Below, piece by piece: positions 1 through 64,000 of a DNA stretch of 64,000 bases. A program made the translations under genes and the position numbers. The notes below the pieces were generated by a model. That model ran no database searches, had not been told where the DNA came from, and worked only from the letters and a program-made list of their open reading frames with translations. Positions within the stretch are counted from its first letter, which is position 1, and each line of letters opens with the position of its first letter. Origin of the DNA: a virus; IMG/VR virus record IMGVR_UViG_3300024257_000005, positions 1 through 64,000 of that record; one strand, given 5' to 3'.

Positions 1-246
1 ATGAATGAGGGTGGCAAACACCAGGGCAAGAAAAATGGTCATGTCCCAAGTAAATACGAGACAATGACATATAAACAATTGGATAGATCGCTTTCAAAAA
101 TACAAGAGAGCCTCGGGTATACAATTCTTTATGAAAATCAAAAAGATGTTGAAAAACTATTGGATGCATATGTTTTTATTATTAATCACATGGTAGAAAA
201 AGCTCAAAAAGAATTAAATTCTAGTGGGACATATAAAGGGAAATAA
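1..246 (+). CDS. Hypothetical protein, probably the 3' part of a longer gene
   Basis: An open frame of 81 codons begins with ATG at the first base of the window and ends in TAA. The first residues are MNEGG, which resemble the internal TLNEGG motif of the gene at 565-1440, so the ATG may be an internal methionine of a gene entering from outside. The product is charged and lysine-rich with no recognisable domain. The next gene starts 3 bases downstream. Function unknown; whether it is complete cannot be judged. Confidence 0.6.
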   Translation: MNEGGKHQGKKNGHVPSKYETMTYKQLDRSLSKIQESLGYTILYENQKDVEKLLDAYVFIINHMVEKAQKELNSSGTYKGK

Positions 247-249
247 ATA

Positions 250-552
250 GTGAAGCTGAAGTTATTAATGGAAAAGGAAATGACGAACAAACAGCATATT
301 GCTGCCGTCAAAAAAGAGAGAGCTGCTGAAGCCAATTGAACAAAGAAATATCAGAAAATTTTTCTAGATATTACTGACGGTGAGGAAGTTTGAAGGGTTC
401 CTGGACTATCAGATGCTGAACAAACGTTTGTTAATTATACTGAAAATATCGTTAACCAAATGCAAAAATATGTCTCGTCATATGACATGCAATGAAACAT
501 CATACCCATTGAAGATAAAAAAGTCATTGAAAGATTAGCCAAAAAGCTATAA
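250..552 (+). CDS. Small hypothetical protein with three recoded TGA codons
   Basis: GTG start at 250 preceded by AAGGGA about 8 bases upstream; TAA stop. The 100-residue frame is continuous only if the TGAs at 337, 391 and 493 are read as an amino acid, probably Trp (e.g. EEVWRVPGL, DMQWNIIP). Under the standard code nothing sensible is left. The N-terminus VKLKLLMEKE matches the MKLKQLITEA and MKLRDLLLEV starts of the genes at 565 and 2620. Short N-termini ending in L-x-E resemble the capsid-targeting peptides of T4 internal head proteins. That role is an inference; no enzymatic domain is seen. Confidence 0.6.
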
Positions 553-564
553 AAGGAATAAATA

Positions 565-1440
565 ATGAAACTGAAACAACTGATAACAGAAGCAACAAAC
601 GATCCCTTAAAGCAGATAATGTCTGATTGTAATAATTTTCTATACTATTATAAGAAAGACCACTGGCCAATGATGACAACAATGATGAAAAGAATTGACA
701 CAGATCTGCTTAAAAATAAAAAAGCTATTAATGCCATAGATAAAGATATAATAAAGAAATGGATAGGCTTATTAGACGGTGGTAAAATGGGGCTTTATGA
801 GGTTGGAAAATTTTGTAGATGGTTTAAGAAAAACTATAAGGATAAAATTTCTGAAGGAACTCTCAATGAGGGTGGATATTTATCAGCAAAGACAGTAAAA
901 GGACCGGCATCAAAAGTTAAGAAATATGTAAAAGATTTGATCGATACTGCTAAAAAAGATCACGGTCCTGATGCACATTATACTGGCGATTGAGATTCTG
1001 TTACTGGTATAAATATAATTAATAAAATGTTCAAAACAAAAGATGAAGCATTTGGTTATATTGAAGATAATGCTAACAAATGAGATAATGCTATTGCTGT
1101 TCAATTTGGCAAGAAGGGACAGTGAGCCATTGGTGCATTATTGTCTGAAGGAACTCTCACTGAAAAAGTTCGCCCTGGTGAACATATGGAATTGAATCGA
1201 GCCGATAGAAAGAAAATGAAAACTCGTGGTCATATGTCTGACAAAGAAGTAAAGGGAACATTTACACTAGTAGGTAGACCACAATTTGGAGCCGTTTCGG
1301 TTCGTTCGGATGTAACAAGAAAACTATATAAAAATTTATCAGGTGACATGTTTAATCCTGCACATATAAGGAATTACCTAGACACAGAGCTTGCAGGCAC
1401 AAAATTCGGCAAAAAAGAATTAGGTCGATTTGACTATTAG
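565..1440 (+). CDS. Probable processed head-associated protein, three recoded TGA codons
   Basis: ATG start after AAAAGGAATAA; TAG stop; 291 residues when TGAs at 991, 1081 and 1123 are read through (GDWDSV, NKWDNA, GQWAIG). The frame is otherwise lost in two pieces. The start MKLKQLITEA has an L-x-T-E pattern, and the motif SEGTL(N/T)E occurs twice, near residues 98 and 194. T4-type prohead proteases cut after L/I-x-E, so these could be processing sites dividing the protein into three parts. No other domain recognised. It lies between the small protein at 250 and a neck-like gene, which fits a virion role. Confidence 0.6.
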
Positions 1441-1451
1441 GAGATAAATAG

Positions 1452-2615
1452 ATGGCAACAACACTAGGATATTTAATAAATACTACAGGGTCTGCTCCAG
1501 CAGTATCTGAATCAACGTCGTTTGGTATTTATGACAACGATGTAACATTTCAGCTTGAAGCACCTCAAACGGCAAAGTGAGTTGCATTCAGACTGGGTGG
1601 AGTTCTTATGCAAGTTGAGCTAACATTTCCAGAAGTATATAATGCTTTTGAAGAAGCCGTCAGTGAGTATTCAACATTGGTTAATAATTCACAGATCAAA
1701 GATTGATTGCTTAACTTCAAAGGATTCACAACTGGATCTGATTTAACTAACACAAATCCACTAGCTTCATATGAGTATCAAAAGAGATATTCAGACAATA
1801 TCATTGGTAGTGAAGTTGGTGTTGGTGGAGTATATGATTGGAAGACCGGTTCAATCGATCTTGTAGCAGATCAACAGTATTATGATGTTCAAGCATTGTG
1901 AGGTTCTGCTTCAGAATCAAATCAAAGACTTGAGCTTAAAGAAATTTGGCACTATCGACAGCCTGCTATTCAAAGAGGAAGAGCATATGGATCCGGACAG
2001 GCAATGATTAATTCAGAATTTGCAGGAATGGGATCTGTTGCCGGAACCGCTGGGACACAATATTTAGTTTATCCACTATATTCAGATATTTTAAGAGCAC
2101 AGGCAGTAGAGCTGTCTGATATGATCCGTAAGTCAGGATATTCTCATGAAGTTATCAATAATGTATTACGATTGACACCCACTCCTACTGAAGCAATAAA
2201 ACTTTTCTTTAGATATCGAATAAACTTTGATCCATTTACTGATGATGATAGATCGTCGCAAACAGACAGTGTTATTTCTAGTCCTGCTGACATTCCATAT
2301 TCATTCTTACCGTATACATCAATCAACTCTCCTGGAAAACAATGAATTAGAAAATATACACTAGCAATTTGTAAGGAAATGCTTGCAAGGAACAGATCAA
2401 AATTTACCTCTATTAATATTCCTGAAAATGAGGTGACTCTCGATGGCGATGCATTGCTAAGTGAAGGTCAGGCAGAGAAAGAAGCACTGATTGAGCAATT
2501 TAAAGAATTCTTAGAAGGTGTGAGCAATGAAAAATTAATGGAATCTGAAGCATTACTTCAGGAACATATGGAAAATCAATTTAAGCACATACCAATGCTT
2601 CCAAGAATAGGATAA
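1452..2615 (+). CDS. Virion neck protein, gp13-like (tentative), four recoded TGA codons
   Basis: ATG start 11 bases after the previous stop, with GGAGA upstream; TAA stop; 387 residues with TGAs at 1578, 1704, 1899 and 2343 read as Trp (TAKWVAF, IKDWLLN, QALWGSA, GKQWIRK). The C-terminal part (RNRSKFTSINIPENEV, then LDGDALLSEG and an acidic helix) is a pattern I associate with structural proteins in T4-like neck/connector operons. Position ahead of two small neck-like genes, the tail terminator and the sheath supports a gp13-type assignment, but family identity is from memory and not certain. It is the most TGA-rich gene here. Confidence 0.6.
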
Positions 2616-2619
2616 CAAT

Positions 2620-3123
2620 ATGAAATTAAGAGATCTACTATTAGAGGTCAAAGTGCCTTATTTGAAAACCGAAAAACAGGCTCGAGAATTTATCAAAAGA
2701 TTGAAACCAAATGATAAAGTTAGCGATGATGTTACTGCCATGGAGACTGGCAAGGTGTTTATGAAAAAGGGCGATAGCAAAAAGGATTTGAAAGATGCCA
2801 TTGTTAAAGAATTCAAAGGAAAAGCATCGAACGAAAATGATATGAAGAAGTTCTATAAAATTAAAATAGAACCTTTTGATAAAAACATGTCGGCAAGTGA
2901 GAAGAAATCATATGAGAAAGCAGAAGCTGATTTATATGCCAAAGTGCCTTTAGAGATTGAGCGGAAAGATGGAAAACCTTTCACAAAGAACGATCAAAAA
3001 GTTTTAGAAGACTATGGTAAATGGTGGACTAAAGAATTGGCTCACTTTGGATTTAGAGGATGGGAATTCTTTGGATCATTCAAGAATAATAAAGTGGCAC
3101 ATGGATCACCAATCTTCTATTAG
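2620..3123 (+). CDS. Hypothetical protein with capsid-targeting-like N-terminus
   Basis: ATG start 4 bases after the previous stop, TAG stop, 167 residues, no internal TGA. The N-terminus MKLRDLLLEV matches the MKLKxLxxE starts of two nearby genes. The remainder is very rich in Lys, Asp and Glu, with an aromatic C-terminus (FGFRGWEFFGSF). Lysine-rich small proteins with such a leader recall T4 internal head proteins processed by the prohead protease, which is an inference from the N-terminal motif and position only. No catalytic motif was recognised. Confidence 0.6.
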   Translation: MKLRDLLLEVKVPYLKTEKQAREFIKRLKPNDKVSDDVTAMETGKVFMKKGDSKKDLKDAIVKEFKGKASNENDMKKFYKIKIEPFDKNMSASEKKSYEKAEADLYAKVPLEIERKDGKPFTKNDQKVLEDYGKWWTKELAHFGFRGWEFFGSFKNNKVAHGSPIFY

Positions 3124-3132
3124 GAGTAATTA

Positions 3133-3600
3133 ATGACAATATATTTTTCAGATAAAGAAAAAGCATTTTTCAATTCAATCAATGAAGAACTTATAGAAGA
3201 TGTTGTTAAGCAGTTCATCGTTGTGTACAAAATTAGTGCAGCGGCTACAAGCACTGGTATCTATGGTTCGAGCTCAAATAAAACATTTGAACCAGGGATA
3301 AAGATATGATCATTGATTACTATTCTAGATCCAGAAGTAACTGTTGAGCCGGCTGCAGGAATCAAACAGAAAAGGCGTCTTGAAGTCACGATTCAAAAGA
3401 AACACCTACTAGATAATAGCTTTTATTTTGACGAAGGTGATTACTTACATTGGGATAGTCAGTATTTTGAAATACAAACAATAGTAAAACCTCAGTTTAT
3501 CCAAGGACAGCCTGATCACAATTGGCATGTCAAGCTTACTGCAGAATCTGCTGGTGTTTCAGAAATAACAATTGAAGATAGGGATAAATACGATGCCTAG
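3133..3600 (+). CDS. Head-tail connector (neck) protein, gp14-like (tentative)
   Basis: ATG start preceded by TAGGAGTAATTA; TAG stop; 155 residues with the TGA at 3307 read as Trp (GIKIWSLIT). The second half has a beta-rich pattern (EGDYLHWDSQYFEI) often seen in head-closure and connector proteins, where a D/G-D-Y-x-x-W turn precedes a strand. It lies between the gp13-like and tail-completion genes. The stop overlaps the next start by 8 bases. The exact T4 counterpart is uncertain. Confidence 0.5.
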
Positions 3601-4312
3601 ACAAGAGCAACAAAAGATATTAAATAGTGATCTACCTATTATCCAACAACAATTAGAATCTGTTGATGTGGCACTGTTGAATCATTTCAATGAGACACTT
3701 CAGCTATTTGCTGTTGAAAATAACCGAAAGGTCAGTCTTGTAACAACCATAGCACAGGCCGAACGGTGATTTCAAAAGAAACGCCAAAGAGAAAAGCGAG
3801 ACGATAAGACTGAAACTATCTATCCTGTAGCCTCATTAAGACGAGGATCAATTACTCCCAATAATGACATGTTTGTTTATAACAAAAATCAGAGTACTAT
3901 GATACCTGTTTCAAAAAGATTATCAGCTGAAAATAGCTATAAAGATAAGCCTGCTGGAACTGAAATCTATGAAGTTAAGCTTGTCTCACCTCCTGTTGCA
4001 GTTGATATCGATTATGAATTTACACTTCAAACAAAATATATGGAAACTAGTAACTCAATCATTGAGCAGATTATTGTCTATCATGGTAAGCAAGACATAG
4101 TCACTAAGGACGGTTTTACATTGCGAATGAATATTGATAGCTTTTCAGACAATTCAAACCTTGATGAAATTGCCACAGACAATATGCTATTTGAACATGT
4201 AGCATCATTCACTATTTCTTGCCTGTTATCTCTAAATATCAAGAGCAACATTGTAAATGTGAAAAAAGTTCGTACTCCAGCTAAATTTTCCTTCAGTGAA
4301 AAATTCGTATAA
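3593..4312 (+). CDS. Tail completion / sheath terminator protein, gp15-like
   Basis: ATG at 3593 inside the end of the previous gene; a TTG at 3572 is also in frame but ATG fits the overlap. TAA stop; 239 residues with the TGA at 3767 read as Trp (AERWFQKK). The length is close to T4 gp15 (about 270), and it sits immediately upstream of the sheath gene, where tail terminators are expected. A central segment (EVKLVSPPVAVDIDYEF) has the strand-rich character of these proteins. The assignment is by position and length more than by motif. Confidence 0.55.
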
Positions 4313-4336
4313 ATATACACCCTCAAAAATAAATGT

Positions 4337-4363
4337 GCGGTAACCGCCTTTTGCCTTTTTTCT
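4337..4363 (+). terminator. Weak possible terminator before the sheath gene
   Basis: GCGG-TAA-CCGC can form a 4 bp stem with a 3-base loop, followed by CTTTTGCCTTTTTTC. The short stem makes this a weak candidate. Position between the neck genes and a new promoter-like motif supports transcription ending here. Confidence 0.35.
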
Positions 4364-4365
4364 TT

Positions 4366-4374
4366 TATATTTAT
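4366..4374 (+). promoter_or_regulatory. TATATTTAT promoter-like motif upstream of sheath
   Basis: Exact TATATTTAT, 42 bases before the sheath ATG. The same 9-mer recurs in seven other intergenic gaps, usually 26-54 bases before a start codon. Inferred to be a phage promoter core, probably late. Confidence 0.5.
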
Positions 4375-4416
4375 AATTATATTATAAAATTTTAAACTTT
4401 ATTAGGAGAAAAACAA

Positions 4417-6666
4417 ATGGCTAGTGAAAAAATTATATCTGCTGGCGTGTTCACCCAAGAAAATGATTTATCATTTTTCAGTAGAGGCCTTTCAGAGATT
4501 GGCGCTGCTGTAATTGGATGGACTAAAAGCGGACCTGCATTTCAACCAACTATTGTTGAAAGCTATGATGAATTCACACAAGTATTTGGCGGGAAAAACG
4601 AAGAATTATTTACACCATATTTGGCTGACGAATATTTAAGAAATTCTGGAAAACTTACCGTTACAAGAGTACTTGGTGGTGGAACATTTTCATACACAAC
4701 AGTTGGCGAATTAAGTTCTGGTAGCATACTTCATGCAGTTATCAGACCTACTGCTTCAGCTTCTGGAGACTTCATAATTGATGTCACTGGATCAACATCT
4801 GAAGTATCAATGTCGGCTTTCGACTTACACTTAAGTTGCTCAGCAGACGAAACAACATATACAAGCGTATCAATGAATCCTTCAGACTCAAACTTTGTTG
4901 GAAAAATCATTGGTGAAAATCCTAGAGGACCTGGATATTTCTACCTTGATACATATTTCAAAACTCAGATCTCAGCTTCAATTGCTATTGGTGCATTAAT
5001 GCCAACAGGATCTGTTTCAAGCTCAACTTCAGCGATTATTACAACTACAGGTTATTCGCACGGAACATCTCCAACTATAATTTCACAAACATTCGGCTCT
5101 ACAAATCATGAGTTATTCAACTTCCATATGTTATCAGACGGAACTGAATCTAATCAATTGATCAAAGCTGGTGTTTTTGCTGTTAAAGCAAGTGGTTCTG
5201 TACCAGGGTCAGACTATGGCTCATTTGGTGTAGTTATCCGTAAGTACTCAGATAATGATGCAAATCCTGTTATCTTAGAAACATACAACAACCTAACACT
5301 TGATCCAGATTCACCAAATTACATTGCACGGAGAATTGGAGATCAATCGGTCACAACAGCAGCAACTGGTAAGAAAACAGTTAATGGCGACTTCCAGAAT
5401 ATTTCTAAATACGTTAGAGTATCTATGGTGGTTGCATCTTATCCAAAAGATGCTGTTCCATTTGGATTTAAGAATTATAAGAAATATAATTCAACAGCTC
5501 CAGATGCAGTCTATGCATTATCACAATCATATGATTCAGATTATAATTCTCGTGCTTACTACGGAATTGATTTTGAAGATGATGATGTGAAAAACTTCAA
5601 CGATGCACTGCCTACAACAAAAGCAAACAACTCGTCAAATTTCTTGCTGAGCAATTGCATTGGCTATGCTTCAGGTGTTTACACAGGTGCAATTTCATTA
5701 ACATCTGCAATCGGTACTAAACAATTCATGTTTGGTTTCCAAGATGGATTTGATGGATTTGATCCACGTAAGCCAATTAGTGAAGATCGAACATTTACAC
5801 TAGCAACCACTTCTGGCTCTGTTGAGTTTAAGAAAGCGCTTGATTCTACAAAGAGTCAGGATGAATATGATTTCAATATGCTTATCGTACCAGATTTAGA
5901 ATATGGAAATTCATCATACGTAATTAAACAAGCACTTAGTGTTTGTGAATCTCGTGGTGATTGTTTCCTACTTATGGATCTAGGTGGAAAAACAACTTCA
6001 CGTGATACATATATTACACGTACACAAGCGATCGATAGCTCTTATGCTGCTACATATTACCCATGGGTGCAAATCGGCGATGATGAAAATAGCAAACCAG
6101 TTTGAGTTCCACCTTCAGTTGTTATGGCAGGAATAATTGCCTACACAGATAAAGTATCTCATGAGTGGTATGCGCCAGCCGGCATCAACCGTGGTGGTTT
6201 AACACGAGTTATTAGAGCGTATGATCGTCTTGATAGAGATGATAGAGACGCACTTTATGAATCTCGAATCAATCCAATTGCAACATTTCCAGATACTGGT
6301 GTTGTTGCTTGGGGGCAGAAAACATTGCAAGTCAAAGCTTCGGCTCTTGATAGAATCAATGTAAGACGTCTATTAATCAAAATCAAGAAGACAGTTGCAT
6401 CTTCAACAAAATACTTACTATTCGAGCAGAGTGACGAAGCTCTATGGTCTAAGTTTAAAAATATTGTTAATCCTGTATTGACTGGAATTTTGGCTAACGC
6501 TGGAATCTCTGAGTTCAAGGTAGTTATGGATGAAACAAATAATACTCCAGATGTAATTGATAGAAATGAAGTAAAAGGTGAGATTTTTATTAAGCCTAAG
6601 AAATCTGCAGAGTTCATCCTGTTAGACTTCAACATAATGGCGCAATCAGCGACATTTAATAACTAG
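4417..6666 (+). CDS. Contractile tail sheath protein, gp18-like
   Basis: ATG start with AGGAGAAAAACAA upstream; TAG stop; 749 residues, somewhat longer than T4 gp18 (659). The N-terminus (VFTQENDLSFFSRGLSEIGAAVIG) is the typical sheath start in which the protein wraps onto its neighbours. The C-terminal domain has the conserved W-V-P-P-S...AGIIAYTDK...EWYAPAGINRGG arrangement. The TGA at 6103 falls exactly on the Trp of that VWVPPS motif, one of the best arguments for TGA=Trp. If TGA were a stop, the sheath would lose its last 187 residues, including the core contraction domain. High translation demand fits the strong ribosome site and the upstream TATATTTAT motif. Confidence 0.93.
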
Positions 6667-6669
6667 GAA

Positions 6670-6678
6670 TATATTTAT
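6670..6678 (+). promoter_or_regulatory. TATATTTAT promoter-like motif upstream of tube gene
   Basis: Exact copy of the 9-mer, 38 bases before the tube ATG. It starts 3 bases after the sheath stop codon, so it would allow separate expression of the tube protein. Confidence 0.5.
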
Positions 6679-6716
6679 TAATATATGCTTAATATGAATT
6701 TTATAAGGAGAATATA

Positions 6717-7229
6717 ATGGCAAACGAAGACTTATTAAACCCAGGAAAATGGTCTGATAATCTGCAGCCAATGAGACAAGATAACTGGTTCTTAGAGTTT
6801 CCAGATGTAAATGGAAATCAAATTCCTGCTTATACATGTATGAGCGCTGGAAGACCAAAATTGTCAAATGAAGAAGTTGAAATTCCTTTCATGAATAACA
6901 CCGCTTATTTCAAAGGCAAATCAAAATGGGAAACGCTAGACATTGTTCTACGCACACCTATTTCAGAAGCCCTTGCTTTAAGAGTCATGGAATGGATCAT
7001 GCTTCACCACGATGCTGAATCAGGTGTTGACGGTTATAAGAGTGAATATGCAAAAGATATCACTTTGAAACTAACATCGCCTTTAGGAACAACCATTGAA
7101 TCATGGAGATTGCACCAATGTTGGATCACCAATAGTGATTTTGGTAGTTTAGATATGAGTTCGGCTGACGCTGTAGAAATTAGCTTAACACTAAGATTTG
7201 ATTACGCTGTGTTGGAATTATCACAGTAA
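6717..7229 (+). CDS. Tail tube protein, gp19-like
   Basis: ATG after AAGGAGAATATA; TAA stop; 170 residues, matching the T4 gp19 length (163). It follows the sheath gene as in T4. The sequence has the tube-family pattern: an N-terminal W-S-D-N segment, RQDNWFLEFP, PKLSNEEVEIPFMN, and a C-terminal EISLTLRFDYA strand. No TGA codons. A terminator follows, so sheath and tube may have their own transcripts. Confidence 0.88.
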   Translation: MANEDLLNPGKWSDNLQPMRQDNWFLEFPDVNGNQIPAYTCMSAGRPKLSNEEVEIPFMNNTAYFKGKSKWETLDIVLRTPISEALALRVMEWIMLHHDAESGVDGYKSEYAKDITLKLTSPLGTTIESWRLHQCWITNSDFGSLDMSSADAVEISLTLRFDYAVLELSQ

Positions 7230-7255
7230 GTCACTTCATATAGATCAAACAAATG

Positions 7256-7285
7256 AAAGCCTCTATTTATTTAGGGGCTTTTTTA
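7256..7285 (+). terminator. Rho-independent terminator after tube gene
   Basis: AAAGCCTC (7256-7263) pairs with GGGGCTTT (7274-7281), one G-T wobble, around a 10-base A/T loop, followed by a run of six T. Placed 27 bases after the tube stop. Confidence 0.8.
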
Positions 7286-7292
7286 TTAGAGA

Positions 7293-7301
7293 TATATTTA
7301 T
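7293..7301 (+). promoter_or_regulatory. TATATTTAT promoter-like motif upstream of gp26-like gene
   Basis: Exact copy of the 9-mer directly after the terminator and 26 bases before the ATG at 7328, the shortest spacing in the set. Likely restarts transcription for the baseplate genes. Confidence 0.5.
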
Positions 7302-7327
7302 TACTATAACGAAAACTGGAGGTGTTT

Positions 7328-8128
7328 ATGACACAAGAAGTAAAAAATAAGACATTTTTTGTTGATCTTCCGAGTGAAGGAAGAGCATATCCTCAAGAAA
7401 GTCCTTTGTATGAAGGTACTGTTGAGTTACGATATGGAAGTTCTGGGGATGAAAATATCCTATTGAACCAGCATTATATTGTCAGAGGCGAAGTGTTCGA
7501 CAGACTACTTGAGCAGCTATTAGTAAATAAATCTATTGATATTGCTGATCTTTTAGTCGGAGATAAAAATGCCTTAGTAATTGCAACAAGACAAGCCATG
7601 TATGGAAACACGTATCCGATTAAATTGAAATGCCCTAAATGTGGTGAAGAGATAAACGACTCTTTTGATTTAACTCATTTACACAAATTCAAGTTTCCTG
7701 AAGATGAAGATTTCAATCCCAAACAACTGACATATACATCTGAAGCTGGAAATGTTTGAGGATTCAGGCTGCTTACAGAGGCAGATATCAAAGATCTTTC
7801 ACAGATAGCAAGGAAGATGAAAAAATTAAACATTAGTAGAGATGGACAGGTCACTGTTACGGCAAGAGCCGAACGGCAGCTATTGTCTGTTAATGATATA
7901 ACTGATGTTAACAAAACGGTAGAGTTCTTTAGAGGAATCTCTTCAATAGAGTCACAGGAGCTGAGAAATGCTATATTAGATATGACGCCAGACATCGACC
8001 TAAGTGTTGATTTTACATGTGACAACCTCATGTGTGGATATTCTGACTATATTGATATTGAGCTTAACTCAGACTTTTTTTGGCCAAAGGGCAGATCACG
8101 AACAAAACGTTCTAGAGGAAGTGTTTAA
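7328..8128 (+). CDS. Baseplate hub / tail assembly chaperone, gp26-like
   Basis: ATG at 7328 with GGAGG five bases upstream; a GTG at 7322 is in frame but lies inside that ribosome site. TAA stop; 266 residues with TGA at 7757 read as Trp (GNVWGFRL). The N-terminus (LPSEGRAYPQESPL) and LLVGDKNALVIATRQ are typical of the T4 baseplate gp26 family. CPKCGEE and a second C-x4-C (CDNLMC) suggest bound zinc. The gene lies between tube and tape measure, the usual place for tail assembly chaperones that are made with a frameshifted extension. Seven T residues near the 3' end may be such a slip site. Confidence 0.8.
8075..8083 (+). other. Candidate programmed frameshift site (T7GG)
   Basis: TTTTTTTGG, read TTT TTT TGG in the gp26-like frame. 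A +1 slip (or -2 with one extra Phe) enters the overlapping frame that runs to 8255. Homopolymer slip sites at this genome position, between tube and tape measure, are well known in tailed phages. A sequencing error in the run would give the same picture. Confidence 0.5.
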
Positions 8129-8255
8129 TCTAGTATATTATGGTGGCTTTGGATTTTCAGAAGTTTGAAATATGCCAGTTCCTATGAAGAAGTTTTTCAC
8201 ACGAAAACTAATAGAAGCTAAAAAGGCGGAGAAGAAGTCATATGAGGAGAAATAA
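8082..8255 (+). CDS. gp51-like C-terminal extension reached by frameshift
   Basis: This frame begins at the T7 run and stays open to TAA at 8253, adding 57 residues, with TGA at 8166 read as Trp (FSEVWNMPVPM). The residues EQNVLEEVFNLVYYGG followed by a P-x-x-x-K-x-F segment resemble the short helical domain that follows gp26-type proteins in other phages. There is no ATG or clear ribosome site for independent translation; only TTG at 8052 or 8058 could serve. The frame overlaps the last 47 bases of the gp26-like gene. Interpreted as a fused extension made by a fraction of ribosomes. Confidence 0.55.
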
Positions 8256-8256
8256 A

Positions 8257-8496
8257 GTGGCACAACTAATTGTTGAAGGAAAGATGTTTGAGGGCATTTC
8301 CGACATAGCAAAAAGACTTGTCGGAGGTTTGTTTTCAGGGAAGATTAAGAAAGTGAAACTTGGTGATGATAAAACTGCAAAAGGTGCAGGCCAAGCTTTA
8401 AAAAATATTGGAGCAGAGCTTGATAAGCTTGATAAGATATTTGACGAGAACCCTGAGTATGAAGAATTGCTAATGAAAAAATTGCGTGAAATTTAA
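8257..8496 (+). CDS. Small hypothetical protein before tape measure
   Basis: GTG at 8257, one base after the stop of the frameshifted frame, with GAGGAG 7 bases upstream. An ATG at 8242 is in frame but lies just ahead of that GAGGAG ribosome site and has no site of its own, so GTG is preferred. 79 residues, starting MAQLIVEGKMFEG; lysine-rich with helical heptads toward the end. The LIVEG start recalls the L-x-E processing motifs at the left end. Position next to the tape measure suggests a tail assembly role; nothing in the sequence proves it. Confidence 0.6.
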   Translation: MAQLIVEGKMFEGISDIAKRLVGGLFSGKIKKVKLGDDKTAKGAGQALKNIGAELDKLDKIFDENPEYEELLMKKLREI

Positions 8497-8518
8497 ATAA
8501 AAAATAAGTTGAAATAAT

Positions 8519-10966
8519 GTGGCTAGAGGTAAACAAGACACACCAAAAGATCCAAATGCAAGTCAGCGAGAGTTCCTTAGAGTTCAAGAAGAGATCTTAA
8601 AGAAAACAGGCTCGACGGAAAAGGTTCAGCGTAGATTTTCTAAATGGACTCAAGAGGTTAGCTCTTTTCAACAAGATATTCTGGGCACTGTTACAAATGA
8701 ATTAGACAAAAAGATAGAAATCATGAAGGTAACTAGACAGGTTGGAGAAACCCTAGCTACTAATTTTACACACAATCAAGAAATATTGGAAAGCTCTAGA
8801 GCCATCCTTGAAAACACTGACGACTATGTTAAGAGTCTTCAAGGGGCTTCAGATTTTGTCGATAGAGTAACAGGAAGTATTCCACTAATATCTGAAGCAA
8901 TGCAGCAATCTATGGCTGATACAGTTAAAAACTTTTTTGCTCCTCAAATAGAATGGTGGAACGACCTTCAGGCAAAAGCATTAAAAATTTGGAAGTCTTG
9001 GGGAATGGGTGCAAAAATGGGACTCGTTGCTGTAGCACTAGCATTTGTAGGTGTTTGGAAAATATTCAAAGAGCTAGATGAAGCACTAGAAGACTTTATG
9101 CATACTCTGGGAAGTACTAGAAAAGAAGCAAATCAATTAGAAGATATGGCTTTAAATACGTACACCAATTATGCAAAATATGGAGTTTCCCTAAGTGAAT
9201 CATTAGATATCACACAGGCTATTGTTGAAGAGCAAGGTCATATGGCTGACATATCACAAGAGCTTATTAGTCAGGCTGCAATAATGGCACAGGCATTTGG
9301 AATGTCATCAACTGAAGCAGCAATCTTGGTTGATCTACAAAAAGAGGCTCTTGGTCTTACAGATGCACAAATTATTAATAATGCTAAAATGGTTAAAGCT
9401 ACTGCTCAAATATACAATGTTGGTGCCGGTCGTGTTGCTAGAGATTTAGCAGATTCTGCAGAAGAGGTTGCTCTGTTCTCTGGAGCCGGTATGGAAAATC
9501 TTATAGAAAGTGCAGCATACGCAAGAAGACTTGGCGTCACATTTAAAGAAATTGCCACAATAGCTGAATCATTGTTAGACATAGAATCATCAACCAGTGC
9601 TGCAATGCAAGTACAGATGCTGACAGGAAGAACAATAAATTTAAGTCAGGCTAGAAGCATGGCATTGAATGGTGATATTCAGGGTGCTAATGAAAATATT
9701 TTAAATCAACTTGGTTCTCATGCAGAATTAAGTCAGGCTGATTATTTTACTAAAAAAGCCATCTCCGAATTATTAGGTACTGATGCAAAAACTTGGCTTT
9801 CAATGAAGAACGATCAAGAGCAGATTTTAAATATTTCAAAAGATACAAAAAAGATTTACGATTCATATCTAGGCGTTTCATTAGCTGAAGCATTAGATGT
9901 GAGCGAAACACTTGGCAGATTAGGGAAACTGAAAGCTCAGCTAACTTCAATATTCAAACCTATTCTCTTACCATTAGTTAAGGGATTCAACTTTTTTTTA
10001 GATGTACTAATCAATATAACTGATGCAATAAATAGGGCTCAAGATGGCTGGGGCGAATGGTCTAAAGGATTGGCTAATTCTGCAATATCTCTTGTTGGAA
10101 TCTCTGCTTCTATATTTGTTCTCTATAAAGGATTCAAGCTCATGTCTAAGTTGAGCATTTTTGGAAAGCTGGCTAAAGGAGCAGCATCTGGAGGTGGTCT
10201 AATAAGTAAAGGGCTTGGACTTGGAAAAGGAATGGCAGGAACAATGCTTAAGGGAGCGCTTGGATTAGCTGCATTAGGAGTTGCATTAATCCTTGTAGGA
10301 AAAGGTGTTCAAATGTTTGCCGATGTTGGTATCGATCAAGTTCTTGTAATGACAGCAGCATTAGTTGGTTTAGGTGTTGCTGGAGCACTACTTGGAACCG
10401 TGTCAGGACTGGCGATTGCTGGAGCTGTTGGATTAGCTGCACTTGGAGCTGCTTTATGAGTGGTTGGAAAAGGAATGCAACAATTGGCCAACGTTAATGC
10501 TGATCAACTTTCAGCAATGATTGTTCCATTATTAAAACTAGGAGCTGTAGGTGTTCTATTAGGAGCCTTTGCTCTTCCTGCATTATTAGGTGCTGCGGCT
10601 TTAGCGGCATTAGGAGTTGCACTTACTATTACTTCAATTGCTGCAGAAAGATTTTCCAAAGCAATCTTTTTAACTCCGGCAGAAGGAATTACCAGACTGG
10701 TCCAGATGCAAAAAGATATTGATATGTCGCACATGAAATCTGAATTGGAAAGTGTTGTTGATCCTATACGTGAGCTAAATAAGGAATTTTCAGAATTGAA
10801 TACAAACATTTTAAAGCTTAGTAAAATGAAAACCAAAGATATATTTGGTGGATCAAAGGGTGGAAGAAGCTCTCAAACAATAAGACAGCCTATTAAATTA
10901 GAAGTAAAACTAGATAAATATACTATTGCAAAAGCAATGGAAACTGTAATCTTAGAAGGAAATTAA
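8519..10966 (+). CDS. Tail tape measure protein, gp29-like
   Basis: GTG start (product MARGKQDTPKD) after a weak GTTGAAATAAT site; TAA stop; 815 residues with TGA at 10457 read as Trp (GAALWVVGKGM). It is the longest tail-region gene and follows the gp26/51-like pair, as expected for a tape measure. The first third is helical and amphipathic. From about residue 505 to 720 it has hydrophobic Gly/Ala/Leu segments, including two similar modules (GLAALGVALILVGKG / GLAALGAALWVVGKG), which may form the membrane-inserting part released during DNA entry. The recoded TGA sits inside the second copy, where the first has Leu-Ile-Leu, so a large hydrophobic residue fits. Confidence 0.85.
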
Positions 10967-10967
10967 A

Positions 10968-12326
10968 ATGCCAGATAGTCCAGTATATGAAGTTGATCTT
11001 TCGCCTGTAATTAGATCGAGCGATAGCGGAAGTCAATCAGATCCTAATCTAGTTGGGACTCATATTGTAGTAGATACTGGTGGAACCGATCCTAATATAT
11101 CCGGAAGTCATGCTGCTGATAGTGGAAGTGTTGCCGATGTAATATTTACAATTGATAGAACAGTTGTAGAATTAATTCAGACTATTGATTCTGATTACTA
11201 TGCTGCAATTGACAAAGCTCATCTAGAAGGATGACGTCAAGGCAGCAACGATGAAAATGGTGAGGGAGGATCAAGACTCGTTGAAAGACCATCAACTCCA
11301 TTTACTGAAAATGAGGCAAAGCAGACAAAAGATGTCTTAGATAAACTATCTAGCTTCTTTGGCGCTGACGCACTTAAGAGAAGATTATTAAGACGGGTTG
11401 ATGAAAAAATTTATTATGCTACTTCTGCAGCTAAAGCATGGGCAAGAAAAAAGGTTGCGACAGCTTTCAATGATGGCATTAATAAAGTTAGAAGCACAAG
11501 TTATTATACTGGAGTTGAAGCAGCAGTAAAGCAGAAGATAGATGATTGAGTTCCTAAGTCGTTAATTAAACCCAGTGGGAAGGGTCGTGAACAGCGAGAT
11601 AAAGATGGCACTAATTCGTCAGTTCGAAATAGACTAACAGGCGATCAAGATGCCAGTAATCAAAATCAATTCAACTCGGGCGTATCGCCAAGTATGGGTA
11701 ACGACTGGCTATGGGGAGTGAATCATCCTGCTATAACCTCTAACAAAGAGTTAAATTTTGAACCAGGACCTGTTAAGCCTAGCGATCCAATTATGACAAG
11801 AGTTCCTATGCCATTCTACTTTGTTGATGTCAGAACTGACAATCATTGCTTTTTCAATGCTACAATTTCAGATTTATCCGATTCATATTCACCAAACTGG
11901 ACACGTGAGTCATATTTTGGTAGAACAGAAGGAATATCAAAATATGTAAACACAGATAGAACGATTTCAGTAAACTTTACAATTATTGCAGATGATGCTG
12001 ATGATTTAGAATCTATATATAAAAAATTAAACTGGCTAGCTCAAGCCGTGTACCCAAAATATAAAGAAAACAGTGCTGCATATGGATATGAAAGCTCACC
12101 AATCTTACGAATGAGAATTGGAGATTTAATAAAATATAATTCAACAGGAATTGGCGGATATTTAACTACACTGGACTATGCATACAGCATGGATGCCGGT
12201 TGAGAAGTGACAACTGTTGGTAAAAAGGTTCCAAAAAAGATTGATGTATCTATGGCATTCACGGTTATTCATGACTTCATGCCAGACTTTGGTTCTACAT
12301 TTTATGATGTAAAGGCGGTAAATTAA
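10968..12326 (+). CDS. Baseplate tail-tube cap protein, gp48/gp54-like
   Basis: ATG one base after the tape measure stop; TAA stop; 452 residues with TGAs at 11232, 11547 and 12201 read as Trp (LEGWRQG, DDWVPKS, DAGWEVTT). The first 220 residues are Ser/Asp-rich and low complexity. The C-terminal half has the tube-initiator pattern: SDSYSPNWTRESYFGRTE, TDRTISVNFTI, LNWLAQAVYPKY, LRMRIGDLI and GWEV.....PKKIDVSMAFTVIHD. Such proteins cap the baseplate hub and start tube growth. The Trp in GWEV is a conserved position in this family as I recall it. The long N-terminal extension is unusual. Confidence 0.75.
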
Positions 12327-12327
12327 A

Positions 12328-12609
12328 ATGGCAACATCAAGATATACAAATACTAAGACGACTATATTCAACAATACTAGATCCAGAGAGATTGGAACTA
12401 ATGTTGTAATCAAAGCTCGCGATGATGATATTCTTATTCGATGGACCGACAGTGTTTCAGCTCGAAAACTAGCTACTCAATATCTTGGATCACCAGAATA
12501 TTACTGGGTGATCTTATCATTAAACAATGTGTCACTTGAGAGTGATTTCGTTCTTGGTCAACAGCTTAGGGTTCCTAGACATATTGGCTCAATAGTGTCA
12601 GGATTATAA
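12328..12609 (+). CDS. Baseplate wedge protein, gp53-like
   Basis: ATG 1 base after the previous stop; TAA stop; 93 residues. The pattern ...IRWTDSVSARKLATQYLGSPEYYWVILSLNN followed by ...LGQQLRVPR is typical of gp53/LysM-like baseplate proteins, in which a short helix and YYW..L..NN precede a LysM-type G-x-x-L-x-I-P end. Shorter than T4 gp53 (196). It would link the wedge to the hub. The next gene starts 1 base downstream. Confidence 0.7.
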   Translation: MATSRYTNTKTTIFNNTRSREIGTNVVIKARDDDILIRWTDSVSARKLATQYLGSPEYYWVILSLNNVSLESDFVLGQQLRVPRHIGSIVSGL

Positions 12610-12610
12610 A

Positions 12611-14365
12611 ATGGCAGCATTACTAGAAGTATTTCAGCATGGAGAAATGGAAGAAGATGCTCAAGCCTGGTGGGATGAATTTAAATCACTAAGCACCATT
12701 GAACTATCTGAGCTTTCCCCATTTATTAGAATCACACCCTTGATAATGATAAACACCGATATCGTTGAACACAAAGTGTCTTCTTTATTAACGATGTATA
12801 AATCTCAAATGAAAACCGATGGGTATACAGGAGGATATGCACTAAAAGGCATGACGATGAATGTACAAGATACTGTTGGTGCTACATTTGAGATAGTTCT
12901 TGAATTTCAGATCTTCGATCTTGAGGTATTTGAAAAGTCTTCAGATTCTGGACTATACTTTCTATCAAATTTAAACTCCCGTCTAAAATTAGAATTTGGG
13001 TGGGGAAAATATATGTGGCCTCTAGTAGAGCAGTCGCATGCAACGGTTGTCGAAAAACATGCCGGCAAGGGTCAAGAACTTTATTGTGCTGTTGTCAAGG
13101 CAAATGTAGGAATCTCAGACGAACAAATTATTACATTTACTGTAACGCTTAGAGCTCCAAGTTCTCTTCTCATGAAACAATGGAGAAATGATTTTGGTTT
13201 TGACTTAAATATGGATGCCATGAAACTACCTGTTGCATACTTCAAGAGGAAAAAGTGGATGACATGGCTAACAGGTGCTAGAGATGTTGTGTCTGCAGTT
13301 ACCTTAAAGACACTAACCGATCATATTACTAGATCTATCCAGACAAAATTATATAAAGTGGGAATGAATTCTCAAACTCCACCGACGTTTGATGTACGGC
13401 ATCCCATTAGCAAGCTACAAGTCTTAAATCCTTCTCTAGATCCAGACATTGGTCTTGCTGAAGAAGGAGCTAATGCAACGGTTGGTGACATTCTCATTTC
13501 TACTGATTATCTTAAAGAAGCGAAAATATCTACAAAAACCTCTCAACTATTTATGAAAGAAATAATTGATAAAATTAATTCGGCTGGTGGTGGAGCACTG
13601 AAGTTAGATATTATTCCCTCATTGAATGGCTCGATCCTTACAATTTCAAATGTTGCAAGTCCCACAGGTAAAGTAAAAGCAAATGGAAAAGTGGAAGAAG
13701 ATATATGGTCAATTAGAGATAGATATCTAAAGCTCAATTTTGCTGATGGAAATTCACTTGTTCAATCAATCACATTCAATTCTGACATTGAAGCTGCTGC
13801 AACAAATGTACAAAATTTTATTCAGAAACAAGGTCTCGAAAAGGCATCAAATCCAGAGCTTCTTGCTTTTATGTCTTCATGGTATGAAGATACAGATACG
13901 TGGAAAACAGCCACCGGTGATGAGCGAATGAAGCTTCAACTTGATTTTGAGAAGGATCCTAGTAATCTATTTAGTCAAGTATTGCAACTAAATAAAGAGC
14001 TTGAAAATGCTGAAGAGATGAGAGCTGAGTTTGCAGCCGTAGTGGAATCGCTTGTTGTGTTGGACAACACTCTGAAATATCTTCCTTATAAGATGGAAGT
14101 GACAATAAAGGGAGTTTCAGATATGAACAAGGGAACGAGAATATTACTGGACGAGACTGTGGCAATACCCATATTTAGAAGCACAATATGGAGAATCGTT
14201 GATATAAGCCATGCCCTAGATGATAGCTCATGGACAACTACATTTTCTGCAATTTGTGAATTCAATAATGAAATCAATAAAAAGAACATAGAGCTAGAGG
14301 ATAGTGGGCGTAAGAAATTTAAACAATTTGGAGATAAATTTGATCATGTATCTAAGTTTATATAG
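12611..14365 (+). CDS. Large baseplate protein, probable hub component
   Basis: ATG start; TAG stop; 584 residues; no TGA in spite of its length and Trp content. Near residue 130 it has LKLEFGWGKYMWP, a G-W element I associate with large baseplate hub/wedge proteins of T4-like and jumbo phages. ELSPFIRITPLIMI lies near the N-terminus. No peptidase or lysozyme motif is visible. Last gene of the structural block, followed by an 87 bp gap to the replication genes. The precise T4 counterpart (gp27, gp6 or other) cannot be settled by eye. Confidence 0.6.
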   Translation: MAALLEVFQHGEMEEDAQAWWDEFKSLSTIELSELSPFIRITPLIMINTDIVEHKVSSLLTMYKSQMKTDGYTGGYALKGMTMNVQDTVGATFEIVLEFQIFDLEVFEKSSDSGLYFLSNLNSRLKLEFGWGKYMWPLVEQSHATVVEKHAGKGQELYCAVVKANVGISDEQIITFTVTLRAPSSLLMKQWRNDFGFDLNMDAMKLPVAYFKRKKWMTWLTGARDVVSAVTLKTLTDHITRSIQTKLYKVGMNSQTPPTFDVRHPISKLQVLNPSLDPDIGLAEEGANATVGDILISTDYLKEAKISTKTSQLFMKEIIDKINSAGGGALKLDIIPSLNGSILTISNVASPTGKVKANGKVEEDIWSIRDRYLKLNFADGNSLVQSITFNSDIEAAATNVQNFIQKQGLEKASNPELLAFMSSWYEDTDTWKTATGDERMKLQLDFEKDPSNLFSQVLQLNKELENAEEMRAEFAAVVESLVVLDNTLKYLPYKMEVTIKGVSDMNKGTRILLDETVAIPIFRSTIWRIVDISHALDDSSWTTTFSAICEFNNEINKKNIELEDSGRKKFKQFGDKFDHVSKFI

Positions 14366-14452
14366 ATTAACTTGTCTTTTGAAGAATCTCACTTTTATTT
14401 AAAATTGTCCAACTAACTAAAACTAATCAACAAAAATAAGGGTTACAATAAG

Positions 14453-15799
14453 ATGATCAATATTATAGATAATAGTCTAGAATATGACAGTATGATTTCT
14501 AACATCACAAAAACAAGTAAAATATATCTACAAATTTCATCTGGAACAGATGAAGACAATTTTCTTTTTATCCCTGAAAGGGACATCTTATATGTTATAG
14601 ATCAAGTCTATTTAGACAAATTCACCTTTGATATAAAATTGATTGAGACAGATATCTATCTATATAATACCAGACTTAACATAGCCACAAATTCTACAGT
14701 CATTGATACTGATGCTCTATACTATTCTATATTCAAAGTAGAATTGAATGAGTCAAATTTAAATGAGAATAATATTCCACTAAAATTAGCACAGACTAGA
14801 GTTAACAATTTCATACATACCAGAAACAGTGAAGCTGCCATTATTCCAACTACCTTAGCTAGTGAGTACTACTATTTATTATTCAAAACTCTTAATGGTT
14901 TCATAGAAGATTATAAACATGCTCTAAATAATCCAGAATATGTAGCTTTCATTAAGAGAAAGAATGCATTCAAACTATTAATGACATCAGGTGTTCATGT
15001 AAATAATAATCTCATAGAAGGCATTAAAGAATCAGCATATTCATTAGAACCCACTATCCAGAAAACTGTAGATACCTTAGGCAATAATAAAGATTCAATA
15101 ATATATCCAGAATTTAATTTTGCTAGATCTCCAACTGGTAGAGTAGCTTCATCTTATAATAGTCTAAACATGATGGCCTTGAATAAATCAGATGAGACCA
15201 GACTGTTTTTTAATTCTAGATTCAAAGATGGATATTTAGTAGAGTTCGACTTTGATGGAATGCATTTAAGAATAATAGCCAGCATTCTAAATTTTGAAAT
15301 TCCATTAGACATTCCAGCTCATAAATTTATGGCTACAATATTTTTTGACAAGCATATAGATGATATAACTGATGATGATGTTAAGAGATCTAAGAAGAAG
15401 ATCTGGTCTATTCTATATGGGACTATATATTTTGATCACCATTTTATTAAAAAGATCAATGCTTTCAAGGAGTACAAAGTTCTCAAGACCAAGACTCCAC
15501 TTGGAAGGAAAATTGATTTAGGTGTAGATGAAGATAAGAGATTCAACTATTTCATCCAGAAGTTTGAGGTCGACTATATAACCTCAGTTCTATCTAATGT
15601 CTCTAAATATATTATTGATAGCAGGATAAAAATGAGACCTGTGATCTATCAGTATGATGCTATTATATTTGACATTCCACCAGATGAGATAGGCCAGCTA
15701 AAACACATACAAGACATTTTAGAAACATCAATCGAGGGTTTGCATTTGAAAACAAAAATGAAAGCCGGTAAAAATTTTAAAAAACTACAATTATTATAA
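14453..15799 (+). CDS. Minimal family A DNA polymerase (polymerase domain only)
   Basis: ATG start, TAA stop, 448 residues. The family A core is visible: ARSPTGRVAS (the TGR motif before the fingers), motif A VEFDFDGMHLR with Asp at about 266, motif B RSKKKIWSILYGT near 312-324, and motif C QYDAIIFD with Asp402. Motif C begins with Gln where Pol I usually has His. There is no 5' nuclease and no room for a complete 3'-5' exonuclease domain, so proofreading would have to come from another protein, for example the exonuclease at 25013. The window also encodes DnaE, so this enzyme may do repair, primer processing or recombination synthesis. Very low G+C even for this genome. Confidence 0.85.
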   Translation: MINIIDNSLEYDSMISNITKTSKIYLQISSGTDEDNFLFIPERDILYVIDQVYLDKFTFDIKLIETDIYLYNTRLNIATNSTVIDTDALYYSIFKVELNESNLNENNIPLKLAQTRVNNFIHTRNSEAAIIPTTLASEYYYLLFKTLNGFIEDYKHALNNPEYVAFIKRKNAFKLLMTSGVHVNNNLIEGIKESAYSLEPTIQKTVDTLGNNKDSIIYPEFNFARSPTGRVASSYNSLNMMALNKSDETRLFFNSRFKDGYLVEFDFDGMHLRIIASILNFEIPLDIPAHKFMATIFFDKHIDDITDDDVKRSKKKIWSILYGTIYFDHHFIKKINAFKEYKVLKTKTPLGRKIDLGVDEDKRFNYFIQKFEVDYITSVLSNVSKYIIDSRIKMRPVIYQYDAIIFDIPPDEIGQLKHIQDILETSIEGLHLKTKMKAGKNFKKLQLL

Positions 15800-15808
15800 G
15801 GAGTTAGT

Positions 15809-16219
15809 ATGAAACAGTTCCAGTTACTTTGCACATTTTCTACAGAAAAGCTTGTAAATAGAAAAGTAGAAGAAATCAAAAGCAAATTCGAAATTCAGAA
15901 TGATTCAATATTCATTTTACAGAGCACATCAAATAAAGACGACTGGTACATTACATACAATGCATTACTAGCCTGAGACGATAACTACAAAGACTTGGTT
16001 ACCAACACAATCAATATTCACAGGAATAAAGAAACCAACACTCTGTATACAATCAATGCTCTCAATGAGGTGATCAAGAATTGCAACAATGGAGTTCTAG
16101 ACACTAACTATAAAATCGACTGGGATAATTATAGAAACTCTATTTTGTTATATAGAAATGAGATGCTTTTGACAATAAAGACAAAGCTCAATGGAATAAT
16201 AAAATGAGAAAAAATTTAA
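15809..16219 (+). CDS. Hypothetical protein with two recoded TGAs inside the replication block
   Basis: ATG after AAGGAGTTAGT; 136 residues ending at TAA 16217, with TGAs at 15974 (LLAWDDNY) and 16205 (IIKWEKI then stop). The second TGA is four codons from the true stop. The N-terminus MKQFQLLCTFSTEKL looks strand-forming, and a DDWYITYN segment follows. No known domain recognised. It is co-directional with, and 9 bases after, the polymerase gene. It is the only gene between 14.4 and 40.8 kb that carries TGA codons. Confidence 0.6.
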
Positions 16220-16247
16220 AAATAATTGATCTTTTGTAGAATTTCAT

Positions 16248-16256
16248 TATATTTAT
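16248..16256 (+). promoter_or_regulatory. TATATTTAT promoter-like motif upstream of SSB
   Basis: Exact 9-mer, 54 bases before the SSB ATG, in a 91-base gap that otherwise holds only A/T-rich sequence and the GAGGAG ribosome site. Confidence 0.45.
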
Positions 16257-16310
16257 CAATGATTAACAAATAACAATTAAACCTATTAAAACAAAACGAG
16301 GAGAAAAACA

Positions 16311-17105
16311 ATGGACGTAAAAGCCGTAAAAGAACGTCGTAAGCAATTCGCTGACAAATTCAAAAGAAATACAGACATATGGAAAGCCCCTAAGGGCACT
16401 CATGATGTAAGGGTCGTTCCTTATATTAACAACTCTGCTGACCCATTTGAAGAACTATGGTGGCACTGGAACATTGGCAATCGTGGTTTTCTTTGTTTAA
16501 AGAAAAACAAAGGAGAAGATTGTCCAATCTGTAACATGGCATCTGAAATGTGGAAATCAGAAGAAGATGAGGATAAAGAAATTGCAAAGAAAATGTTTGC
16601 AAATGTAAGATTCTATGCTCCTGTCTTACCAAGAGACGCTGAAGAAGAAGGTGTTAAATGGTGGGGCTTAAGTCAGACTCTCTATGATGCATTGACAAGT
16701 GAAGTATTGCTTGATCAGGTCGGAGATTATACTGACATAGAAGCAGGCCGTGACATTGCTGTCACATTTAAGACAAAAGAAGAAACTGGAAATGATTATG
16801 GTAAAGTATCAGTTGATGTTAAGTTTACCACATCACCACTTTCTGAAGATAAAGAGGTTGTTGCAAAATCACTCAAAGAGCAACCAAGTCTTATTGAAAT
16901 GTACCCCTACAATACTGCTGATGAACTAACTGAAGTATTAAGAAAATGGCTATTCCCAGAAGATGCTGAAGAAGAGGCTGCTTCAAAACCAGCTGCTAAA
17001 TCTGCACCAAAGGAAAAGGTCGAATCGCTTAAGACTGAAAGTGAAGATGATTCAGCCGGTACTGATGAAAGTTTAGAAAACAAATTCAAAAAACTTCTAG
17101 ACTAA
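16311..17105 (+). CDS. Single-stranded DNA-binding protein, gp32-like
   Basis: ATG after GAGGAGAAAAACA, a strong site that fits a protein needed in quantity; TAA stop; 264 residues (T4 gp32 is 301). Features of the gp32 family are visible: a basic N-terminal arm (VKERRKQFADKFKR), an OB-fold core with a zinc site (H-x9-C-x8-C-x2-C in HWNIGNRGFLC...DCPIC), and an acidic C-terminal tail. It would coat ssDNA and recruit the recombinase and helicase encoded just downstream. It has its own promoter-like motif and is followed by a strong hairpin. Confidence 0.88.
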   Translation: MDVKAVKERRKQFADKFKRNTDIWKAPKGTHDVRVVPYINNSADPFEELWWHWNIGNRGFLCLKKNKGEDCPICNMASEMWKSEEDEDKEIAKKMFANVRFYAPVLPRDAEEEGVKWWGLSQTLYDALTSEVLLDQVGDYTDIEAGRDIAVTFKTKEETGNDYGKVSVDVKFTTSPLSEDKEVVAKSLKEQPSLIEMYPYNTADELTEVLRKWLFPEDAEEEAASKPAAKSAPKEKVESLKTESEDDSAGTDESLENKFKKLLD

Positions 17106-17117
17106 ACACATAATAAT

Positions 17118-17158
17118 ATAGAGACAGTTTTGAGCTAATCATTACTGTCTCTATTTTC
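17118..17158 (+). terminator. Strong hairpin terminator or attenuator after SSB
   Basis: ATAGAGACAG (17118-17127) and CTGTCTCTAT (17145-17154) form a perfect 10 bp stem with a 17-base loop, followed by TTTTC. It lies between SSB and recombinase and could raise SSB levels relative to the downstream genes. Confidence 0.75.
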
Positions 17159-17176
17159 ATTTAGGGAGATTTCGCT

Positions 17177-18475
17177 ATGGACAAAGATGTACGTGATAAA
17201 TTAGTTGATGGAATTTTCTCAACTTTAAATACGAAATTCAAAGATACAAATCAAAAGTCATTCCGACTATCTGATCCTGATTCACCAGAAAATGCTAAAG
17301 AGTTTTGCTCTACTGGGTGTACTCCCCTAGACGTTGCAATATCAAATCGTGTGGGTGGAGGAATACCATACGGAAAGATCACAGAACTTAATGGACTAAA
17401 CTCATCTGGAAAATCATTGTTGCTTGCAACTATTTTGGTTGAAAATCAGAAGAAGGGCGGAATATCAATATTCTTAGATAATGAGTTTGCTGTAGATGGA
17501 ACTTTTTATGAAGCAATTGGCATGAACCTAGATCAACTAGTGTATTCACAAATTGAATATATTGAAGATATGCTTGATGCGATTACTGAAATTACACTCA
17601 AAATAAGAAAAGAAAATCCTACCATACCAATTGCAATTGGATTAGATTCTATTGCCGGAGCAAAAACGAGAAGTGATGCTGAAGGAATGGAAAAGGGTGG
17701 ATATAATACTCATAAAGCAATTATCTTATCTCAGAAGCTACCCATAATTGTAGCACTTTGTGCAAAACATAATATTGCCTTAATAGCTACACAGCAGCTG
17801 AGACAAAAAGTTGGTGGAATGGGATTTGGCGATCCATATGTATCTGCTTCAGGTGGTATGGCATTGGCCTTCTTTGCTTCTGTTAGAATCAGACTTGCAA
17901 CTATTGGAAAAATTAAAGCAGGCGATCTGGTTGTTGGAGTTAAATCTAGAGCCAGGGTAGAGAAAACAAGATTAGGGCCTCCATTTAGGGAAGCCGAGTT
18001 TGAAATCTTTTTTGACTCTGGTATTGATGATGCTAAATCCTGTCTTGAACAGCTAAAATTCTATAAAGTTGTTGAAGGAACCACATGGAAAATCTTCAAA
18101 GAAGATCTACATTTACCAGGGTTTGATCTTGAATGGAGAGATAAAGAAACACATTCAAAAGAGGCTGTTTTATTGATGTCGCCAAAAGGTAAAGCAATAA
18201 CTACAAAACCTGATGTAGGATTCTATCCCAAATTTCAACTTCCCACTTGGAGAAACATGATGAGAGATGAAAATTTCAGACGAGTTGTTGCAGAACAAAT
18301 CACAGACCTCAGCGTCAGAAAATATGCTGGCTATATGGAGAAAGACGACATGACAACATTGGTCACAACTGAAGATGAAAATGCTGAAGTCGTAGAGGAA
18401 GCAAAAGCTACTAAAAAAGAGAAGCTTAAAGCAATCCTAGCCAAACAGGGTTCTAACTCAGAAAATGGTGAATAA
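17177..18475 (+). CDS. uvsX: RecA/UvsX-type recombinase
   Basis: ATG after TTAGGGAGATTTCGCT; TAA stop; 432 residues (T4 UvsX 391). Walker A GLNSSGKS lies near residue 73, a Walker B-like IGLDSIAG follows, and the DNA-binding loop region GGMGFGDPYVSASGGMALAF is present. This makes presynaptic filaments on ssDNA for recombination-dependent replication and repair, working with the gp32-like protein upstream. The C-terminal 60 residues are acidic and lysine-rich. The 3' end overlaps the next gene by 11 bases if the ATG at 18465 is used. Confidence 0.9.
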   Translation: MDKDVRDKLVDGIFSTLNTKFKDTNQKSFRLSDPDSPENAKEFCSTGCTPLDVAISNRVGGGIPYGKITELNGLNSSGKSLLLATILVENQKKGGISIFLDNEFAVDGTFYEAIGMNLDQLVYSQIEYIEDMLDAITEITLKIRKENPTIPIAIGLDSIAGAKTRSDAEGMEKGGYNTHKAIILSQKLPIIVALCAKHNIALIATQQLRQKVGGMGFGDPYVSASGGMALAFFASVRIRLATIGKIKAGDLVVGVKSRARVEKTRLGPPFREAEFEIFFDSGIDDAKSCLEQLKFYKVVEGTTWKIFKEDLHLPGFDLEWRDKETHSKEAVLLMSPKGKAITTKPDVGFYPKFQLPTWRNMMRDENFRRVVAEQITDLSVRKYAGYMEKDDMTTLVTTEDENAEVVEEAKATKKEKLKAILAKQGSNSENGE

Positions 18476-19559
18476 TGTGAAACAATACACCACAGACAAG
18501 CATAAGAGATTATTAGGACTATTTGATAAGATAACAAAGCTTGATCCAGAAAGGGAGATCCATGATAAAATTCTTATTGTGGACTCTCTTAACCTGTTCA
18601 TTAGAAGCTTTTGTGTTGTATCTACATTGAACCCAGATGGAGTTCATGTAGGAGGAATACAGGGATCTCTATTGAGTCTTCAATATGCAATCAAGAAAAT
18701 CCGGCCAACCAAGATCATAATGGTTTGGGATGGACGAGGAGGATCTGATGCAAGAAGAAAAATGTATGATGGATATAAAGCAAATCGTGGCAAAGGCTTA
18801 AAAGGACTCAACCGAACTGTTGAATGGCTAAGTCCTGAAGAGGAAGAAAAAGCAGCAGTCAATCAAATCAGTCGATTTGGTCAGTACACTGAAAGTCTTC
18901 CTGTTGCATCAATATCAATTGATAGAGCTGAAGCCGATGATGTCATTGCATATATTTGCAATCAAATGTTTCCAGATGATAAAAAGGTTATTATGTCCAC
19001 CGATAAGGATTTCTTCCAACTCGTTAGTGACAAGACAACCGTTTACCGCCCCACTACTAAAGAGATAGTTGATCGACAATACTTGCAGGATAAGTTTTCA
19101 ATAGCCCCAAATAATTTTGTATTATATAGAGCTATTGATGGCGATCCTTCTGACAATCTCCCTGGAGTTAAGGGCATAGCAATAAAAACTGTCAATAAAT
19201 TATATCCAGAATTATCAGAAACAACTCAATATGATGTTCAATATATAATTGACAAAGCTAAAGAAAATCTTGACAATACAAAATTTGCCATGATATTTAA
19301 CAATGCTGATATAATAGAAAGAAACCATAAATTGATGCAATTGGCCGAAACAATTCTCCCAGGAGATAAAACTTCGATCGTTGTGGATGTTCTCAATAAT
19401 CAGAAAATGTCACTATTTGATAGACGAAAATTAAATCAGATGATGGCTGAAGATAAGATGTATATTCAGCAAAGAGGAATGAGCGGATGGTACAGTGTGT
19501 ATTCAGATGCTGATTCAAGAGCAAGGGTTTTTAATAGAAAATTAATTGAGAGGAAATAA
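18465..19559 (+). CDS. 5'-3' exonuclease / RNase H of the FEN family
   Basis: ATG at 18465 within the end of the recombinase gene; GTG at 18477 (TAATGTG) is an alternative start, and the better ribosome site is hard to choose. TAA stop; 364 residues (355 from the GTG start... up to 360). FEN-type acidic clusters are visible: VDSLNLFIRSF, IMVWDGRGG, DRAEADDVIAYI, MSTDKDFFQLV, and the helix-hairpin-helix region DGDPSDNLPGVKGI. It probably removes RNA primers, as does T4 RNase H. Operon partner of the recombinase and helicase. Confidence 0.87.
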   Translation: MVNNVKQYTTDKHKRLLGLFDKITKLDPEREIHDKILIVDSLNLFIRSFCVVSTLNPDGVHVGGIQGSLLSLQYAIKKIRPTKIIMVWDGRGGSDARRKMYDGYKANRGKGLKGLNRTVEWLSPEEEEKAAVNQISRFGQYTESLPVASISIDRAEADDVIAYICNQMFPDDKKVIMSTDKDFFQLVSDKTTVYRPTTKEIVDRQYLQDKFSIAPNNFVLYRAIDGDPSDNLPGVKGIAIKTVNKLYPELSETTQYDVQYIIDKAKENLDNTKFAMIFNNADIIERNHKLMQLAETILPGDKTSIVVDVLNNQKMSLFDRRKLNQMMAEDKMYIQQRGMSGWYSVYSDADSRARVFNRKLIERK

Positions 19560-19560
19560 T

Positions 19561-20973
19561 GTGCTTTCAACTCAAGACGTATCAAACATTAAACTATCAG
19601 ACTATGGCAAGGAATTCCAAAGTAAGCTTTTATTTCTAGTTCTGACTGATAAGCACTTTTTCGAAAACGTATATGATATATTGAATGAAGATCTATTTGA
19701 GACATCAGCTACTCAATGGATAACAAAACACGTCAAGCTTTATTATAATGAATATAAGAAGCTACCAGATATTTCAGCATTCAATGCATTTAGAAAGAAA
19801 GATCCACTACTTAGTGACATCAATAAAATTGCAATCAAAGATACACTAATTGATGCAATCAGAAATGAACATGCCAACGATCTAGAATGGGTAGCAGACG
19901 AATCAACACTGTTTTTCAAAAACAAATTCTTTGAGGTAACTCTCTTTGAAGCAGTTGAACTATTACGAGAAAATAAATTTGATGAAATCAAAGCATTAGT
20001 AGATGCTGCTGCTTCTACAGGAATAGACAGAGAATTTGGTCATAGCTATGTAACTGGAATTGACGAACGATATGCAGAAGGTGCAAGAAATACAATAAAA
20101 ACAGGTTGGGATCCAATTGATTTATATCTCGATGGAGGTATTGGAATTGGTGAGCTTGGAGTTATTCTTGCTATGTCATCAGCCGGTAAAACCTGGGTGC
20201 TATGTCATCTTGCTGCTAATGCTTTGCTAGAAGGTAAGAAGGTAATATTCTACACACTTGAAGATTCAGAAACATTTATTTCAAAACGTATAGATTCTAT
20301 TATCCTGAAAAAAAGCACCAGTGAGATGAAATATCACATTGATGATCTGAAAGAAAAGCTGTCACATTTGGATGACAATCTGATTGTCAAAGAATATCCT
20401 CAATTGGTTACAACAACAAATGCCATGGTTGGTCACCTGAATAGTTTGAGATTAAGTGGCTGGTGTAATCCAGAAGGTGGAGAAGAAGATGATGATCTGT
20501 TGGTAATTGCTGACTATGGTGATATCTTTGCTCCACTAAAAAGCTTCAATTCAGACTGGCTAAATCAAAAACAAATATATAATGAATTAAAATCATTTGC
20601 ACAGGTAATGAGAATTAGATTGTGGACCGCTGCTCAGTCAAATATTGGCGCAGAAGGACAGCGTAATATTGAATCAACTAAAATGGGTGGAGCGTATGCA
20701 AAAGTTGCCCCATGTAATATTATTCTATCATTATCCAGAAGTACTGAGGATAAGGGAATGGATGTTGCAAGTCTATTTTTAGCTAAGAATAAATATGGAC
20801 AAGATTCAATTCATTTTCCAGTTCACAATGATAATAATAAAGGTGAGTTCAGAGTATACGATCAAGAAACAGAGCAAGGAAGAGAAATTGCTAAGAAGAT
20901 GCAAGTGGGTGATGTCGAGATGAAAAAACGTGTCGGTGAAAAGTTCAAACATCTTATGGAAAAAAAGGAATAG
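19561..20973 (+). CDS. Replicative DNA helicase, DnaB/gp41-like
   Basis: GTG at 19561 directly after the previous stop, with AGAGGA 8 bases upstream; a TTG at 19546 in frame has no site of its own. TAG stop; 470 residues. RecA-fold helicase core with Walker A AMSSAGKTWVL near residue 204, a Walker B-like LLVIADYGDI, and a C-terminal arginine-finger region. The N-terminal domain (DKHFFENVYDILNEDLFE) matches the DnaB-type helical domain. Expected to unwind the fork for one of the two polymerases encoded here. Confidence 0.87.
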   Translation: MLSTQDVSNIKLSDYGKEFQSKLLFLVLTDKHFFENVYDILNEDLFETSATQWITKHVKLYYNEYKKLPDISAFNAFRKKDPLLSDINKIAIKDTLIDAIRNEHANDLEWVADESTLFFKNKFFEVTLFEAVELLRENKFDEIKALVDAAASTGIDREFGHSYVTGIDERYAEGARNTIKTGWDPIDLYLDGGIGIGELGVILAMSSAGKTWVLCHLAANALLEGKKVIFYTLEDSETFISKRIDSIILKKSTSEMKYHIDDLKEKLSHLDDNLIVKEYPQLVTTTNAMVGHLNSLRLSGWCNPEGGEEDDDLLVIADYGDIFAPLKSFNSDWLNQKQIYNELKSFAQVMRIRLWTAAQSNIGAEGQRNIESTKMGGAYAKVAPCNIILSLSRSTEDKGMDVASLFLAKNKYGQDSIHFPVHNDNNKGEFRVYDQETEQGREIAKKMQVGDVEMKKRVGEKFKHLMEKKE

Positions 20974-20982
20974 GAGAATAAA

Positions 20983-21522
20983 ATGAAATTTAAGAAAATT
21001 TGGGAAGGAGATTGGGTTAGCATTGTAAGTCCGGTAGAACATGACTACGAGGCATTGCACGAAATGAATGGAGTTTTAATTGTTCCAATCTTATACGATA
21101 AAGATCAGCCTCTAATTGGAATACGAAAAGAGTTTTGTCCACCTTACTTTATTAAAGGACATAAGCCTGACTCAGGTTTATTTTATACTGCCATCTCTGG
21201 TGGAGTAGAAGATAAAGAAGATCCAGAAACAGCAGCTTTTAGAGAATTAAAAGAGGAAGCTGGAATTATTCCAATTTCATATTCTGTAACTGAATTATAT
21301 AAAGAAATCAATTTCGTAAAAAATACTGATGCTTTATCATCATGCTATCTTATGAAAATTTATACATATGACAAAGAAAAGCCTAAAGGCGATGGAACAG
21401 AAAATGAAGAAAAATCTAAGACAATCTGGGTAAGCCATAAACGATTGAAGACATTGCTAAAAGAAAAGAATATTGATCTACTATTCCACTTGGTTGGTAG
21501 CATCGCAAATGGAGTACTATAA
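20983..21522 (+). CDS. Nudix hydrolase
   Basis: ATG after AGGAGAATAAA; TAA stop overlapping the next start; 179 residues. A complete Nudix box is seen: GGVEDKEDPETAAFREL followed by KEEAG, matching G-x5-E-x7-R-E-x2-E-E-x-G. Members hydrolyse nucleoside diphosphate derivatives such as ADP-ribose, NADH or damaged dNTPs. Position between helicase and ribonucleotide reductase suggests nucleotide-pool cleaning, but the substrate cannot be read from the sequence. Confidence 0.85.
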   Translation: MKFKKIWEGDWVSIVSPVEHDYEALHEMNGVLIVPILYDKDQPLIGIRKEFCPPYFIKGHKPDSGLFYTAISGGVEDKEDPETAAFRELKEEAGIIPISYSVTELYKEINFVKNTDALSSCYLMKIYTYDKEKPKGDGTENEEKSKTIWVSHKRLKTLLKEKNIDLLFHLVGSIANGVL

Positions 21523-24134
21523 TGACAAAATTTGAAGAAGTTAAAAACCAAACTACAGAGGAGTATTTCAATGGAAACCAATTCGCAATCGACGCCTTCA
21601 ATAGAAAATATAAAATCACAGACACTGAAACTTACGTGGAAGCAATTTGGAGAGTATGCAGAAATATTGCGTCGGTTGAATCTGGAACTCACGCCCAAGA
21701 ATTTTGGGCTAATAGATGGTTCGATGAAATCTACAATGATTGGTGGCATCCAGCCGGTTCAATTATGCAAGGAGCGGGAGCAAAAAGAAAGATTTCAATG
21801 GCTAACTGCACTACACTTTCCCTTGGTGCCCTTGACGAATCCAATGAGTGGGATAACCTTGAATCTATCATAAAGAATGGTGCTTATACTGTAGCAAAAA
21901 CAGCAGCATATCGACAAGGTCTAGGAATTGATTTTTCTAGATTAAGGCCAGCAGAGATGAAAGTTCACAATTCTTCAAACGAATCTAGTGGAGTAACTCA
22001 CTGGATGAAACTTATAGATTCTCTAGGATATTTTGTAGGTCAGAAGGGTCGTATTCCTGCAATGTTATTTTCACTCAACATAGGACACCCTGATATTATT
22101 GACTTTATTGATGTCAAAAAAGACTATACTCAGATTCAAAATGCAAACATTTCTATCCAGATGACAGATGCTTTTTATAGAGCAGTTGAAAATAATGAAG
22201 TGTGGCAAATGCAGTTCATTGTTCCTCCGTATAAAAAGGGAGACAGGATCTACATTGATTCAGAATCAGCTCCAGCATCGTCACTAAAAGATGAATCCGG
22301 TAAATCATACAGCATTGCCACTTCAAATTTTGATGGTGAGATTATAAGCAAAGACATGAAAGCAAGAAAGCTTTTGAAATTAATATCAAAAGCCATGCTA
22401 AAAAATGCAGAACCAGGGATCCAGAACATTGATATTGCAAGAAGATTTTCAAATTCAGATGCCGTTTATGATAAATATTCAGATTTTGATAGTAGAATTA
22501 TCTCAACAAATGCATGCTCAGAACAATATCTCAACCGTGAAGGCTTATGTATATTATTATCGGTCAATGCCATAAAATTTGCAATAGGCATGCCTGATGT
22601 TACTGAGGAAGCAATGAATCAGATAGCATATTCAATGGTGAGATTCGGAGACAATGTAAATACATTTGAATTAAAAAATAAAACATATGCAACACAGGGA
22701 CAAAAAGAATCAATCGAGCAATTAAGAAGAGTTGGATGTGGAATTACAAATCTTGCAGGCTATTTATTTGAATGTGGTTTTGAATATGGAAGCGAACAAG
22801 GAAACAATGGAGCCGAACGGCTTGTTCATGATTTTAATTATTTTCTATATAAAGCAACCATTGAAATAGGTCGTGAAAAAGGAAGCTTCAAAGCTTTTGA
22901 CCCAGACAAAATAAAGAAATCAGAATTTATTCAACACATGATGAAACAAGACACTTTTACATTTCCACAGAAATTAAAATTTGATGCTATGAGAAATGTT
23001 TGTGTAAGTTCAATTGCTCCAACAGGCACTTTGTCACTTATGTTCAGCAAGTCGGTAATGGGATATGGGATTGAGCCATCATTTGGCCCATACTATTGGA
23101 AGAGATCTAGACTTGAAGGTGATTATAAATACTATTTTGTGATACCTAAAGCAATACAAGACTGGTACAATAAGAACAAAGCCGAAGAAATGCCACCTTA
23201 TGACTATCCCGAATGTATTGAAGATGAATGGGATGGAAATAAAGGGCTAGAATTGGCAAAAAATATTGATGATCTCATGGCGATCAAGGGAGTAGTATTT
23301 AAAAAAGATACTGATGTTAATGCATTTGACAAACTAGAATTGATGAAGGGCGTTATGAAGAATATAGACTCATCAATATCTGTAACTTATAATCTTCCTG
23401 AGGATGTCAAAGAAGAAGTTGTGTATAAGTTTATATTAAAAGCGCATGAAGCTGGTGTCAAATCGGTAGCAGTATTTCCAGATAGGAAAATGTATGGAAT
23501 CGTATCAACAATACCTTTTAAAAAATTAGCTGTTTCATTGCAGGCGGAGGGTGTTAAATTACATGACCAAAACTTCTCAAAGGATGAATCCAACGAGTTG
23601 AATATTGTTGCTGACAATGTGTCAGTATCGGGAGCACCAAAGCGACCTACAAAAATGGAATCGGATATTTATGCCGTGACAGTTCGTGGTGAAAAATTCG
23701 TATTATCTGTTGGTCTATTAAATGGAGCACCTTACGAAATGTTTGGTGGACATATGAACGGACTAGATTTCAAATTCAATAAGAGATCTGGCTGTGTTGA
23801 AAAAGTTAGTCGTGGCGTTTATAAATTGGAATTCGATGATCATGTAGTAGAGGATTTCAATAAACAATTTACACCAGTTGAGGTCCTTATGTTTAGAATG
23901 ATCTCAATGAACTTGCGTCATGGAGTGCCAATAAAACATATTGTCGAACAGCTTGAAAAGAGTTCAGATGATATATTGTCATTTTCAGCAGCGGCAAGTA
24001 GAGTACTAAAGAAATATATACAAGATGGAGAGCAGGCAACTGGAGTTGAATGTCCAAGCTGTCATAATACAAATAGCCTAGAATATCAAGATGGATGTGT
24101 TACGTGTTCAATTTGTGACTGGGGAAAATGCTAA
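21522..24134 (+). CDS. nrdJ: Class II (B12-dependent type) ribonucleotide reductase
   Basis: ATG overlapping the previous stop; TAA stop; 870 residues. The alpha-subunit core is visible: HPAGSIMQGAG, SMANCTTLSLG, the active-site loop STNACSEQYLNREG, and APTGTLSLMF. The C-terminus carries a zinc/redox-like domain with CPSC and CSICDWGKC, typical of NrdJ. No small (beta) subunit or activase gene is seen nearby, consistent with a stand-alone cobalamin enzyme. It makes deoxynucleotides for phage replication. A class I alpha subunit is the alternative; the Cys-rich tail and missing NrdB favour class II. Confidence 0.85.
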   Translation: MTKFEEVKNQTTEEYFNGNQFAIDAFNRKYKITDTETYVEAIWRVCRNIASVESGTHAQEFWANRWFDEIYNDWWHPAGSIMQGAGAKRKISMANCTTLSLGALDESNEWDNLESIIKNGAYTVAKTAAYRQGLGIDFSRLRPAEMKVHNSSNESSGVTHWMKLIDSLGYFVGQKGRIPAMLFSLNIGHPDIIDFIDVKKDYTQIQNANISIQMTDAFYRAVENNEVWQMQFIVPPYKKGDRIYIDSESAPASSLKDESGKSYSIATSNFDGEIISKDMKARKLLKLISKAMLKNAEPGIQNIDIARRFSNSDAVYDKYSDFDSRIISTNACSEQYLNREGLCILLSVNAIKFAIGMPDVTEEAMNQIAYSMVRFGDNVNTFELKNKTYATQGQKESIEQLRRVGCGITNLAGYLFECGFEYGSEQGNNGAERLVHDFNYFLYKATIEIGREKGSFKAFDPDKIKKSEFIQHMMKQDTFTFPQKLKFDAMRNVCVSSIAPTGTLSLMFSKSVMGYGIEPSFGPYYWKRSRLEGDYKYYFVIPKAIQDWYNKNKAEEMPPYDYPECIEDEWDGNKGLELAKNIDDLMAIKGVVFKKDTDVNAFDKLELMKGVMKNIDSSISVTYNLPEDVKEEVVYKFILKAHEAGVKSVAVFPDRKMYGIVSTIPFKKLAVSLQAEGVKLHDQNFSKDESNELNIVADNVSVSGAPKRPTKMESDIYAVTVRGEKFVLSVGLLNGAPYEMFGGHMNGLDFKFNKRSGCVEKVSRGVYKLEFDDHVVEDFNKQFTPVEVLMFRMISMNLRHGVPIKHIVEQLEKSSDDILSFSAAASRVLKKYIQDGEQATGVECPSCHNTNSLEYQDGCVTCSICDWGKC

Positions 24135-24150
24135 TAAAAAGGAAATAGAA

Positions 24151-24720
24151 ATGCCAGAACAACAAGATATGCCGGGAGCACCACAAGTACGAGTTAAGGG
24201 TAATCACATATTCTTCTATGATCAAATAGACCAAGAGTCTGCCATGACACTTAATGAATGCCTATTTGATTTAGAACGAGATGGTGATTGGAGAAATCAA
24301 CAGTTTGGTAGCTGTAATAACACGATCTTGTTACATATCAATAGCTATGGTGGTGGAGTGTTTGATGCACTTTCAGTTGCTGATACAATTAGATCTCTCA
24401 AGAGTGAAGTACACACAATTATTGAAGGAGCTGCAATGAGTGGAGCCACAGTAATTTCACTAGCCGGAACCAAACGATTTATGAGAAAGAATGCAACGGT
24501 TCTCATTCATCAGGCAAGACAGGGAATGGGCGGAGAATTAACATCAGAACAAATTAAAGATTTAAATACAAACAATGATCTAACTGAAGCTAGACTTCTA
24601 GAAATCTATGATGAAAATACTTCTATGGATCGCAAAGAAATCCTTGAGTTATTAAAACATGACTTATATTTAAATTCAGAGCAATGCCTGCAAAAAGGTA
24701 TTATCGACGAAATAATCTAA
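24151..24720 (+). CDS. clpP: ClpP-like serine protease
   Basis: ATG at 24151 with AAAGGAA 8 bases upstream; an in-frame ATG at 24091 lies within the RNR gene and is less likely. TAA stop; 189 residues, the usual ClpP size. The catalytic triad appears intact: Ser97 in GAAMSGATV, His120 in VLIHQAR, Asp171 in KHDLYLNS. The INSYGGGVFD loop matches the substrate groove. It could reshape host proteolysis or work with host Clp ATPases. A prohead protease of this fold is another option, but the location among nucleotide genes argues against that. Confidence 0.87.
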   Translation: MPEQQDMPGAPQVRVKGNHIFFYDQIDQESAMTLNECLFDLERDGDWRNQQFGSCNNTILLHINSYGGGVFDALSVADTIRSLKSEVHTIIEGAAMSGATVISLAGTKRFMRKNATVLIHQARQGMGGELTSEQIKDLNTNNDLTEARLLEIYDENTSMDRKEILELLKHDLYLNSEQCLQKGIIDEII

Positions 24721-24730
24721 GGAGGTTACA

Positions 24731-25000
24731 GTGGCAAAGAAAAAAGGTTCAAGTAAAAATCGAAAAGAAAACTATAAGAGATATGCAGCTAGAAATCAAA
24801 GAGATGTTGCTAATCAAAAATCAGTTGTCAACCACTGGTTCAGCGTTTTAAGCAGACAAATCAAGCGCCTAATTGATACACGTGGAGAAGAAAATAGAGA
24901 GTTATATAGAATGCTCCGTGTAGAGATTAAGGACCGTCTTAAAAACAATGTGCTAACCAAAAAACAGATGCAAAGTATTGTTTCTGAGTTGACAGCATAG
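24731..25000 (+). CDS. Small basic hypothetical protein
   Basis: GTG with AAGGAGGT seven bases upstream, one of the strongest ribosome sites in the window; TAG stop; 89 residues. Very basic N-terminus (KKKGSSKNRKENYKRYAARNQR) then a helical segment. May bind nucleic acid by charge. No family recognised. Between clpP and the exonuclease, 10 and 12 bases from its neighbours. Confidence 0.7.
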   Translation: MAKKKGSSKNRKENYKRYAARNQRDVANQKSVVNHWFSVLSRQIKRLIDTRGEENRELYRMLRVEIKDRLKNNVLTKKQMQSIVSELTA

Positions 25001-25012
25001 TAGGAGAATTAT

Positions 25013-26020
25013 ATGTTAAGAAAATCAAAAGCAGCTAAAAAGTGGGATAAGTCTGAATTAAAAGTTATACGAGAGTATGAATCTTCAGATAAGAGTTATC
25101 GCACGTTACATAAAGAGATGGTTGCTGCCGGTTCAAGCAGAACATTTGATGCCGTTAAGGCCAAGGGTTATTCAATGGGACTAGAAAAGCCAAATGAATA
25201 CACGCTTGGATACGGTCCTGGCGTAGGATACGGACCAGAAATTACACTATTTGATATCGAAACGTCATTGATACCAGCGTACATTTTTGATACTGGAAAA
25301 CAATATGTGGGATATAAAGCTTTTGAAGGTGCACATCGATTTATGTTATCATGGTCTGCCAAAAAGCTAATGTCCCCTGATTGTGAAGTTCAAGTATTAA
25401 CACCTGAAGAAGCATTAGCAGGTGATGATAGTAGAATAGCTCAAAGTCTGTGGGATCTATTTGATCGTTCAGATATTTTAGTTGGACACAATAGCAAGCG
25501 CTTTGATGTTCCAACAGCCAATGCTCGATTTTTAGAAAATAACTTCCCAGGACCTCCATCTTCATATGATCAAATTGATACTTATGTAGAAGCAAAACGA
25601 CACTTTAAGTTGTTGAGTTATAGTCAGGATTATATTACTAAGATGCTACATCTTCCTAATAAGTTAGCAACCGATCATACACTTTGGAGAAAATGTATGG
25701 AAGGCGATCCAGAGGCATTGAAGAGGATGGCCAAATATAACCAAGGTGATATCTATGGACTAGAAGAAGTCTATCTGAAATTCAGACCTTGGATGAAATC
25801 ACATCCAAATGTGGCACTATATTATTCTGGTGACAATGTTACTAGATGTCATGCTTGTGGAAATACGCACCTTGATTGGGAAGATGGTGGAGATTATTAC
25901 ACAAGAGCAGGGTTCTTTGATGGATATCGTTGCGAAAATTGTTATACAATTGGTCGTAGCAGAAGAACCAGCTTAACAAAGATCGAAAGAGAATCATTAG
26001 TTCTTCCAACAGCTAGATAA
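25013..26020 (+). CDS. Stand-alone 3'-5' exonuclease (DEDD, RNase H-like) with zinc ribbon
   Basis: ATG after TAGGAGAATTAT; TAA stop; 335 residues. Residues 1-60 look like a helix-turn-helix (KSYRTLHKEMVAAGSSRTFDA). The nuclease core has LFDIETS (exo I), LVGHNSKRFDVPTANARF (exo II) and YNQGDIYGLEEVY (exo III). The C-terminus has CHACG and CENC, a probable zinc ribbon. Since the family A polymerase here has no exonuclease domain, this could supply proofreading; that link is an inference. Confidence 0.78.
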   Translation: MLRKSKAAKKWDKSELKVIREYESSDKSYRTLHKEMVAAGSSRTFDAVKAKGYSMGLEKPNEYTLGYGPGVGYGPEITLFDIETSLIPAYIFDTGKQYVGYKAFEGAHRFMLSWSAKKLMSPDCEVQVLTPEEALAGDDSRIAQSLWDLFDRSDILVGHNSKRFDVPTANARFLENNFPGPPSSYDQIDTYVEAKRHFKLLSYSQDYITKMLHLPNKLATDHTLWRKCMEGDPEALKRMAKYNQGDIYGLEEVYLKFRPWMKSHPNVALYYSGDNVTRCHACGNTHLDWEDGGDYYTRAGFFDGYRCENCYTIGRSRRTSLTKIERESLVLPTAR

Positions 26021-26046
26021 TAAAATAGCTTTTGGAAAAGAATACT

Positions 26047-26055
26047 TATATTTAT
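26047..26055 (+). promoter_or_regulatory. TATATTTAT promoter-like motif
   Basis: Exact 9-mer, 37 bases before the ATG of the small DNA-binding protein at 26093. Confidence 0.45.
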
Positions 26056-26092
26056 CAATATGAATTACAATAAAACAAACCAAGGAGGTTCC

Positions 26093-26320
26093 ATGAGAAC
26101 TTACAAGCAAGAAGTACTTAGCACATTAAAGAGAAAAGTGAACAAAAGGGTAGCCAAGAATTTTACAGGCTATGAGATCACTGAGCTCACAAAATGGTAT
26201 CAGCTCAAACAATCAACTGCAATGCGTACATTACGTCAGATGAAAACTGATGGTGTGATTGATTATATATGTACAAATGCACAAAAGAGCGAATACAAGC
26301 TATTATCAATTAATAGTTAA
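26093..26320 (+). CDS. Small winged-helix-like DNA-binding protein
   Basis: ATG at 26093 preceded by AAGGAGGTTCC; an in-frame ATG at 26060 is upstream of that site and less likely. TAA stop; 75 residues. YEITELTKWYQLKQSTAMRTLRQM followed by GVIDY..... looks like a helix-turn-helix with a beta wing. May be a phage transcription regulator. It has its own promoter-like motif and is closed by a terminator, so it is a one-gene unit. Confidence 0.7.
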   Translation: MRTYKQEVLSTLKRKVNKRVAKNFTGYEITELTKWYQLKQSTAMRTLRQMKTDGVIDYICTNAQKSEYKLLSINS

Positions 26321-26345
26321 GAAGAGCAAATACAATAGTATAATC

Positions 26346-26380
26346 AAAGAGGAGTTTCTCTAGGGCAACTCCTCTTTTTA
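26346..26380 (+). terminator. Rho-independent terminator
   Basis: AAAGAGGAGTT (26346-26356) pairs perfectly with AACTCCTCTTT (26367-26377) around a 10-base loop, followed by TTT. Ends the unit at 26093. Confidence 0.85.
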
Positions 26381-26391
26381 GAAAGAAGTCT

Positions 26392-27348
26392 ATGAATAAC
26401 TATATTATTGGTGGTGGAGTTGCCGGCTTGGTTGCTTCATTCATTCTAAAAGAAGACGGTTTCAGAATTATCGACGCCAATCCGTTAGGACAAATGGCAG
26501 GCAAATTTCCACTAGGACCAAGAATTATACAGAACGATGGTGAAACATTTGGACTATTAAAAGACCTTGGATTTCAAGGCAACGAAATAAGTGTCAAGAA
26601 TAATAGAATCGGATTTAGCCGCTCCAGACCAGGAGCAGTCATAATAGAACAAAATCCAGACCAAGATTTTAGAGCTGAATACTCATACATAACTAGAGGA
26701 ACTAGAGATTTTGAACCTTCATTTATGTCTGACGGTAAGAACACAATTGAGGCTTTAGAGATCATTGGATCAAAAGATTCATATAAAGAAATTTTGGAGC
26801 TATTGTTCAAGCAATGTGGTAAAACTATTATTCCAAATCAAGTAAAAACTATAAACATTGACGAGAAAATTGTTATATTGGATGACGGAACAGAGCTACC
26901 ATATGACAATCTAATCTCAACTATTGATTTGAGACTGCTGATGAGAATGATTGTGGGACAAAACACACTTCCAGGAAGTCTCATGCTGGAAACAAGAAAA
27001 AAATCATTCTATCTTTGCAAATATTCAAACCTCATAGATAGAGATTTTCATAATGCCGGATATGATTATGTATATTCTGTTTCTAGAACATATACCAGAA
27101 AGACTTATTTAGACAGTGGGATTGTGTATGAAACAATAGAGCCCATTCGAGGTCACATGATTGAAGATAATTTGATTGTTGAGCGGAAAGAAGATATTCC
27201 AATTCAAATTAAAAAATCATTAAATTTAACATCCTTTGCAGCCGATGCCTATTTATTAGGACGTTATGCTCAGTGGAGTCACAAGATAAAATTGAATGAA
27301 GTGTTAGCAACGGTTTTAAAATGGAGGCAAGATGGACAGTTCAAGTAA
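26392..27348 (+). CDS. FAD/NAD(P)-binding oxidoreductase of unknown substrate
   Basis: ATG after AGAAAGAAGTCT; TAA stop; 318 residues. The N-terminus NNYIIGGGVAGLVASFIL is a Rossmann G-x-G-x-x-G dinucleotide fold, with Asp in RIIDA near the strand end. A second FAD-contact segment DDGTELPYDNLISTI follows. The general layout resembles amine oxidase or UDP-galactopyranose mutase-type flavoproteins but is short. It heads a nucleotide-metabolism run; a role in base or sugar modification is possible, not shown. Its end overlaps the next gene by 17 bases. Confidence 0.7.
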   Translation: MNNYIIGGGVAGLVASFILKEDGFRIIDANPLGQMAGKFPLGPRIIQNDGETFGLLKDLGFQGNEISVKNNRIGFSRSRPGAVIIEQNPDQDFRAEYSYITRGTRDFEPSFMSDGKNTIEALEIIGSKDSYKEILELLFKQCGKTIIPNQVKTINIDEKIVILDDGTELPYDNLISTIDLRLLMRMIVGQNTLPGSLMLETRKKSFYLCKYSNLIDRDFHNAGYDYVYSVSRTYTRKTYLDSGIVYETIEPIRGHMIEDNLIVERKEDIPIQIKKSLNLTSFAADAYLLGRYAQWSHKIKLNEVLATVLKWRQDGQFK

Positions 27349-28297
27349 GCTATATGAGATCCAGCAAGAATTTACAGATGAATTTTTTAAAACAAAATAC
27401 GGACTAACCGTAAAAGATATTCGAGCAGACAATGATAAGCTGGTGAGCTGGACTAAGGAATATATATTATCTCTTATCAAGGAAGCCACAGAGCTGCTTG
27501 ATGAAATCGATTGGAAAACACATACCAACAAAATGTCCGATGGTATTACTGATAACTTCTTAGAAGAGGGAGTTGATGTTATGAAATACTTGTTTGGGCT
27601 ATTGCACATTCATGGATTCTCATTTGACCAAATTGAAGAAAAATTTATCGATAAGAGTAATGTTGTTCAGGCAAAATTTGAACAAGCCATTGCTTTGAAG
27701 CACCTACAAGAAAATCAATCTAAATACAAGATTGCAGCAATAGATATTGATGGAGTTATTGCCGACTGGGAAAAGGGATATATAAATTTTATTTGGGAAA
27801 ATACTATGTTTGTACCCAAGTCAACAAAACTTGCAAAAGCTGAAATACCAAAGCAGCTTATGATGGAAACCAAGGAGAAATTTAGACTATCTGGAAAGAA
27901 AAGAGATCTAGAAGTGATCCCTGGAGCAAAAGAATTTATCGACTGGCTAAAAGATCAGGGATATTATGTAATACTTTTGACGGCTCGTCCATATAAAGAA
28001 TATTCAAGAATCTATAGCGATACTCTTCATTGGTTGAAGAAAAATAATATTCAATATGATCTAATTATCTGGAATGAAAAGAAGGAAGACTTCTTAATGA
28101 AATATTTTCCAGATGTTAAATTTGTGATTGATAATGAAAGAGGAAATGTTGAAAAATTATCACAAGAGTTTCTAACATTTTGGAAAGCAGAAAAACCTCT
28201 TGACCAATCCGACTCATTAGGATTATCAATAAAGAAAGACAGACTCGTCCAGTTTGGCAATTTTGAGGACATCAAATGTTTTATAGAAGAAATCTAG
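27332..28297 (+). CDS. Fusion of all-alpha NTP pyrophosphatase and HAD 5'-nucleotidase
   Basis: ATG at 27332 overlapping the previous gene, with GGAGG upstream; TAG stop; 321 residues. Residues about 1-125 are helical, with KEATELLDEIDWK and EEGVDVMKYLFG, the E-x-x-E...E-x-x-D metal pattern of MazG/dimeric dUTPase-like enzymes. Residues 140-320 form a HAD domain: AIDIDGVIADWE (nucleophile and acid Asp), LLTARPYKEY, and VIDNERGN. The pair could turn dUTP or a host-specific dNTP into dNMP and then nucleoside. The substrate is an inference. Confidence 0.78.
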   Translation: MDSSSKLYEIQQEFTDEFFKTKYGLTVKDIRADNDKLVSWTKEYILSLIKEATELLDEIDWKTHTNKMSDGITDNFLEEGVDVMKYLFGLLHIHGFSFDQIEEKFIDKSNVVQAKFEQAIALKHLQENQSKYKIAAIDIDGVIADWEKGYINFIWENTMFVPKSTKLAKAEIPKQLMMETKEKFRLSGKKRDLEVIPGAKEFIDWLKDQGYYVILLTARPYKEYSRIYSDTLHWLKKNNIQYDLIIWNEKKEDFLMKYFPDVKFVIDNERGNVEKLSQEFLTFWKAEKPLDQSDSLGLSIKKDRLVQFGNFEDIKCFIEEI

Positions 28298-28306
28298 GAG
28301 CATATT

Positions 28307-28687
28307 GTGAAAGTACATGTGACATTTACATTTTATGAAAACCCAGCTGCAAAGCAAGAAATTTATTTCTGGGAAACTCTGGTAAAGCATCGACTTAAAG
28401 AAAAATATTATGACGATGATATTCTATCATATGTTCTTGGATACGGTGATGATGTAGAGCTTTTGGTATGTATTCCCATTGACTATTGTGAAACTGAAAC
28501 ACCAATGGCCATGCAAAATGAAATTAGTCATGCATATAAATTACATTCTTTAGAGGGTGATCTTACATATTTAAAAACACTGATCTTTGGAAAGGTCAAT
28601 CCAAAGCAATTGGATTTTTTAACAACATTCATACGACAATTAGAAACTGGAGAGATATATGAGAAAAGTATACATCACGGGGAATAA
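28307..28687 (+). CDS. Hypothetical protein
   Basis: GTG after AGGAGCATATT; TAA stop; 126 residues. Strand-rich N-terminus (MKVHVTFTFYENP), acidic middle. No motif recognised. Its 3' end overlaps the next gene by 29 bases. Confidence 0.7.
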   Translation: MKVHVTFTFYENPAAKQEIYFWETLVKHRLKEKYYDDDILSYVLGYGDDVELLVCIPIDYCETETPMAMQNEISHAYKLHSLEGDLTYLKTLIFGKVNPKQLDFLTTFIRQLETGEIYEKSIHHGE

Positions 28688-29681
28688 CGGATTTTTAGCA
28701 CGAAATCTAATAAAGAGAATCAATAGTCAGTTTAGCGATAAGCTGTTTGTTGCAACCGAAGGAACAGAAGATCTCATATTGACAGATAATGATGAGATTG
28801 ACATTGTAGAAAATCCATATGAAATACTTAAAGACTGGATTGAACGAGCTAAAATAGATGTTATCGTTCACAATGCTGCCATCGTAGGAACCGATGTTGT
28901 AGCCATCAATGCTAGGAAAGCAGTGGATGTAAATGTCTATGGTACCTATGTCATCGCTCAGATTGCGAGTGAGTTAAACATCCCAATTATATACATTGGA
29001 ACCACAGTCATCTATGACACATTTCTTGTAAATGAGACAAAAGAGGCTATAACTGAAGATACTTCAATATACCCTAGAACACTATATGCTTCTTCTAAAT
29101 ATGAAGGAGAGATGATTCTCAATATGTATTGCCGTAAATCAGGATATGCTATCCTTAGGCCTCTATTTTGTTATGGTGGTATTGGTGACATGAATAGCCT
29201 GATTGCAAAATCTGTCTATAATGTTGTATCAAGTACTAATGAGGAATTCAAAATATTTCTCGATCCAAACAATATGAAAGACTATATGCATGCATATGAT
29301 TTTGTCGATGCCATTGCTCATTCAATCATTAACAAATCATATCTAAAACTTGAAGACTACAATGTCTCATTAAACCAACCGATGAAAACAAGCGATATAG
29401 CTGACCTGATTGATAGTACTCTTTGCCGAGAAATTAGCAAGTATATCAAATGGGAACCTGATACAGATTATCTAGGTTATCACATTATTGACAATTTGAA
29501 ATTTAAGAAACATCATCCAGAATGGAATCCATCAATAACTCTTGAGCAAGGAATTAAGATGTACTACAACGATCTTGTAGCAGATGTTCTTGTTGGCGAG
29601 GGCAACTATAATCCTCTAAAACATTTACAGCAAATTGAGAAAGACGATGTAGATATATTAAAACATTATGCAAAAAAATAG
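28659..29681 (+). CDS. NAD-dependent sugar epimerase/dehydratase (SDR family)
   Basis: ATG at 28659 inside the previous gene with GGAGAGATAT upstream; TAG stop; 340 residues. Extended SDR: VYITGNNGFLARNL (G-x-x-G-x-x-x), VIHNAA-type VHNAAIVG, and the catalytic YASSKYEGE (Y-x-x-x-K). Likely acts on a nucleotide sugar such as a dTDP- or UDP-sugar. Placed just before dnaE with a promoter between, so it ends its operon. It is separated by 20 kb from the second epimerase at 49900. Confidence 0.82.
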   Translation: MRKVYITGNNGFLARNLIKRINSQFSDKLFVATEGTEDLILTDNDEIDIVENPYEILKDWIERAKIDVIVHNAAIVGTDVVAINARKAVDVNVYGTYVIAQIASELNIPIIYIGTTVIYDTFLVNETKEAITEDTSIYPRTLYASSKYEGEMILNMYCRKSGYAILRPLFCYGGIGDMNSLIAKSVYNVVSSTNEEFKIFLDPNNMKDYMHAYDFVDAIAHSIINKSYLKLEDYNVSLNQPMKTSDIADLIDSTLCREISKYIKWEPDTDYLGYHIIDNLKFKKHHPEWNPSITLEQGIKMYYNDLVADVLVGEGNYNPLKHLQQIEKDDVDILKHYAKK

Positions 29682-29709
29682 TTTACAATTGGTCGTTAAG
29701 GGTTATATT
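29682..29709 (+). promoter_or_regulatory. sigma70-like promoter before dnaE
   Basis: TTTACA (29682-29687), 16 bases, TATATT (29704-29709) within GGGTTATATTG. It starts one base after the epimerase stop and is 19 bases upstream of the dnaE start. Shares the GGGTTATATTG block with the promoters at 38812 and 55006. Confidence 0.65.
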
Positions 29710-29728
29710 GGTTCGATAAGGAGATTAC

Positions 29729-32700
29729 GTGAATAAAGAACAGATACATAATTTAATAAAAGGACAATATCCAGATGAAGAGATAGTTCTTCCACAAGGA
29801 TATGTCAAATCGTCGTTTATGGTTGTTAGTGAAAAGCCACTGAAGGATGAAGATTGGCTAAAGGTATTACTAGACAAAGTAAATATCGATACGTATACTA
29901 CATGGAAGACTTCGGTTTCAAAAAATGGAGCTGATGTAGATGATATAAGCGAATTGGTTGACCATGTAATTGAAAACGAAATAGTCAATGTACAACCACA
30001 GATCATTTTTACAATAGGTGAAAAAGTAAGTAAGGCTTTTAAAAAGCTTGACGGAACTGTTTTATTTGTAGAACTCACTGAAGATTTAGATGATGATGAA
30101 TTGGATGACCGGAAAAATGAAATTAGACAGATTGTATTTCGATCTACATTTATTAATTTCCATCACCACAACCAATTCTCATTTAGAGATGGTCTAGGAA
30201 CTGAAGATCAAATTGTTCAAAGATTAATGAAGCTTAAAATGCCAGGGTTCTGTCTTACGAATCATGGTAATATGAATGCTCATTTTAGATTATATAATGC
30301 AGCAAAAGCATATGGAATCAAACCGATCTATGGAAATGAGATGTACTACTGTCCAAATATTCAGGAGATCAACAAGCTCAAACTTTCAAAGGAAAAAGAA
30401 GATGTAGCAAAAAGAGTTGAGCTATCAAAAGAATCCTACCATTTAACTGTACTGGCCAAAAACGAAACCGGCTATTACAACCTTATTAAAATGAGCAATA
30501 TTAGTTGGATTGAAAACTTCTATAAATTCCCCAGAATCGATGACGAACTTCTTGAAAAACATAAAGAAGGACTGATAGTTCTATCAGGCTGCATTGGTGG
30601 ATTTATTCCAAAGAATCTGATTAATGACAATGAAGAGGCAGCCTATGAAAAAGCCAGACTATATAAAGACTGGTTTGGTGATGATTTCTATATTGAGTTG
30701 CACTCTACAGATTATGAACCTCAAAAAGAAGCCAATGAAAAGTTGGTAAAGCTGGCTAAAGATTTAGACATCAAAACTGTAATTGCATCAGACACTCACT
30801 ACATAAATAAAGGTGATGATGAAATTCAGCAGATCATGATGCTGAACAATGCAAAACAAAGTATTGAAGACTTAAATGATCCTACTACCAAAACGTGGTC
30901 ATTCTCTGTGAAAGATCTATACATTAAATCGATTGATGCTCTTATGAGTGATTTTGATGATAAGATGAAAAATGTAAACTATGATGAAAAAGATTTTGTC
31001 ACTTCTATTCTAAATGTAAACGAGCTGTTCACAAGGATAGAACATTTTGACATTGATAACTCATTAAAGCTTCCAAATATGGGTGAAAACTCTAGTGGTG
31101 AATTCAGAAAATTATTGAAAGAGGGAATAGAATACAGAAAACTAGAGGTAACAGAAAAACTTCTAGATAGACTCAAGATAGAAATGGACATCATTGAAAA
31201 ATTAGGTTACGTAGACTATTTCTTAATTATGGCAGATATCATTGTTTGGACAAAGGATAAATTTGGAGAATATAGTGTCGGCCCTGGTAGAGGATCAGCT
31301 GCTGGATCTTTGGTAAACTTTTTATTGAAAATTACTGATGTAAATCCACTAAATCACGAAATGCTCTTATTCGAAAGATTTCTATCTCCAGGTAGAGCTG
31401 ATGTTCCTGATATTGACACTGATTTTAGTCCAGATATTAGACCGTTGGTCAAAGAATATATTGTTGAACGATTCGGTAGAGAGTATGTATGTTCAATTGG
31501 AAACTATCAAACGCTTAAATTGAAATCAGCAATGCAAGATGTTTTTAGAACATTGAATATTCCATTTGGAGAGGTTGTCTTAGCAACAAAGGAAATTGGA
31601 AATCTATCTCCAGATGATGAAATTTTACCAGTTGCAGATATTAGAAAAGATTATAAGATGCTTGATGATCTCTTGAGGAGATACCCAGAGACTGAAAGGT
31701 TTATTGATAGCCTAAAGGGATTGGTAAAATCAACAGGACAACATGCTGCAGGAGTTATTGTATCTAGTAAGAAATTGACAGAAAATATTCCTCTTGTTAT
31801 TACTTCATCCAAAGAGATAGTATCTGCAAATACCGAAGGTGGTGATAACCACGAACTAACAGCTTTGGGATATATCAAATATGATATTCTCAGTCTTACT
31901 ACACTGAAATTGATCAATGATTGTAGTAAATATATTCTAGAAAGACATGGTGTGGATTTAGACTGGAATGAAAAAGAGTATGACGATGAAAGAATGTACG
32001 AGCTTCTTCATAAAGGTGATACATATGGAGTATTTCAATTTTCAAGTCCTCTGGCCACAAAATATCTAGAATCAATGAAGCCAGACGATCTTAATGATCT
32101 ATGTGCTGCTTCAGCCTTATTAAGACCAGGGCCATTAGATCAGAAAATGCACGAAGAATATAGCCTCATCAAAAGTGGTGAAAAAGACTATTCAATCAAC
32201 GAGGCATTAAAAGATATTCTAGGTCCTACATTCGGTATCATTGTTTATCAAGAACAGATATTGAGAATATGTCAAGAGCTTGGTGGCTTTACAAAAACTG
32301 AAGCTAATGTATTTCGTAAGGCTTTGGTGAAATATGAAAAATCTCCAGAACATGAAAAGAAAAGACGTGAAAGAGTTAAATCATTTTCAGTAAAATTGAT
32401 TGAAGGGCTTGAAAAATATATGTCCTCAAATGAAGCTACCAAGCTTTGGGAAATCATTGAATCATTTGCTAGATATGGTTTCAACTATGCTCATTCACTT
32501 TCATATTCAATTTTATCACATAGGCAATTATATCAGAAGTTCTTCTATCCTATGGAATACTATTGCTCATTTTTAAACAATGAAGAATTATCAGCGTATG
32601 CAAGAATCATTAGAAAAATGACCAAATTTGAATTGCGTAAATTCGACTATGACGATATGTCAATAACAGAAACATTCAATGCTAACATTGCCAAGCCTAA

Positions 32701-33397
32701 TTTTTCACTAATGAATTCTGATTTTATAATCGATGGAGATGAAATTGTTCATGGCATCACTAAAATAAAGTTTATTACTCAAAAGGCTTTTGATATTTTA
32801 AAGGATAACTACGACATAATAGATCTTGAAAATATTGATCTACTATTGGGAAAGAAATATTTGAATCACCTTGGCAAGAATGCCTATTTAATTAATAAGA
32901 GAATATTTGCAGCATTAGTATTTTCAGGAGCATTGGACTATCTTGATATGAGTAGAAATGATATAATCGATAGATATAATGACATTAGAAAAATGAAAGA
33001 TAAGGCTGCCGTTCCTCACATTGAAAATAAATCAGATAGGACCGCCAAGGAAAAAGACTATCTAGGATATTCGATGGATGGAAATAGAGAATTTAGAGCT
33101 TTTCGAGATGAATATTATGCTGCTCTTCCTGGGACTGCAAATCTTGATGAAATTTTTGATGAAGAGCATATGTCTCAAGCTAGTGACATATTCAGAATAT
33201 CCAAGGTTACTATGAAGAAAACAAAGAACGATAAGGACTACCGACTGGTCGAACTTGATACTATCGATAGAGCATTCTATCCAGTATTTGTCTGGAAGAA
33301 GGAAATTGATCTTAAAAAGGGATCGCTATACATTGGCGACCTAGCTAAAAGCAACGGATTTATAACACTAGAAAATGTGGAGTTAATTAATGAATAA
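29729..33397 (+). CDS. dnaE: DNA polymerase III alpha subunit (family C, DnaE-like)
   Basis: GTG after TAAGGAGATTAC; TAA stop overlapping the next start; 1222 residues. An extra N-terminal region of about 140 residues precedes the PHP domain (FHHHNQFSFRDG, His145-147). The polymerase core has GPGRGSAAGSLV, and DVPDIDTDFSPDIR with Asp561 and Asp563 as metal ligands. Further motifs are VYQEQILRICQELGGFT and FNYAHSLSYSILSHRQLYQ. It is likely the main replicative polymerase. A bacterial-type family C enzyme in a T4-like setting is unusual. All Trp codons I checked here are TGG; the frame has no TGA. Confidence 0.92.
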   Translation: MNKEQIHNLIKGQYPDEEIVLPQGYVKSSFMVVSEKPLKDEDWLKVLLDKVNIDTYTTWKTSVSKNGADVDDISELVDHVIENEIVNVQPQIIFTIGEKVSKAFKKLDGTVLFVELTEDLDDDELDDRKNEIRQIVFRSTFINFHHHNQFSFRDGLGTEDQIVQRLMKLKMPGFCLTNHGNMNAHFRLYNAAKAYGIKPIYGNEMYYCPNIQEINKLKLSKEKEDVAKRVELSKESYHLTVLAKNETGYYNLIKMSNISWIENFYKFPRIDDELLEKHKEGLIVLSGCIGGFIPKNLINDNEEAAYEKARLYKDWFGDDFYIELHSTDYEPQKEANEKLVKLAKDLDIKTVIASDTHYINKGDDEIQQIMMLNNAKQSIEDLNDPTTKTWSFSVKDLYIKSIDALMSDFDDKMKNVNYDEKDFVTSILNVNELFTRIEHFDIDNSLKLPNMGENSSGEFRKLLKEGIEYRKLEVTEKLLDRLKIEMDIIEKLGYVDYFLIMADIIVWTKDKFGEYSVGPGRGSAAGSLVNFLLKITDVNPLNHEMLLFERFLSPGRADVPDIDTDFSPDIRPLVKEYIVERFGREYVCSIGNYQTLKLKSAMQDVFRTLNIPFGEVVLATKEIGNLSPDDEILPVADIRKDYKMLDDLLRRYPETERFIDSLKGLVKSTGQHAAGVIVSSKKLTENIPLVITSSKEIVSANTEGGDNHELTALGYIKYDILSLTTLKLINDCSKYILERHGVDLDWNEKEYDDERMYELLHKGDTYGVFQFSSPLATKYLESMKPDDLNDLCAASALLRPGPLDQKMHEEYSLIKSGEKDYSINEALKDILGPTFGIIVYQEQILRICQELGGFTKTEANVFRKALVKYEKSPEHEKKRRERVKSFSVKLIEGLEKYMSSNEATKLWEIIESFARYGFNYAHSLSYSILSHRQLYQKFFYPMEYYCSFLNNEELSAYARIIRKMTKFELRKFDYDDMSITETFNANIAKPNFSLMNSDFIIDGDEIVHGITKIKFITQKAFDILKDNYDIIDLENIDLLLGKKYLNHLGKNAYLINKRIFAALVFSGALDYLDMSRNDIIDRYNDIRKMKDKAAVPHIENKSDRTAKEKDYLGYSMDGNREFRAFRDEYYAALPGTANLDEIFDEEHMSQASDIFRISKVTMKKTKNDKDYRLVELDTIDRAFYPVFVWKKEIDLKKGSLYIGDLAKSNGFITLENVELINE

Positions 33398-34412
33398 CAA
33401 CAGTAATTTTTCAATCAAGGGCAAGACTATATACATAGAGGGATCTGATTATGCAGGTAAGACTACATTTATCAAAAACATATTAGACCATCCTGTTAGC
33501 ACGAATAATTTTATCTCTGATAGAAGTATTATTACATCTCTGATGTATGCAAAGATATTTAATAGAGATAAGGTTGACACATTTCAGCTTGAGGAGAGTT
33601 TTGTCCGATCATTGGAATCAAATGAAAATATGTACTTCCTATTGGATCCATCTGAAGAAGAGATTACTCGAAGAAGCAAACTAAGATCAGAAGATCTTGT
33701 AAGCATGGATCAGATTTTTGAACTAAAGAAAATGTATCGTGAGTTCTTTGAAAAATATAAACACTATGAATGTGTACATATACTTTCAAGTATAGATCCA
33801 GAAGGCGGCTTTTTGGTTCAAATGGCTTTCTTAAATAGAGCCTTCCCTACTAGATTCTCGGCTGACTACTACACTCTACTCTCAACACTTTATAGAAAAG
33901 AAGACCATGAGATTAATAATTATAGAATGCAATATTCTTTCAAAGACTTTCTCAATTTTGTAAACGAAACTCAAGTCACTTTGTTTGATATCGGAGAAAG
34001 CTGGATATATTTTCAAGGACTAGATAGAAGAATTGATAGAGATGCAATATCGGATAGAGAATATTATGAAAGAAAAATGGTTCTATCAAATCTAAAATTT
34101 AATACTCACATCATGATTGATAAGTATAAAGAGAAACTGAACTCAAGAAGGTTTCTATCTATTAATGATTCTTGCTTCTCATATACTCAAGTCAATATTA
34201 GAGAGGATAGAATAGTATTTACATTCAACTTTAGAAGCACTGAGGTTTGGAAAATGCTACCAGCTGATATGGATTTCATAGCCGAGCTTGTGGAAGATTA
34301 CATAACTTGGTTGGAGAAGGAATATGAATATGGAGATTTCAACTTTGATCCAAATGATAAAAAAATTATAATTGACTTAAACATGGCATCAGCCCATTTA
34401 AACATAGACTAA
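33390..34412 (+). CDS. Thymidylate kinase-like protein with possible TS-like C-terminal domain
   Basis: ATG overlapping the dnaE stop by 8 bases; TAA stop; 340 residues. The N-terminal 150 residues have a P-loop (IEGSDYAGKTTF), then SDRSIITSLMY as a DR(Y/S) motif and a lid-like arginine-rich region, matching dTMP kinases. The C-terminal half (residues 170-340) contains FTFNFRSTEVWKMLPADMDF, which recalls the dUMP-binding R-S-N/T-D..LP segment of thymidylate synthases, but I see no catalytic Cys-Pro. It may be a degenerate TS-fold domain. Neighbour of thyX and dCMP deaminase supports a dTTP pathway role. Confidence 0.65.
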   Translation: MNNNSNFSIKGKTIYIEGSDYAGKTTFIKNILDHPVSTNNFISDRSIITSLMYAKIFNRDKVDTFQLEESFVRSLESNENMYFLLDPSEEEITRRSKLRSEDLVSMDQIFELKKMYREFFEKYKHYECVHILSSIDPEGGFLVQMAFLNRAFPTRFSADYYTLLSTLYRKEDHEINNYRMQYSFKDFLNFVNETQVTLFDIGESWIYFQGLDRRIDRDAISDREYYERKMVLSNLKFNTHIMIDKYKEKLNSRRFLSINDSCFSYTQVNIREDRIVFTFNFRSTEVWKMLPADMDFIAELVEDYITWLEKEYEYGDFNFDPNDKKIIIDLNMASAHLNID

Positions 34413-34421
34413 GGAGAAAGC

Positions 34422-35432
34422 ATGAAAAAACAAGATGTAATTAACATGAGAGAAGCAATGGGAACATTACCATCTCAATCACCTGAAAAATCATACGATT
34501 ATTCAGACGACATATCTTCTATTTATGTGAAGATGACAGACTGGCCAAGAAATCCATACGAAGTATTAGTTAGAGCTGTTACTGCCACTTGGGGAGACGA
34601 TGCAACTGGATCAACTCAGAAGTGGGAAAAGCTTACACCTGAAAACCGGTATAGAGTTGCTTTATCTACATTGACAGGAAATACACTGCCTCAGGCACAA
34701 GAAGGATTACAATTCCAATTTGAAGTGAATGGATTGTCAAGAGCAGATTTTGATCAGCATGCTAGAGCTCGTATTGGTGCACATTTCATGAGCATTGGTA
34801 CTAGAGATAATAACAAATTGGATGCTAGGTTCTTGTTATATGATGACATTACTGAGCAAATGAAAGTTGATCCCGCCTACAAAGAGAAGGTTGAAAGCTG
34901 GATTAAATTGTCAAAAGATCTCTATGAAGAAACCATAAATCAATCGGAATCGTCATGGCAAACAGGTCGCTCATTCTTACCTCAATCAATTAATCATTCA
35001 TATGTGTTCGGAATGAATTATATTGCACTGAAAGGACAGATGGGAAGACGACTTATGGCTTGCGAACAAGAGGGAATTGTTGCACTCCATTGGAAAATCC
35101 GAAAAGAACTGGAAGATCACTTTCCACTATTAGCATCATTCTTAAGACCGGTATGTGATAAAGCACGTAAGTGTGTTTACATGGAAGGCCCAGAAGGAAT
35201 GACAAAATACTTTTCAAACCTATTTGACGGTTGTGGAAGATGGGAAATCAAGAACAAAGAAAATGCCGAATATAAAGAGTTCAACAGAAGTTGCTCTGAT
35301 TATAATCGTCTCCGAGAATTAGATATCCCAGTTTTAGATCCCCATGAATTTGTAAACTATGGACCAGATGATTTTGACAAATTAGATGAGAAGGATAAGC
35401 AGTGGTTTTATGACGAAGAAGATAGAGGGTAG
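34422..35432 (+). CDS. thyX: Flavin-dependent thymidylate synthase, ThyX-like
   Basis: ATG after AAGGAGAAAGC; TAG stop; 336 residues, longer than bacterial ThyX (about 220-250). The region FDQHARARIGAHFMSIGTRDN corresponds to the ThyX flavin/dUMP-binding R-H-R...S...Q-S-x-R element in a diverged form, and LDARFLLY and GQMGRRLMACEQ fit its helices. It would methylate dUMP made by the deaminase next door. The motif differs enough from the classical one that activity should be treated as probable, not certain. Confidence 0.72.
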   Translation: MKKQDVINMREAMGTLPSQSPEKSYDYSDDISSIYVKMTDWPRNPYEVLVRAVTATWGDDATGSTQKWEKLTPENRYRVALSTLTGNTLPQAQEGLQFQFEVNGLSRADFDQHARARIGAHFMSIGTRDNNKLDARFLLYDDITEQMKVDPAYKEKVESWIKLSKDLYEETINQSESSWQTGRSFLPQSINHSYVFGMNYIALKGQMGRRLMACEQEGIVALHWKIRKELEDHFPLLASFLRPVCDKARKCVYMEGPEGMTKYFSNLFDGCGRWEIKNKENAEYKEFNRSCSDYNRLRELDIPVLDPHEFVNYGPDDFDKLDEKDKQWFYDEEDRG

Positions 35433-35901
35433 AATATCATTAGCTGAGATGTATATCGATATAGCTCAGACAATATCCAAAAGAAGCACCTGTAAGCGAA
35501 AGCAAGTAGGTGCTGTGGTGGTTAAAGATTCATCAATTAGTGCATACGGATATAATGGAACACCTCATGGCTGGGATAATTGCTGTGAGGATTCTGAAAA
35601 TGAAACAAAGTCAGAAGTTATTCATGCTGAAATAAATGCAATAACAAAGATGGCTAAATCAAATGCGAGTATAGATGGATCGACTGTTTATATAACGTTG
35701 TCACCATGTTTTGATTGTGCTAAGGCAATAATACAATCAGGAATTACTACAGTTATCTATTTAGAAGAATATAGAGATGTAGACCCTCTACAGTTTCTAG
35801 CTGAAGCTGGAGTTGAAGTTCGACAAGTGGACGCAAAAGGCCGGATTATCAAAGTCTGGACAAAAGGCAAAGAACCTATCAAAATTAGTCAAGGAAAATA
35901 A
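35410..35901 (+). CDS. dCMP deaminase
   Basis: ATG at 35410 overlapping the end of thyX by 23 bases; ATG 35386 and ATG 35449 are in-frame alternatives. TAA stop; about 163 residues. Zinc-dependent cytidylate deaminase motifs: IHAEINAI (HAE) and SPCFDCAKAI (PCxxC), plus KRSTCKRKQVGAVVV near the N-terminus. It supplies dUMP for ThyX. Immediately followed by the helicase gene. Confidence 0.88.
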   Translation: MTKKIEGRISLAEMYIDIAQTISKRSTCKRKQVGAVVVKDSSISAYGYNGTPHGWDNCCEDSENETKSEVIHAEINAITKMAKSNASIDGSTVYITLSPCFDCAKAIIQSGITTVIYLEEYRDVDPLQFLAEAGVEVRQVDAKGRIIKVWTKGKEPIKISQGK

Positions 35902-37556
35902 TGAAATATAAGAATCAAATTCTCGATGCATTTAAAAAATTCGGCTTTGAGCCTAGAGGAAATCAGCTAGAACTAGTTAATGAAATTTTAACATCATTCA
36001 TTGATAACGAAAAAGAAAATGTAGTTCTATCTGCTCCAACAGGAACTGGTAAGTCAATTATTGCTGCGATTGCAGCCGAGGTTTTGTCTGAGCTTGATAA
36101 GTCATATGACGAAACTAAAAAGTCATTTATTCTAATGCATACTAACACGCTTACAAAACAGTATCTCAACACATTCAAGAAATATGATAATGATTTTATT
36201 TCAGTAATGGGTGCAGGAAACTATCCATGTTCACTATTGGATGAGACTGCTGCAAGCTGTATGTTCAAAGAGGCTGATGATGAAAAGCGAAAGCAACATT
36301 GTTTTGATTGTGAATACTTGGACAACCGGGGAAAGATGAATAAAATTCCCCACCTGATTACCAACTATTCTTACTTCTTTATCTCAGCACTATATTCTCA
36401 TTCACTAGATGATAGATTAATTACTGTGTTTGATGAAGCTCACATCATAAATGATATTTTCAGCAGTCATATGCAAATTCATGTGACAACACATATGGTT
36501 GAATCCATGATTAGAGATATTGAAAAATATCCTATTGACAATGCTCAAACTATTCTAGATTCGTTACGACAGGTGATAGATATGATCGAGGAAGGTATAA
36601 TCAACAAAGGCAACTACAAGAGCTTCCTCAAGGTCCTACAAAGCATTTATGGCAAAATTTTAGAGGAGTTTGAATACCAATCAGCCGATTGTTTTCAACG
36701 CGATGATTGGGCTAGATTCAAAGTTATGAAGGCAATTGCACGCAAATATCAGAACTTACACCAAAAAATCGATGATTTCTTCGGTTATAATTACGAACAT
36801 ATTTTGGATGTTCAAAATGTAAGCATAAGTGTTTCGCCAATATTCTTCTCTGACATGTTCAAACAAGTACAGAAATCAAAATACAATTTATTTATGTCAG
36901 CTACAGTCAATAAGGAATTCATTGTTAAGACTCTGAATTTGGCTCCTAAGGATACGACCTATATTAAATCACCACCCGTGTTTGATCCTGAGACAAAATC
37001 TGTAATTATGATCAATCATACAAACTACAACTATAGCTCATTACAGAATAAATCAATCCTGGCAGAAATGTCAGAGCTGGTATTTGATATTATCAAGGAT
37101 CATCCTGAAAAGGGTATCATACTGACTCCCTCATTTAAGATTACAAAAGCGATTGCAGACTACTTGAAATCAACAAATCAAAGCACCAGAATTATTGAGC
37201 ATGTTCAGGGAATTCATCTAAATAGATTCCTAGACAGGCACAAGTCCTCAAAGGCAAATAGCATTTTGATATCTCCTTCACTATTTGAGGGAATCGATCT
37301 ACCTAAGAAGGAATCTGAGTTCCAGATCTTTGTCAAAGCACCATTCCCATCTCTAGGAGACAAGAGGATCAAATACATCTTCGATCATCACTCATCAATA
37401 TATGAGCTCATGACAATATTCAAGATAGTCCAGGGATTTGGCAGGTCGACCAGAAGTGCTGATGATTTTTCTCTGACATATTCGTTGGATGCCAACATCG
37501 GTAGACTATTTAATCACAAGAAGAATATCTGGAAAGAAGAATTTAATATCATTTAA
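35901..37556 (+). CDS. DinG/XPD-type superfamily 2 helicase with Fe-S cluster cysteines
   Basis: ATG overlapping the deaminase stop by 1 base; TAA stop; 551 residues. Motif I SAPTGTGKSIIAA, motif II VFDEAHIIND (DEAH), and motif VI VQGFGRSTRS are clear. Four cysteines between motifs I and II (YPCSLL, SCMFK, HCFDC) match the 4Fe-4S domain of XPD/DinG helicases. A 5'-3' DNA helicase for repair or recombination is the likely role. No TGA. Confidence 0.85.
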   Translation: MKYKNQILDAFKKFGFEPRGNQLELVNEILTSFIDNEKENVVLSAPTGTGKSIIAAIAAEVLSELDKSYDETKKSFILMHTNTLTKQYLNTFKKYDNDFISVMGAGNYPCSLLDETAASCMFKEADDEKRKQHCFDCEYLDNRGKMNKIPHLITNYSYFFISALYSHSLDDRLITVFDEAHIINDIFSSHMQIHVTTHMVESMIRDIEKYPIDNAQTILDSLRQVIDMIEEGIINKGNYKSFLKVLQSIYGKILEEFEYQSADCFQRDDWARFKVMKAIARKYQNLHQKIDDFFGYNYEHILDVQNVSISVSPIFFSDMFKQVQKSKYNLFMSATVNKEFIVKTLNLAPKDTTYIKSPPVFDPETKSVIMINHTNYNYSSLQNKSILAEMSELVFDIIKDHPEKGIILTPSFKITKAIADYLKSTNQSTRIIEHVQGIHLNRFLDRHKSSKANSILISPSLFEGIDLPKKESEFQIFVKAPFPSLGDKRIKYIFDHHSSIYELMTIFKIVQGFGRSTRSADDFSLTYSLDANIGRLFNHKKNIWKEEFNII

Positions 37557-37559
37557 CTG

Positions 37560-37588
37560 TTTCATCCAATACAATTTCATAGTATATT
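37560..37588 (+). promoter_or_regulatory. sigma70-like promoter
   Basis: TTTCAT (37560-37565), 17 bases, TATATT (37583-37588), 19 bases before the ATG at 37608. Closely similar to the promoter at 38812: TTTCATC-AA-C-ATTT blocks align. Confidence 0.6.
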
Positions 37589-37607
37589 GTAGCAACAAAG
37601 GAGACTT

Positions 37608-38018
37608 ATGACATATTCAAAATTTTATAGAACAGTTGCCATAGAAGTGCAAGGTGTTCTTGTAGACCTCAGAGGAAATGTAAATCCTTATACAGAGGAA
37701 GCATTAAATCTGCTGGTAGAGAATGACTTTCATGTCATTTTATGGACCGATAAGGGCGGCATTGATATTCGAGAGCATTTGAATATCAACAAACATAAAA
37801 ATATCAACATAGCCCATAAACCAGATACACCGGCAAAAGACGTATATCATGTCATCGATTATAGGTACGATTATGGATCTCAATATAAGCTGTGGTCCGT
37901 CATTCAGTTTCTATCAATTGAAAAATCAGATGGTTATAAAATTGTTGAATGTATAAAGGATTATATTACCATTGTAAAGGGAATAGAGGTTCGTCTTGGA
38001 AAAGCTAAAAAAAGCTAA
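37608..38018 (+). CDS. HAD-like protein with altered catalytic motif
   Basis: ATG after AAAGGAGACTT; TAA stop; 136 residues. The start TVAIEVQGVLVDLRG has the HAD motif I layout h-h-h-D-x-D-G, but the two Asp are replaced by Glu and Gln. VILWTDKGG matches motif II (h-h-h-T/S). A motif III/IV could not be found. It may be a binding protein or inactive phosphatase. The 3' end overlaps the SLOG gene by 23 bases. Confidence 0.62.
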   Translation: MTYSKFYRTVAIEVQGVLVDLRGNVNPYTEEALNLLVENDFHVILWTDKGGIDIREHLNINKHKNINIAHKPDTPAKDVYHVIDYRYDYGSQYKLWSVIQFLSIEKSDGYKIVECIKDYITIVKGIEVRLGKAKKS

Positions 38019-38427
38019 AGTAGGAATTGTTGGTTCTCGTGAGTGGCAATCATATCGCGACATCAAGGATTTTGTATTCTTCCTCAAAAAAGAATATGGA
38101 GATGGTCTAACAATTGTTTCAGGTGGACAGCCGCTTGGAGCAGATGGCATGGCAAAGAAAGCTGCACTGGAATTAGAAGTTAACTATGTGGAATTTCCAC
38201 CTCAGCATTTTGAGTATAATCAATATTGCCAGAACAACGGTGTCCCAAAATATATGTACAACAAACCTTATCATGTGAGATATTTCTTCATGAGGAATAG
38301 TCAAATTGCAGAATATTCTGATTTTGTGGTTGGTTTTATTCCCAAAGGTTTCCCATCAAAGGGCACTCGTGATACACTGAGAAAAGCTGAAAAGCTTGGC
38401 AAGAAAATAATCATTCAGGAGAAATAA
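37996..38427 (+). CDS. SLOG/YpsA-like nucleotide-binding protein
   Basis: TTG start at 37996; a clear alternative was not seen. TAA stop; 143 residues. KVGIVGSREWQSY at the N-terminus and VSGGQPLGADGMAKKAA are typical of the SLOG (LOG/DprA/YpsA-like) Rossmann fold, with GTRDTLRKAEKLGK at the end. Such proteins bind nucleotides or cleave base-sugar bonds. In this phage it might act on NAD-derived or nucleotide signals; that is speculation. Confidence 0.72.
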   Translation: MEKLKKAKVGIVGSREWQSYRDIKDFVFFLKKEYGDGLTIVSGGQPLGADGMAKKAALELEVNYVEFPPQHFEYNQYCQNNGVPKYMYNKPYHVRYFFMRNSQIAEYSDFVVGFIPKGFPSKGTRDTLRKAEKLGKKIIIQEK

Positions 38428-38807
38428 TGGCAAATATTGTAAATGAGTTTGAAAGAGAAATAGCTCGTTCTGAAGAAAATAAAACAGATATAGCTAAACG
38501 AATGCAAAGAATAGCAAATATTTCTAACCGAATTCAGATGGAACAGTTTAGACAGCAAGAGCTTGAGCTACAAGCAGAGCAACTAGCAACAAAATTCACT
38601 GGTAAGACTCCAGATCGACATAAAGAAGCCGTCAAAATTCCCACACGCATTATAGATCGATTTGCATGGTACCCAGTTACGATTGGAAATAAGATGAAAT
38701 TCCTAGTCAAATGTAAAATACTTCAGGAATTTGGTCGATGGGAATCAGATGGTGTTCTTGATCCACCACCACATTGGCGTAATAAAGAATTCATTGAAAC
38801 GAGTTAA
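38427..38807 (+). CDS. Hypothetical protein with N-terminal coiled coil
   Basis: ATG overlapping the previous stop by 1 base, with CAGGAGAAATA upstream; TAA stop; 126 residues. Residues 5-55 are helical and Glu/Gln/Arg-rich (QFRQQELELQAEQLA), consistent with a coiled coil. The second half has PTRIIDRFAWYPVTIG. No family recognised. Last gene before a promoter. Confidence 0.68.
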   Translation: MANIVNEFEREIARSEENKTDIAKRMQRIANISNRIQMEQFRQQELELQAEQLATKFTGKTPDRHKEAVKIPTRIIDRFAWYPVTIGNKMKFLVKCKILQEFGRWESDGVLDPPPHWRNKEFIETS

Positions 38808-38811
38808 ACGG

Positions 38812-38840
38812 TTTCATCTAACGCCATTTTGGGTTATATT
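38812..38840 (+). promoter_or_regulatory. sigma70-like promoter before ligA
   Basis: TTTCAT (38812-38817), 17 bases, TATATT (38835-38840) in GGGTTATATTG, 24 bases before the ligA ATG. Confidence 0.65.
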
Positions 38841-38864
38841 GCAGTAACAACCAAAGGAGTACAC

Positions 38865-40799
38865 ATGAATTCAGTTTTCGAAAAATTAATCAAGGCATCA
38901 GAAGCTTATTACAATGGTCATCCTATCATGGATGATTCTGAGTTTGATGCTCTTGTAGACATGGTAACAGCCAGTCATCCAAACCATCCCATTCTAAAAA
39001 CAATTGGTGCACCAACCAGGGACGATTCACCTTGGACAAAAAGGTCGCATCAAATTGCCATGGGATCGCTTTCAAAGATCGTTGATGACAACGATTTGGC
39101 AAAATTCATGGACAAACATTATACTGAAAATTTCCGGAAGGAATATGTCTTATCAGAAAAACTTGATGGAATCTCAATTAACTGTGAATATTCAAACGGA
39201 GTTCTTATCCGGGCGATCACTAGAGGTAGTGGAGTTGAGGGTGAAGATATTAAGAGAAACGTTTTGAACATGAATGGTTGCAACCGGGGAATAAGCATCG
39301 ATCGAGATACTTCAGTAAGAGGTGAGATTATTATGCTTGAGGGTGACTTTAAAATTCTCAATCAGATTCTTGTAGCTCTAGGTGAAGAGCCATACAAAAA
39401 TATGAGAAACTGTGTATCTGGAATTGCTAGAAGATTTGATGGAAAATACTCTGAATATCTCACAATCAGATATTACGATACCACAATTGGAGATTTAGAT
39501 AAGGCTGAGAAATTCTGGTGGTTAAAGAATCACGGATTTGATACAGCTGAATTCTATATTGTCAAAACAATGAACGAAATCCAAGCAATTTACCAATCAT
39601 ATGTTGAATCAAAAAGAGAAGGAATTGATTATGAAATTGATGGATTGGTTCTGGAAATATCAGACCGCGATATTAGAAATCGTATGGGATATAAGGATCA
39701 AAAACCTAAGTTTGCCGTGGCTTACAAATTCCCCAGCTTGGCAGCAACAACTACTCTTTTAGATATTGAGTGGAATGTCGGAACTGGTGGTCATATCACT
39801 CCAGTGGCAATTCTCGAACCTGTTCAAATTGGTGGTATTACAATTCGCAGGTCAACATTGCATAATCAGGCAAATGTCAAGGCATTAAATCTTGGATTAA
39901 ATGACACAGTATTGGTTAGCCGAAGGAATGATGTTATTCCTTATGTTGAGAAAGTAATCTACTCGGATAACAATCTTCATTTTAACATTCCTGAATGCTG
40001 CCCTGAATGTAGCGAACCTGCTATTATTGATGGTGCATATCTTGTTTGTGAAAATCCATTATGCAAGGGAAACTTATTAGGATCCTTGATGAAATGGATC
40101 AAAAAGTCTGGAATGGATTCTCTAGGTATGGGTGAGAAGGTTATTGAAAGGGCTTTTGATGCAGAACTAATCACATTCCCAGCCGAACTATACACAATGA
40201 GCACCAATAAGTTCTTACAACTTGAAGGAGTTCAGAACAAATCGGCAACTAAGATGATGAGCATTATTCAATCTCATAGATCATTATCTCTGGCTGATTT
40301 TATTGGTGGATTGAACCTTGGATCATTTGGATCCTCACTGGCTCAAAGATTAGTAGATGCTGGATATGATACTCTTGAAAAAATTCAAGCTCTTACAATT
40401 CCCCAAATGGTTCATGTTGAAGGAATGGGATATAAGAGATCAGGAAATTTCATTGAGAGATTATTTGCAAAAACAAACCAGATCAATAGGCTTCTTGAGC
40501 ATGTCACCATTGAAGAAGAAAAACCTGCTTTAGAAGCAACCGGTGATATATTTAATAACAATAGCTTTTGCTTCACAGGTGCAATCCAAAAGGAAACACC
40601 TGAAGGAAAGAGATTTAATAGGAAGATGATGGAAGCATTGGTTTTTGAAAATGGTGGAAGCACATCATCAGTAAAGAAGGGCCTCACCTATTTGGTACAG
40701 GCTGATCCAGATTCACAATCATCAAAAACAAAGAAGGCAATCTCCTTAGGTGTAGAAATATTAGCCGAATCAGATTTCTTCAAAATGCTGGGAGAATAA
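38865..40799 (+). CDS. ligA: NAD+-dependent DNA ligase
   Basis: ATG at 38865 after AAAGGAGTACAC; an upstream in-frame TTG at 38829 lies inside the promoter -10 and is rejected. TAA stop; 644 residues, near the E. coli LigA length (671). The adenylation motif KLDGIS has Lys99. An OB-fold region, a C-x2-C...C-x-C zinc finger (CPECS...CENPLCKG), helix-hairpin-helix repeats and a C-terminal BRCT (FCFTGAIQ...GGSTSSVKKGLTYLV) follow. NAD-dependent ligase rather than the ATP-dependent enzyme of T4. It seals Okazaki fragments. Confidence 0.93.
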   Translation: MNSVFEKLIKASEAYYNGHPIMDDSEFDALVDMVTASHPNHPILKTIGAPTRDDSPWTKRSHQIAMGSLSKIVDDNDLAKFMDKHYTENFRKEYVLSEKLDGISINCEYSNGVLIRAITRGSGVEGEDIKRNVLNMNGCNRGISIDRDTSVRGEIIMLEGDFKILNQILVALGEEPYKNMRNCVSGIARRFDGKYSEYLTIRYYDTTIGDLDKAEKFWWLKNHGFDTAEFYIVKTMNEIQAIYQSYVESKREGIDYEIDGLVLEISDRDIRNRMGYKDQKPKFAVAYKFPSLAATTTLLDIEWNVGTGGHITPVAILEPVQIGGITIRRSTLHNQANVKALNLGLNDTVLVSRRNDVIPYVEKVIYSDNNLHFNIPECCPECSEPAIIDGAYLVCENPLCKGNLLGSLMKWIKKSGMDSLGMGEKVIERAFDAELITFPAELYTMSTNKFLQLEGVQNKSATKMMSIIQSHRSLSLADFIGGLNLGSFGSSLAQRLVDAGYDTLEKIQALTIPQMVHVEGMGYKRSGNFIERLFAKTNQINRLLEHVTIEEEKPALEATGDIFNNNSFCFTGAIQKETPEGKRFNRKMMEALVFENGGSTSSVKKGLTYLVQADPDSQSSKTKKAISLGVEILAESDFFKMLGE

Positions 40800-40802
40800 A
40801 TA

Positions 40803-41021
40803 ATGAATGTATTTTATGGCATTTGTAGCATAATAATTATATTGTTACTTGCCGCAATGACTGGATTAGCAGCCATGGGAGCAATTGCAGGAACTGTATT
40901 ATTTTATGGTAGCATATTGGCTTTGGCACTAGGATTTTATATTTGGACATCCATTGTAGAATCATCTCGTTTATTATGGTCAATGCTAAGTGATAAGTTT
41001 CTTACAATCTGGCCAAGATAA
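40803..41021 (+). CDS. Small membrane protein
   Basis: ATG 3 bases after ligA; TAA stop; 72 residues with two predicted transmembrane segments (YGICSIIIILLLAAMTGLAA and VLFYGSILALALGFYIW) and a basic/aromatic tail. No family recognised. Confidence 0.65.
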   Translation: MNVFYGICSIIIILLLAAMTGLAAMGAIAGTVLFYGSILALALGFYIWTSIVESSRLLWSMLSDKFLTIWPR

Positions 41022-41200
41022 TGTTTTTAAAATGGATTAGACAGTGGTGGTGCAAAGACCATAAGTGGGTGATTGTAGAAATTAACCAAGTTGACCATGC
41101 ACTGAATGTATCAAAGAAAAACAAATGTAGCAAATGTGGCAAAATCAGATTTAAGACATTGAACAAATTTTTTAAATGGCAATATAGAGTAAGGGATTAG
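41021..41200 (+). CDS. Very small zinc-ribbon-like protein
   Basis: ATG overlaps the previous stop (TAATG); TAG stop; 59 residues. Basic and Trp-rich (MFLKWIRQWWCKDHKW), with NKCSKCGKIRF as a C-x-x-C knuckle and an upstream C..H pair that could complete a zinc site. Translationally coupled to the membrane protein. Function unknown. Confidence 0.6.
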   Translation: MFLKWIRQWWCKDHKWVIVEINQVDHALNVSKKNKCSKCGKIRFKTLNKFFKWQYRVRD

Positions 41201-41201
41201 A

Positions 41202-41498
41202 ATGGCTAGTATAAAACGACATGAAGTTTTGGCAGCAGTAAAAGCCAAATATCCAGATGAAGATCTTATGATCAAGGTTGTATCAAAGCATCTCAGGATA
41301 GATATTATCAATAAAGCCACTAATGAGATTTATTTTTCATGGTCGATGGCTTTAGAGGAACACGTAGAAGAGCAAAAATGGATTCATAAAAGATCTCCAA
41401 CTCAAGTCGTGATTGACTCATTTGAAAAGCAATATGATAAAACAATCTTGGATGACATAAATCTCTTATTGAGCGTACCAACAGTCACCGACATTTAA
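41202..41498 (+). CDS. Hypothetical protein
   Basis: ATG one base after the previous stop, with AAGGGATTAGA upstream; TAA stop; 98 residues. Begins MASIKRHEVLAAVKAKYPDEDL; acidic C-terminal half. No recognised motif. Followed by an 80-base gap with a promoter-like motif. Confidence 0.65.
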   Translation: MASIKRHEVLAAVKAKYPDEDLMIKVVSKHLRIDIINKATNEIYFSWSMALEEHVEEQKWIHKRSPTQVVIDSFEKQYDKTILDDINLLLSVPTVTDI

Positions 41499-41532
41499 TT
41501 TCAAATAAATACCGTATTTCTTCTTGCCCATA

Positions 41533-41541
41533 TATATTTAT
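41533..41541 (+). promoter_or_regulatory. TATATTTAT promoter-like motif
   Basis: Exact 9-mer in an alternating AT stretch (catatatatttatacatatatat), 37 bases before the ATG at 41579. Confidence 0.45.
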
Positions 41542-41578
41542 ACATATATATATGGGCGTGTTTGATATGGAGAGAAAA

Positions 41579-41752
41579 ATGAATAAAGAAAAGAATGAAA
41601 CGCTGACCACGGTGTCAATAGATCAACAATTATATCGATCAGCCAAAATCAGATTTATAGAAACAGGAATGAGCTTTAAACAGTTTGTATTTCTACACTT
41701 GCATGAGTTCGTATCATCGAGTGCAGATTCAAATATTAGTGGAAGCATCTAA
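41579..41752 (+). CDS. Ribbon-helix-helix-like small DNA-binding protein
   Basis: ATG at 41579 with GGAGAG 6 bases upstream; an in-frame ATG at 41552 has no site. TAA stop; 57 residues. LTTVSIDQQLYRSAKIRF is a strand then helix, followed by a turn MSFKQFV and a second helix, the ribbon-helix-helix layout. Possible repressor or transcription modulator of the glycosyltransferase genes it precedes. Similar in build to the gene at 44151. Confidence 0.6.
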   Translation: MNKEKNETLTTVSIDQQLYRSAKIRFIETGMSFKQFVFLHLHEFVSSSADSNISGSI

Positions 41753-41761
41753 GGAGACACA

Positions 41762-43108
41762 ATGACTGACGTAGCAAAAAAGACTGAAACAAAAAAGAAA
41801 AAATTACTAGTTCTATCAGACGACATTCGTGTCCCATCAGGTGTGGGCACAATGACAAGACGAATCGTCTTAGACTTAAAGAAAGACTTTGATATAATCC
41901 AGCTTGGTGGAGCAATAGATCATCCGAATCCTCAACCTGTATTAGTAGATGGAATAAAAGTAATCCCAGTAAAAGGGTATGGCGATTCTCATATCGTTAG
42001 AAATTTAATCACAGTGGAACAACCAGACTATATGTTGATCTTTACAGATCCAAGGTACTGAATTTGGTTATGGCAGATCGAAGATGAAATCAGATCTATG
42101 GTTCCCTTAATGTATTATCATCTATGGGATGACTATCCTGCACCACAATATAATAGAGATTTTTATCTATCGAATGACTGGATGGGTTGTATCAGTAAAA
42201 TTTCAAAAGCAATGGTAGAGGAAGTGGCACCAGAATTTAAAGAGAATCCATGGCGCATAGACTATATTCCTCATGGCACTCCTCACGATGAATTTAAACA
42301 GGTTGACAAATCGTCTGTTGAATATCAGAAGTTCATACGTGAATACTACAAGGGTGAATATGAAAAGTATGATTTTATAATTTTTTATAACAATCGTAAT
42401 GTAAGAAGAAAAATGATGGGTGATGTTATGAATGCCTATGATGAATTCCTCAGTACACTACCACAGGAAAAGCAAGACAAATGTTTGCTATTAATGCACA
42501 CTCATGTTTCCGACGACAATGGAACAAATCTTGCAGCACTGAAAAACGACTTATATCCAAACCACAATATTCTATTTAGTGAAGCTAAAGTTCATACAAA
42601 CATTTTGAATTTCATCTATAACTCAGTAGATGTCACGATCAATCTTGCCTCAAATGAAGGTTATGGAATGGCAACGGCTGAATCACTTATGGCCGGCACT
42701 CCAATCATTGCCACAATTACAGGTGGAATGCAAGATCAATTAGGCATTCCCTTTGAGAATGATTTTATGTCAGTTGATGAATGGAAAGTATTGCAAGAGA
42801 ATGGTGAGTCATTTTTGACCTCACATCATGCTGTTGGTATTATTCCAAAAACTAGAAGCCTCCAGGGATCACCTCCAACTCCATATATCTATGATGATAG
42901 AATTAGTTGGATTGATGCTGCGCATGCTATTGAATATTGGTACAACAAGACACCAGAAGAGCGTGTTAAAGCAGGCGAATCAGGACGTCAATATTTAATC
43001 GAAAATGGTCACACAGTAACAGAAATGAACAAGCGTTTTAGGGCAGCAATTAAAGACATTGATGAAAATTGGGAACCCATTAAACGTGTAAATGTAATCG
43101 AGTGCTAA
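41762..43108 (+). CDS. GT-B glycosyltransferase (GT4-like) with one recoded TGA
   Basis: ATG after AAGGAGACACA; TAA stop; 448 residues with TGA at 42059 read as Trp (TDPRYWIWLWQIEDE). Under the standard code the gene splits into two. The C-terminal domain has SNEGYGMATAESLMAGTPII (the E-x7-E donor-binding motif) and an N-terminal Rossmann SDDIRVPSGVGTMTRRI. It probably transfers a sugar to phage DNA bases, virion proteins or the host surface. The acceptor is not visible from the sequence. Confidence 0.82.
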
Positions 43109-43109
43109 T

Positions 43110-43625
43110 ATGGTTAAGGCAAAAACAATAAGAAGCAGAACGGATAAGGGTAGAAAAGCAAGAGCCAAGAAGATCAAGACGCTATTGGTCACGGTTCAGA
43201 AGTTTAAAGCGTTCAATGGATATCGCATGGTGTTTATGTACAATGCTAACTCGCAAGAGGGAACTGGAAAATATAGGGTTGAATTTAGATCTTCTCCTGC
43301 CGAACCTATCAATGTTGACAATTGGCTAAAATTTGCATCAGGCGATATACCTGTATTTGCAAATTGTTCATGTCCAGATTTCAAATATAGATGAGAAACG
43401 GTTCTTCATAAGAAGGGCATGGCAAGAATAAAAACCAGTAATGGCGATATGCCGGATGTAACTAATCCGACATATAGAGCATCATATTGTAAACATATAA
43501 TTGCATGTTTTGATCAAATGCAAGCATACATCAGAAGAAGAAACTTTGATGACATTGGTGAGAGATCCAGACTCAACAAGCATCCAGATCTTGAAAAGAA
43601 AGTATTCGATAATGACGGAAAATAA
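43110..43625 (+). CDS. SWIM zinc-finger protein with one recoded TGA
   Basis: ATG 1 base after the previous stop; TAA stop; 171 residues with TGA at 43392 read as Trp (FKYRWETVLHKK). NCSCPDF and YCKHIIA form the C-x-C...C-x-H SWIM zinc site, but the two halves lie on either side of the TGA, so only the read-through protein has a whole finger. Highly basic N-terminus. SWIM domains bind DNA or proteins; the role here is unknown. Confidence 0.75.
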
Positions 43626-44094
43626 AGAAAAAGAACGCGAAGGTTTTCTTCCTCAAGAAGGCGAGATGGATCCAGATGTTGTACGGTTCTTAAATGAATT
43701 TGCTATGACCTTGGACAATTCATTTAAAGAAAAAGATGAGCAGAATTTCGCCTACGCTGACTCAACTGATAAGAAGAACTATCCTTTTGTGTATACGAAA
43801 AACTATGTGCTAACATACACAAATAAGCTCAAAGCATTCTCTGTATTTATTGTAATCACAGCTGATTCAAGAAGTGTGGCTGCCGATATTAAGAGATTGG
43901 AAAAATTCGCCCAAGCAAATGGAAGTTTTGAATTCAATATTGCTAAAGAATATGCTCTTGTTGATGTAAAAAATCAGCGTGTTCTATGGGGAGAAGCAGC
44001 TGAAAATAAGTACGGAGAGATAAGACTTCAAAGCATCATCAATGAATATAAATTAATAGATAGCATGAAAACCGGACAATATGGCGATGCTTAA
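43612..44094 (+). CDS. Hypothetical protein
   Basis: ATG at 43612 overlapping the previous gene by 14 bases; the in-frame ATG at 43501 would overlap by 125 bases. TAA stop; 160 residues, acidic, with strand-rich YPFVYTKNYVLTYT and FSVFIVITADSRSVAADI. No recognised family. Followed by a 56-base A/T-rich gap with a promoter-like motif. Confidence 0.65.
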   Translation: MTENKEKEREGFLPQEGEMDPDVVRFLNEFAMTLDNSFKEKDEQNFAYADSTDKKNYPFVYTKNYVLTYTNKLKAFSVFIVITADSRSVAADIKRLEKFAQANGSFEFNIAKEYALVDVKNQRVLWGEAAENKYGEIRLQSIINEYKLIDSMKTGQYGDA

Positions 44095-44105
44095 TTATTT
44101 TATTA

Positions 44106-44114
44106 TATATTTAT
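44106..44114 (+). promoter_or_regulatory. TATATTTAT promoter-like motif
   Basis: Exact 9-mer 36 bases before the ATG at 44151, followed by a run of ATAAATAAGTAGATAAATAAA repeats. Confidence 0.45.
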
Positions 44115-44150
44115 ATAAATAAGTAGATAAATAAATATCAGGAGAATAAA

Positions 44151-44372
44151 ATGGTAACAACAATAACACCAGCAAGACAATTAGTAGATAATTTTAGAGC
44201 AGGACATGCAGATCACAAGCTGAGTATGAACGAGTTTGTCTCACGTGCATTGGTATTATATATGCTAGACAAGGATTTCAAAGTAATGATAGATGATAAG
44301 ATCTTTGATTATGGTAGAACCCTGAATATGTATAAACAACAGGCTTCTAACGAAAACAATCTGAACCAGTAG
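44151..44372 (+). CDS. Small ribbon-helix-helix-like protein
   Basis: ATG after AGGAGAATAAA; TAG stop; 73 residues. HKLSMNEFVSRALVLYML has the turn-helix pattern of ribbon-helix-helix proteins and resembles MSFKQFVFLHLHEF in the gene at 41579. Each of the two genes lies directly behind a TATATTTAT motif and directly before a GT-B glycosyltransferase. Confidence 0.55.
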   Translation: MVTTITPARQLVDNFRAGHADHKLSMNEFVSRALVLYMLDKDFKVMIDDKIFDYGRTLNMYKQQASNENNLNQ

Positions 44373-44380
44373 GAGTAAAC

Positions 44381-45727
44381 ATGCAAAAACAAACAATGGT
44401 CGTCATGGCACCTTACACCACAGTGAGTGGGTACGGAGCACATAGTCGAGACATCATACAGGCATTAATTGAAGCTGACAAGTACAATCTATATTTGGTT
44501 CCAATGAACTGGGGAAATACACCTCAGAATGCTTTGAAAGAAAGTAATCCTGTACATAAGAAAATGCTTGATCTGACATTGGATAAGCAATTCGAAGGCA
44601 AGCCAGACTTCTTTGTACACATCTCAATCCCACTAGAGTTTAGACCCTTTGGCAAAAGAAATATTGGCATCACAGCCGGTATGGAAACCGATCGTGTTGC
44701 TCAAGAGTGGATTGAAAAAGCAAATGCAATGGACGTAATGATAGTTCCATCAGAGCACTCAAAGATTGCTCATTCGGAAACCGTTATTCCAATCCAACCA
44801 CGACCAGACATGCCACCAATCGGAGAATTCAGAAGTCAGAAGCCTATTGAAGTATTGTTTGAAGGTGTAGATCTAAGCATCTATAAAGATCTTGGATATA
44901 AATCTGATTTGCCCCATAGACAGGGATCGCCAGAGCTACAACCAATATTTGACATGCCTGAAGAATTTGCATTTCTATATACAGGTCATTGGATGCAAGG
45001 CGGATTTAGAGAAGGTAGAAAAGATGCTGATGGATTGATCTACAATTTCATCAATACATTTAACTACAAAAAGGGAGAGGTTGCTCTCGTACTGAAAACA
45101 ACCATGGGTAATTTTTCAAGGCTAGATAGAAGTGCACTTGAAAAAGAAATTTCTCGAATCAGAGACATGTTCCCCGATAGAGATTCTCAGCCAAATATTT
45201 ATCTTGTTCACGGTAGTCTAACAGATGCTGAAATGAATGAGCTATATAATATTCCAAAGATCAAAGCTATGGTTTCATTAACACATGGTGAAGGCTATGG
45301 AAGACCTCTGGCAGAGTTTGCCGCTGCAACTGGAAAACCAGTTTTAGCTCCATTCTGGTCAGGTCAAGTTGACTTCTTGTTTGAAGGAACCAATGAACTA
45401 TTGTTTGATTACGATTTAGCAAAAGTTCCACCTTCAGCCGTATGGGATAAAGTGATCGTTGAGGGCTCACAATGGGCAAATGTAAAAGATACCGATGTAG
45501 TTCAGAAGCTGACAAAATGTTTTTATAAATATGATGACATGCTTGTATATTCTAAGAAAGTACAGGATCATATTGTCAAATATAAAAATCTTGATCTCAT
45601 GAAGACGCAGCTAATTTCTATCATCGATAGATATGCACCACCACTTGAGTCAAATGTTGTTCTACCAGAATTAACAAAGGGTGGCTCATTGGACTTAAGC
45701 AAACTAAAAGGATTTAAAAAGCAGTAG
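44381..45727 (+). CDS. GT-B glycosyltransferase (GT4-like)
   Basis: ATG after AGGAGTAAAC; TAG stop; 448 residues, the same length as the enzyme at 41762 but clearly diverged and without TGA. N-terminal APYTTVSGYGAHSRDII and C-terminal THGEGYGRPLAEFAAATGKPVL (E-x7-E donor site) are visible. Likely uses a nucleotide sugar to modify a phage or host glycan. It opens a run of glycan genes. Confidence 0.82.
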   Translation: MQKQTMVVMAPYTTVSGYGAHSRDIIQALIEADKYNLYLVPMNWGNTPQNALKESNPVHKKMLDLTLDKQFEGKPDFFVHISIPLEFRPFGKRNIGITAGMETDRVAQEWIEKANAMDVMIVPSEHSKIAHSETVIPIQPRPDMPPIGEFRSQKPIEVLFEGVDLSIYKDLGYKSDLPHRQGSPELQPIFDMPEEFAFLYTGHWMQGGFREGRKDADGLIYNFINTFNYKKGEVALVLKTTMGNFSRLDRSALEKEISRIRDMFPDRDSQPNIYLVHGSLTDAEMNELYNIPKIKAMVSLTHGEGYGRPLAEFAAATGKPVLAPFWSGQVDFLFEGTNELLFDYDLAKVPPSAVWDKVIVEGSQWANVKDTDVVQKLTKCFYKYDDMLVYSKKVQDHIVKYKNLDLMKTQLISIIDRYAPPLESNVVLPELTKGGSLDLSKLKGFKKQ

Positions 45728-45735
45728 GAGGCACT

Positions 45736-46239
45736 ATGCTACATACAATATCAATCAAAAAAGATAAATTAATCGAGACCCTGACGGTAAATCGTGAAGT
45801 TCATATAGAAGAATACAAACAAGCTGTTCTGGATTATCACGTCATTGCAAAATATGCTATGGATCAGATGGCAAAAGCTGCTCAAAAAACGGCACTCGCA
45901 TATAAGAAACGAGCAAAAACAATCGAGTCATCTGACGATATGGATGATTGGAATGTTGGTCAAATATACATCAATACTCAAGCACTGACAAATCTTCAAC
46001 TACCACAATCTCATGAGAGTGATTATGACGAAGCAATTGAGATGCTAGAGTTTCACACAATTACCGATGAAGACGACAAAGATACAATCGCTCTTTCACA
46101 AGAGGATTTCAGAACATTCGTTAGAGATGACTGGGCATGGAAAGCACAGTTTTCTAACATGAGTACAATGTACTTTTCTGGTTCTTCAAACATAGGACTC
46201 GGAAATTCTAATCCATTAGAAAAGCTCCACGTAGGTTAA
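45736..46239 (+). CDS. Hypothetical protein with a tail-fibre-like C-terminal motif
   Basis: ATG after AGGAGGCACT; TAA stop; 167 residues. The N-terminal 100 residues are mostly helical. The C-terminus SGSSNIGLGNSNPLEKLHVG resembles the NVGIGTTNPxxKLHV motif that precedes chaperone domains of phage fibres, but the protein stops right there, with no chaperone. No other domain recognised. Confidence 0.6.
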   Translation: MLHTISIKKDKLIETLTVNREVHIEEYKQAVLDYHVIAKYAMDQMAKAAQKTALAYKKRAKTIESSDDMDDWNVGQIYINTQALTNLQLPQSHESDYDEAIEMLEFHTITDEDDKDTIALSQEDFRTFVRDDWAWKAQFSNMSTMYFSGSSNIGLGNSNPLEKLHVG

Positions 46240-46243
46240 TATC

Positions 46244-46516
46244 ATGGAGATGACAATTGCACCAGAGTTTGAAAATAAGATAACTTGCTATGATGAGACT
46301 GAAATAATGTTCTCACTCAATGCAGATGGAGAATTGTTTATTGCTGAGAAATATAGAGCAGATCCATCTCCAGCTTCAAAACGATTTTGAGAATGTATGA
46401 AGGTAAACGGCAAAGAGTGGGCAGACTGTTTTGATGAAAATGAGGCTCTTACAGAAGAAGTGAGTAGCCTTAAGGGCATCATTGAAGGAATGGAAGAAAA
46501 ATATCTAGGAAAATAA
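46244..46516 (+). CDS. Small acidic hypothetical protein with one recoded TGA
   Basis: ATG 4 bases after the previous stop; TAA stop; 90 residues with TGA at 46388 read as Trp (SKRFWECMKVNGKEW). Acidic, with C-terminal helix. Missed by standard-code calling because the TGA splits it. Function unknown. Confidence 0.6.
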
Positions 46517-46517
46517 T

Positions 46518-47036
46518 ATGCAAGGACAAAACTATGAGACCGGCTGCCTTATGCTGGATTTCAAAATAACAAATTGGACATCTATTATCAATAGAGTAAT
46601 TAAGCCTGAGGATGTATATCATCACGAAGATTATGGAATTGAAATGCATCCTCATGCAACAATCATCTACGGATTACCAGATATCCCATGGACAAAGTTG
46701 GCACTATATTGCTATCCCATGAAAATTGTGACGGTGATTATTAATCGTGTTGACATATTTGAGCCTGAAGGTGAGAATTATGATGTAGTTATATTTCCAG
46801 TTGCAAGCAAGGCACTCAAAATGATCAACTACAAGATAGCTGAAAATTTTGGTATCGATCAAACCCATGAAAAATATAGCCCTCACATTACACTTGCATA
46901 TGTGAAAAAAGGTCGAGGTAAGAGCTATGTGAAAAAGCTTGCCAATGAAATTAAATTAAGTCCAAAGGAATACAGATTAACAGGACCAGACGGTCTATTG
47001 AAGACTTGGACAATGCAAGATAAGAAGGAAAAGTAA
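46518..47036 (+). CDS. 2H phosphoesterase (LigT/2'-5' ligase-like)
   Basis: ATG 1 base after the previous stop; TAA stop overlapping the next start; 172 residues. The two H-x-T signatures are present: HPHATIIYG (His46, Thr48) and YSPHITLAYV (His123, Thr125), the right spacing for a 2H fold. Members cleave or ligate 2'-5' or cyclic phosphodiesters. Some phage members destroy cyclic oligonucleotide defence signals (the anti-CBASS Acb1 of T4 is of this superfamily). RNA repair is the other option, as an RNA ligase is encoded at 61740. Confidence 0.78.
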   Translation: MQGQNYETGCLMLDFKITNWTSIINRVIKPEDVYHHEDYGIEMHPHATIIYGLPDIPWTKLALYCYPMKIVTVIINRVDIFEPEGENYDVVIFPVASKALKMINYKIAENFGIDQTHEKYSPHITLAYVKKGRGKSYVKKLANEIKLSPKEYRLTGPDGLLKTWTMQDKKEK

Positions 47037-47689
47037 TGGAAAACATAATGCAAGATATATTTCTATCATTCAATATGATGGTACAGGACAACGAAGATAT
47101 CATAACGCCAACACTTGAAAGCATCAAGCGATTTATGGATCATCACCCAGGCAAATGCGAATTAGTAATTGTTGACGGTGGTTCAACCGACAAGACGGTA
47201 GAAATATGCAACCGTTTTACAGATCGAGTGCATGAAAAGAAATTTGAAAAGGATTTTTCAGAGCAGAAGAATTTTCTCAATTCAAAATCAATGGGTAGAT
47301 GGATATTCAATATAGACTCAGATGAGATATTGACTGAAGAATTAATCCATACACTATATGCAATGCTCATGCTCCCACAAAATCAAGAAACTGATTTGAT
47401 TTATATTCCTAGAGTAAATAGAGTAGTGGGTCTTACTGAAGGTCATATTGCTAAATGGGGATGGAGAGTTGACAAAGACGGTGACATCAATTACCCAGAT
47501 TATCAAGCAAGAATTTATAAGAACAAACCAGGGCTACATTGGGAAGGCAAGGTTCATGAGACCATAGTAGGTTTTGAATCATATGGCAGCATTCCAATGG
47601 AAAAACACCATCGTCTATATTTGGTACACAATAAAAGTATTGAAAGACAAGTGAAACAAAATGAGTTATATGACACGATTGTGAGGTAA
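47036..47689 (+). CDS. GT-A glycosyltransferase (family 2-like)
   Basis: ATG overlapping the previous stop; ATG at 47048 also possible. TAA stop; 217 residues. GT-A fold: LSFNMMVQDNEDIITPTLES, ELVIVDGGSTDKT, and the D-x-D-like FNIDSDEIL metal site. Short; probably a single catalytic domain. Confidence 0.78.
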   Translation: MENIMQDIFLSFNMMVQDNEDIITPTLESIKRFMDHHPGKCELVIVDGGSTDKTVEICNRFTDRVHEKKFEKDFSEQKNFLNSKSMGRWIFNIDSDEILTEELIHTLYAMLMLPQNQETDLIYIPRVNRVVGLTEGHIAKWGWRVDKDGDINYPDYQARIYKNKPGLHWEGKVHETIVGFESYGSIPMEKHHRLYLVHNKSIERQVKQNELYDTIVR

Positions 47690-47691
47690 CA

Positions 47692-48666
47692 GTGAAAATT
47701 GCATTCCTTTCGGAAACGAAGTTAAATGGAAAATATCCGGAAAACTTTTCAAATTCAAGAACAGACGTTGCTTGGCAAACCGCTTTAGGAGCAACACATT
47801 ATTGCATAACCGATCAAAAATTTCTTGGAAAAGAGATTGATATCGCAATAGTAATTCTACCAAAAAACTCAAATACTCTACAAAAAATCGACTCAACAAT
47901 GTTCGACTATTTCCAACAGAGTGGAACCAAAGTCGGAGTAATGCAAGAGGGTCCAAACTGGTATTTTCAAGACTATTCAGCAGAAGATAATCTGCTATAC
48001 TATAAATATTTATTACAGGCGGATTTTATTTTATGTCATAATGAGGTTGATCATGTATATTTTAAAGGGCTGGTCGGGCATAACAATGTTCATATTATGC
48101 CATCAACAATGAGAGATCCCGGTATCAAATCAATTATGCAGATCGAAAGAAAAGAAGAAGTTATGATTGGCGGAGGATTTACAAGTTGGTACGGAGGATT
48201 TGATTCTTTCGTTGTAGCACAGAGAGCCGAGATAACTCCTGTAATGCCTTCAATGGGTAGGCGTCAGGAAAATGAAGAGCTTTGGGGGATAAATCATCTC
48301 CCTTATATGGACTGGACACAATGGATCATGGAGCTCAATCATTACAAATATGCAATACACCTGATGAGAACTTTTGCAGCTGGTACATTTGCTATGAATT
48401 GTGCAGCACTTGGAGTTCCATGTATTGGATATAAAGATCTTGATACTCAAAGAAATCTACATCCAGCACTGTCTATTGACATTGGAGATCTTGGTAAGGC
48501 TGCAAAGCTATTAAAACAGTTAAAAACTGACAAAGGTTTCTATGATGAATGTAGTAGATTAGCAAAGGTAAATTTTATCAATTCAAACTATAATGAACCA
48601 AATTATAGAAATTATATGACTAGATTATTTTATGAGATATTGGAGGAAGAAGATGGAACAATATAG
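47692..48666 (+). CDS. Glycosyltransferase-like protein (GT-B fold, tentative)
   Basis: GTG after GAGGTAACA; TAG stop; 324 residues. KIAFLSETKLNGKYP at the N-terminus, ADFILCHNEVDHVYF in the middle, and ALGVPCIGYKDLDTQRNLHP toward the end match the general GT-B plan (loop, donor-side helix with G-V-P). No clear E-x7-E. It overlaps the next small gene by 14 bases. Confidence 0.6.
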   Translation: MKIAFLSETKLNGKYPENFSNSRTDVAWQTALGATHYCITDQKFLGKEIDIAIVILPKNSNTLQKIDSTMFDYFQQSGTKVGVMQEGPNWYFQDYSAEDNLLYYKYLLQADFILCHNEVDHVYFKGLVGHNNVHIMPSTMRDPGIKSIMQIERKEEVMIGGGFTSWYGGFDSFVVAQRAEITPVMPSMGRRQENEELWGINHLPYMDWTQWIMELNHYKYAIHLMRTFAAGTFAMNCAALGVPCIGYKDLDTQRNLHPALSIDIGDLGKAAKLLKQLKTDKGFYDECSRLAKVNFINSNYNEPNYRNYMTRLFYEILEEEDGTI

Positions 48667-48886
48667 AGAAACAACATTTAATTCATGAATCGAATATAAA
48701 TTATTTATGGAATCAATATCTGTAGGAACTATTGAAAGCGAACAATTATACCATGGACCATTCCCAGATAAAAAAGGTGTCTATATTGTTCCAGCAACAT
48801 GTAGTGCATATTTTGCTGAATTTGATGGTGAAAAATGGATTGACTCTAGTACAAATAGACCTATAGGATTTTATTATAAAGGATAA
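48653..48886 (+). CDS. Small hypothetical protein with one recoded TGA
   Basis: ATG inside the previous gene, with GGAGGAAGAAG upstream; TAA stop; 77 residues with TGA at 48686 read as Trp (TFNSWIEYKLF). The C-terminal half is strand-rich (GVYIVPATCSAYFAEFDGEKWI). No family recognised. Confidence 0.55.
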
Positions 48887-48890
48887 CACA

Positions 48891-49346
48891 ATGGTAACAG
48901 GATCATTCTCAATTCCAAAAGAAGAAGACATTTGTTGGATCTGTAAACAAGTCGAATGTAAGCATTTGAAAACTACGCCTTCTTATATTAATGAATATTT
49001 CACGGCTTATGATCTCATTGATAAGTGGGAAAGCAAATATGCAGAAGATGTCCCATATGAACTTAAGGTTAGTATAGCAATGCATTTTGAGAATGAAGAT
49101 CAAAAGAGACGTCTATATATTAAGCGTCTACTTGGCGCTATGGAATTCAAATTTTATCAGCAACCTTCGTTTGTTTATGCACCCTATATTCCAATAACGC
49201 CGATGAAAAAATATAAGCCAGAGGATAGATTTGTTATTTGGGATCCATCATGGCAAGACTTCCCTAGATTCTTTGATGTAGGAAGTGAAAAATTGAATAA
49301 AATGATTGTTAGAAGCATAACTAGAAAAAAAAGATGGAGTAAATAA
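48891..49346 (+). CDS. Hypothetical protein with CxxC...CxH motif
   Basis: ATG 4 bases after the previous stop; TAA stop; 151 residues. The N-terminus ICWICKQVECKHLK could bind a zinc ion. Rich in aromatic residues; basic C-terminus (VRSITRKKRWSK). Unknown function. Confidence 0.62.
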   Translation: MVTGSFSIPKEEDICWICKQVECKHLKTTPSYINEYFTAYDLIDKWESKYAEDVPYELKVSIAMHFENEDQKRRLYIKRLLGAMEFKFYQQPSFVYAPYIPITPMKKYKPEDRFVIWDPSWQDFPRFFDVGSEKLNKMIVRSITRKKRWSK

Positions 49347-49585
49347 TGGAATTAAAAGTAGTTCACTTCGATCCCAAATCAGATACTGTGCTAGGAATCT
49401 ATATTGACGATCAGTTGATCGAAGGTGGAGATGAATATCATAATAATATTACAGTCTGGCTCAAGGCATTTTTGAGAGGAATCTCTGTAACAGGGAAGAG
49501 CTATACAGTAAATAATTTATATACAAAGAAATTTCAAATGCCTGTAGACTATTTCTCAAGCATTGATTTCGAAAGCGAAGGATAG
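49346..49585 (+). CDS. Small hypothetical protein
   Basis: ATG overlapping the previous stop by 1 base, with GGAGTAAATA upstream; TAG stop; 79 residues, acidic. VVHFDPKSDTVLGIYIDD looks strand-forming. No family recognised. Confidence 0.6.
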   Translation: MELKVVHFDPKSDTVLGIYIDDQLIEGGDEYHNNITVWLKAFLRGISVTGKSYTVNNLYTKKFQMPVDYFSSIDFESEG

Positions 49586-49589
49586 TAAT

Positions 49590-49916
49590 ATGGAAAACTA
49601 TACACGAGTAATGAAAGCGATTATTAAAGCGCAGATTGAAGACATGGAATTTGAAGAACGAGTGGACTGGTATGAGATCATCATAAAGACATTTGAAATA
49701 GAAGGATGGTCTGAAGCGACCCATGTTCTTGGATGTGATGGAGCATATGACGAAGCAATGGTTCAAGTACACCCAGAAATATTTGAAGATACTATTGATT
49801 TGTCAGTATGTCCCTGTGGTTGCAATGGTGATCTACTTGAAATTGACATCACTTTAGCAGTTTATCGTCCAGCCGAATGTATTACACTAAACTATACTAT
49901 TGAATCACTTGTCTAA
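49590..49916 (+). CDS. Hypothetical acidic protein with Cys cluster
   Basis: ATG at 49590; TAA stop; 108 residues. SVCPCGCNGDLLEI is a close C-x-C-x-C cluster that may bind metal. Overlaps the epimerase gene by 17 bases. Confidence 0.58.
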   Translation: MENYTRVMKAIIKAQIEDMEFEERVDWYEIIIKTFEIEGWSEATHVLGCDGAYDEAMVQVHPEIFEDTIDLSVCPCGCNGDLLEIDITLAVYRPAECITLNYTIESLV

Positions 49917-50757
49917 ACAAATTTTAGTCACCGGTGGTGCTGGCTTTATTGGCTCGCATCTTATCCATGCTCTTGTCAGGCCTTGGAATAGTGTTTGGTC
50001 GATCGACAACTATACAACAGGCAATATGAGAAATGAAGTCGAAGGCTGTGAATATTTAGAGAAAGATTTGATCTATGAGTCTACACTCCATGATCATAAA
50101 TTTGATATTATCTATCATCTAGCTGCCAGACCGAGAATACAACCTTCACTATTAGACCCTGAATATACAATGACAAACAATATCATGTCGACACTCAACG
50201 TATTAAAATATGCCAGAAAAACAGGATGTAAAGTTATATTTGCATCATCATCTTCGGTCGGTGGTAATAGATTTGCAAATCCATATACTCTATCAAAGTC
50301 AATGTGTGAAGATTTATGCAGAGAATACCATACGATATACGAGCTTGACATATCTATAGCAAGATTTTATAATGTATATGGGCCAAGAATGATTGGAGAT
50401 TCTGAGTTTGGTACGGTTCTTGGAGTTTGGTTAGAGAGATACAAGAAGAGCAAGCCACTAAAGATAACAGGAGACGGAACTCAACGAAGAGATTTTACTC
50501 ATGTTGACGACATTGTTGCAGGACTAATTGAGATGTCTGGAGACGTTCCATATTATAGACCTGTTGAGCTTGGCCGGGGTGAGAACTATTCATTAAATGA
50601 ATTAGTAGATCTATTCCCTAATGCTAAAAAGGAATATGTAGATCGTCCTTCTGGAGAGATGGCACACACGCTATGTAAAGATAGAAATCCATTCTTAGAT
50701 TGGAAACCTCAACGAAATGTAAAAGATTTCATATTAGAATCAATAAAGGAAAGCTAA
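49900..50757 (+). CDS. NAD-dependent nucleotide-sugar epimerase (UDP-glucose 4-epimerase-like)
   Basis: TTG at 49900 (or 49909); no ATG gives a full N-terminus. TAA stop; 285 residues. Extended SDR motifs are all present: ILVTGGAGFIGSHLI, YHLAARPR, FASSSSVGG and YTLSKSMCE (the YxxxK), and RFYNVYGPRM. C-terminal GDGTQRRDFTHVDDI is typical of UDP-sugar epimerases. It would make the donor sugar for the surrounding glycosyltransferases. Confidence 0.85.
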   Translation: MNHLSKQILVTGGAGFIGSHLIHALVRPWNSVWSIDNYTTGNMRNEVEGCEYLEKDLIYESTLHDHKFDIIYHLAARPRIQPSLLDPEYTMTNNIMSTLNVLKYARKTGCKVIFASSSSVGGNRFANPYTLSKSMCEDLCREYHTIYELDISIARFYNVYGPRMIGDSEFGTVLGVWLERYKKSKPLKITGDGTQRRDFTHVDDIVAGLIEMSGDVPYYRPVELGRGENYSLNELVDLFPNAKKEYVDRPSGEMAHTLCKDRNPFLDWKPQRNVKDFILESIKES

Positions 50758-51998
50758 TGAAAAATGTAACGTTTATAATTCCATCAAGGAATACACTAGA
50801 ACATCTCAAATGGGCATACAGTTCTATTAGAGAAAATGCTAATGCTAATCATGAAATAATTCTTCTTGATGATGCATCTGATGATGGCACAGATAAATGG
50901 ATCAAAGAGGTAGCTGCGACTGATGAGAATGTAACTACACATTTCAACCCAGGTCCTGAGCGAATTGGAATCACAAAACTATATGATCTTGCAGCAAAAA
51001 TGGCAAAAAATGAAATCATATTTGTGGGTCATAGCGATATGATTTATGGACCTGCATTTCTAGAAAAAATGATGGATCACTTGGAAGTAGGAAAAGTGGT
51101 TTGCGCAACAAGAATTGAACCACCATTACATCCACCAGGGCCAGAAAAAATGATTGTCAATTTTGGATTTGATGCTGATCAGTTTGAATATCAGAAATTT
51201 AATAAATTTGTAGAAACTCAGCAAGCAAAACCTGAAAATCAAACTGTGTCAGGTGGAATGTTTGCCCCTTGGATGCTCTACAAGGCAGATTATTGGAAAA
51301 TCGGTGGACATGATCATCTATTCTGTCCACAGTCAAGAGAAGATAGTGATCTATTTAATAGATTTGTACTACAGGGCTATGAGCTTATCCAAGCTAGAGA
51401 TGCATTTGTATATCACATGACATGCAGAGGATCCAGATATAAAGATGGGATTGGTAAAGACTCTGAAGAGTGGAAATTTACCAACTACAAAGCCGAGAGG
51501 AACTTCAATAGAAAATGGGGAACATCAATCCTTCATGATCAATATCTTGCTCCTGTAATTGGCAACAAATATGACAAGCATGTTGTTTTAGATTTTACGA
51601 ATGACGAACTGGAATCTCAAGAGCTATATGAAGCATTATCAATAATCGAACCATGGGCAAGTAAAATCACAATCATTACAGAAAACAAAGAATTGATTAA
51701 TGAAACAAATGCATATATCGCCAACGAACAAAAGCTAACTACATACAACATGGAAGAACGCGTTTCTATCCAGCCTGAAATTACAAAAGACTGGGTTGCA
51801 CAAGATGAACATGACATCATATTCATTACTACAATGAAAAATTTCAGAACAGATAACGGAGTTGTAATTGTAGCATTAAACAATGTATTAGAACAAGTAA
51901 CAGAGCCCTCTTCATATTCAATTAGCAATTCATTACTGGTCGTTAAAAAATTAAAGAGAGACCACTTCAAAGAAAATATTGTAGCTGTAAACGATTAA
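50757..51998 (+). CDS. GT-A glycosyltransferase (family 2-like), two-part protein
   Basis: ATG overlaps the epimerase stop by 1 base; TAA stop; 413 residues. Residues 1-265 are a GT2 domain: FIIPSRNTLEHLKWAYSSI, IILLDDASDDGT, IFVGHSDMIY (metal site), and SREDSDLFNRF. Residues 280-413 form a second, mixed region of unknown function, with VVLDFTNDELESQ. Last gene of the glycan run; followed by two hairpins. Confidence 0.8.
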   Translation: MKNVTFIIPSRNTLEHLKWAYSSIRENANANHEIILLDDASDDGTDKWIKEVAATDENVTTHFNPGPERIGITKLYDLAAKMAKNEIIFVGHSDMIYGPAFLEKMMDHLEVGKVVCATRIEPPLHPPGPEKMIVNFGFDADQFEYQKFNKFVETQQAKPENQTVSGGMFAPWMLYKADYWKIGGHDHLFCPQSREDSDLFNRFVLQGYELIQARDAFVYHMTCRGSRYKDGIGKDSEEWKFTNYKAERNFNRKWGTSILHDQYLAPVIGNKYDKHVVLDFTNDELESQELYEALSIIEPWASKITIITENKELINETNAYIANEQKLTTYNMEERVSIQPEITKDWVAQDEHDIIFITTMKNFRTDNGVVIVALNNVLEQVTEPSSYSISNSLLVVKKLKRDHFKENIVAVND

Positions 51999-52002
51999 CT
52001 TT

Positions 52003-52037
52003 CTCTGCCAGCTTATATTTATTAATAAGCGGCAGAG
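52003..52037 (+). repeat. Strong inverted repeat covering a TATATTTAT motif
   Basis: CTCTGCC-A-GCTTAT (52003-52016) pairs with ATAAGC-GGCAGAG (52025-52037): 13 bp with one bulged A and an 8-base loop. No T run follows. It starts 5 bases after the glycosyltransferase stop, so it may protect the 3' end or be an operator. Confidence 0.65.
52014..52022 (+). promoter_or_regulatory. TATATTTAT promoter-like motif (distant)
   Basis: Exact 9-mer inside the preceding hairpin, 126 bases from the next start codon and with a terminator between. Weakest member of the set by context. Confidence 0.3.
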
Positions 52038-52103
52038 GACACACACATACGTGCGGCTTGATTTGAAATAACAAAAAGATTTTCCCAAAAATATTATGTA
52101 TAT

Positions 52104-52135
52104 AGTCCTCGATTACTTTGGGGACTTTTTTATTT
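52104..52135 (+). terminator. Rho-independent terminator before decoration genes
   Basis: AGTCCTC (52104-52110) pairs with GGGGACT (52120-52126), one G-T wobble, 9-base loop, followed by TTTTTTATTTT. It ends 14 bases before the next start. Confidence 0.75.
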
Positions 52136-52148
52136 TAGGAGAAGTATC

Positions 52149-52643
52149 GTGGCATCAAGACATACAATCGACCAACAATTCATATCACAAGAGGTAGGCG
52201 GCCGCACAATAACACCAAGAATTATGGGCGGAGCAATTACTCCAGCAAATTCTGAATCGGTGATGATCCCAATTAAAGTTAATAGTCAGGGCGAACAGGT
52301 CATGGGCTTTGCCGATGATCCTTTATTAGTTACAGCTCCAGCATATAGTACTGCATTGACAAGTGGAAGTGTAGTAAAATCGAGCCCAGGATTTCTAAGT
52401 TCACTTACTGGATATAATTCAGGTGCCGCTCAATTTGTTCAAATTCACAATCTCTCAACCGCTCCACTGAATGGTGCAATTCCAATTAGTGTGATAGCAG
52501 TGGCAGCAACATCAAACTTCTCAATAACATTTGGCTCAACTGGACTACCACTTACCGATGGTATTGGTGTATTCAATTCAAGTACTGCAGCAACATTAAC
52601 AAGTGGTTCAAACGATATACTATTTACAGCAATATATAACTAG
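52149..52643 (+). CDS. Decoration-like virion protein, first of a related pair
   Basis: GTG after TAGGAGAAGTATC; TAG stop; 164 residues. The first 55 residues (HTIDQQFISQEVGGRTITPR, then MGGAITP...SES) are shared with the next gene. The rest is Ser/Thr/Gly-rich and strand-forming (NFSITFGSTGLPL), as in capsid decoration or fibre proteins. No TGA. Confidence 0.62.
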   Translation: MASRHTIDQQFISQEVGGRTITPRIMGGAITPANSESVMIPIKVNSQGEQVMGFADDPLLVTAPAYSTALTSGSVVKSSPGFLSSLTGYNSGAAQFVQIHNLSTAPLNGAIPISVIAVAATSNFSITFGSTGLPLTDGIGVFNSSTAATLTSGSNDILFTAIYN

Positions 52644-52651
52644 GATAAATC

Positions 52652-53263
52652 ATGGGCAGCCATACAATAGATAAAGTATTCATATCACAAGAGGGAGGTG
52701 GAACAACCCAACAACCCAGAATGATGGGTGGGCTGATAACTCCTCTTGCATCGGAATCTATAATGCTTCCTACAAAATTGACACCACATGGCGCACAAGT
52801 TGTTGCTTCAACATCTGAAGCTAATATTGAAGATGGAACAAGGTTTATTACAACAACAGTATTAAAAGCACTACCATCAGAATCAATCAATATGTTATAC
52901 GCAGTTCCATCGCCAGATAATTCAACACATATCACAGCAGAAATCTATGTGTCGGTAGGAACAGAGCTTTGGATCTATGAAAGCCCAACTGTTTCAGCAA
53001 CTGGCTCGCTATTAGAAAATGTAAATCTAAATAGAACGTCGGCAATAACAAGCTCAATGAAAATGTCTGCTGGACCAACAGTTTCAAATAGTGGAAGTAT
53101 ATTATCAAATATGTACATTGGTGCAGGTACAAAAAATTCACCAATCCCAGGTAATGAAGTGTTTTCATTTATTTTTGATTCTACAAAAACGTATTTAATG
53201 AAAGTGGTACCTGGAGCAGATAATGCAATTCTATCTCTTGGTAGTGCTTGGTGCGAGGAATAA
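52652..53263 (+). CDS. Decoration-like or head-fibre-like protein, second of the pair
   Basis: ATG 8 bases after the previous stop; TAA stop; 203 residues. N-terminus HTIDKVFISQEGGGTTQQPR and MMGGLITPLASES match the previous gene. The C-terminal 100 residues have LWIYESPTVSATGSLL and NLNRTSAIT, a pattern I know from many phage head-associated proteins. The shared N-terminus may anchor both to the same virion site. Confidence 0.65.
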   Translation: MGSHTIDKVFISQEGGGTTQQPRMMGGLITPLASESIMLPTKLTPHGAQVVASTSEANIEDGTRFITTTVLKALPSESINMLYAVPSPDNSTHITAEIYVSVGTELWIYESPTVSATGSLLENVNLNRTSAITSSMKMSAGPTVSNSGSILSNMYIGAGTKNSPIPGNEVFSFIFDSTKTYLMKVVPGADNAILSLGSAWCEE

Positions 53264-53266
53264 TCT

Positions 53267-53815
53267 ATGTGCGATATAATGATAGTTGATGACGATAAGA
53301 GCATCCACACACTACTAGAATTACAATTGAAAAAGACTAATCTATGTGGTGGAAATTGTGAACTAGCACATGCATATTCTGCAGAAGAAGCAATTGAATT
53401 AGTAGGGAAACTAGATCACAGACCTTTCATATTCTTTGTTGATATAAATTTACCACAGAAATCTGGACCAGAATTTGTGAAATGGTTACATGAAAAAGAA
53501 GTATTTGCATTAATATTTATAGTCACAGGATCAGATGTGACTCCAATTGAATTTGAAAAACTGATCACAGCTGGAGTTGATGGATATTTTAGAAAGCCGA
53601 TTAATCAGAACTTATTAAAAACGATTGTTGGTATGACTTTAACGAAAGCCACTAAATTGGGTAGAAAACATGCTCGAATGTTTCACGAAACCGTAGGGAT
53701 GAAATTTGACAATTCTGTCCTTGACAACATTATTGAAAAATCAAAACATTTGAACATCTTATATGAAGAATTTCATTCAAGTAGACAAGGAGTTAGAGAA
53801 GATGCCACTATCTAA
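53267..53815 (+). CDS. Response regulator receiver-domain protein
   Basis: ATG 3 bases after the previous stop; TAA stop; 182 residues. The receiver domain looks complete: acidic cluster IVDDDKS (Asp8-10), phospho-acceptor Asp59 in FVDINLPQKSG, Thr in IVTGSD, and Lys in YFRKPINQ. The C-terminal 55 residues carry no recognisable DNA-binding domain. It may sense or titrate a host histidine kinase. Overlaps the next gene by 14 bases. Confidence 0.83.
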   Translation: MCDIMIVDDDKSIHTLLELQLKKTNLCGGNCELAHAYSAEEAIELVGKLDHRPFIFFVDINLPQKSGPEFVKWLHEKEVFALIFIVTGSDVTPIEFEKLITAGVDGYFRKPINQNLLKTIVGMTLTKATKLGRKHARMFHETVGMKFDNSVLDNIIEKSKHLNILYEEFHSSRQGVREDATI

Positions 53816-54314
53816 AGAAGCTAGAAAAGAAGTGCAGGACATGATGGCATATGCCCTGTCTGATGCCGGTGAACAAAATAGCAAATTTATAGAAGTTATT
53901 ACAAACTATGCCACAACAAATCAGAATATACTGCATGCCATTGAAGAGAGCAATCGACAAATGGGTGAAATTAGTGGCAATGTAGCAGAAACAGCTAAAG
54001 CATTGAACAATGGATTATCAACTAAGATCGGTAATATTGACGCAAATGTTGCCATACTACATGACGATCACCATGCAGAAACTGGAGCAATTCCCGTATT
54101 AAAAGAAGAAATAAGAGATATGAAAAAGACAATGAAATCAATGTGAATTCCTTTGATTAGTGTTCTAATGACAACTCTTCTATTAGCTGGGTCAATAATT
54201 AGAACAGAAACGCCAGATACAATAGATCACCCAATAACAATTGAGCAGGTTGAAGATGCATATGAAAAAGGTGTGATAGATGGTCACAATTTGGAGATAT
54301 TAAATGATGAGTAA
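53802..54314 (+). CDS. Coiled-coil membrane protein with one recoded TGA
   Basis: ATG at 53802 with AAGGAG 9 bases upstream; TAA stop; 170 residues with TGA at 54144 read as Trp. Residues 1-112 are helical/coiled coil (Glu, Asn, Lys). Right after the TGA comes IPLISVLMTTLLLAGSII, a single transmembrane segment, then a short acidic tail. If TGA is a stop, the product is a soluble protein without its anchor, so read-through decides the location. Overlaps both neighbours. Confidence 0.65.
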
Positions 54315-54597
54315 AATATTTATAATGTTCGGTGGAAGAAAATTCCTATCTGTTATCCTTGCATCATTCTTGACATTCATGTCGGTCATATGGACATTTG
54401 GTCTAACCGAGACTGTTCCTACATATGCTCCATCTGCTAAAGATGCTAGCATTGAATATGTCATTACAGGCTACGAATTACAAGAGCCAATTCAGGCATA
54501 CTCATTCATTGGTATAATCGTACCTTCATACTTCTTGCTGATCACAGCTTATGCTGGTATCAATGCATATTCAAAAAAGAAAGACATACCTGACTAA
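54304..54597 (+). CDS. Holin-like small membrane protein
   Basis: ATG at 54304 (ATGATG) overlapping the previous gene by 11 bases; TAA stop; 97 residues. Two hydrophobic segments (FLSVILASFLTFMSVIWTFG and FIGIIVPSYFLLITAYAGI) joined by an acidic loop, and the start FGGRKFLSV, which occurs in many phage holins. C-terminus SKKKD. A holin role is inferred from topology and the motif; no endolysin is seen nearby. Confidence 0.5.
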   Translation: MMSKIFIMFGGRKFLSVILASFLTFMSVIWTFGLTETVPTYAPSAKDASIEYVITGYELQEPIQAYSFIGIIVPSYFLLITAYAGINAYSKKKDIPD

Positions 54598-54618
54598 ATA
54601 AAAATTAATTCACCAGTC

Positions 54619-54658
54619 ATCCCTTTATATTTAACAATGAACTTAAACATAAAGGGAT
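54619..54658 (+). promoter_or_regulatory. Hairpin sequestering a ribosome-binding site
   Basis: ATCCCTTTAT (54619-54628) pairs perfectly with ATAAAGGGAT (54649-54658), 10 bp, 20-base loop. The right arm contains the AAGGGAT ribosome site for the ATG at 54664, so folding would block initiation. Confidence 0.6.
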
Positions 54659-54663
54659 AACCG

Positions 54664-55002
54664 ATGGACATGCTAGACAAAACAATTGTTTTAGAAACAT
54701 CCAATTCAAAAAACTCAACAAAAACACATGAGCAACTATTCAAACTAGAACGAAGGTTCATACGTATGATATGTGAAGAGCTTGGGATCAATAAGAAACA
54801 ATTCCGAAAAATGTATAAATCTAAGAAACCACAAGACCAGGGTTTTGCTAATGAGATTAATAAGCAATTCAAGAATCTCAAAGAATCATACATGGCAGAA
54901 GCTCCAAAAGAAATTTCAGCACCAACTCCAGAACCTGAACGTATGACAATTGGCGAAGTAACTACTCAAGGTGGCGACGCTGATGGTATTGGCATAAATT
55001 AG
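54664..55002 (+). CDS. Hypothetical protein
   Basis: ATG at 54664; TAG stop; 112 residues. Helical, basic middle (KKQFRKMYKSKKPQDQ) and a Pro/Glu-rich linker before the C-terminus. No family recognised. Translation is probably controlled by the hairpin directly upstream. Confidence 0.62.
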   Translation: MDMLDKTIVLETSNSKNSTKTHEQLFKLERRFIRMICEELGINKKQFRKMYKSKKPQDQGFANEINKQFKNLKESYMAEAPKEISAPTPEPERMTIGEVTTQGGDADGIGIN

Positions 55003-55005
55003 GCC

Positions 55006-55034
55006 TTTACTTTATACGCTCCAAGGGTTATATT
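55006..55034 (+). promoter_or_regulatory. sigma70-like promoter
   Basis: TTTACT (55006-55011), 17 bases, TATATT (55029-55034) within GGGTTATATTG, 26 bases before the ATG at 55061. Same architecture as the dnaE and ligA promoters. Confidence 0.65.
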
Positions 55035-55060
55035 GAAAGGTCAACAAATAAGGAGTAGAC

Positions 55061-55564
55061 ATGCCCAAACGAAAAATCAAAAAACCAGCAAAAATTCACC
55101 AACGCAAGGTCTATAAGGCCAGCGGTCCAACACACTTTGGAGCCTTTAGTGATCAAGGCGTCTCTCAGGAGGTGCTATGCTCTAAGTGTAATCGAGAATA
55201 TCTGAAAATAGATGTTGGAGCAACTGGAGGAATTTGCTGGAAGTGTACACAGGTTTTATGTGGACCACCGGCTGGAATGAAAACTGGAGATTCAAAACCT
55301 ACGGTACAGAGGGTTCAGGGATGGCGTTGGATGAAAGAGTGGGTTGATCCGGATGGTACGGTTTGGCACAAAGGTGTTGAACAACCCAAGCTCAAGGGAA
55401 AAAGAGAACCAACAGATCCAGAACCAATTCGACAGGCAAGGATTGAAAAGAAAAAGATTGCAGCACAAAAGAAAGAAATAAAACTTCTCAAACATGCACA
55501 AAAGCAAAAAGAGGCACGAATTGCTGAGGCAAAGAAAAGAGAAGAATTAAAAAATAAAGGATAA
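55061..55564 (+). CDS. Zinc-ribbon protein with charged C-terminal helix
   Basis: ATG after AAGGAGTAGAC; TAA stop; 167 residues. CSKCNREYL and CWKCTQVLC form a probable four-Cys zinc site near residues 43-68. The C-terminal 50 residues are Lys/Glu-rich and helical. Basic overall; may bind nucleic acid. Unknown role. Confidence 0.65.
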   Translation: MPKRKIKKPAKIHQRKVYKASGPTHFGAFSDQGVSQEVLCSKCNREYLKIDVGATGGICWKCTQVLCGPPAGMKTGDSKPTVQRVQGWRWMKEWVDPDGTVWHKGVEQPKLKGKREPTDPEPIRQARIEKKKIAAQKKEIKLLKHAQKQKEARIAEAKKREELKNKG

Positions 55565-55569
55565 AGATT

Positions 55570-55941
55570 ATGGGAACCGAAAAATCAGATAAAAAGCAGT
55601 GAAGCGATCTTGAAATTGTAGAAATGCTCGAAGAAAAATTCCCAGGAATGACTGGCGAATTTAAAGATATTCTTAAAGAGCAGTATCTTACATTTTGTCT
55701 AAAGCAATGGGATTACGGTCCCTCAAATATTGCTGTCGGAACCAACCTTGAAACACCTGAAGAGGTGAAGATGTCATGGATGGGATTGTGGTTCAGGATT
55801 AATGATAAGGTTCAGCGGCTCAAGAATATTCTATTCAACGATAAGACGGCAGCAAATGAACCAATGATTGATGCATTTATGGATATGTCAGTCTATGGAA
55901 TAATAGCACAAATTGTCGATAGGGGCAAGTGGGGTAAATAG
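55570..55941 (+). CDS. DUF1599-like nucleotide-metabolism protein with one recoded TGA
   Basis: ATG at 55570; TAG stop; 123 residues with TGA at 55600 read as Trp (DKKQWSDLEI). The signature QWDYGPSNIAVGT, then GLWFRINDKVQRLKN and a late acidic helix ending in YGIIAQI, resembles the nucleotide-modification-associated (DUF1599) family, thought to act on nucleotides. It sits next to the IMP dehydrogenase-like gene. The family call is from memory of the motif. Confidence 0.65.
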
Positions 55942-57036
55942 ATGAGATATGTTCTTAAGAAAACCTACACATTTGATGACGTATCAATTCAGCCAGAATT
56001 TTCTACTATTTCATCTAGATCAAATTGCAATGTAGAGACAAAGCTATCTCGTAATTTTAAAATGAGAATTCCAATCATTGCAACCCCGATGGACACTATC
56101 ACTGAAACTGAAATGGGTGTTCAGATGGACTATCTTGGAGGGTTGGGAATAATTCATCGGTTTATGTCTATTGAAGAGCAATGCAAGATGGTGACATGGA
56201 TTAATCACGATGGGCACGTTGGAATAGGAAATACTTTTCAGAAACCATATCTTCCTGAGAATGTATTGCCAAAAGTTATTGGAGCTGCAATTGGTGTAAA
56301 CAATATCGAAAGAGCCAGAGCATTACTCAAAGCAGGAGCTAATCTTTTAATGATTGATGTAGCCCATGCAGATCATCAGCTTGTTCTTGATATGATTGAA
56401 CTATTGGTTAAGCTAAAAGATGAATATGATTTTGACATCTTGGCAGGAACAATTGCTACATCCGGAGCAGCTAAAAGACTTATTAAAGCAGGTGTAGATG
56501 GATTGGTTGTTGGAGTAGGTGGTGGCTCATTATGTGAAACACGAATTAGAGCAGGTGTAGGAATACCAATGATCACATCAATTTCAGATGTGGCAGACGC
56601 TATCGAATTTATGGATCCAGAAGTTTCACTAATTGCAACAGGAGGCATGAGAACTCCAGGTGACGTTGCAAAAGCTATAGCAGCTGGAGCAGACTGTGTT
56701 ATGTTAGGATCAATGCTAGCAGGCACAAGAGAGACTCCGGGAGCTATTCATAAAAGTGGTACCTATGGGAAGGACGTTCTTTTCAAATCCTATAGAGGAT
56801 CGGCTTCACCTGATTCAAAAAGAGATCGTGGTGAGACAAAGAATGTAGAAGGAAATTCTACTACTATTCCATATAGAGGAAGCGTGGTTAGAATAGTAAA
56901 CGAAATTATAGAAGGACTACAATCGTCTATGAGCTATGTTGGTACTGACAGCATGGGAGACTTTAAAGCACAGGCAATATTAGTTGAAATATCACAATCA
57001 GGAGTGATGGAGGCAAAACCACACTTACTGCATTAA
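55942..57036 (+). CDS. IMP dehydrogenase / GMP reductase family enzyme
   Basis: ATG directly after the previous stop; TAA stop; 364 residues. TIM-barrel enzyme: FDDVSIQPEFSTI, PIIATPMDTIT, the active-site loop VGGGSLCETRIRAGVG with Cys198, SLIATGGMRTPGD, and SYRGSAS with Arg-Tyr. CBS domains are absent (short form). GLQSSMSYVG near the end favours IMP dehydrogenase over GMP reductase, but both remain possible. It would adjust guanine nucleotide supply. Confidence 0.87.
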   Translation: MRYVLKKTYTFDDVSIQPEFSTISSRSNCNVETKLSRNFKMRIPIIATPMDTITETEMGVQMDYLGGLGIIHRFMSIEEQCKMVTWINHDGHVGIGNTFQKPYLPENVLPKVIGAAIGVNNIERARALLKAGANLLMIDVAHADHQLVLDMIELLVKLKDEYDFDILAGTIATSGAAKRLIKAGVDGLVVGVGGGSLCETRIRAGVGIPMITSISDVADAIEFMDPEVSLIATGGMRTPGDVAKAIAAGADCVMLGSMLAGTRETPGAIHKSGTYGKDVLFKSYRGSASPDSKRDRGETKNVEGNSTTIPYRGSVVRIVNEIIEGLQSSMSYVGTDSMGDFKAQAILVEISQSGVMEAKPHLLH

Positions 57037-57045
57037 GAGGTTATC

Positions 57046-57579
57046 ATGTTAGATAAAAAATTCTGGTTAGATCTAGAATGGAGATTTGACTACAAGACAC
57101 CAATACCAGATCTAATGGCACAAATTCAAAAAGACGTCGATGAATCAATCGAAAATGGCTACGACGATATCCAATTTTGGCTAGGTTCTGATTCTCAAGT
57201 GTACCCAAAGAAGGGTAAAATCAAGTACGTAGTTGCTATTGTAATGTATAGAGTTTCTCAAGGTGCTAGAATTTACTTTGCAAATAAAGAAACTGACATT
57301 CCAAGGGGTTTGAAAAAACAACCACTTGCTCGTGTTAGACTTTGGAATGAAGTTTACTGGAGCGTGATGGTTTCAGATGTATTCGAACCTAAGTTAATGG
57401 AATTGGGATATCTTGTTGATGAAGTACATGCTGATGTCAATGAAGATAAAAGATTCTTATCGAATGAAGTAATGGCAGCTGTTTTAGGGTACATTACATC
57501 TAAGGGCTATGTAGGAAAAGCAAAGCCAGATGCATATAGTGCTTCAAAAGCTGCTGATAGAAGACTGAAGAAGAGATAA
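57046..57579 (+). CDS. RNase H-like protein (DUF458/YkuK-like)
   Basis: ATG after AAGAGGTTATC; TAA stop; 177 residues. QFWLGSDSQVYPKKG, VHADVNEDKRF, and a C-terminal lysine-rich end are the pattern of the YkuK/DUF458 family, predicted to have an RNase H fold with Asp metal ligands. Likely nuclease or nucleic-acid binding. Substrate unknown. Confidence 0.72.
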   Translation: MLDKKFWLDLEWRFDYKTPIPDLMAQIQKDVDESIENGYDDIQFWLGSDSQVYPKKGKIKYVVAIVMYRVSQGARIYFANKETDIPRGLKKQPLARVRLWNEVYWSVMVSDVFEPKLMELGYLVDEVHADVNEDKRFLSNEVMAAVLGYITSKGYVGKAKPDAYSASKAADRRLKKR

Positions 57580-57634
57580 TAAAAATAAATTTCTAAGATT
57601 TTAATGAATATTTAAATTAAACAAGGAGAATAAG

Positions 57635-57859
57635 ATGCAAGAAGTTATGGTAGTGTTTTTAGTAGAAAACGAAGACAATCAGGGCAATATCAAGATCAAG
57701 AAAACACGTGAAAATGTTCTGGTTCCAAAAGCTCTTTCACCTGAGTATGCAATCAAACGAGTTGCAGAATGGCTAAAAGATTCACCAACAAAATGGGAAA
57801 TCAAGCAGGTCAAAGAGTCAAATCTAAAAGTTGTATTAACTGAGGATGGCGAGCTGTAA
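57635..57859 (+). CDS. Small hypothetical protein
   Basis: ATG after AAGGAGAATAAG; TAA stop; 74 residues: a strand-forming first half and a helix (PEYAIKRVAEWLKD). The 55-base gap before it is A/T-rich with no exact copy of the promoter-like 9-mer. Unknown function. Confidence 0.62.
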   Translation: MQEVMVVFLVENEDNQGNIKIKKTRENVLVPKALSPEYAIKRVAEWLKDSPTKWEIKQVKESNLKVVLTEDGEL

Positions 57860-57860
57860 A

Positions 57861-58082
57861 ATGTCATTAATAGTAAAATATGACGACGATACATATTGCG
57901 AACATTGTGGCGAGAACCATGAATATTTTGGCATCTCAGTTTTACACGAGGGAACGTTCTGGTGTGTTACTTGTGCAGAAGGTGTTGTTCCCCTTTCCAA
58001 AGTTCAGGTAAAAGAATTTGAATTAAAAGAATTGAAAGAGAGAAAGAAATGGTTGGAGAAGGAACTGAAAAAGTTAGGATAG
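57861..58082 (+). CDS. Small zinc-binding protein
   Basis: ATG 1 base after the previous stop; TAG stop; 73 residues. YCEHCGENHE and FWCVTCAEG give two C-x-x-C pairs, a likely zinc knuckle, followed by a charged helix. Overlaps the next gene by 34 bases. Confidence 0.6.
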   Translation: MSLIVKYDDDTYCEHCGENHEYFGISVLHEGTFWCVTCAEGVVPLSKVQVKEFELKELKERKKWLEKELKKLG

Positions 58083-58300
58083 ATCTCGTCTCTACTCAAG
58101 CAGGCGATTGGGTCGTAGTTTATCTTGACGGGAAAAAGGAAGGATATGAAGGGCATTCAGTACCAACAGATGAATTTATTCGATTGCACGAAGAATATCC
58201 TCATTCAATAATTAATACACATGAATGCAGCGATGCTGCAGAAAAGGAAGCTTATAGCTCTGGCACATTACCAGAGACTCTATCGGAGGCATTGAAATAG
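58049..58300 (+). CDS. Small hypothetical protein
   Basis: ATG at 58049 inside the previous gene; TAG stop; 83 residues, acidic, strand-rich (GDWVVVYLDGKKEG). The long overlap leaves some doubt, but the frame has its own codon pattern after 58082. Confidence 0.52.
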   Translation: MVGEGTEKVRIDLVSTQAGDWVVVYLDGKKEGYEGHSVPTDEFIRLHEEYPHSIINTHECSDAAEKEAYSSGTLPETLSEALK

Positions 58301-58303
58301 AAA

Positions 58304-58969
58304 ATGGATAAAAATTTAAAATACGCTTTTCTCATACCAATTGGGAATAGCATTTCGGGCAAGCTGATACCCCAACTTCTACAACTACACAATCTTGCTA
58401 AAAGAGTGGGTGCTAGGATATATACCATTCCAAACAGGATCCATGTAGATGCCCGAAATGCTCTAGCAACTAAAGGCGGAGGATTTGTTAATCCCACCAA
58501 GCTGATCAAAGATACTGAATGGCTAGTTTGGTTTGATGCCGATCAAGCATATACGATGAGTAATGTGAAACGACTTCTTGAGTATGATGAAGAAGAAAAA
58601 TTTATTAGTGGCTGGTACATCAAAGACGTTGCAGGTCAGAGAAATCCACAAGCGATGGTAGCAAGGTGGGACGAAGAGCATTTTAAGAAACATGGATCGA
58701 TGGAATTTCTAAATGAGAAGGAAATCATGGAATCAAAAGAGCCAATCAGGGTAGACTATGTTGGCTTTGGTTTCTGCAGGATCCATTCATCGGTATTTGA
58801 GAAAATGGAATATCCATATTTTAGACATCATGTTACAAAAATCGGAGACTATCGGGATAATTCAAGTGAAGATGTGTCATTCTGTTTAGATGCATCTGAG
58901 TTAGCCGGTGTAAAACCATTGGTCATTCCTGAATTACGAATTGGACATCTTAAGGAGATTATTATATAA
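58304..58969 (+). CDS. Glycosyltransferase-like protein (GT-A)
   Basis: ATG 3 bases after the previous stop; TAA stop; 221 residues. LIPIGNSISGKLIPQ, WLVWFDADQAYT (D-x-D metal site) and VGFGFCRIHSSVFEKM fit a GT-A domain like those in other phage glycan genes. Stands apart from the main glycan cluster. Confidence 0.7.
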   Translation: MDKNLKYAFLIPIGNSISGKLIPQLLQLHNLAKRVGARIYTIPNRIHVDARNALATKGGGFVNPTKLIKDTEWLVWFDADQAYTMSNVKRLLEYDEEEKFISGWYIKDVAGQRNPQAMVARWDEEHFKKHGSMEFLNEKEIMESKEPIRVDYVGFGFCRIHSSVFEKMEYPYFRHHVTKIGDYRDNSSEDVSFCLDASELAGVKPLVIPELRIGHLKEIII

Positions 58970-59310
58970 TGACAAACGAAATATCAGTTAGAGATAGTGA
59001 AAAATTATTAAAGCGCTTTGAAGTTCCTCATGAAATATACCTTTACATTAAACAGCTTGAAGGGTATATTAAGCGACCAACACAATCGAAGCTGCTTGAA
59101 AATTATCCAGAAAGATTTAAGATTGTCAACAGAGAGGGAGATGAAATGAAAATTAAAAATTGGGCACCAGACGGAAGTGGATATTCTATCTCAACAGAGA
59201 ACGTTTTGACATGTTCACGAAAACTGCTTGACGAATTATATCATTCAGATCAAATCACCGAACAGCGATATCAAGAAATTTTAATAGAAAGAAAAGCTAA
59301 GGAGGCCTAA
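58969..59310 (+). CDS. Hypothetical protein
   Basis: ATG overlaps the previous stop by 1 base; TAA stop; 113 residues. Helical N-terminus; no motif recognised. Confidence 0.62.
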   Translation: MTNEISVRDSEKLLKRFEVPHEIYLYIKQLEGYIKRPTQSKLLENYPERFKIVNREGDEMKIKNWAPDGSGYSISTENVLTCSRKLLDELYHSDQITEQRYQEILIERKAKEA

Positions 59311-59311
59311 C

Positions 59312-60127
59312 ATGGCTGGAGAATCAACACAATTTGCATGGGGAACGAATTCTCATGATACATCATTTACTTCCTTTGGAACTGGAGGTGTTTTTATTGA
59401 TAGTACAACAGCAGCAGGATGGGCTGATGGAGTTACAATAAATGGATCTATCTCAGCTGGCAATACAACAATGGATGTTGTGAAGAAAAAAGGAACACCT
59501 ATTCGATTTGCTTTTGGACTGGTCAAAAAGAATCTAACATTTCTTGAACATCGAAGAATTAAAGCAAGGCTCAAGAGAGCTGAAGCAATGGTAAATAAGG
59601 CTGCAGAGACAGGTCAGGTAGCATTATCAGAACAAGCATTCACAGCATGGGAAGTACTATTAAAGGAAACTCAAATCTATGGTGCTAACTTCAAATATTT
59701 CATTGACGAACCATTACTGGACAAATTCATTGCATCTACTGATCCTAATAAGAATCGAAGGAATGCTGAAATTCATGTGACACCGGTCGCAGAGTTCACA
59801 CGTCTTATTCCTGCAGGACCACAGAAGAAATTGGATAAAGCTCGTAAACTAGAATTATTCGACGAAATAGTTGTAGTTCATCATGACCCAGAATTAAACA
59901 GTGTATCTGAAAAGGAAAAGAAAAAGATCAAACGTGAAAAAGATCCAATTCTTTTTGGCAAGATTAATAACTGCAATAGACTATATTTCATAGATGATTG
60001 GGAAGATGAATATTGTGATCTAACATTTGATGACATTGTTGATCGTCTTGATTTAGAAGAAGAAGGTATCGTATTAACTAAAGACCCAAAATTCAATCTA
60101 CCTGGGATTCTTAAGGAGGATGATTAA
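59312..60127 (+). CDS. Hypothetical protein with low-complexity N-terminus
   Basis: ATG after AAGGAGGCCTAAC; TAA stop; 271 residues. The first 50 residues are Ser/Thr/Gly-rich; residues 70-110 form a basic helix (RRIKARLKRAEAMVNKAAE); then mixed alpha/beta with KEKKKIKREKD. Possible virion or nucleic-acid-associated protein. Family unknown. Confidence 0.65.
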   Translation: MAGESTQFAWGTNSHDTSFTSFGTGGVFIDSTTAAGWADGVTINGSISAGNTTMDVVKKKGTPIRFAFGLVKKNLTFLEHRRIKARLKRAEAMVNKAAETGQVALSEQAFTAWEVLLKETQIYGANFKYFIDEPLLDKFIASTDPNKNRRNAEIHVTPVAEFTRLIPAGPQKKLDKARKLELFDEIVVVHHDPELNSVSEKEKKKIKREKDPILFGKINNCNRLYFIDDWEDEYCDLTFDDIVDRLDLEEEGIVLTKDPKFNLPGILKEDD

Positions 60128-60546
60128 TGTTTACGCTATTGAATTTGTCTGTCGTATTTGGAGTTCTATTTCTTGGAGCAGTATTTCTTTTGCTCCATGG
60201 ATTATTCGAGCGAACTGCAGGTTTGGAACGTCGTGTTGAAGTATATGAATACAATGTGAGTGCAGAAAAGACGCTTCTCGGGTGGGTTCCATTTGGGTAT
60301 CAAACATATAATTATGGTAGTGCCGTGCCAAATAATATACGCTATAATTGGCAAGAGTTTAGAAGAGCTGATATTCAAGATGAAACACCTGAGCGGATAA
60401 AAATCAAACACCATTGGTACTCAAAATCAGAAGTGGTCTATGTTGATAGAAGCGATCCATATGAGCATAAGAAAGTAGAAATTGAAAACTATCTTCATTT
60501 CAAAAATAATCAAGGCACTATTGTATTGGAGCTTGAAAGGAAATAA
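60127..60546 (+). CDS. Membrane-anchored hypothetical protein
   Basis: ATG overlaps the previous stop by 1 base; TAA stop; 139 residues. One N-terminal transmembrane segment (LSVVFGVLFLGAVFLLLHGL), then a soluble basic domain. No lipobox. Unknown function. Confidence 0.65.
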   Translation: MFTLLNLSVVFGVLFLGAVFLLLHGLFERTAGLERRVEVYEYNVSAEKTLLGWVPFGYQTYNYGSAVPNNIRYNWQEFRRADIQDETPERIKIKHHWYSKSEVVYVDRSDPYEHKKVEIENYLHFKNNQGTIVLELERK

Positions 60547-60547
60547 T

Positions 60548-60865
60548 ATGAGCGAACAACATGCAATATCAGGTAGCATAACATTTAGCGATGATCAAGT
60601 CAAGCGAATGAAAGAAGCTAAAGAGCAGGTTCGCCAAAACCAACAGGGTTCAGCAAGATTTTCATTCGATGGTTCTAAACGCTTTGTAAATGATATGCTG
60701 TACCATGTGCACCTCTGGGATCATATTGAAATTAAGATAGAAAGTAGATCAGATTCTTGGAGACGTTCAAGTATAATTGGAACTGTCACAGGAAGACAGA
60801 GTGTTGTTGATGAGTTCGTTGAGCGATTTGATAATGCAGTAGGGAATTTAAATAATGGACTATAG
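60548..60865 (+). CDS. Hypothetical protein
   Basis: ATG at 60548 after AAGGAAATAAT; an in-frame ATG at 60482 is inside the previous gene and less likely. TAG stop; 105 residues, helical N-terminus and strand-rich C-terminus. Unknown. Confidence 0.6.
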   Translation: MSEQHAISGSITFSDDQVKRMKEAKEQVRQNQQGSARFSFDGSKRFVNDMLYHVHLWDHIEIKIESRSDSWRRSSIIGTVTGRQSVVDEFVERFDNAVGNLNNGL

Positions 60866-61331
60866 AATATATCTAGCAGGGCAAATGGCTCCAGACAGAA
60901 GGACTGTCGAGTGGAGAAAACTATTTACAAAAGGTGTTTCAGATTGTTCAAACGTTGTTATATTGGATCCTAGTTTGAATGAAGCATTTAAGCAGACTCT
61001 TACAGGAGAAGAGGCGTTGATGTCTGTGTACAAATCAGATGTTGGTAAGCTTATTGTTAGTAAGGATCGAGCCATGGTTAAAGAGGCAAATGTTCTCATT
61101 GCAGATCTCAACAAGTATGATGATGAGAAGATTGTCCTTGGAACACTATTTGAATTAGCATGGGCCTATGATGATCCAGCAACAACGGTTATTGTCATAG
61201 GAGATGAATTGGCAGGCACAATGTTATTTCACCCATTTGTAATATCAACAGCTGATATTATTGTAAAAACAACAGAAGAAGCAATCGCACTTGTCAGATG
61301 GATGGCAGGTTCAGAAGTAAAGGAATATTAG
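60855..61331 (+). CDS. Nucleoside 2-deoxyribosyltransferase-like protein
   Basis: ATG overlapping the previous gene by 11 bases; TAG stop; 158 residues. YRIYLAGQMAPD at the N-terminus, VLIADLNKYDD and GTLFELAWAYDD match the nucleoside deoxyribosyltransferase-type Rossmann fold with a catalytic Glu in the F-E-L helix. Could swap or remove bases from deoxynucleosides. Related SLOG-type roles are possible. Confidence 0.7.
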   Translation: MDYRIYLAGQMAPDRRTVEWRKLFTKGVSDCSNVVILDPSLNEAFKQTLTGEEALMSVYKSDVGKLIVSKDRAMVKEANVLIADLNKYDDEKIVLGTLFELAWAYDDPATTVIVIGDELAGTMLFHPFVISTADIIVKTTEEAIALVRWMAGSEVKEY

Positions 61332-61332
61332 A

Positions 61333-61554
61333 ATGACAATAGAAGTAACAGAACCAACAATGTTAAAATTCTGGAACCCGGAAGATGTAACGAATACTTT
61401 CGTATTCAGATCTGGATGGAACCAGTCGTATAATGTAGTAATTGAATACGGTGACAGAGATGAATTCAAACATCACTTGGTAACTCTTGAAGAGCTTAAA
61501 GATCTCATCGGCTATCAAAATCAACAAAAGGTTCGAGATACACTAGGAGGATAA
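61333..61554 (+). CDS. Small hypothetical protein
   Basis: ATG 1 base after the previous stop; TAA stop; 73 residues. Strand-rich (TFVFRSGWNQSYNVVIEYG). No family recognised. Confidence 0.58.
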   Translation: MTIEVTEPTMLKFWNPEDVTNTFVFRSGWNQSYNVVIEYGDRDEFKHHLVTLEELKDLIGYQNQQKVRDTLGG

Positions 61555-61555
61555 T

Positions 61556-61750
61556 ATGGAAACAACAAGAAATTTTGGTAGAAAACTATTGACTGGAATA
61601 TTTGGATTAGGGTGCGTATCTATGTCTCCTTTATTTATAACTGCATATCCTTTCATAGCTTCGCTAGCATGGATAACTGGTGTCAGCATAATAACATATA
61701 TAGTAGTATTCTGGGCTTCAAGCATAAGAGGGGAGCATTATGAGTTTTAA
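61556..61750 (+). CDS. Small membrane protein
   Basis: ATG after AGGAGGATAAT; TAA stop; 64 residues with one long or two short hydrophobic segments (LLTGIFGLGCVSMSPLFI and GVSIITYIVVFWASSI). Overlaps the RNA ligase by 11 bases. Unknown. Confidence 0.58.
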   Translation: METTRNFGRKLLTGIFGLGCVSMSPLFITAYPFIASLAWITGVSIITYIVVFWASSIRGEHYEF

Positions 61751-62768
61751 AAAATATTCAAGCATCGATAATGCATACAGAGAAAAGACTGTAAACTACT
61801 ACATTATGCAAGGTCATACTCAAGGAATATGGAGAGGCCGTGAGAAAATTCATGGTGCTAATTTCCAGTTTGCATATAATGGCGGTGAAGTGAAAATTGG
61901 AAAGCGATCAGCATACTTAAAGCCAATTGAACACATTGGATTCTTTAGATCAGATGTCATTTACGACCGCTATATTAATTCAATTCACATCCTTGCAGCA
62001 TCTCTAGAAATGTCAGTTCCGGATGGAACACCTCTAGAGTTTACTATTTATGGAGAGCTCTATGGTGGTGTTTATCCTCATCCCGATGTTGAAAAAGATC
62101 CAGAAGGTAAACAGGTTCAGAAGGGAATCTACTATGCACCTGGGAATCATTTTGCTGCATTTGATATGAAGCTAAATGGTGAATTTGTTCCTGACGGCAG
62201 CTTTGAGGCTTTAATGGCTCTCATTGGAATGCCCGTTGCACCTATTCTTGTTGAAGGAACATTTGAAGAAGTGATGGCTTATACTAATGAAGGTCAATCA
62301 ATTGTTGGTGTGAGATTACATGGTCTTCCTCCTATTGAGAATAATGTAATGGAAGGACTAGTAATAAAGCCCATAATCCCACAGTATCTGAATGATGGCT
62401 CAAGGGTGATTCTTAAAAACAAGAATGAAAAATGGTCTGAAAAATCTAATAAGACTCGTGTTCCCAAGGCTGAAATAAAAATGACTTCAGAACAAAAAGA
62501 TGTTTATTTATTACTATCAAACAGAGTTACCGAGAATAGACTTCGTAATGTCATTTCACATTTTGGCAATGTGACAAACAAGGACTTCGGAAAACTTCTT
62601 GCATTAATGACTCAGGATATTATTACTGAGCACACTAAAGAAGATGAAGTTCTGCTTGCCTCAATGGAAGACAAGAAGGAACGTAAGCTATTAACTAAAA
62701 TGCTTAATGGAGATATTGCAACTATGGTTCGCAAGAATTTCTTAAACATAATTGACGGAGAATTTTAA
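61740..62768 (+). CDS. RNA ligase 2 (Rnl2-like)
   Basis: ATG at 61740 with AGAGGGGAGCATT upstream; TAA stop; 342 residues (T4 Rnl2 334). Nucleotidyltransferase motifs: I REKIHGANFQF with Lys36 as adenylated residue, III-like TIYGELYGG, IV MEGLVIKP, V ILKNKNEKWSEK. The C-terminal helical domain (residues 250-342) is the Rnl2 type. It seals 3'-OH/5'-phosphate nicks in RNA, as in repair of tRNAs cut by host defences. No polynucleotide kinase partner is seen in the window. Confidence 0.9.
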   Translation: MSFKKYSSIDNAYREKTVNYYIMQGHTQGIWRGREKIHGANFQFAYNGGEVKIGKRSAYLKPIEHIGFFRSDVIYDRYINSIHILAASLEMSVPDGTPLEFTIYGELYGGVYPHPDVEKDPEGKQVQKGIYYAPGNHFAAFDMKLNGEFVPDGSFEALMALIGMPVAPILVEGTFEEVMAYTNEGQSIVGVRLHGLPPIENNVMEGLVIKPIIPQYLNDGSRVILKNKNEKWSEKSNKTRVPKAEIKMTSEQKDVYLLLSNRVTENRLRNVISHFGNVTNKDFGKLLALMTQDIITEHTKEDEVLLASMEDKKERKLLTKMLNGDIATMVRKNFLNIIDGEF

Positions 62769-62932
62769 TGGCTCCAGAATTTATTGCATGGCTACTATTA
62801 AATGTAGGAATATTATTAGCATGGTTTGTATTTCTATTACTGCTTAAATGGTTGGCTGAGTACTGGATCACAAAACAGTATCCACATCTCAAAAAGAAGA
62901 AAAGTGTTGTGGATGAATATAAAAATAAATAG
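62768..62932 (+). CDS. Very small membrane protein
   Basis: ATG overlaps the ligase stop (TAATG); TAG stop; 54 residues with one transmembrane segment (WLLLNVGILLAWFVFLLLL) and a basic tail. Too short for most gene callers but continuous and coupled to its neighbour. Confidence 0.55.
   Translation: MAPEFIAWLLLNVGILLAWFVFLLLLKWLAEYWITKQYPHLKKKKSVVDEYKNK

Positions 62933-64000
<1,068 letters not shown>

What the first reader, a model, noticed from the sequence alone, without database searches (positions are those of the whole stretch)
1..12326. Recoded TGAs are concentrated in virion genes and nearly absent from replication genes
19 of 27 TGAs fall in the first 12.4 kb of structural genes. From 14.4 to 40.8 kb there are only two, although DnaE, RNR and ligase are long and contain many TGG codons. 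Late-gene enrichment of recoded stops has been described for recoded phages. It would let early genes be made by host-code ribosomes while late proteins wait for a suppressor tRNA, acting as a timing switch.
Basis: partly seen in the sequence, partly recalled or inferred. Interest (0 to 1): 0.8.

Follow-up and report, generated by a model that had tools for sequence, protein, structure and literature searches.

The report
Phage late genes favour recoded UGA
An uncultured T4-type virus of bacteria reads the stop codon UGA as the amino acid tryptophan almost only in genes of its late class, as already described for some gut phages, but here no dedicated suppressor tRNA was found, so how UGA is read remains open.

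Summary
The window is part of a 105.7 kb record of a gp23-type contractile phage; overlapping contigs extend it to 143 kb, with one gap.

In 170 genes I count 86 in-frame TGA and 492 TGG. TGA/(TGA+TGG) is 73/243 (30%) in the virion/late block and 13/335 (4%) elsewhere (Fisher 1e-18; 0 of 50,000 gene permutations). Other purine-ending codon boxes do not differ, so composition is not the cause.

TGA is tryptophan: conserved Trp columns of terminase, neck and sheath proteins fall on TGA. About 80 relatives (43-49% identical at the capsid protein) use TGG instead, so the recoding is lineage-specific.

A late-like promoter motif, TATATTTAT, and an early-like one predict TGA use too, including outside virion genes. 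The most abundant virion proteins avoid TGA (1/23), suggesting costly decoding.

The suppressor-tRNA timing switch is only partly supported. No UCA tRNA, TrpRS or release factor was found. The phage has only tRNA-Trp(CCA), with an unusual D-arm (C9, G11-C24) shared by ordinary bacteria. Late-gene recoding is known from gut phages; this is a new member in a T4-type lineage.

The parts
250..552 (+). late-block gene, 3 TGA / 0 TGG
565..1440 (+). late-block gene, 3 TGA / 3 TGG
1452..2615 (+). neck / head-tail adaptor (phrog_211), 4 TGA / 2 TGG; TGA codon 298 is Trp in 61/61 relatives
3133..3600 (+). late-block gene, 1 TGA / 2 TGG
3572..4312 (+). late-block gene, 1 TGA / 0 TGG; TGA codon 66 is Trp in 12/14 relatives
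4366..4374 (+). late-like promoter motif TATATTTAT, 51 nt before the tail sheath gene
4417..6666 (+). tail sheath, 1 TGA / 5 TGG; TGA codon 563 is Trp in 9/10 relatives with that column in the capsid-linked set
6670..6678 (+). late-like motif before the tail tube gene
6717..7229 (+). tail tube, 0 TGA / 6 TGG (high-copy virion protein that avoids TGA)
7293..7301 (+). late-like motif before the baseplate hub gene
7328..8128 (+). baseplate hub (phrog_150), 1 TGA / 1 TGG; start at 7328 has the better Shine-Dalgarno
8519..10966 (+). large late-block gene, 1 TGA / 9 TGG
10968..12326 (+). late-block gene, 3 TGA / 5 TGG
14453..40799 (+). replication / nucleotide block (pol-like ORF, SSB, UvsX, 5'-3' exonuclease, DnaB-like, RNR, DnaE, helicase, ligase): 2 TGA / about 97 TGG, both TGA in 15809-16219
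15809..16219 (+). conserved gene between pol-like ORF and SSB, 2 TGA (one 3 codons before the end)
37558..37588 (+). early-like promoter motif TGTTT N15-28 G(T)TATATT
41533..41541 (+). late-like motif upstream of the two TGA-bearing genes 41762 and 43110
41762..43108 (+). glycosyltransferase, 1 TGA / 9 TGG (FTDPRY[TGA]IWLW)
43110..43625 (+). SWIM zinc-finger protein, 1 TGA in CSCPDFKYR[TGA]E
46244..46516 (+). small gene, 1 TGA / 1 TGG
48653..48886 (+). small gene, 1 TGA / 1 TGG (start uncertain)
53802..54314 (+). gene with 1 TGA / 0 TGG behind the late-like motif at 52014
55570..55941 (+). gene with 1 TGA at codon 11, behind an early-like motif (55025)

Best explanation
UGA is read as tryptophan in this phage, but usefully only late in infection. 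In the infected cell UGA is at first (mainly) a stop, so TGG-to-TGA changes are purged from early genes. In late genes they are tolerated once a UGA-reading capacity has built up; that capacity stays imperfect, so the highest-output virion genes still avoid TGA. Shown: UGA = Trp, TGA concentrated in late-class genes, lineage specificity. Inferred: that decoding capacity rises with time. Not identified: the reading agent. In order of plausibility it is dosage of the phage's own tRNA-Trp(CCA) made from late transcription, a UCA suppressor tRNA in the unsequenced gap, or a host factor.
For: TGA = Trp: terminase TGA codons 117 and 297 align to Trp in 39/39 and 40/41 matches; neck codon 298 61/61, sheath codon 563 9/10. 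TGA was masked as X in the queries, so the alignments were not biased. Class difference 73/243 against 13/335. Composition control flat. Named virion genes 21/59 against named early enzymes 1/107, p = 4e-10. Promoter classes, found without regard to TGA: TATATTTAT occurs 11 times in the window against 2.6 expected; 16 of 22 sites lie within 150 nt upstream of a start (p = 2e-8); the first gene behind a late-like motif has 22 TGA/56 TGG, behind an early-like motif 0/26 (p = 0.0015). Outside the virion block the association remains: 11/180 against 2/155, Fisher p = 0.025, permutation 645 of 20,000. Examples: an endonuclease-like gene at G000 69217-69894 has 3 TGA/0 TGG behind a late-like motif, and an SbcCD-like gene lying among late genes has 0/6. 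High-copy virion proteins 1/23 against 68/199 for other late-block genes, p = 0.0014. In non-late genes 3 of 13 TGAs lie within three codons of the end, where termination is harmless.
Against: No agent for late UGA decoding was found: no UCA tRNA, RF or TrpRS. The tRNA-Trp(CCA) D-arm (C9, G11-C24) also occurs in 37 bacterial genomes, mostly of groups not known to recode UGA, and in phage phAss-1, which recodes TAG. The promoter motifs are computational; there are no expression data. At least six TGAs lie inside ordinary non-late genes, so early reading is not nil. The last-promoter rule puts many replication genes behind the late-like motif before SSB, with 0 TGA, so unit assignment is coarse. 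The C-terminal threshold was chosen after seeing the data, and the high-copy set was named from T4 knowledge after seeing the per-gene counts.
Confidence: 0.62

Rival explanations
1. Module history: the virion block has been under a UGA = Trp code for longer, or came from another recoded phage, and the bias records ancestry rather than expression timing.
For: The late block is one contiguous module and a shift test keeping gene order is weak (rank 13 of 147). T4-type phages exchange modules (general knowledge).
Against: About 80 relatives found by their capsid gene have 913 TGG and 2 TGA in the matching genes, so no recoded donor lineage is seen. TGA appears in late-motif genes outside the module, such as the endonuclease at G000 69217, the glycosyltransferase at 41762 and the SWIM gene at 43110, and is absent from SbcCD inside it. 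Base composition is the same in all classes.
Confidence: 0.15
2. The host natively reads UGA as Trp (Mycoplasma-like code 4); the phage shares that code and the early genes have simply not yet drifted, or are more constrained.
For: No phage-encoded code-change machinery found. TGA stops are essentially gone, at most three possible C-terminal cases. 22 of 27 cultured code-4 phages infect Mycoplasma or Spiroplasma (PMC11210395).
Against: Under free synonymy TGA should approach the 62-75% A-ending share of the Lys, Glu, Gln and Leu-TTR boxes; early genes are at 2-5% and late at 30%. The named relatives come from Flavobacterium, Microcystis and Rhodothermus hosts, which use the standard code (general knowledge).
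Confidence: 0.13
3. A conventional UCA suppressor tRNA exists in the unsequenced gap and is expressed late: the first reader's model in full.
For: The genome is incomplete: a gap remains between the fibre gene end (L025) and L153. Some code-4 phages carry Sup-TCA tRNA (11 of 73, PMC11210395).
Against: All 27 tRNAs found lie in one array within G000 that is fully covered and holds no UCA. A custom scan that recovers the known tRNAs it was tried on at score 29 finds no UCA candidate above 23.
Confidence: 0.2

Closest known systems
crAss-like phages with TGA (code 4) or TAG reassignment in late genes (Yutin et al. 2021, PMC7886860)
   Same: [quoted passage not shown] some lack a detectable suppressor tRNA; codes switch over short phylogenetic distances.
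   Different: This is a contractile-tailed phage with a gp23 capsid, gp17-type terminase and gp21-type protease, with 27 tRNAs, tmRNA and RNA-repair genes.
Recoded gut phages with late (lytic) gene bias (Borges et al. 2022; known here through citing papers)
   Same: In-frame TGA in late structural genes, proposed to prevent premature production of late proteins (described in PMC10746230).
   Different: The code-4 examples described there carry a UCA suppressor tRNA, TrpRS and RF1; none was found here.
UGA-reading tRNA-Trp(CCA) variants (Hirsh G24A, A9C; PMC13092985, PMC11805395)
   Same: The phage tRNA-Trp keeps the CCA anticodon and has C9, the base of the A9C suppressor, and an altered 11-24 pair (G-C).
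   Different: Function untested; the 5-bp anticodon stem is intact; the same D-arm occurs in ordinary bacteria.
Immutovirus / Microcystis phage Mel-JY01 / Rhodothermus phage RM378 group of T4-type phages
   Same: Capsid about 35-46% identical, and sheath 36-39% identical to the first two; shared gene order of the late block with Mel-JY01.
   Different: No in-frame TGA in the homologous genes of Mel-JY01 and Immutovirus; Mel-JY01 uses TGA as a stop in 6 of 39 genes.

Membership tests
Phage with UGA-to-Trp recoding (translation table 4) | In-frame TGA falls on conserved Trp positions | tested here: met
   Terminase 39/39 and 40/41, neck 61/61, sheath 9/10
Phage with UGA-to-Trp recoding (translation table 4) | TGA not used as the gene stop | tested here: met
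   Genes end in TAA or TAG when TGA is read through; at most three C-terminal TGAs could be real stops. ORFs were called with TAA/TAG only, so this rests on the reading frames staying coding
Late-gene-biased recoded phage | Recoded codon enriched in late or structural genes | tested here: met
   30% against 4%, p = 1e-18; promoter-class test
Late-gene-biased recoded phage | Late genes shown to be expressed late | not testable with these tools
   Only promoter-like motifs available
Suppressor-tRNA-driven code switch | Encoded tRNA with UCA anticodon | tested here: not met
   None in about 143 kb; one gap unsequenced
Suppressor-tRNA-driven code switch | Encoded RF1 or TrpRS | tested here: not met
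   PF00472 absent from G000, G001, G005 and PF00579 absent from G000, G005, G011
Hirsh-type UGA-reading tRNA-Trp(CCA) | D-arm change that raises UGA reading | tested here: inconclusive
   C9 and G11-C24 present but also in ordinary bacteria; function unmeasured
T4-type (gp23) contractile phage | gp23 capsid, gp17-type terminase, gp21-type protease, sheath and tube | tested here: met
   PF07068, PF03237, PF03420, phrog_23, phrog_4542

The most novel reading that the evidence does not exclude
The code switch uses no suppressor tRNA. The phage's own tRNA-Trp(CCA), carrying C9 and G11-C24, lies 0.7 kb behind a late-like promoter motif (G000 69190) and directly after an endonuclease gene with three in-frame UGAs whose 3' end overlaps it by 15 nt. 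Late transcription would raise the dose of a near-cognate UGA reader until it competes with RF2, giving a dose-dependent, leaky recoding confined to late genes.
Probability: 0.2. Interest if true: 0.78.

Novelty: new member of a known kind. Interest (0 to 1): 0.45.

Why it matters
It extends late-biased stop recoding, described in crAss-like and other gut phages, to a T4-type lineage whose roughly 80 closest sampled relatives are standard-coded, so the change can be studied near its origin. The two promoter-like classes separate timing from gene function. The avoidance of TGA in capsid, tube and sheath suggests decoding efficiency is limiting. Together these make timed decoding testable against ancestry.

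Tried and rejected
1) Glycine or another meaning of TGA: rejected, conserved TGA columns are Trp. 2) Closing G000 as a circle: rejected; an ORF appears to run across the ends but three contigs continue upstream with other sequence. 3) T4 late promoter TATAAATA: no clear enrichment; TATATTTAT was found instead. 4) C9 in tRNA-Trp as proof of UGA reading: rejected as diagnostic, since 37 bacterial genomes share the D-arm. 5) TGAs near doubtful starts or in overlapping ORFs (48617, 53751, 66729, 71500, 71560, 78226, 79127, 81409, 86914, 87732-87780): dropped after checking Shine-Dalgarno and overlaps. 6) SNPs between near-identical contigs for TGG/TGA polymorphism: too few, none at Trp codons. 7) A recoded sister among 80 capsid relatives: only a single internal TGA in L145, which otherwise looks standard-coded. 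8) Host from relatives or tmRNA tag: not settled; 50 of 76 genes have a Shine-Dalgarno-like site, unlike the Flavobacterium phage (3 of 32).
Full report
What the window is. It is positions 1-64000 of a 105,677 bp virus record, a contractile-tailed phage with all predicted genes on one strand. Near-identical contigs (99.7-99.99%) extend it: L006 adds 5.5 kb upstream, L151/L153 another 13.7 kb, and L024/L025 18.6 kb downstream. In total 143 kb were analysed; one gap remains between the end of L025, inside a fibre gene, and the start of L153. Families found: gp23 capsid, gp17-type terminase, gp21-type protease, sheath, tube, hub and wedge. Replication genes include DnaE, RNR, UvsX, SSB, helicases and NAD ligase. 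The habitat and host were not established by any tool.

The observation. Over 170 genes, TGA/(TGA+TGG) is 73/243 in the late block, 2/102 in the replication block and 11/233 elsewhere. Late against the rest gives Fisher p = 1e-18 and 0 of 50,000 gene-label permutations; it is not driven by the large fibre gene (63/222 without it, p = 2e-16). The A-ending share of the Lys, Glu, Gln, Leu-TTR and Arg-AGR boxes is alike in the three classes (0.62-0.86 according to the box), and Trp frequency is similar. So freely interchangeable TGA would be near 0.65: late genes stand at 0.30 and early genes at 0.02-0.05.

TGA means tryptophan. With TGA masked as X, terminase codons 117 and 297 fall on Trp in 39/39 and 40/41 matches, neck codon 298 in 61/61, codon 66 of gene 3572 in 12/14 and sheath codon 563 in 9/10. 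Other TGA columns are variable in relatives, so some Trp residues are new. Relatives do not share the recoding: the closest named phages have no in-frame TGA in homologous genes, and 80 loci found through the capsid gene (43-49% identical) have 913 TGG and 2 TGA there, neither of which signals recoding on inspection.

Timing without relying on gene function. Because all genes lie on one strand and the late block is one module, I looked for promoter-like signals in the gaps between genes. Two classes appear: TATATTTAT, 20 forward and 3 reverse in the sequence then at hand, 11 in the window against 2.6 expected; and TGTTT N15-28 G(T)TATATT, 11 forward and 0 reverse. Of 22 TATATTTAT sites in the full set, 16 lie within 150 nt upstream of a start (p = 2e-8). 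They precede sheath, tube, hub, fibre and the capsid unit, so I call the class late-like; the other precedes DnaE-unit and accessory genes. The first gene behind a late-like motif has 22 TGA/56 TGG, behind an early-like motif 0/26 (p = 0.0015). Outside the virion block, late-like units have 11/180 and early-like 2/155 (Fisher p = 0.025; permutation 645 of 20,000). Late-like non-virion carriers include an endonuclease-like gene (G000 69217-69894, 3/0), a glycosyltransferase (41762) and a SWIM protein (43110). SbcCD, lying among late genes, has 0/6. These points favour expression class over module ancestry, but the unit assignment is coarse: the replication genes behind the SSB motif have 0 TGA.

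Signs that UGA reading is limited. Capsid, tube and sheath, the high-copy virion proteins of T4-type phages (general knowledge), have 1 TGA in 23 Trp codons, the other late-block genes 68 in 199 (p = 0.0014). In non-late genes, 3 of 13 TGAs lie within three codons of the end (16205, 87802, 90346), where stopping is harmless; 87802 overlaps the next gene's ATG. Both thresholds were chosen with the data in view.

Who reads UGA. No UCA tRNA was found by ARAGORN, Rfam or a custom scan, no release factor in G000, G001 and G005, no TrpRS in G000, G005 and G011. The 27 tRNAs cover all 20 amino acids and include tRNA-Trp(CCA) at G000 69,880 with C9 and G11-C24. A9C and G24A in E. coli tRNA-Trp(CCA) promote UGA reading (PMC13092985; PMC11805395). 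But the same D-arm occurs in 37 genomes of mostly Elusimicrobia, Omnitrophota and Patescibacteria and in phage phAss-1, whose tRNA-Trp is 86% identical, so it is not diagnostic. It lies behind the late-like motif at 69190.

What is known. Yutin et al. (PMC7886860) report that in most recoded crAss-like phages reassignment is confined to putative late genes, and that suppressor tRNAs are sometimes missing. Borges et al. (2022, cited in PMC10746230) propose the late-gene regulation model, with suppressor tRNA, TrpRS and RF1 in some code-4 phages. Only 11 of 73 predicted code-4 phages carry Sup-TCA (PMC11210395). The present phage is therefore a new member of a known kind, in a T4-type lineage, with the decoding route unknown.

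Verdict. Observation confirmed and extended. Interpretation partly supported: late-class confinement yes, suppressor tRNA not found, switch function untested. Shown: UGA = Trp, class bias, lineage specificity. Inferred: late rise in decoding capacity and its cost.

Noticed in passing
L001:1100-10856 (G000 65,100-74,856): 27 tRNA genes covering all 20 amino acids, interspersed with small genes; a tmRNA gene at L002:7118-7475 with tag GTNYAIAA.
   Followed up: partly
window 61740-62768; G000 85755-86741, 87034-87813, 88145-89245: Full RNA-repair set: Rnl2-type and Rnl1-type RNA ligases, polynucleotide kinase-phosphatase (PNKP) and RlaP, as if the phage faces tRNA-cutting defences.
   Followed up: partly
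window 46518-47036: Acb1-like anti-CBASS protein (PF23474).
   Followed up: no
L006:2736-3173 and G000 69217-69894: Two endonuclease-like genes (HNH homing type, and one resolvase/PD-(D/E)XK-like) with 3 TGA each and 1 or 0 TGG, richer in TGA than most virion genes.
   Followed up: partly
L025:7328-10693: One ORF of 1121 aa joins an SbcD-like N-terminal part and an SbcC-like C-terminal part.
   Followed up: no
L032:4001-4073 (phage phAss-1): tRNA-Trp 86% identical to this phage's, with the same D-arm, in a TAG-recoded gut phage.
   Followed up: partly
L145:4420: A single in-frame TGA at a Trp position of the neck gene in a relative that otherwise appears standard-coded: error or incipient recoding.
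   Followed up: partly
window 57860-58303: No confident gene call; a possible ORF 57896-58300 with 2 TGA was not counted.
   Followed up: no
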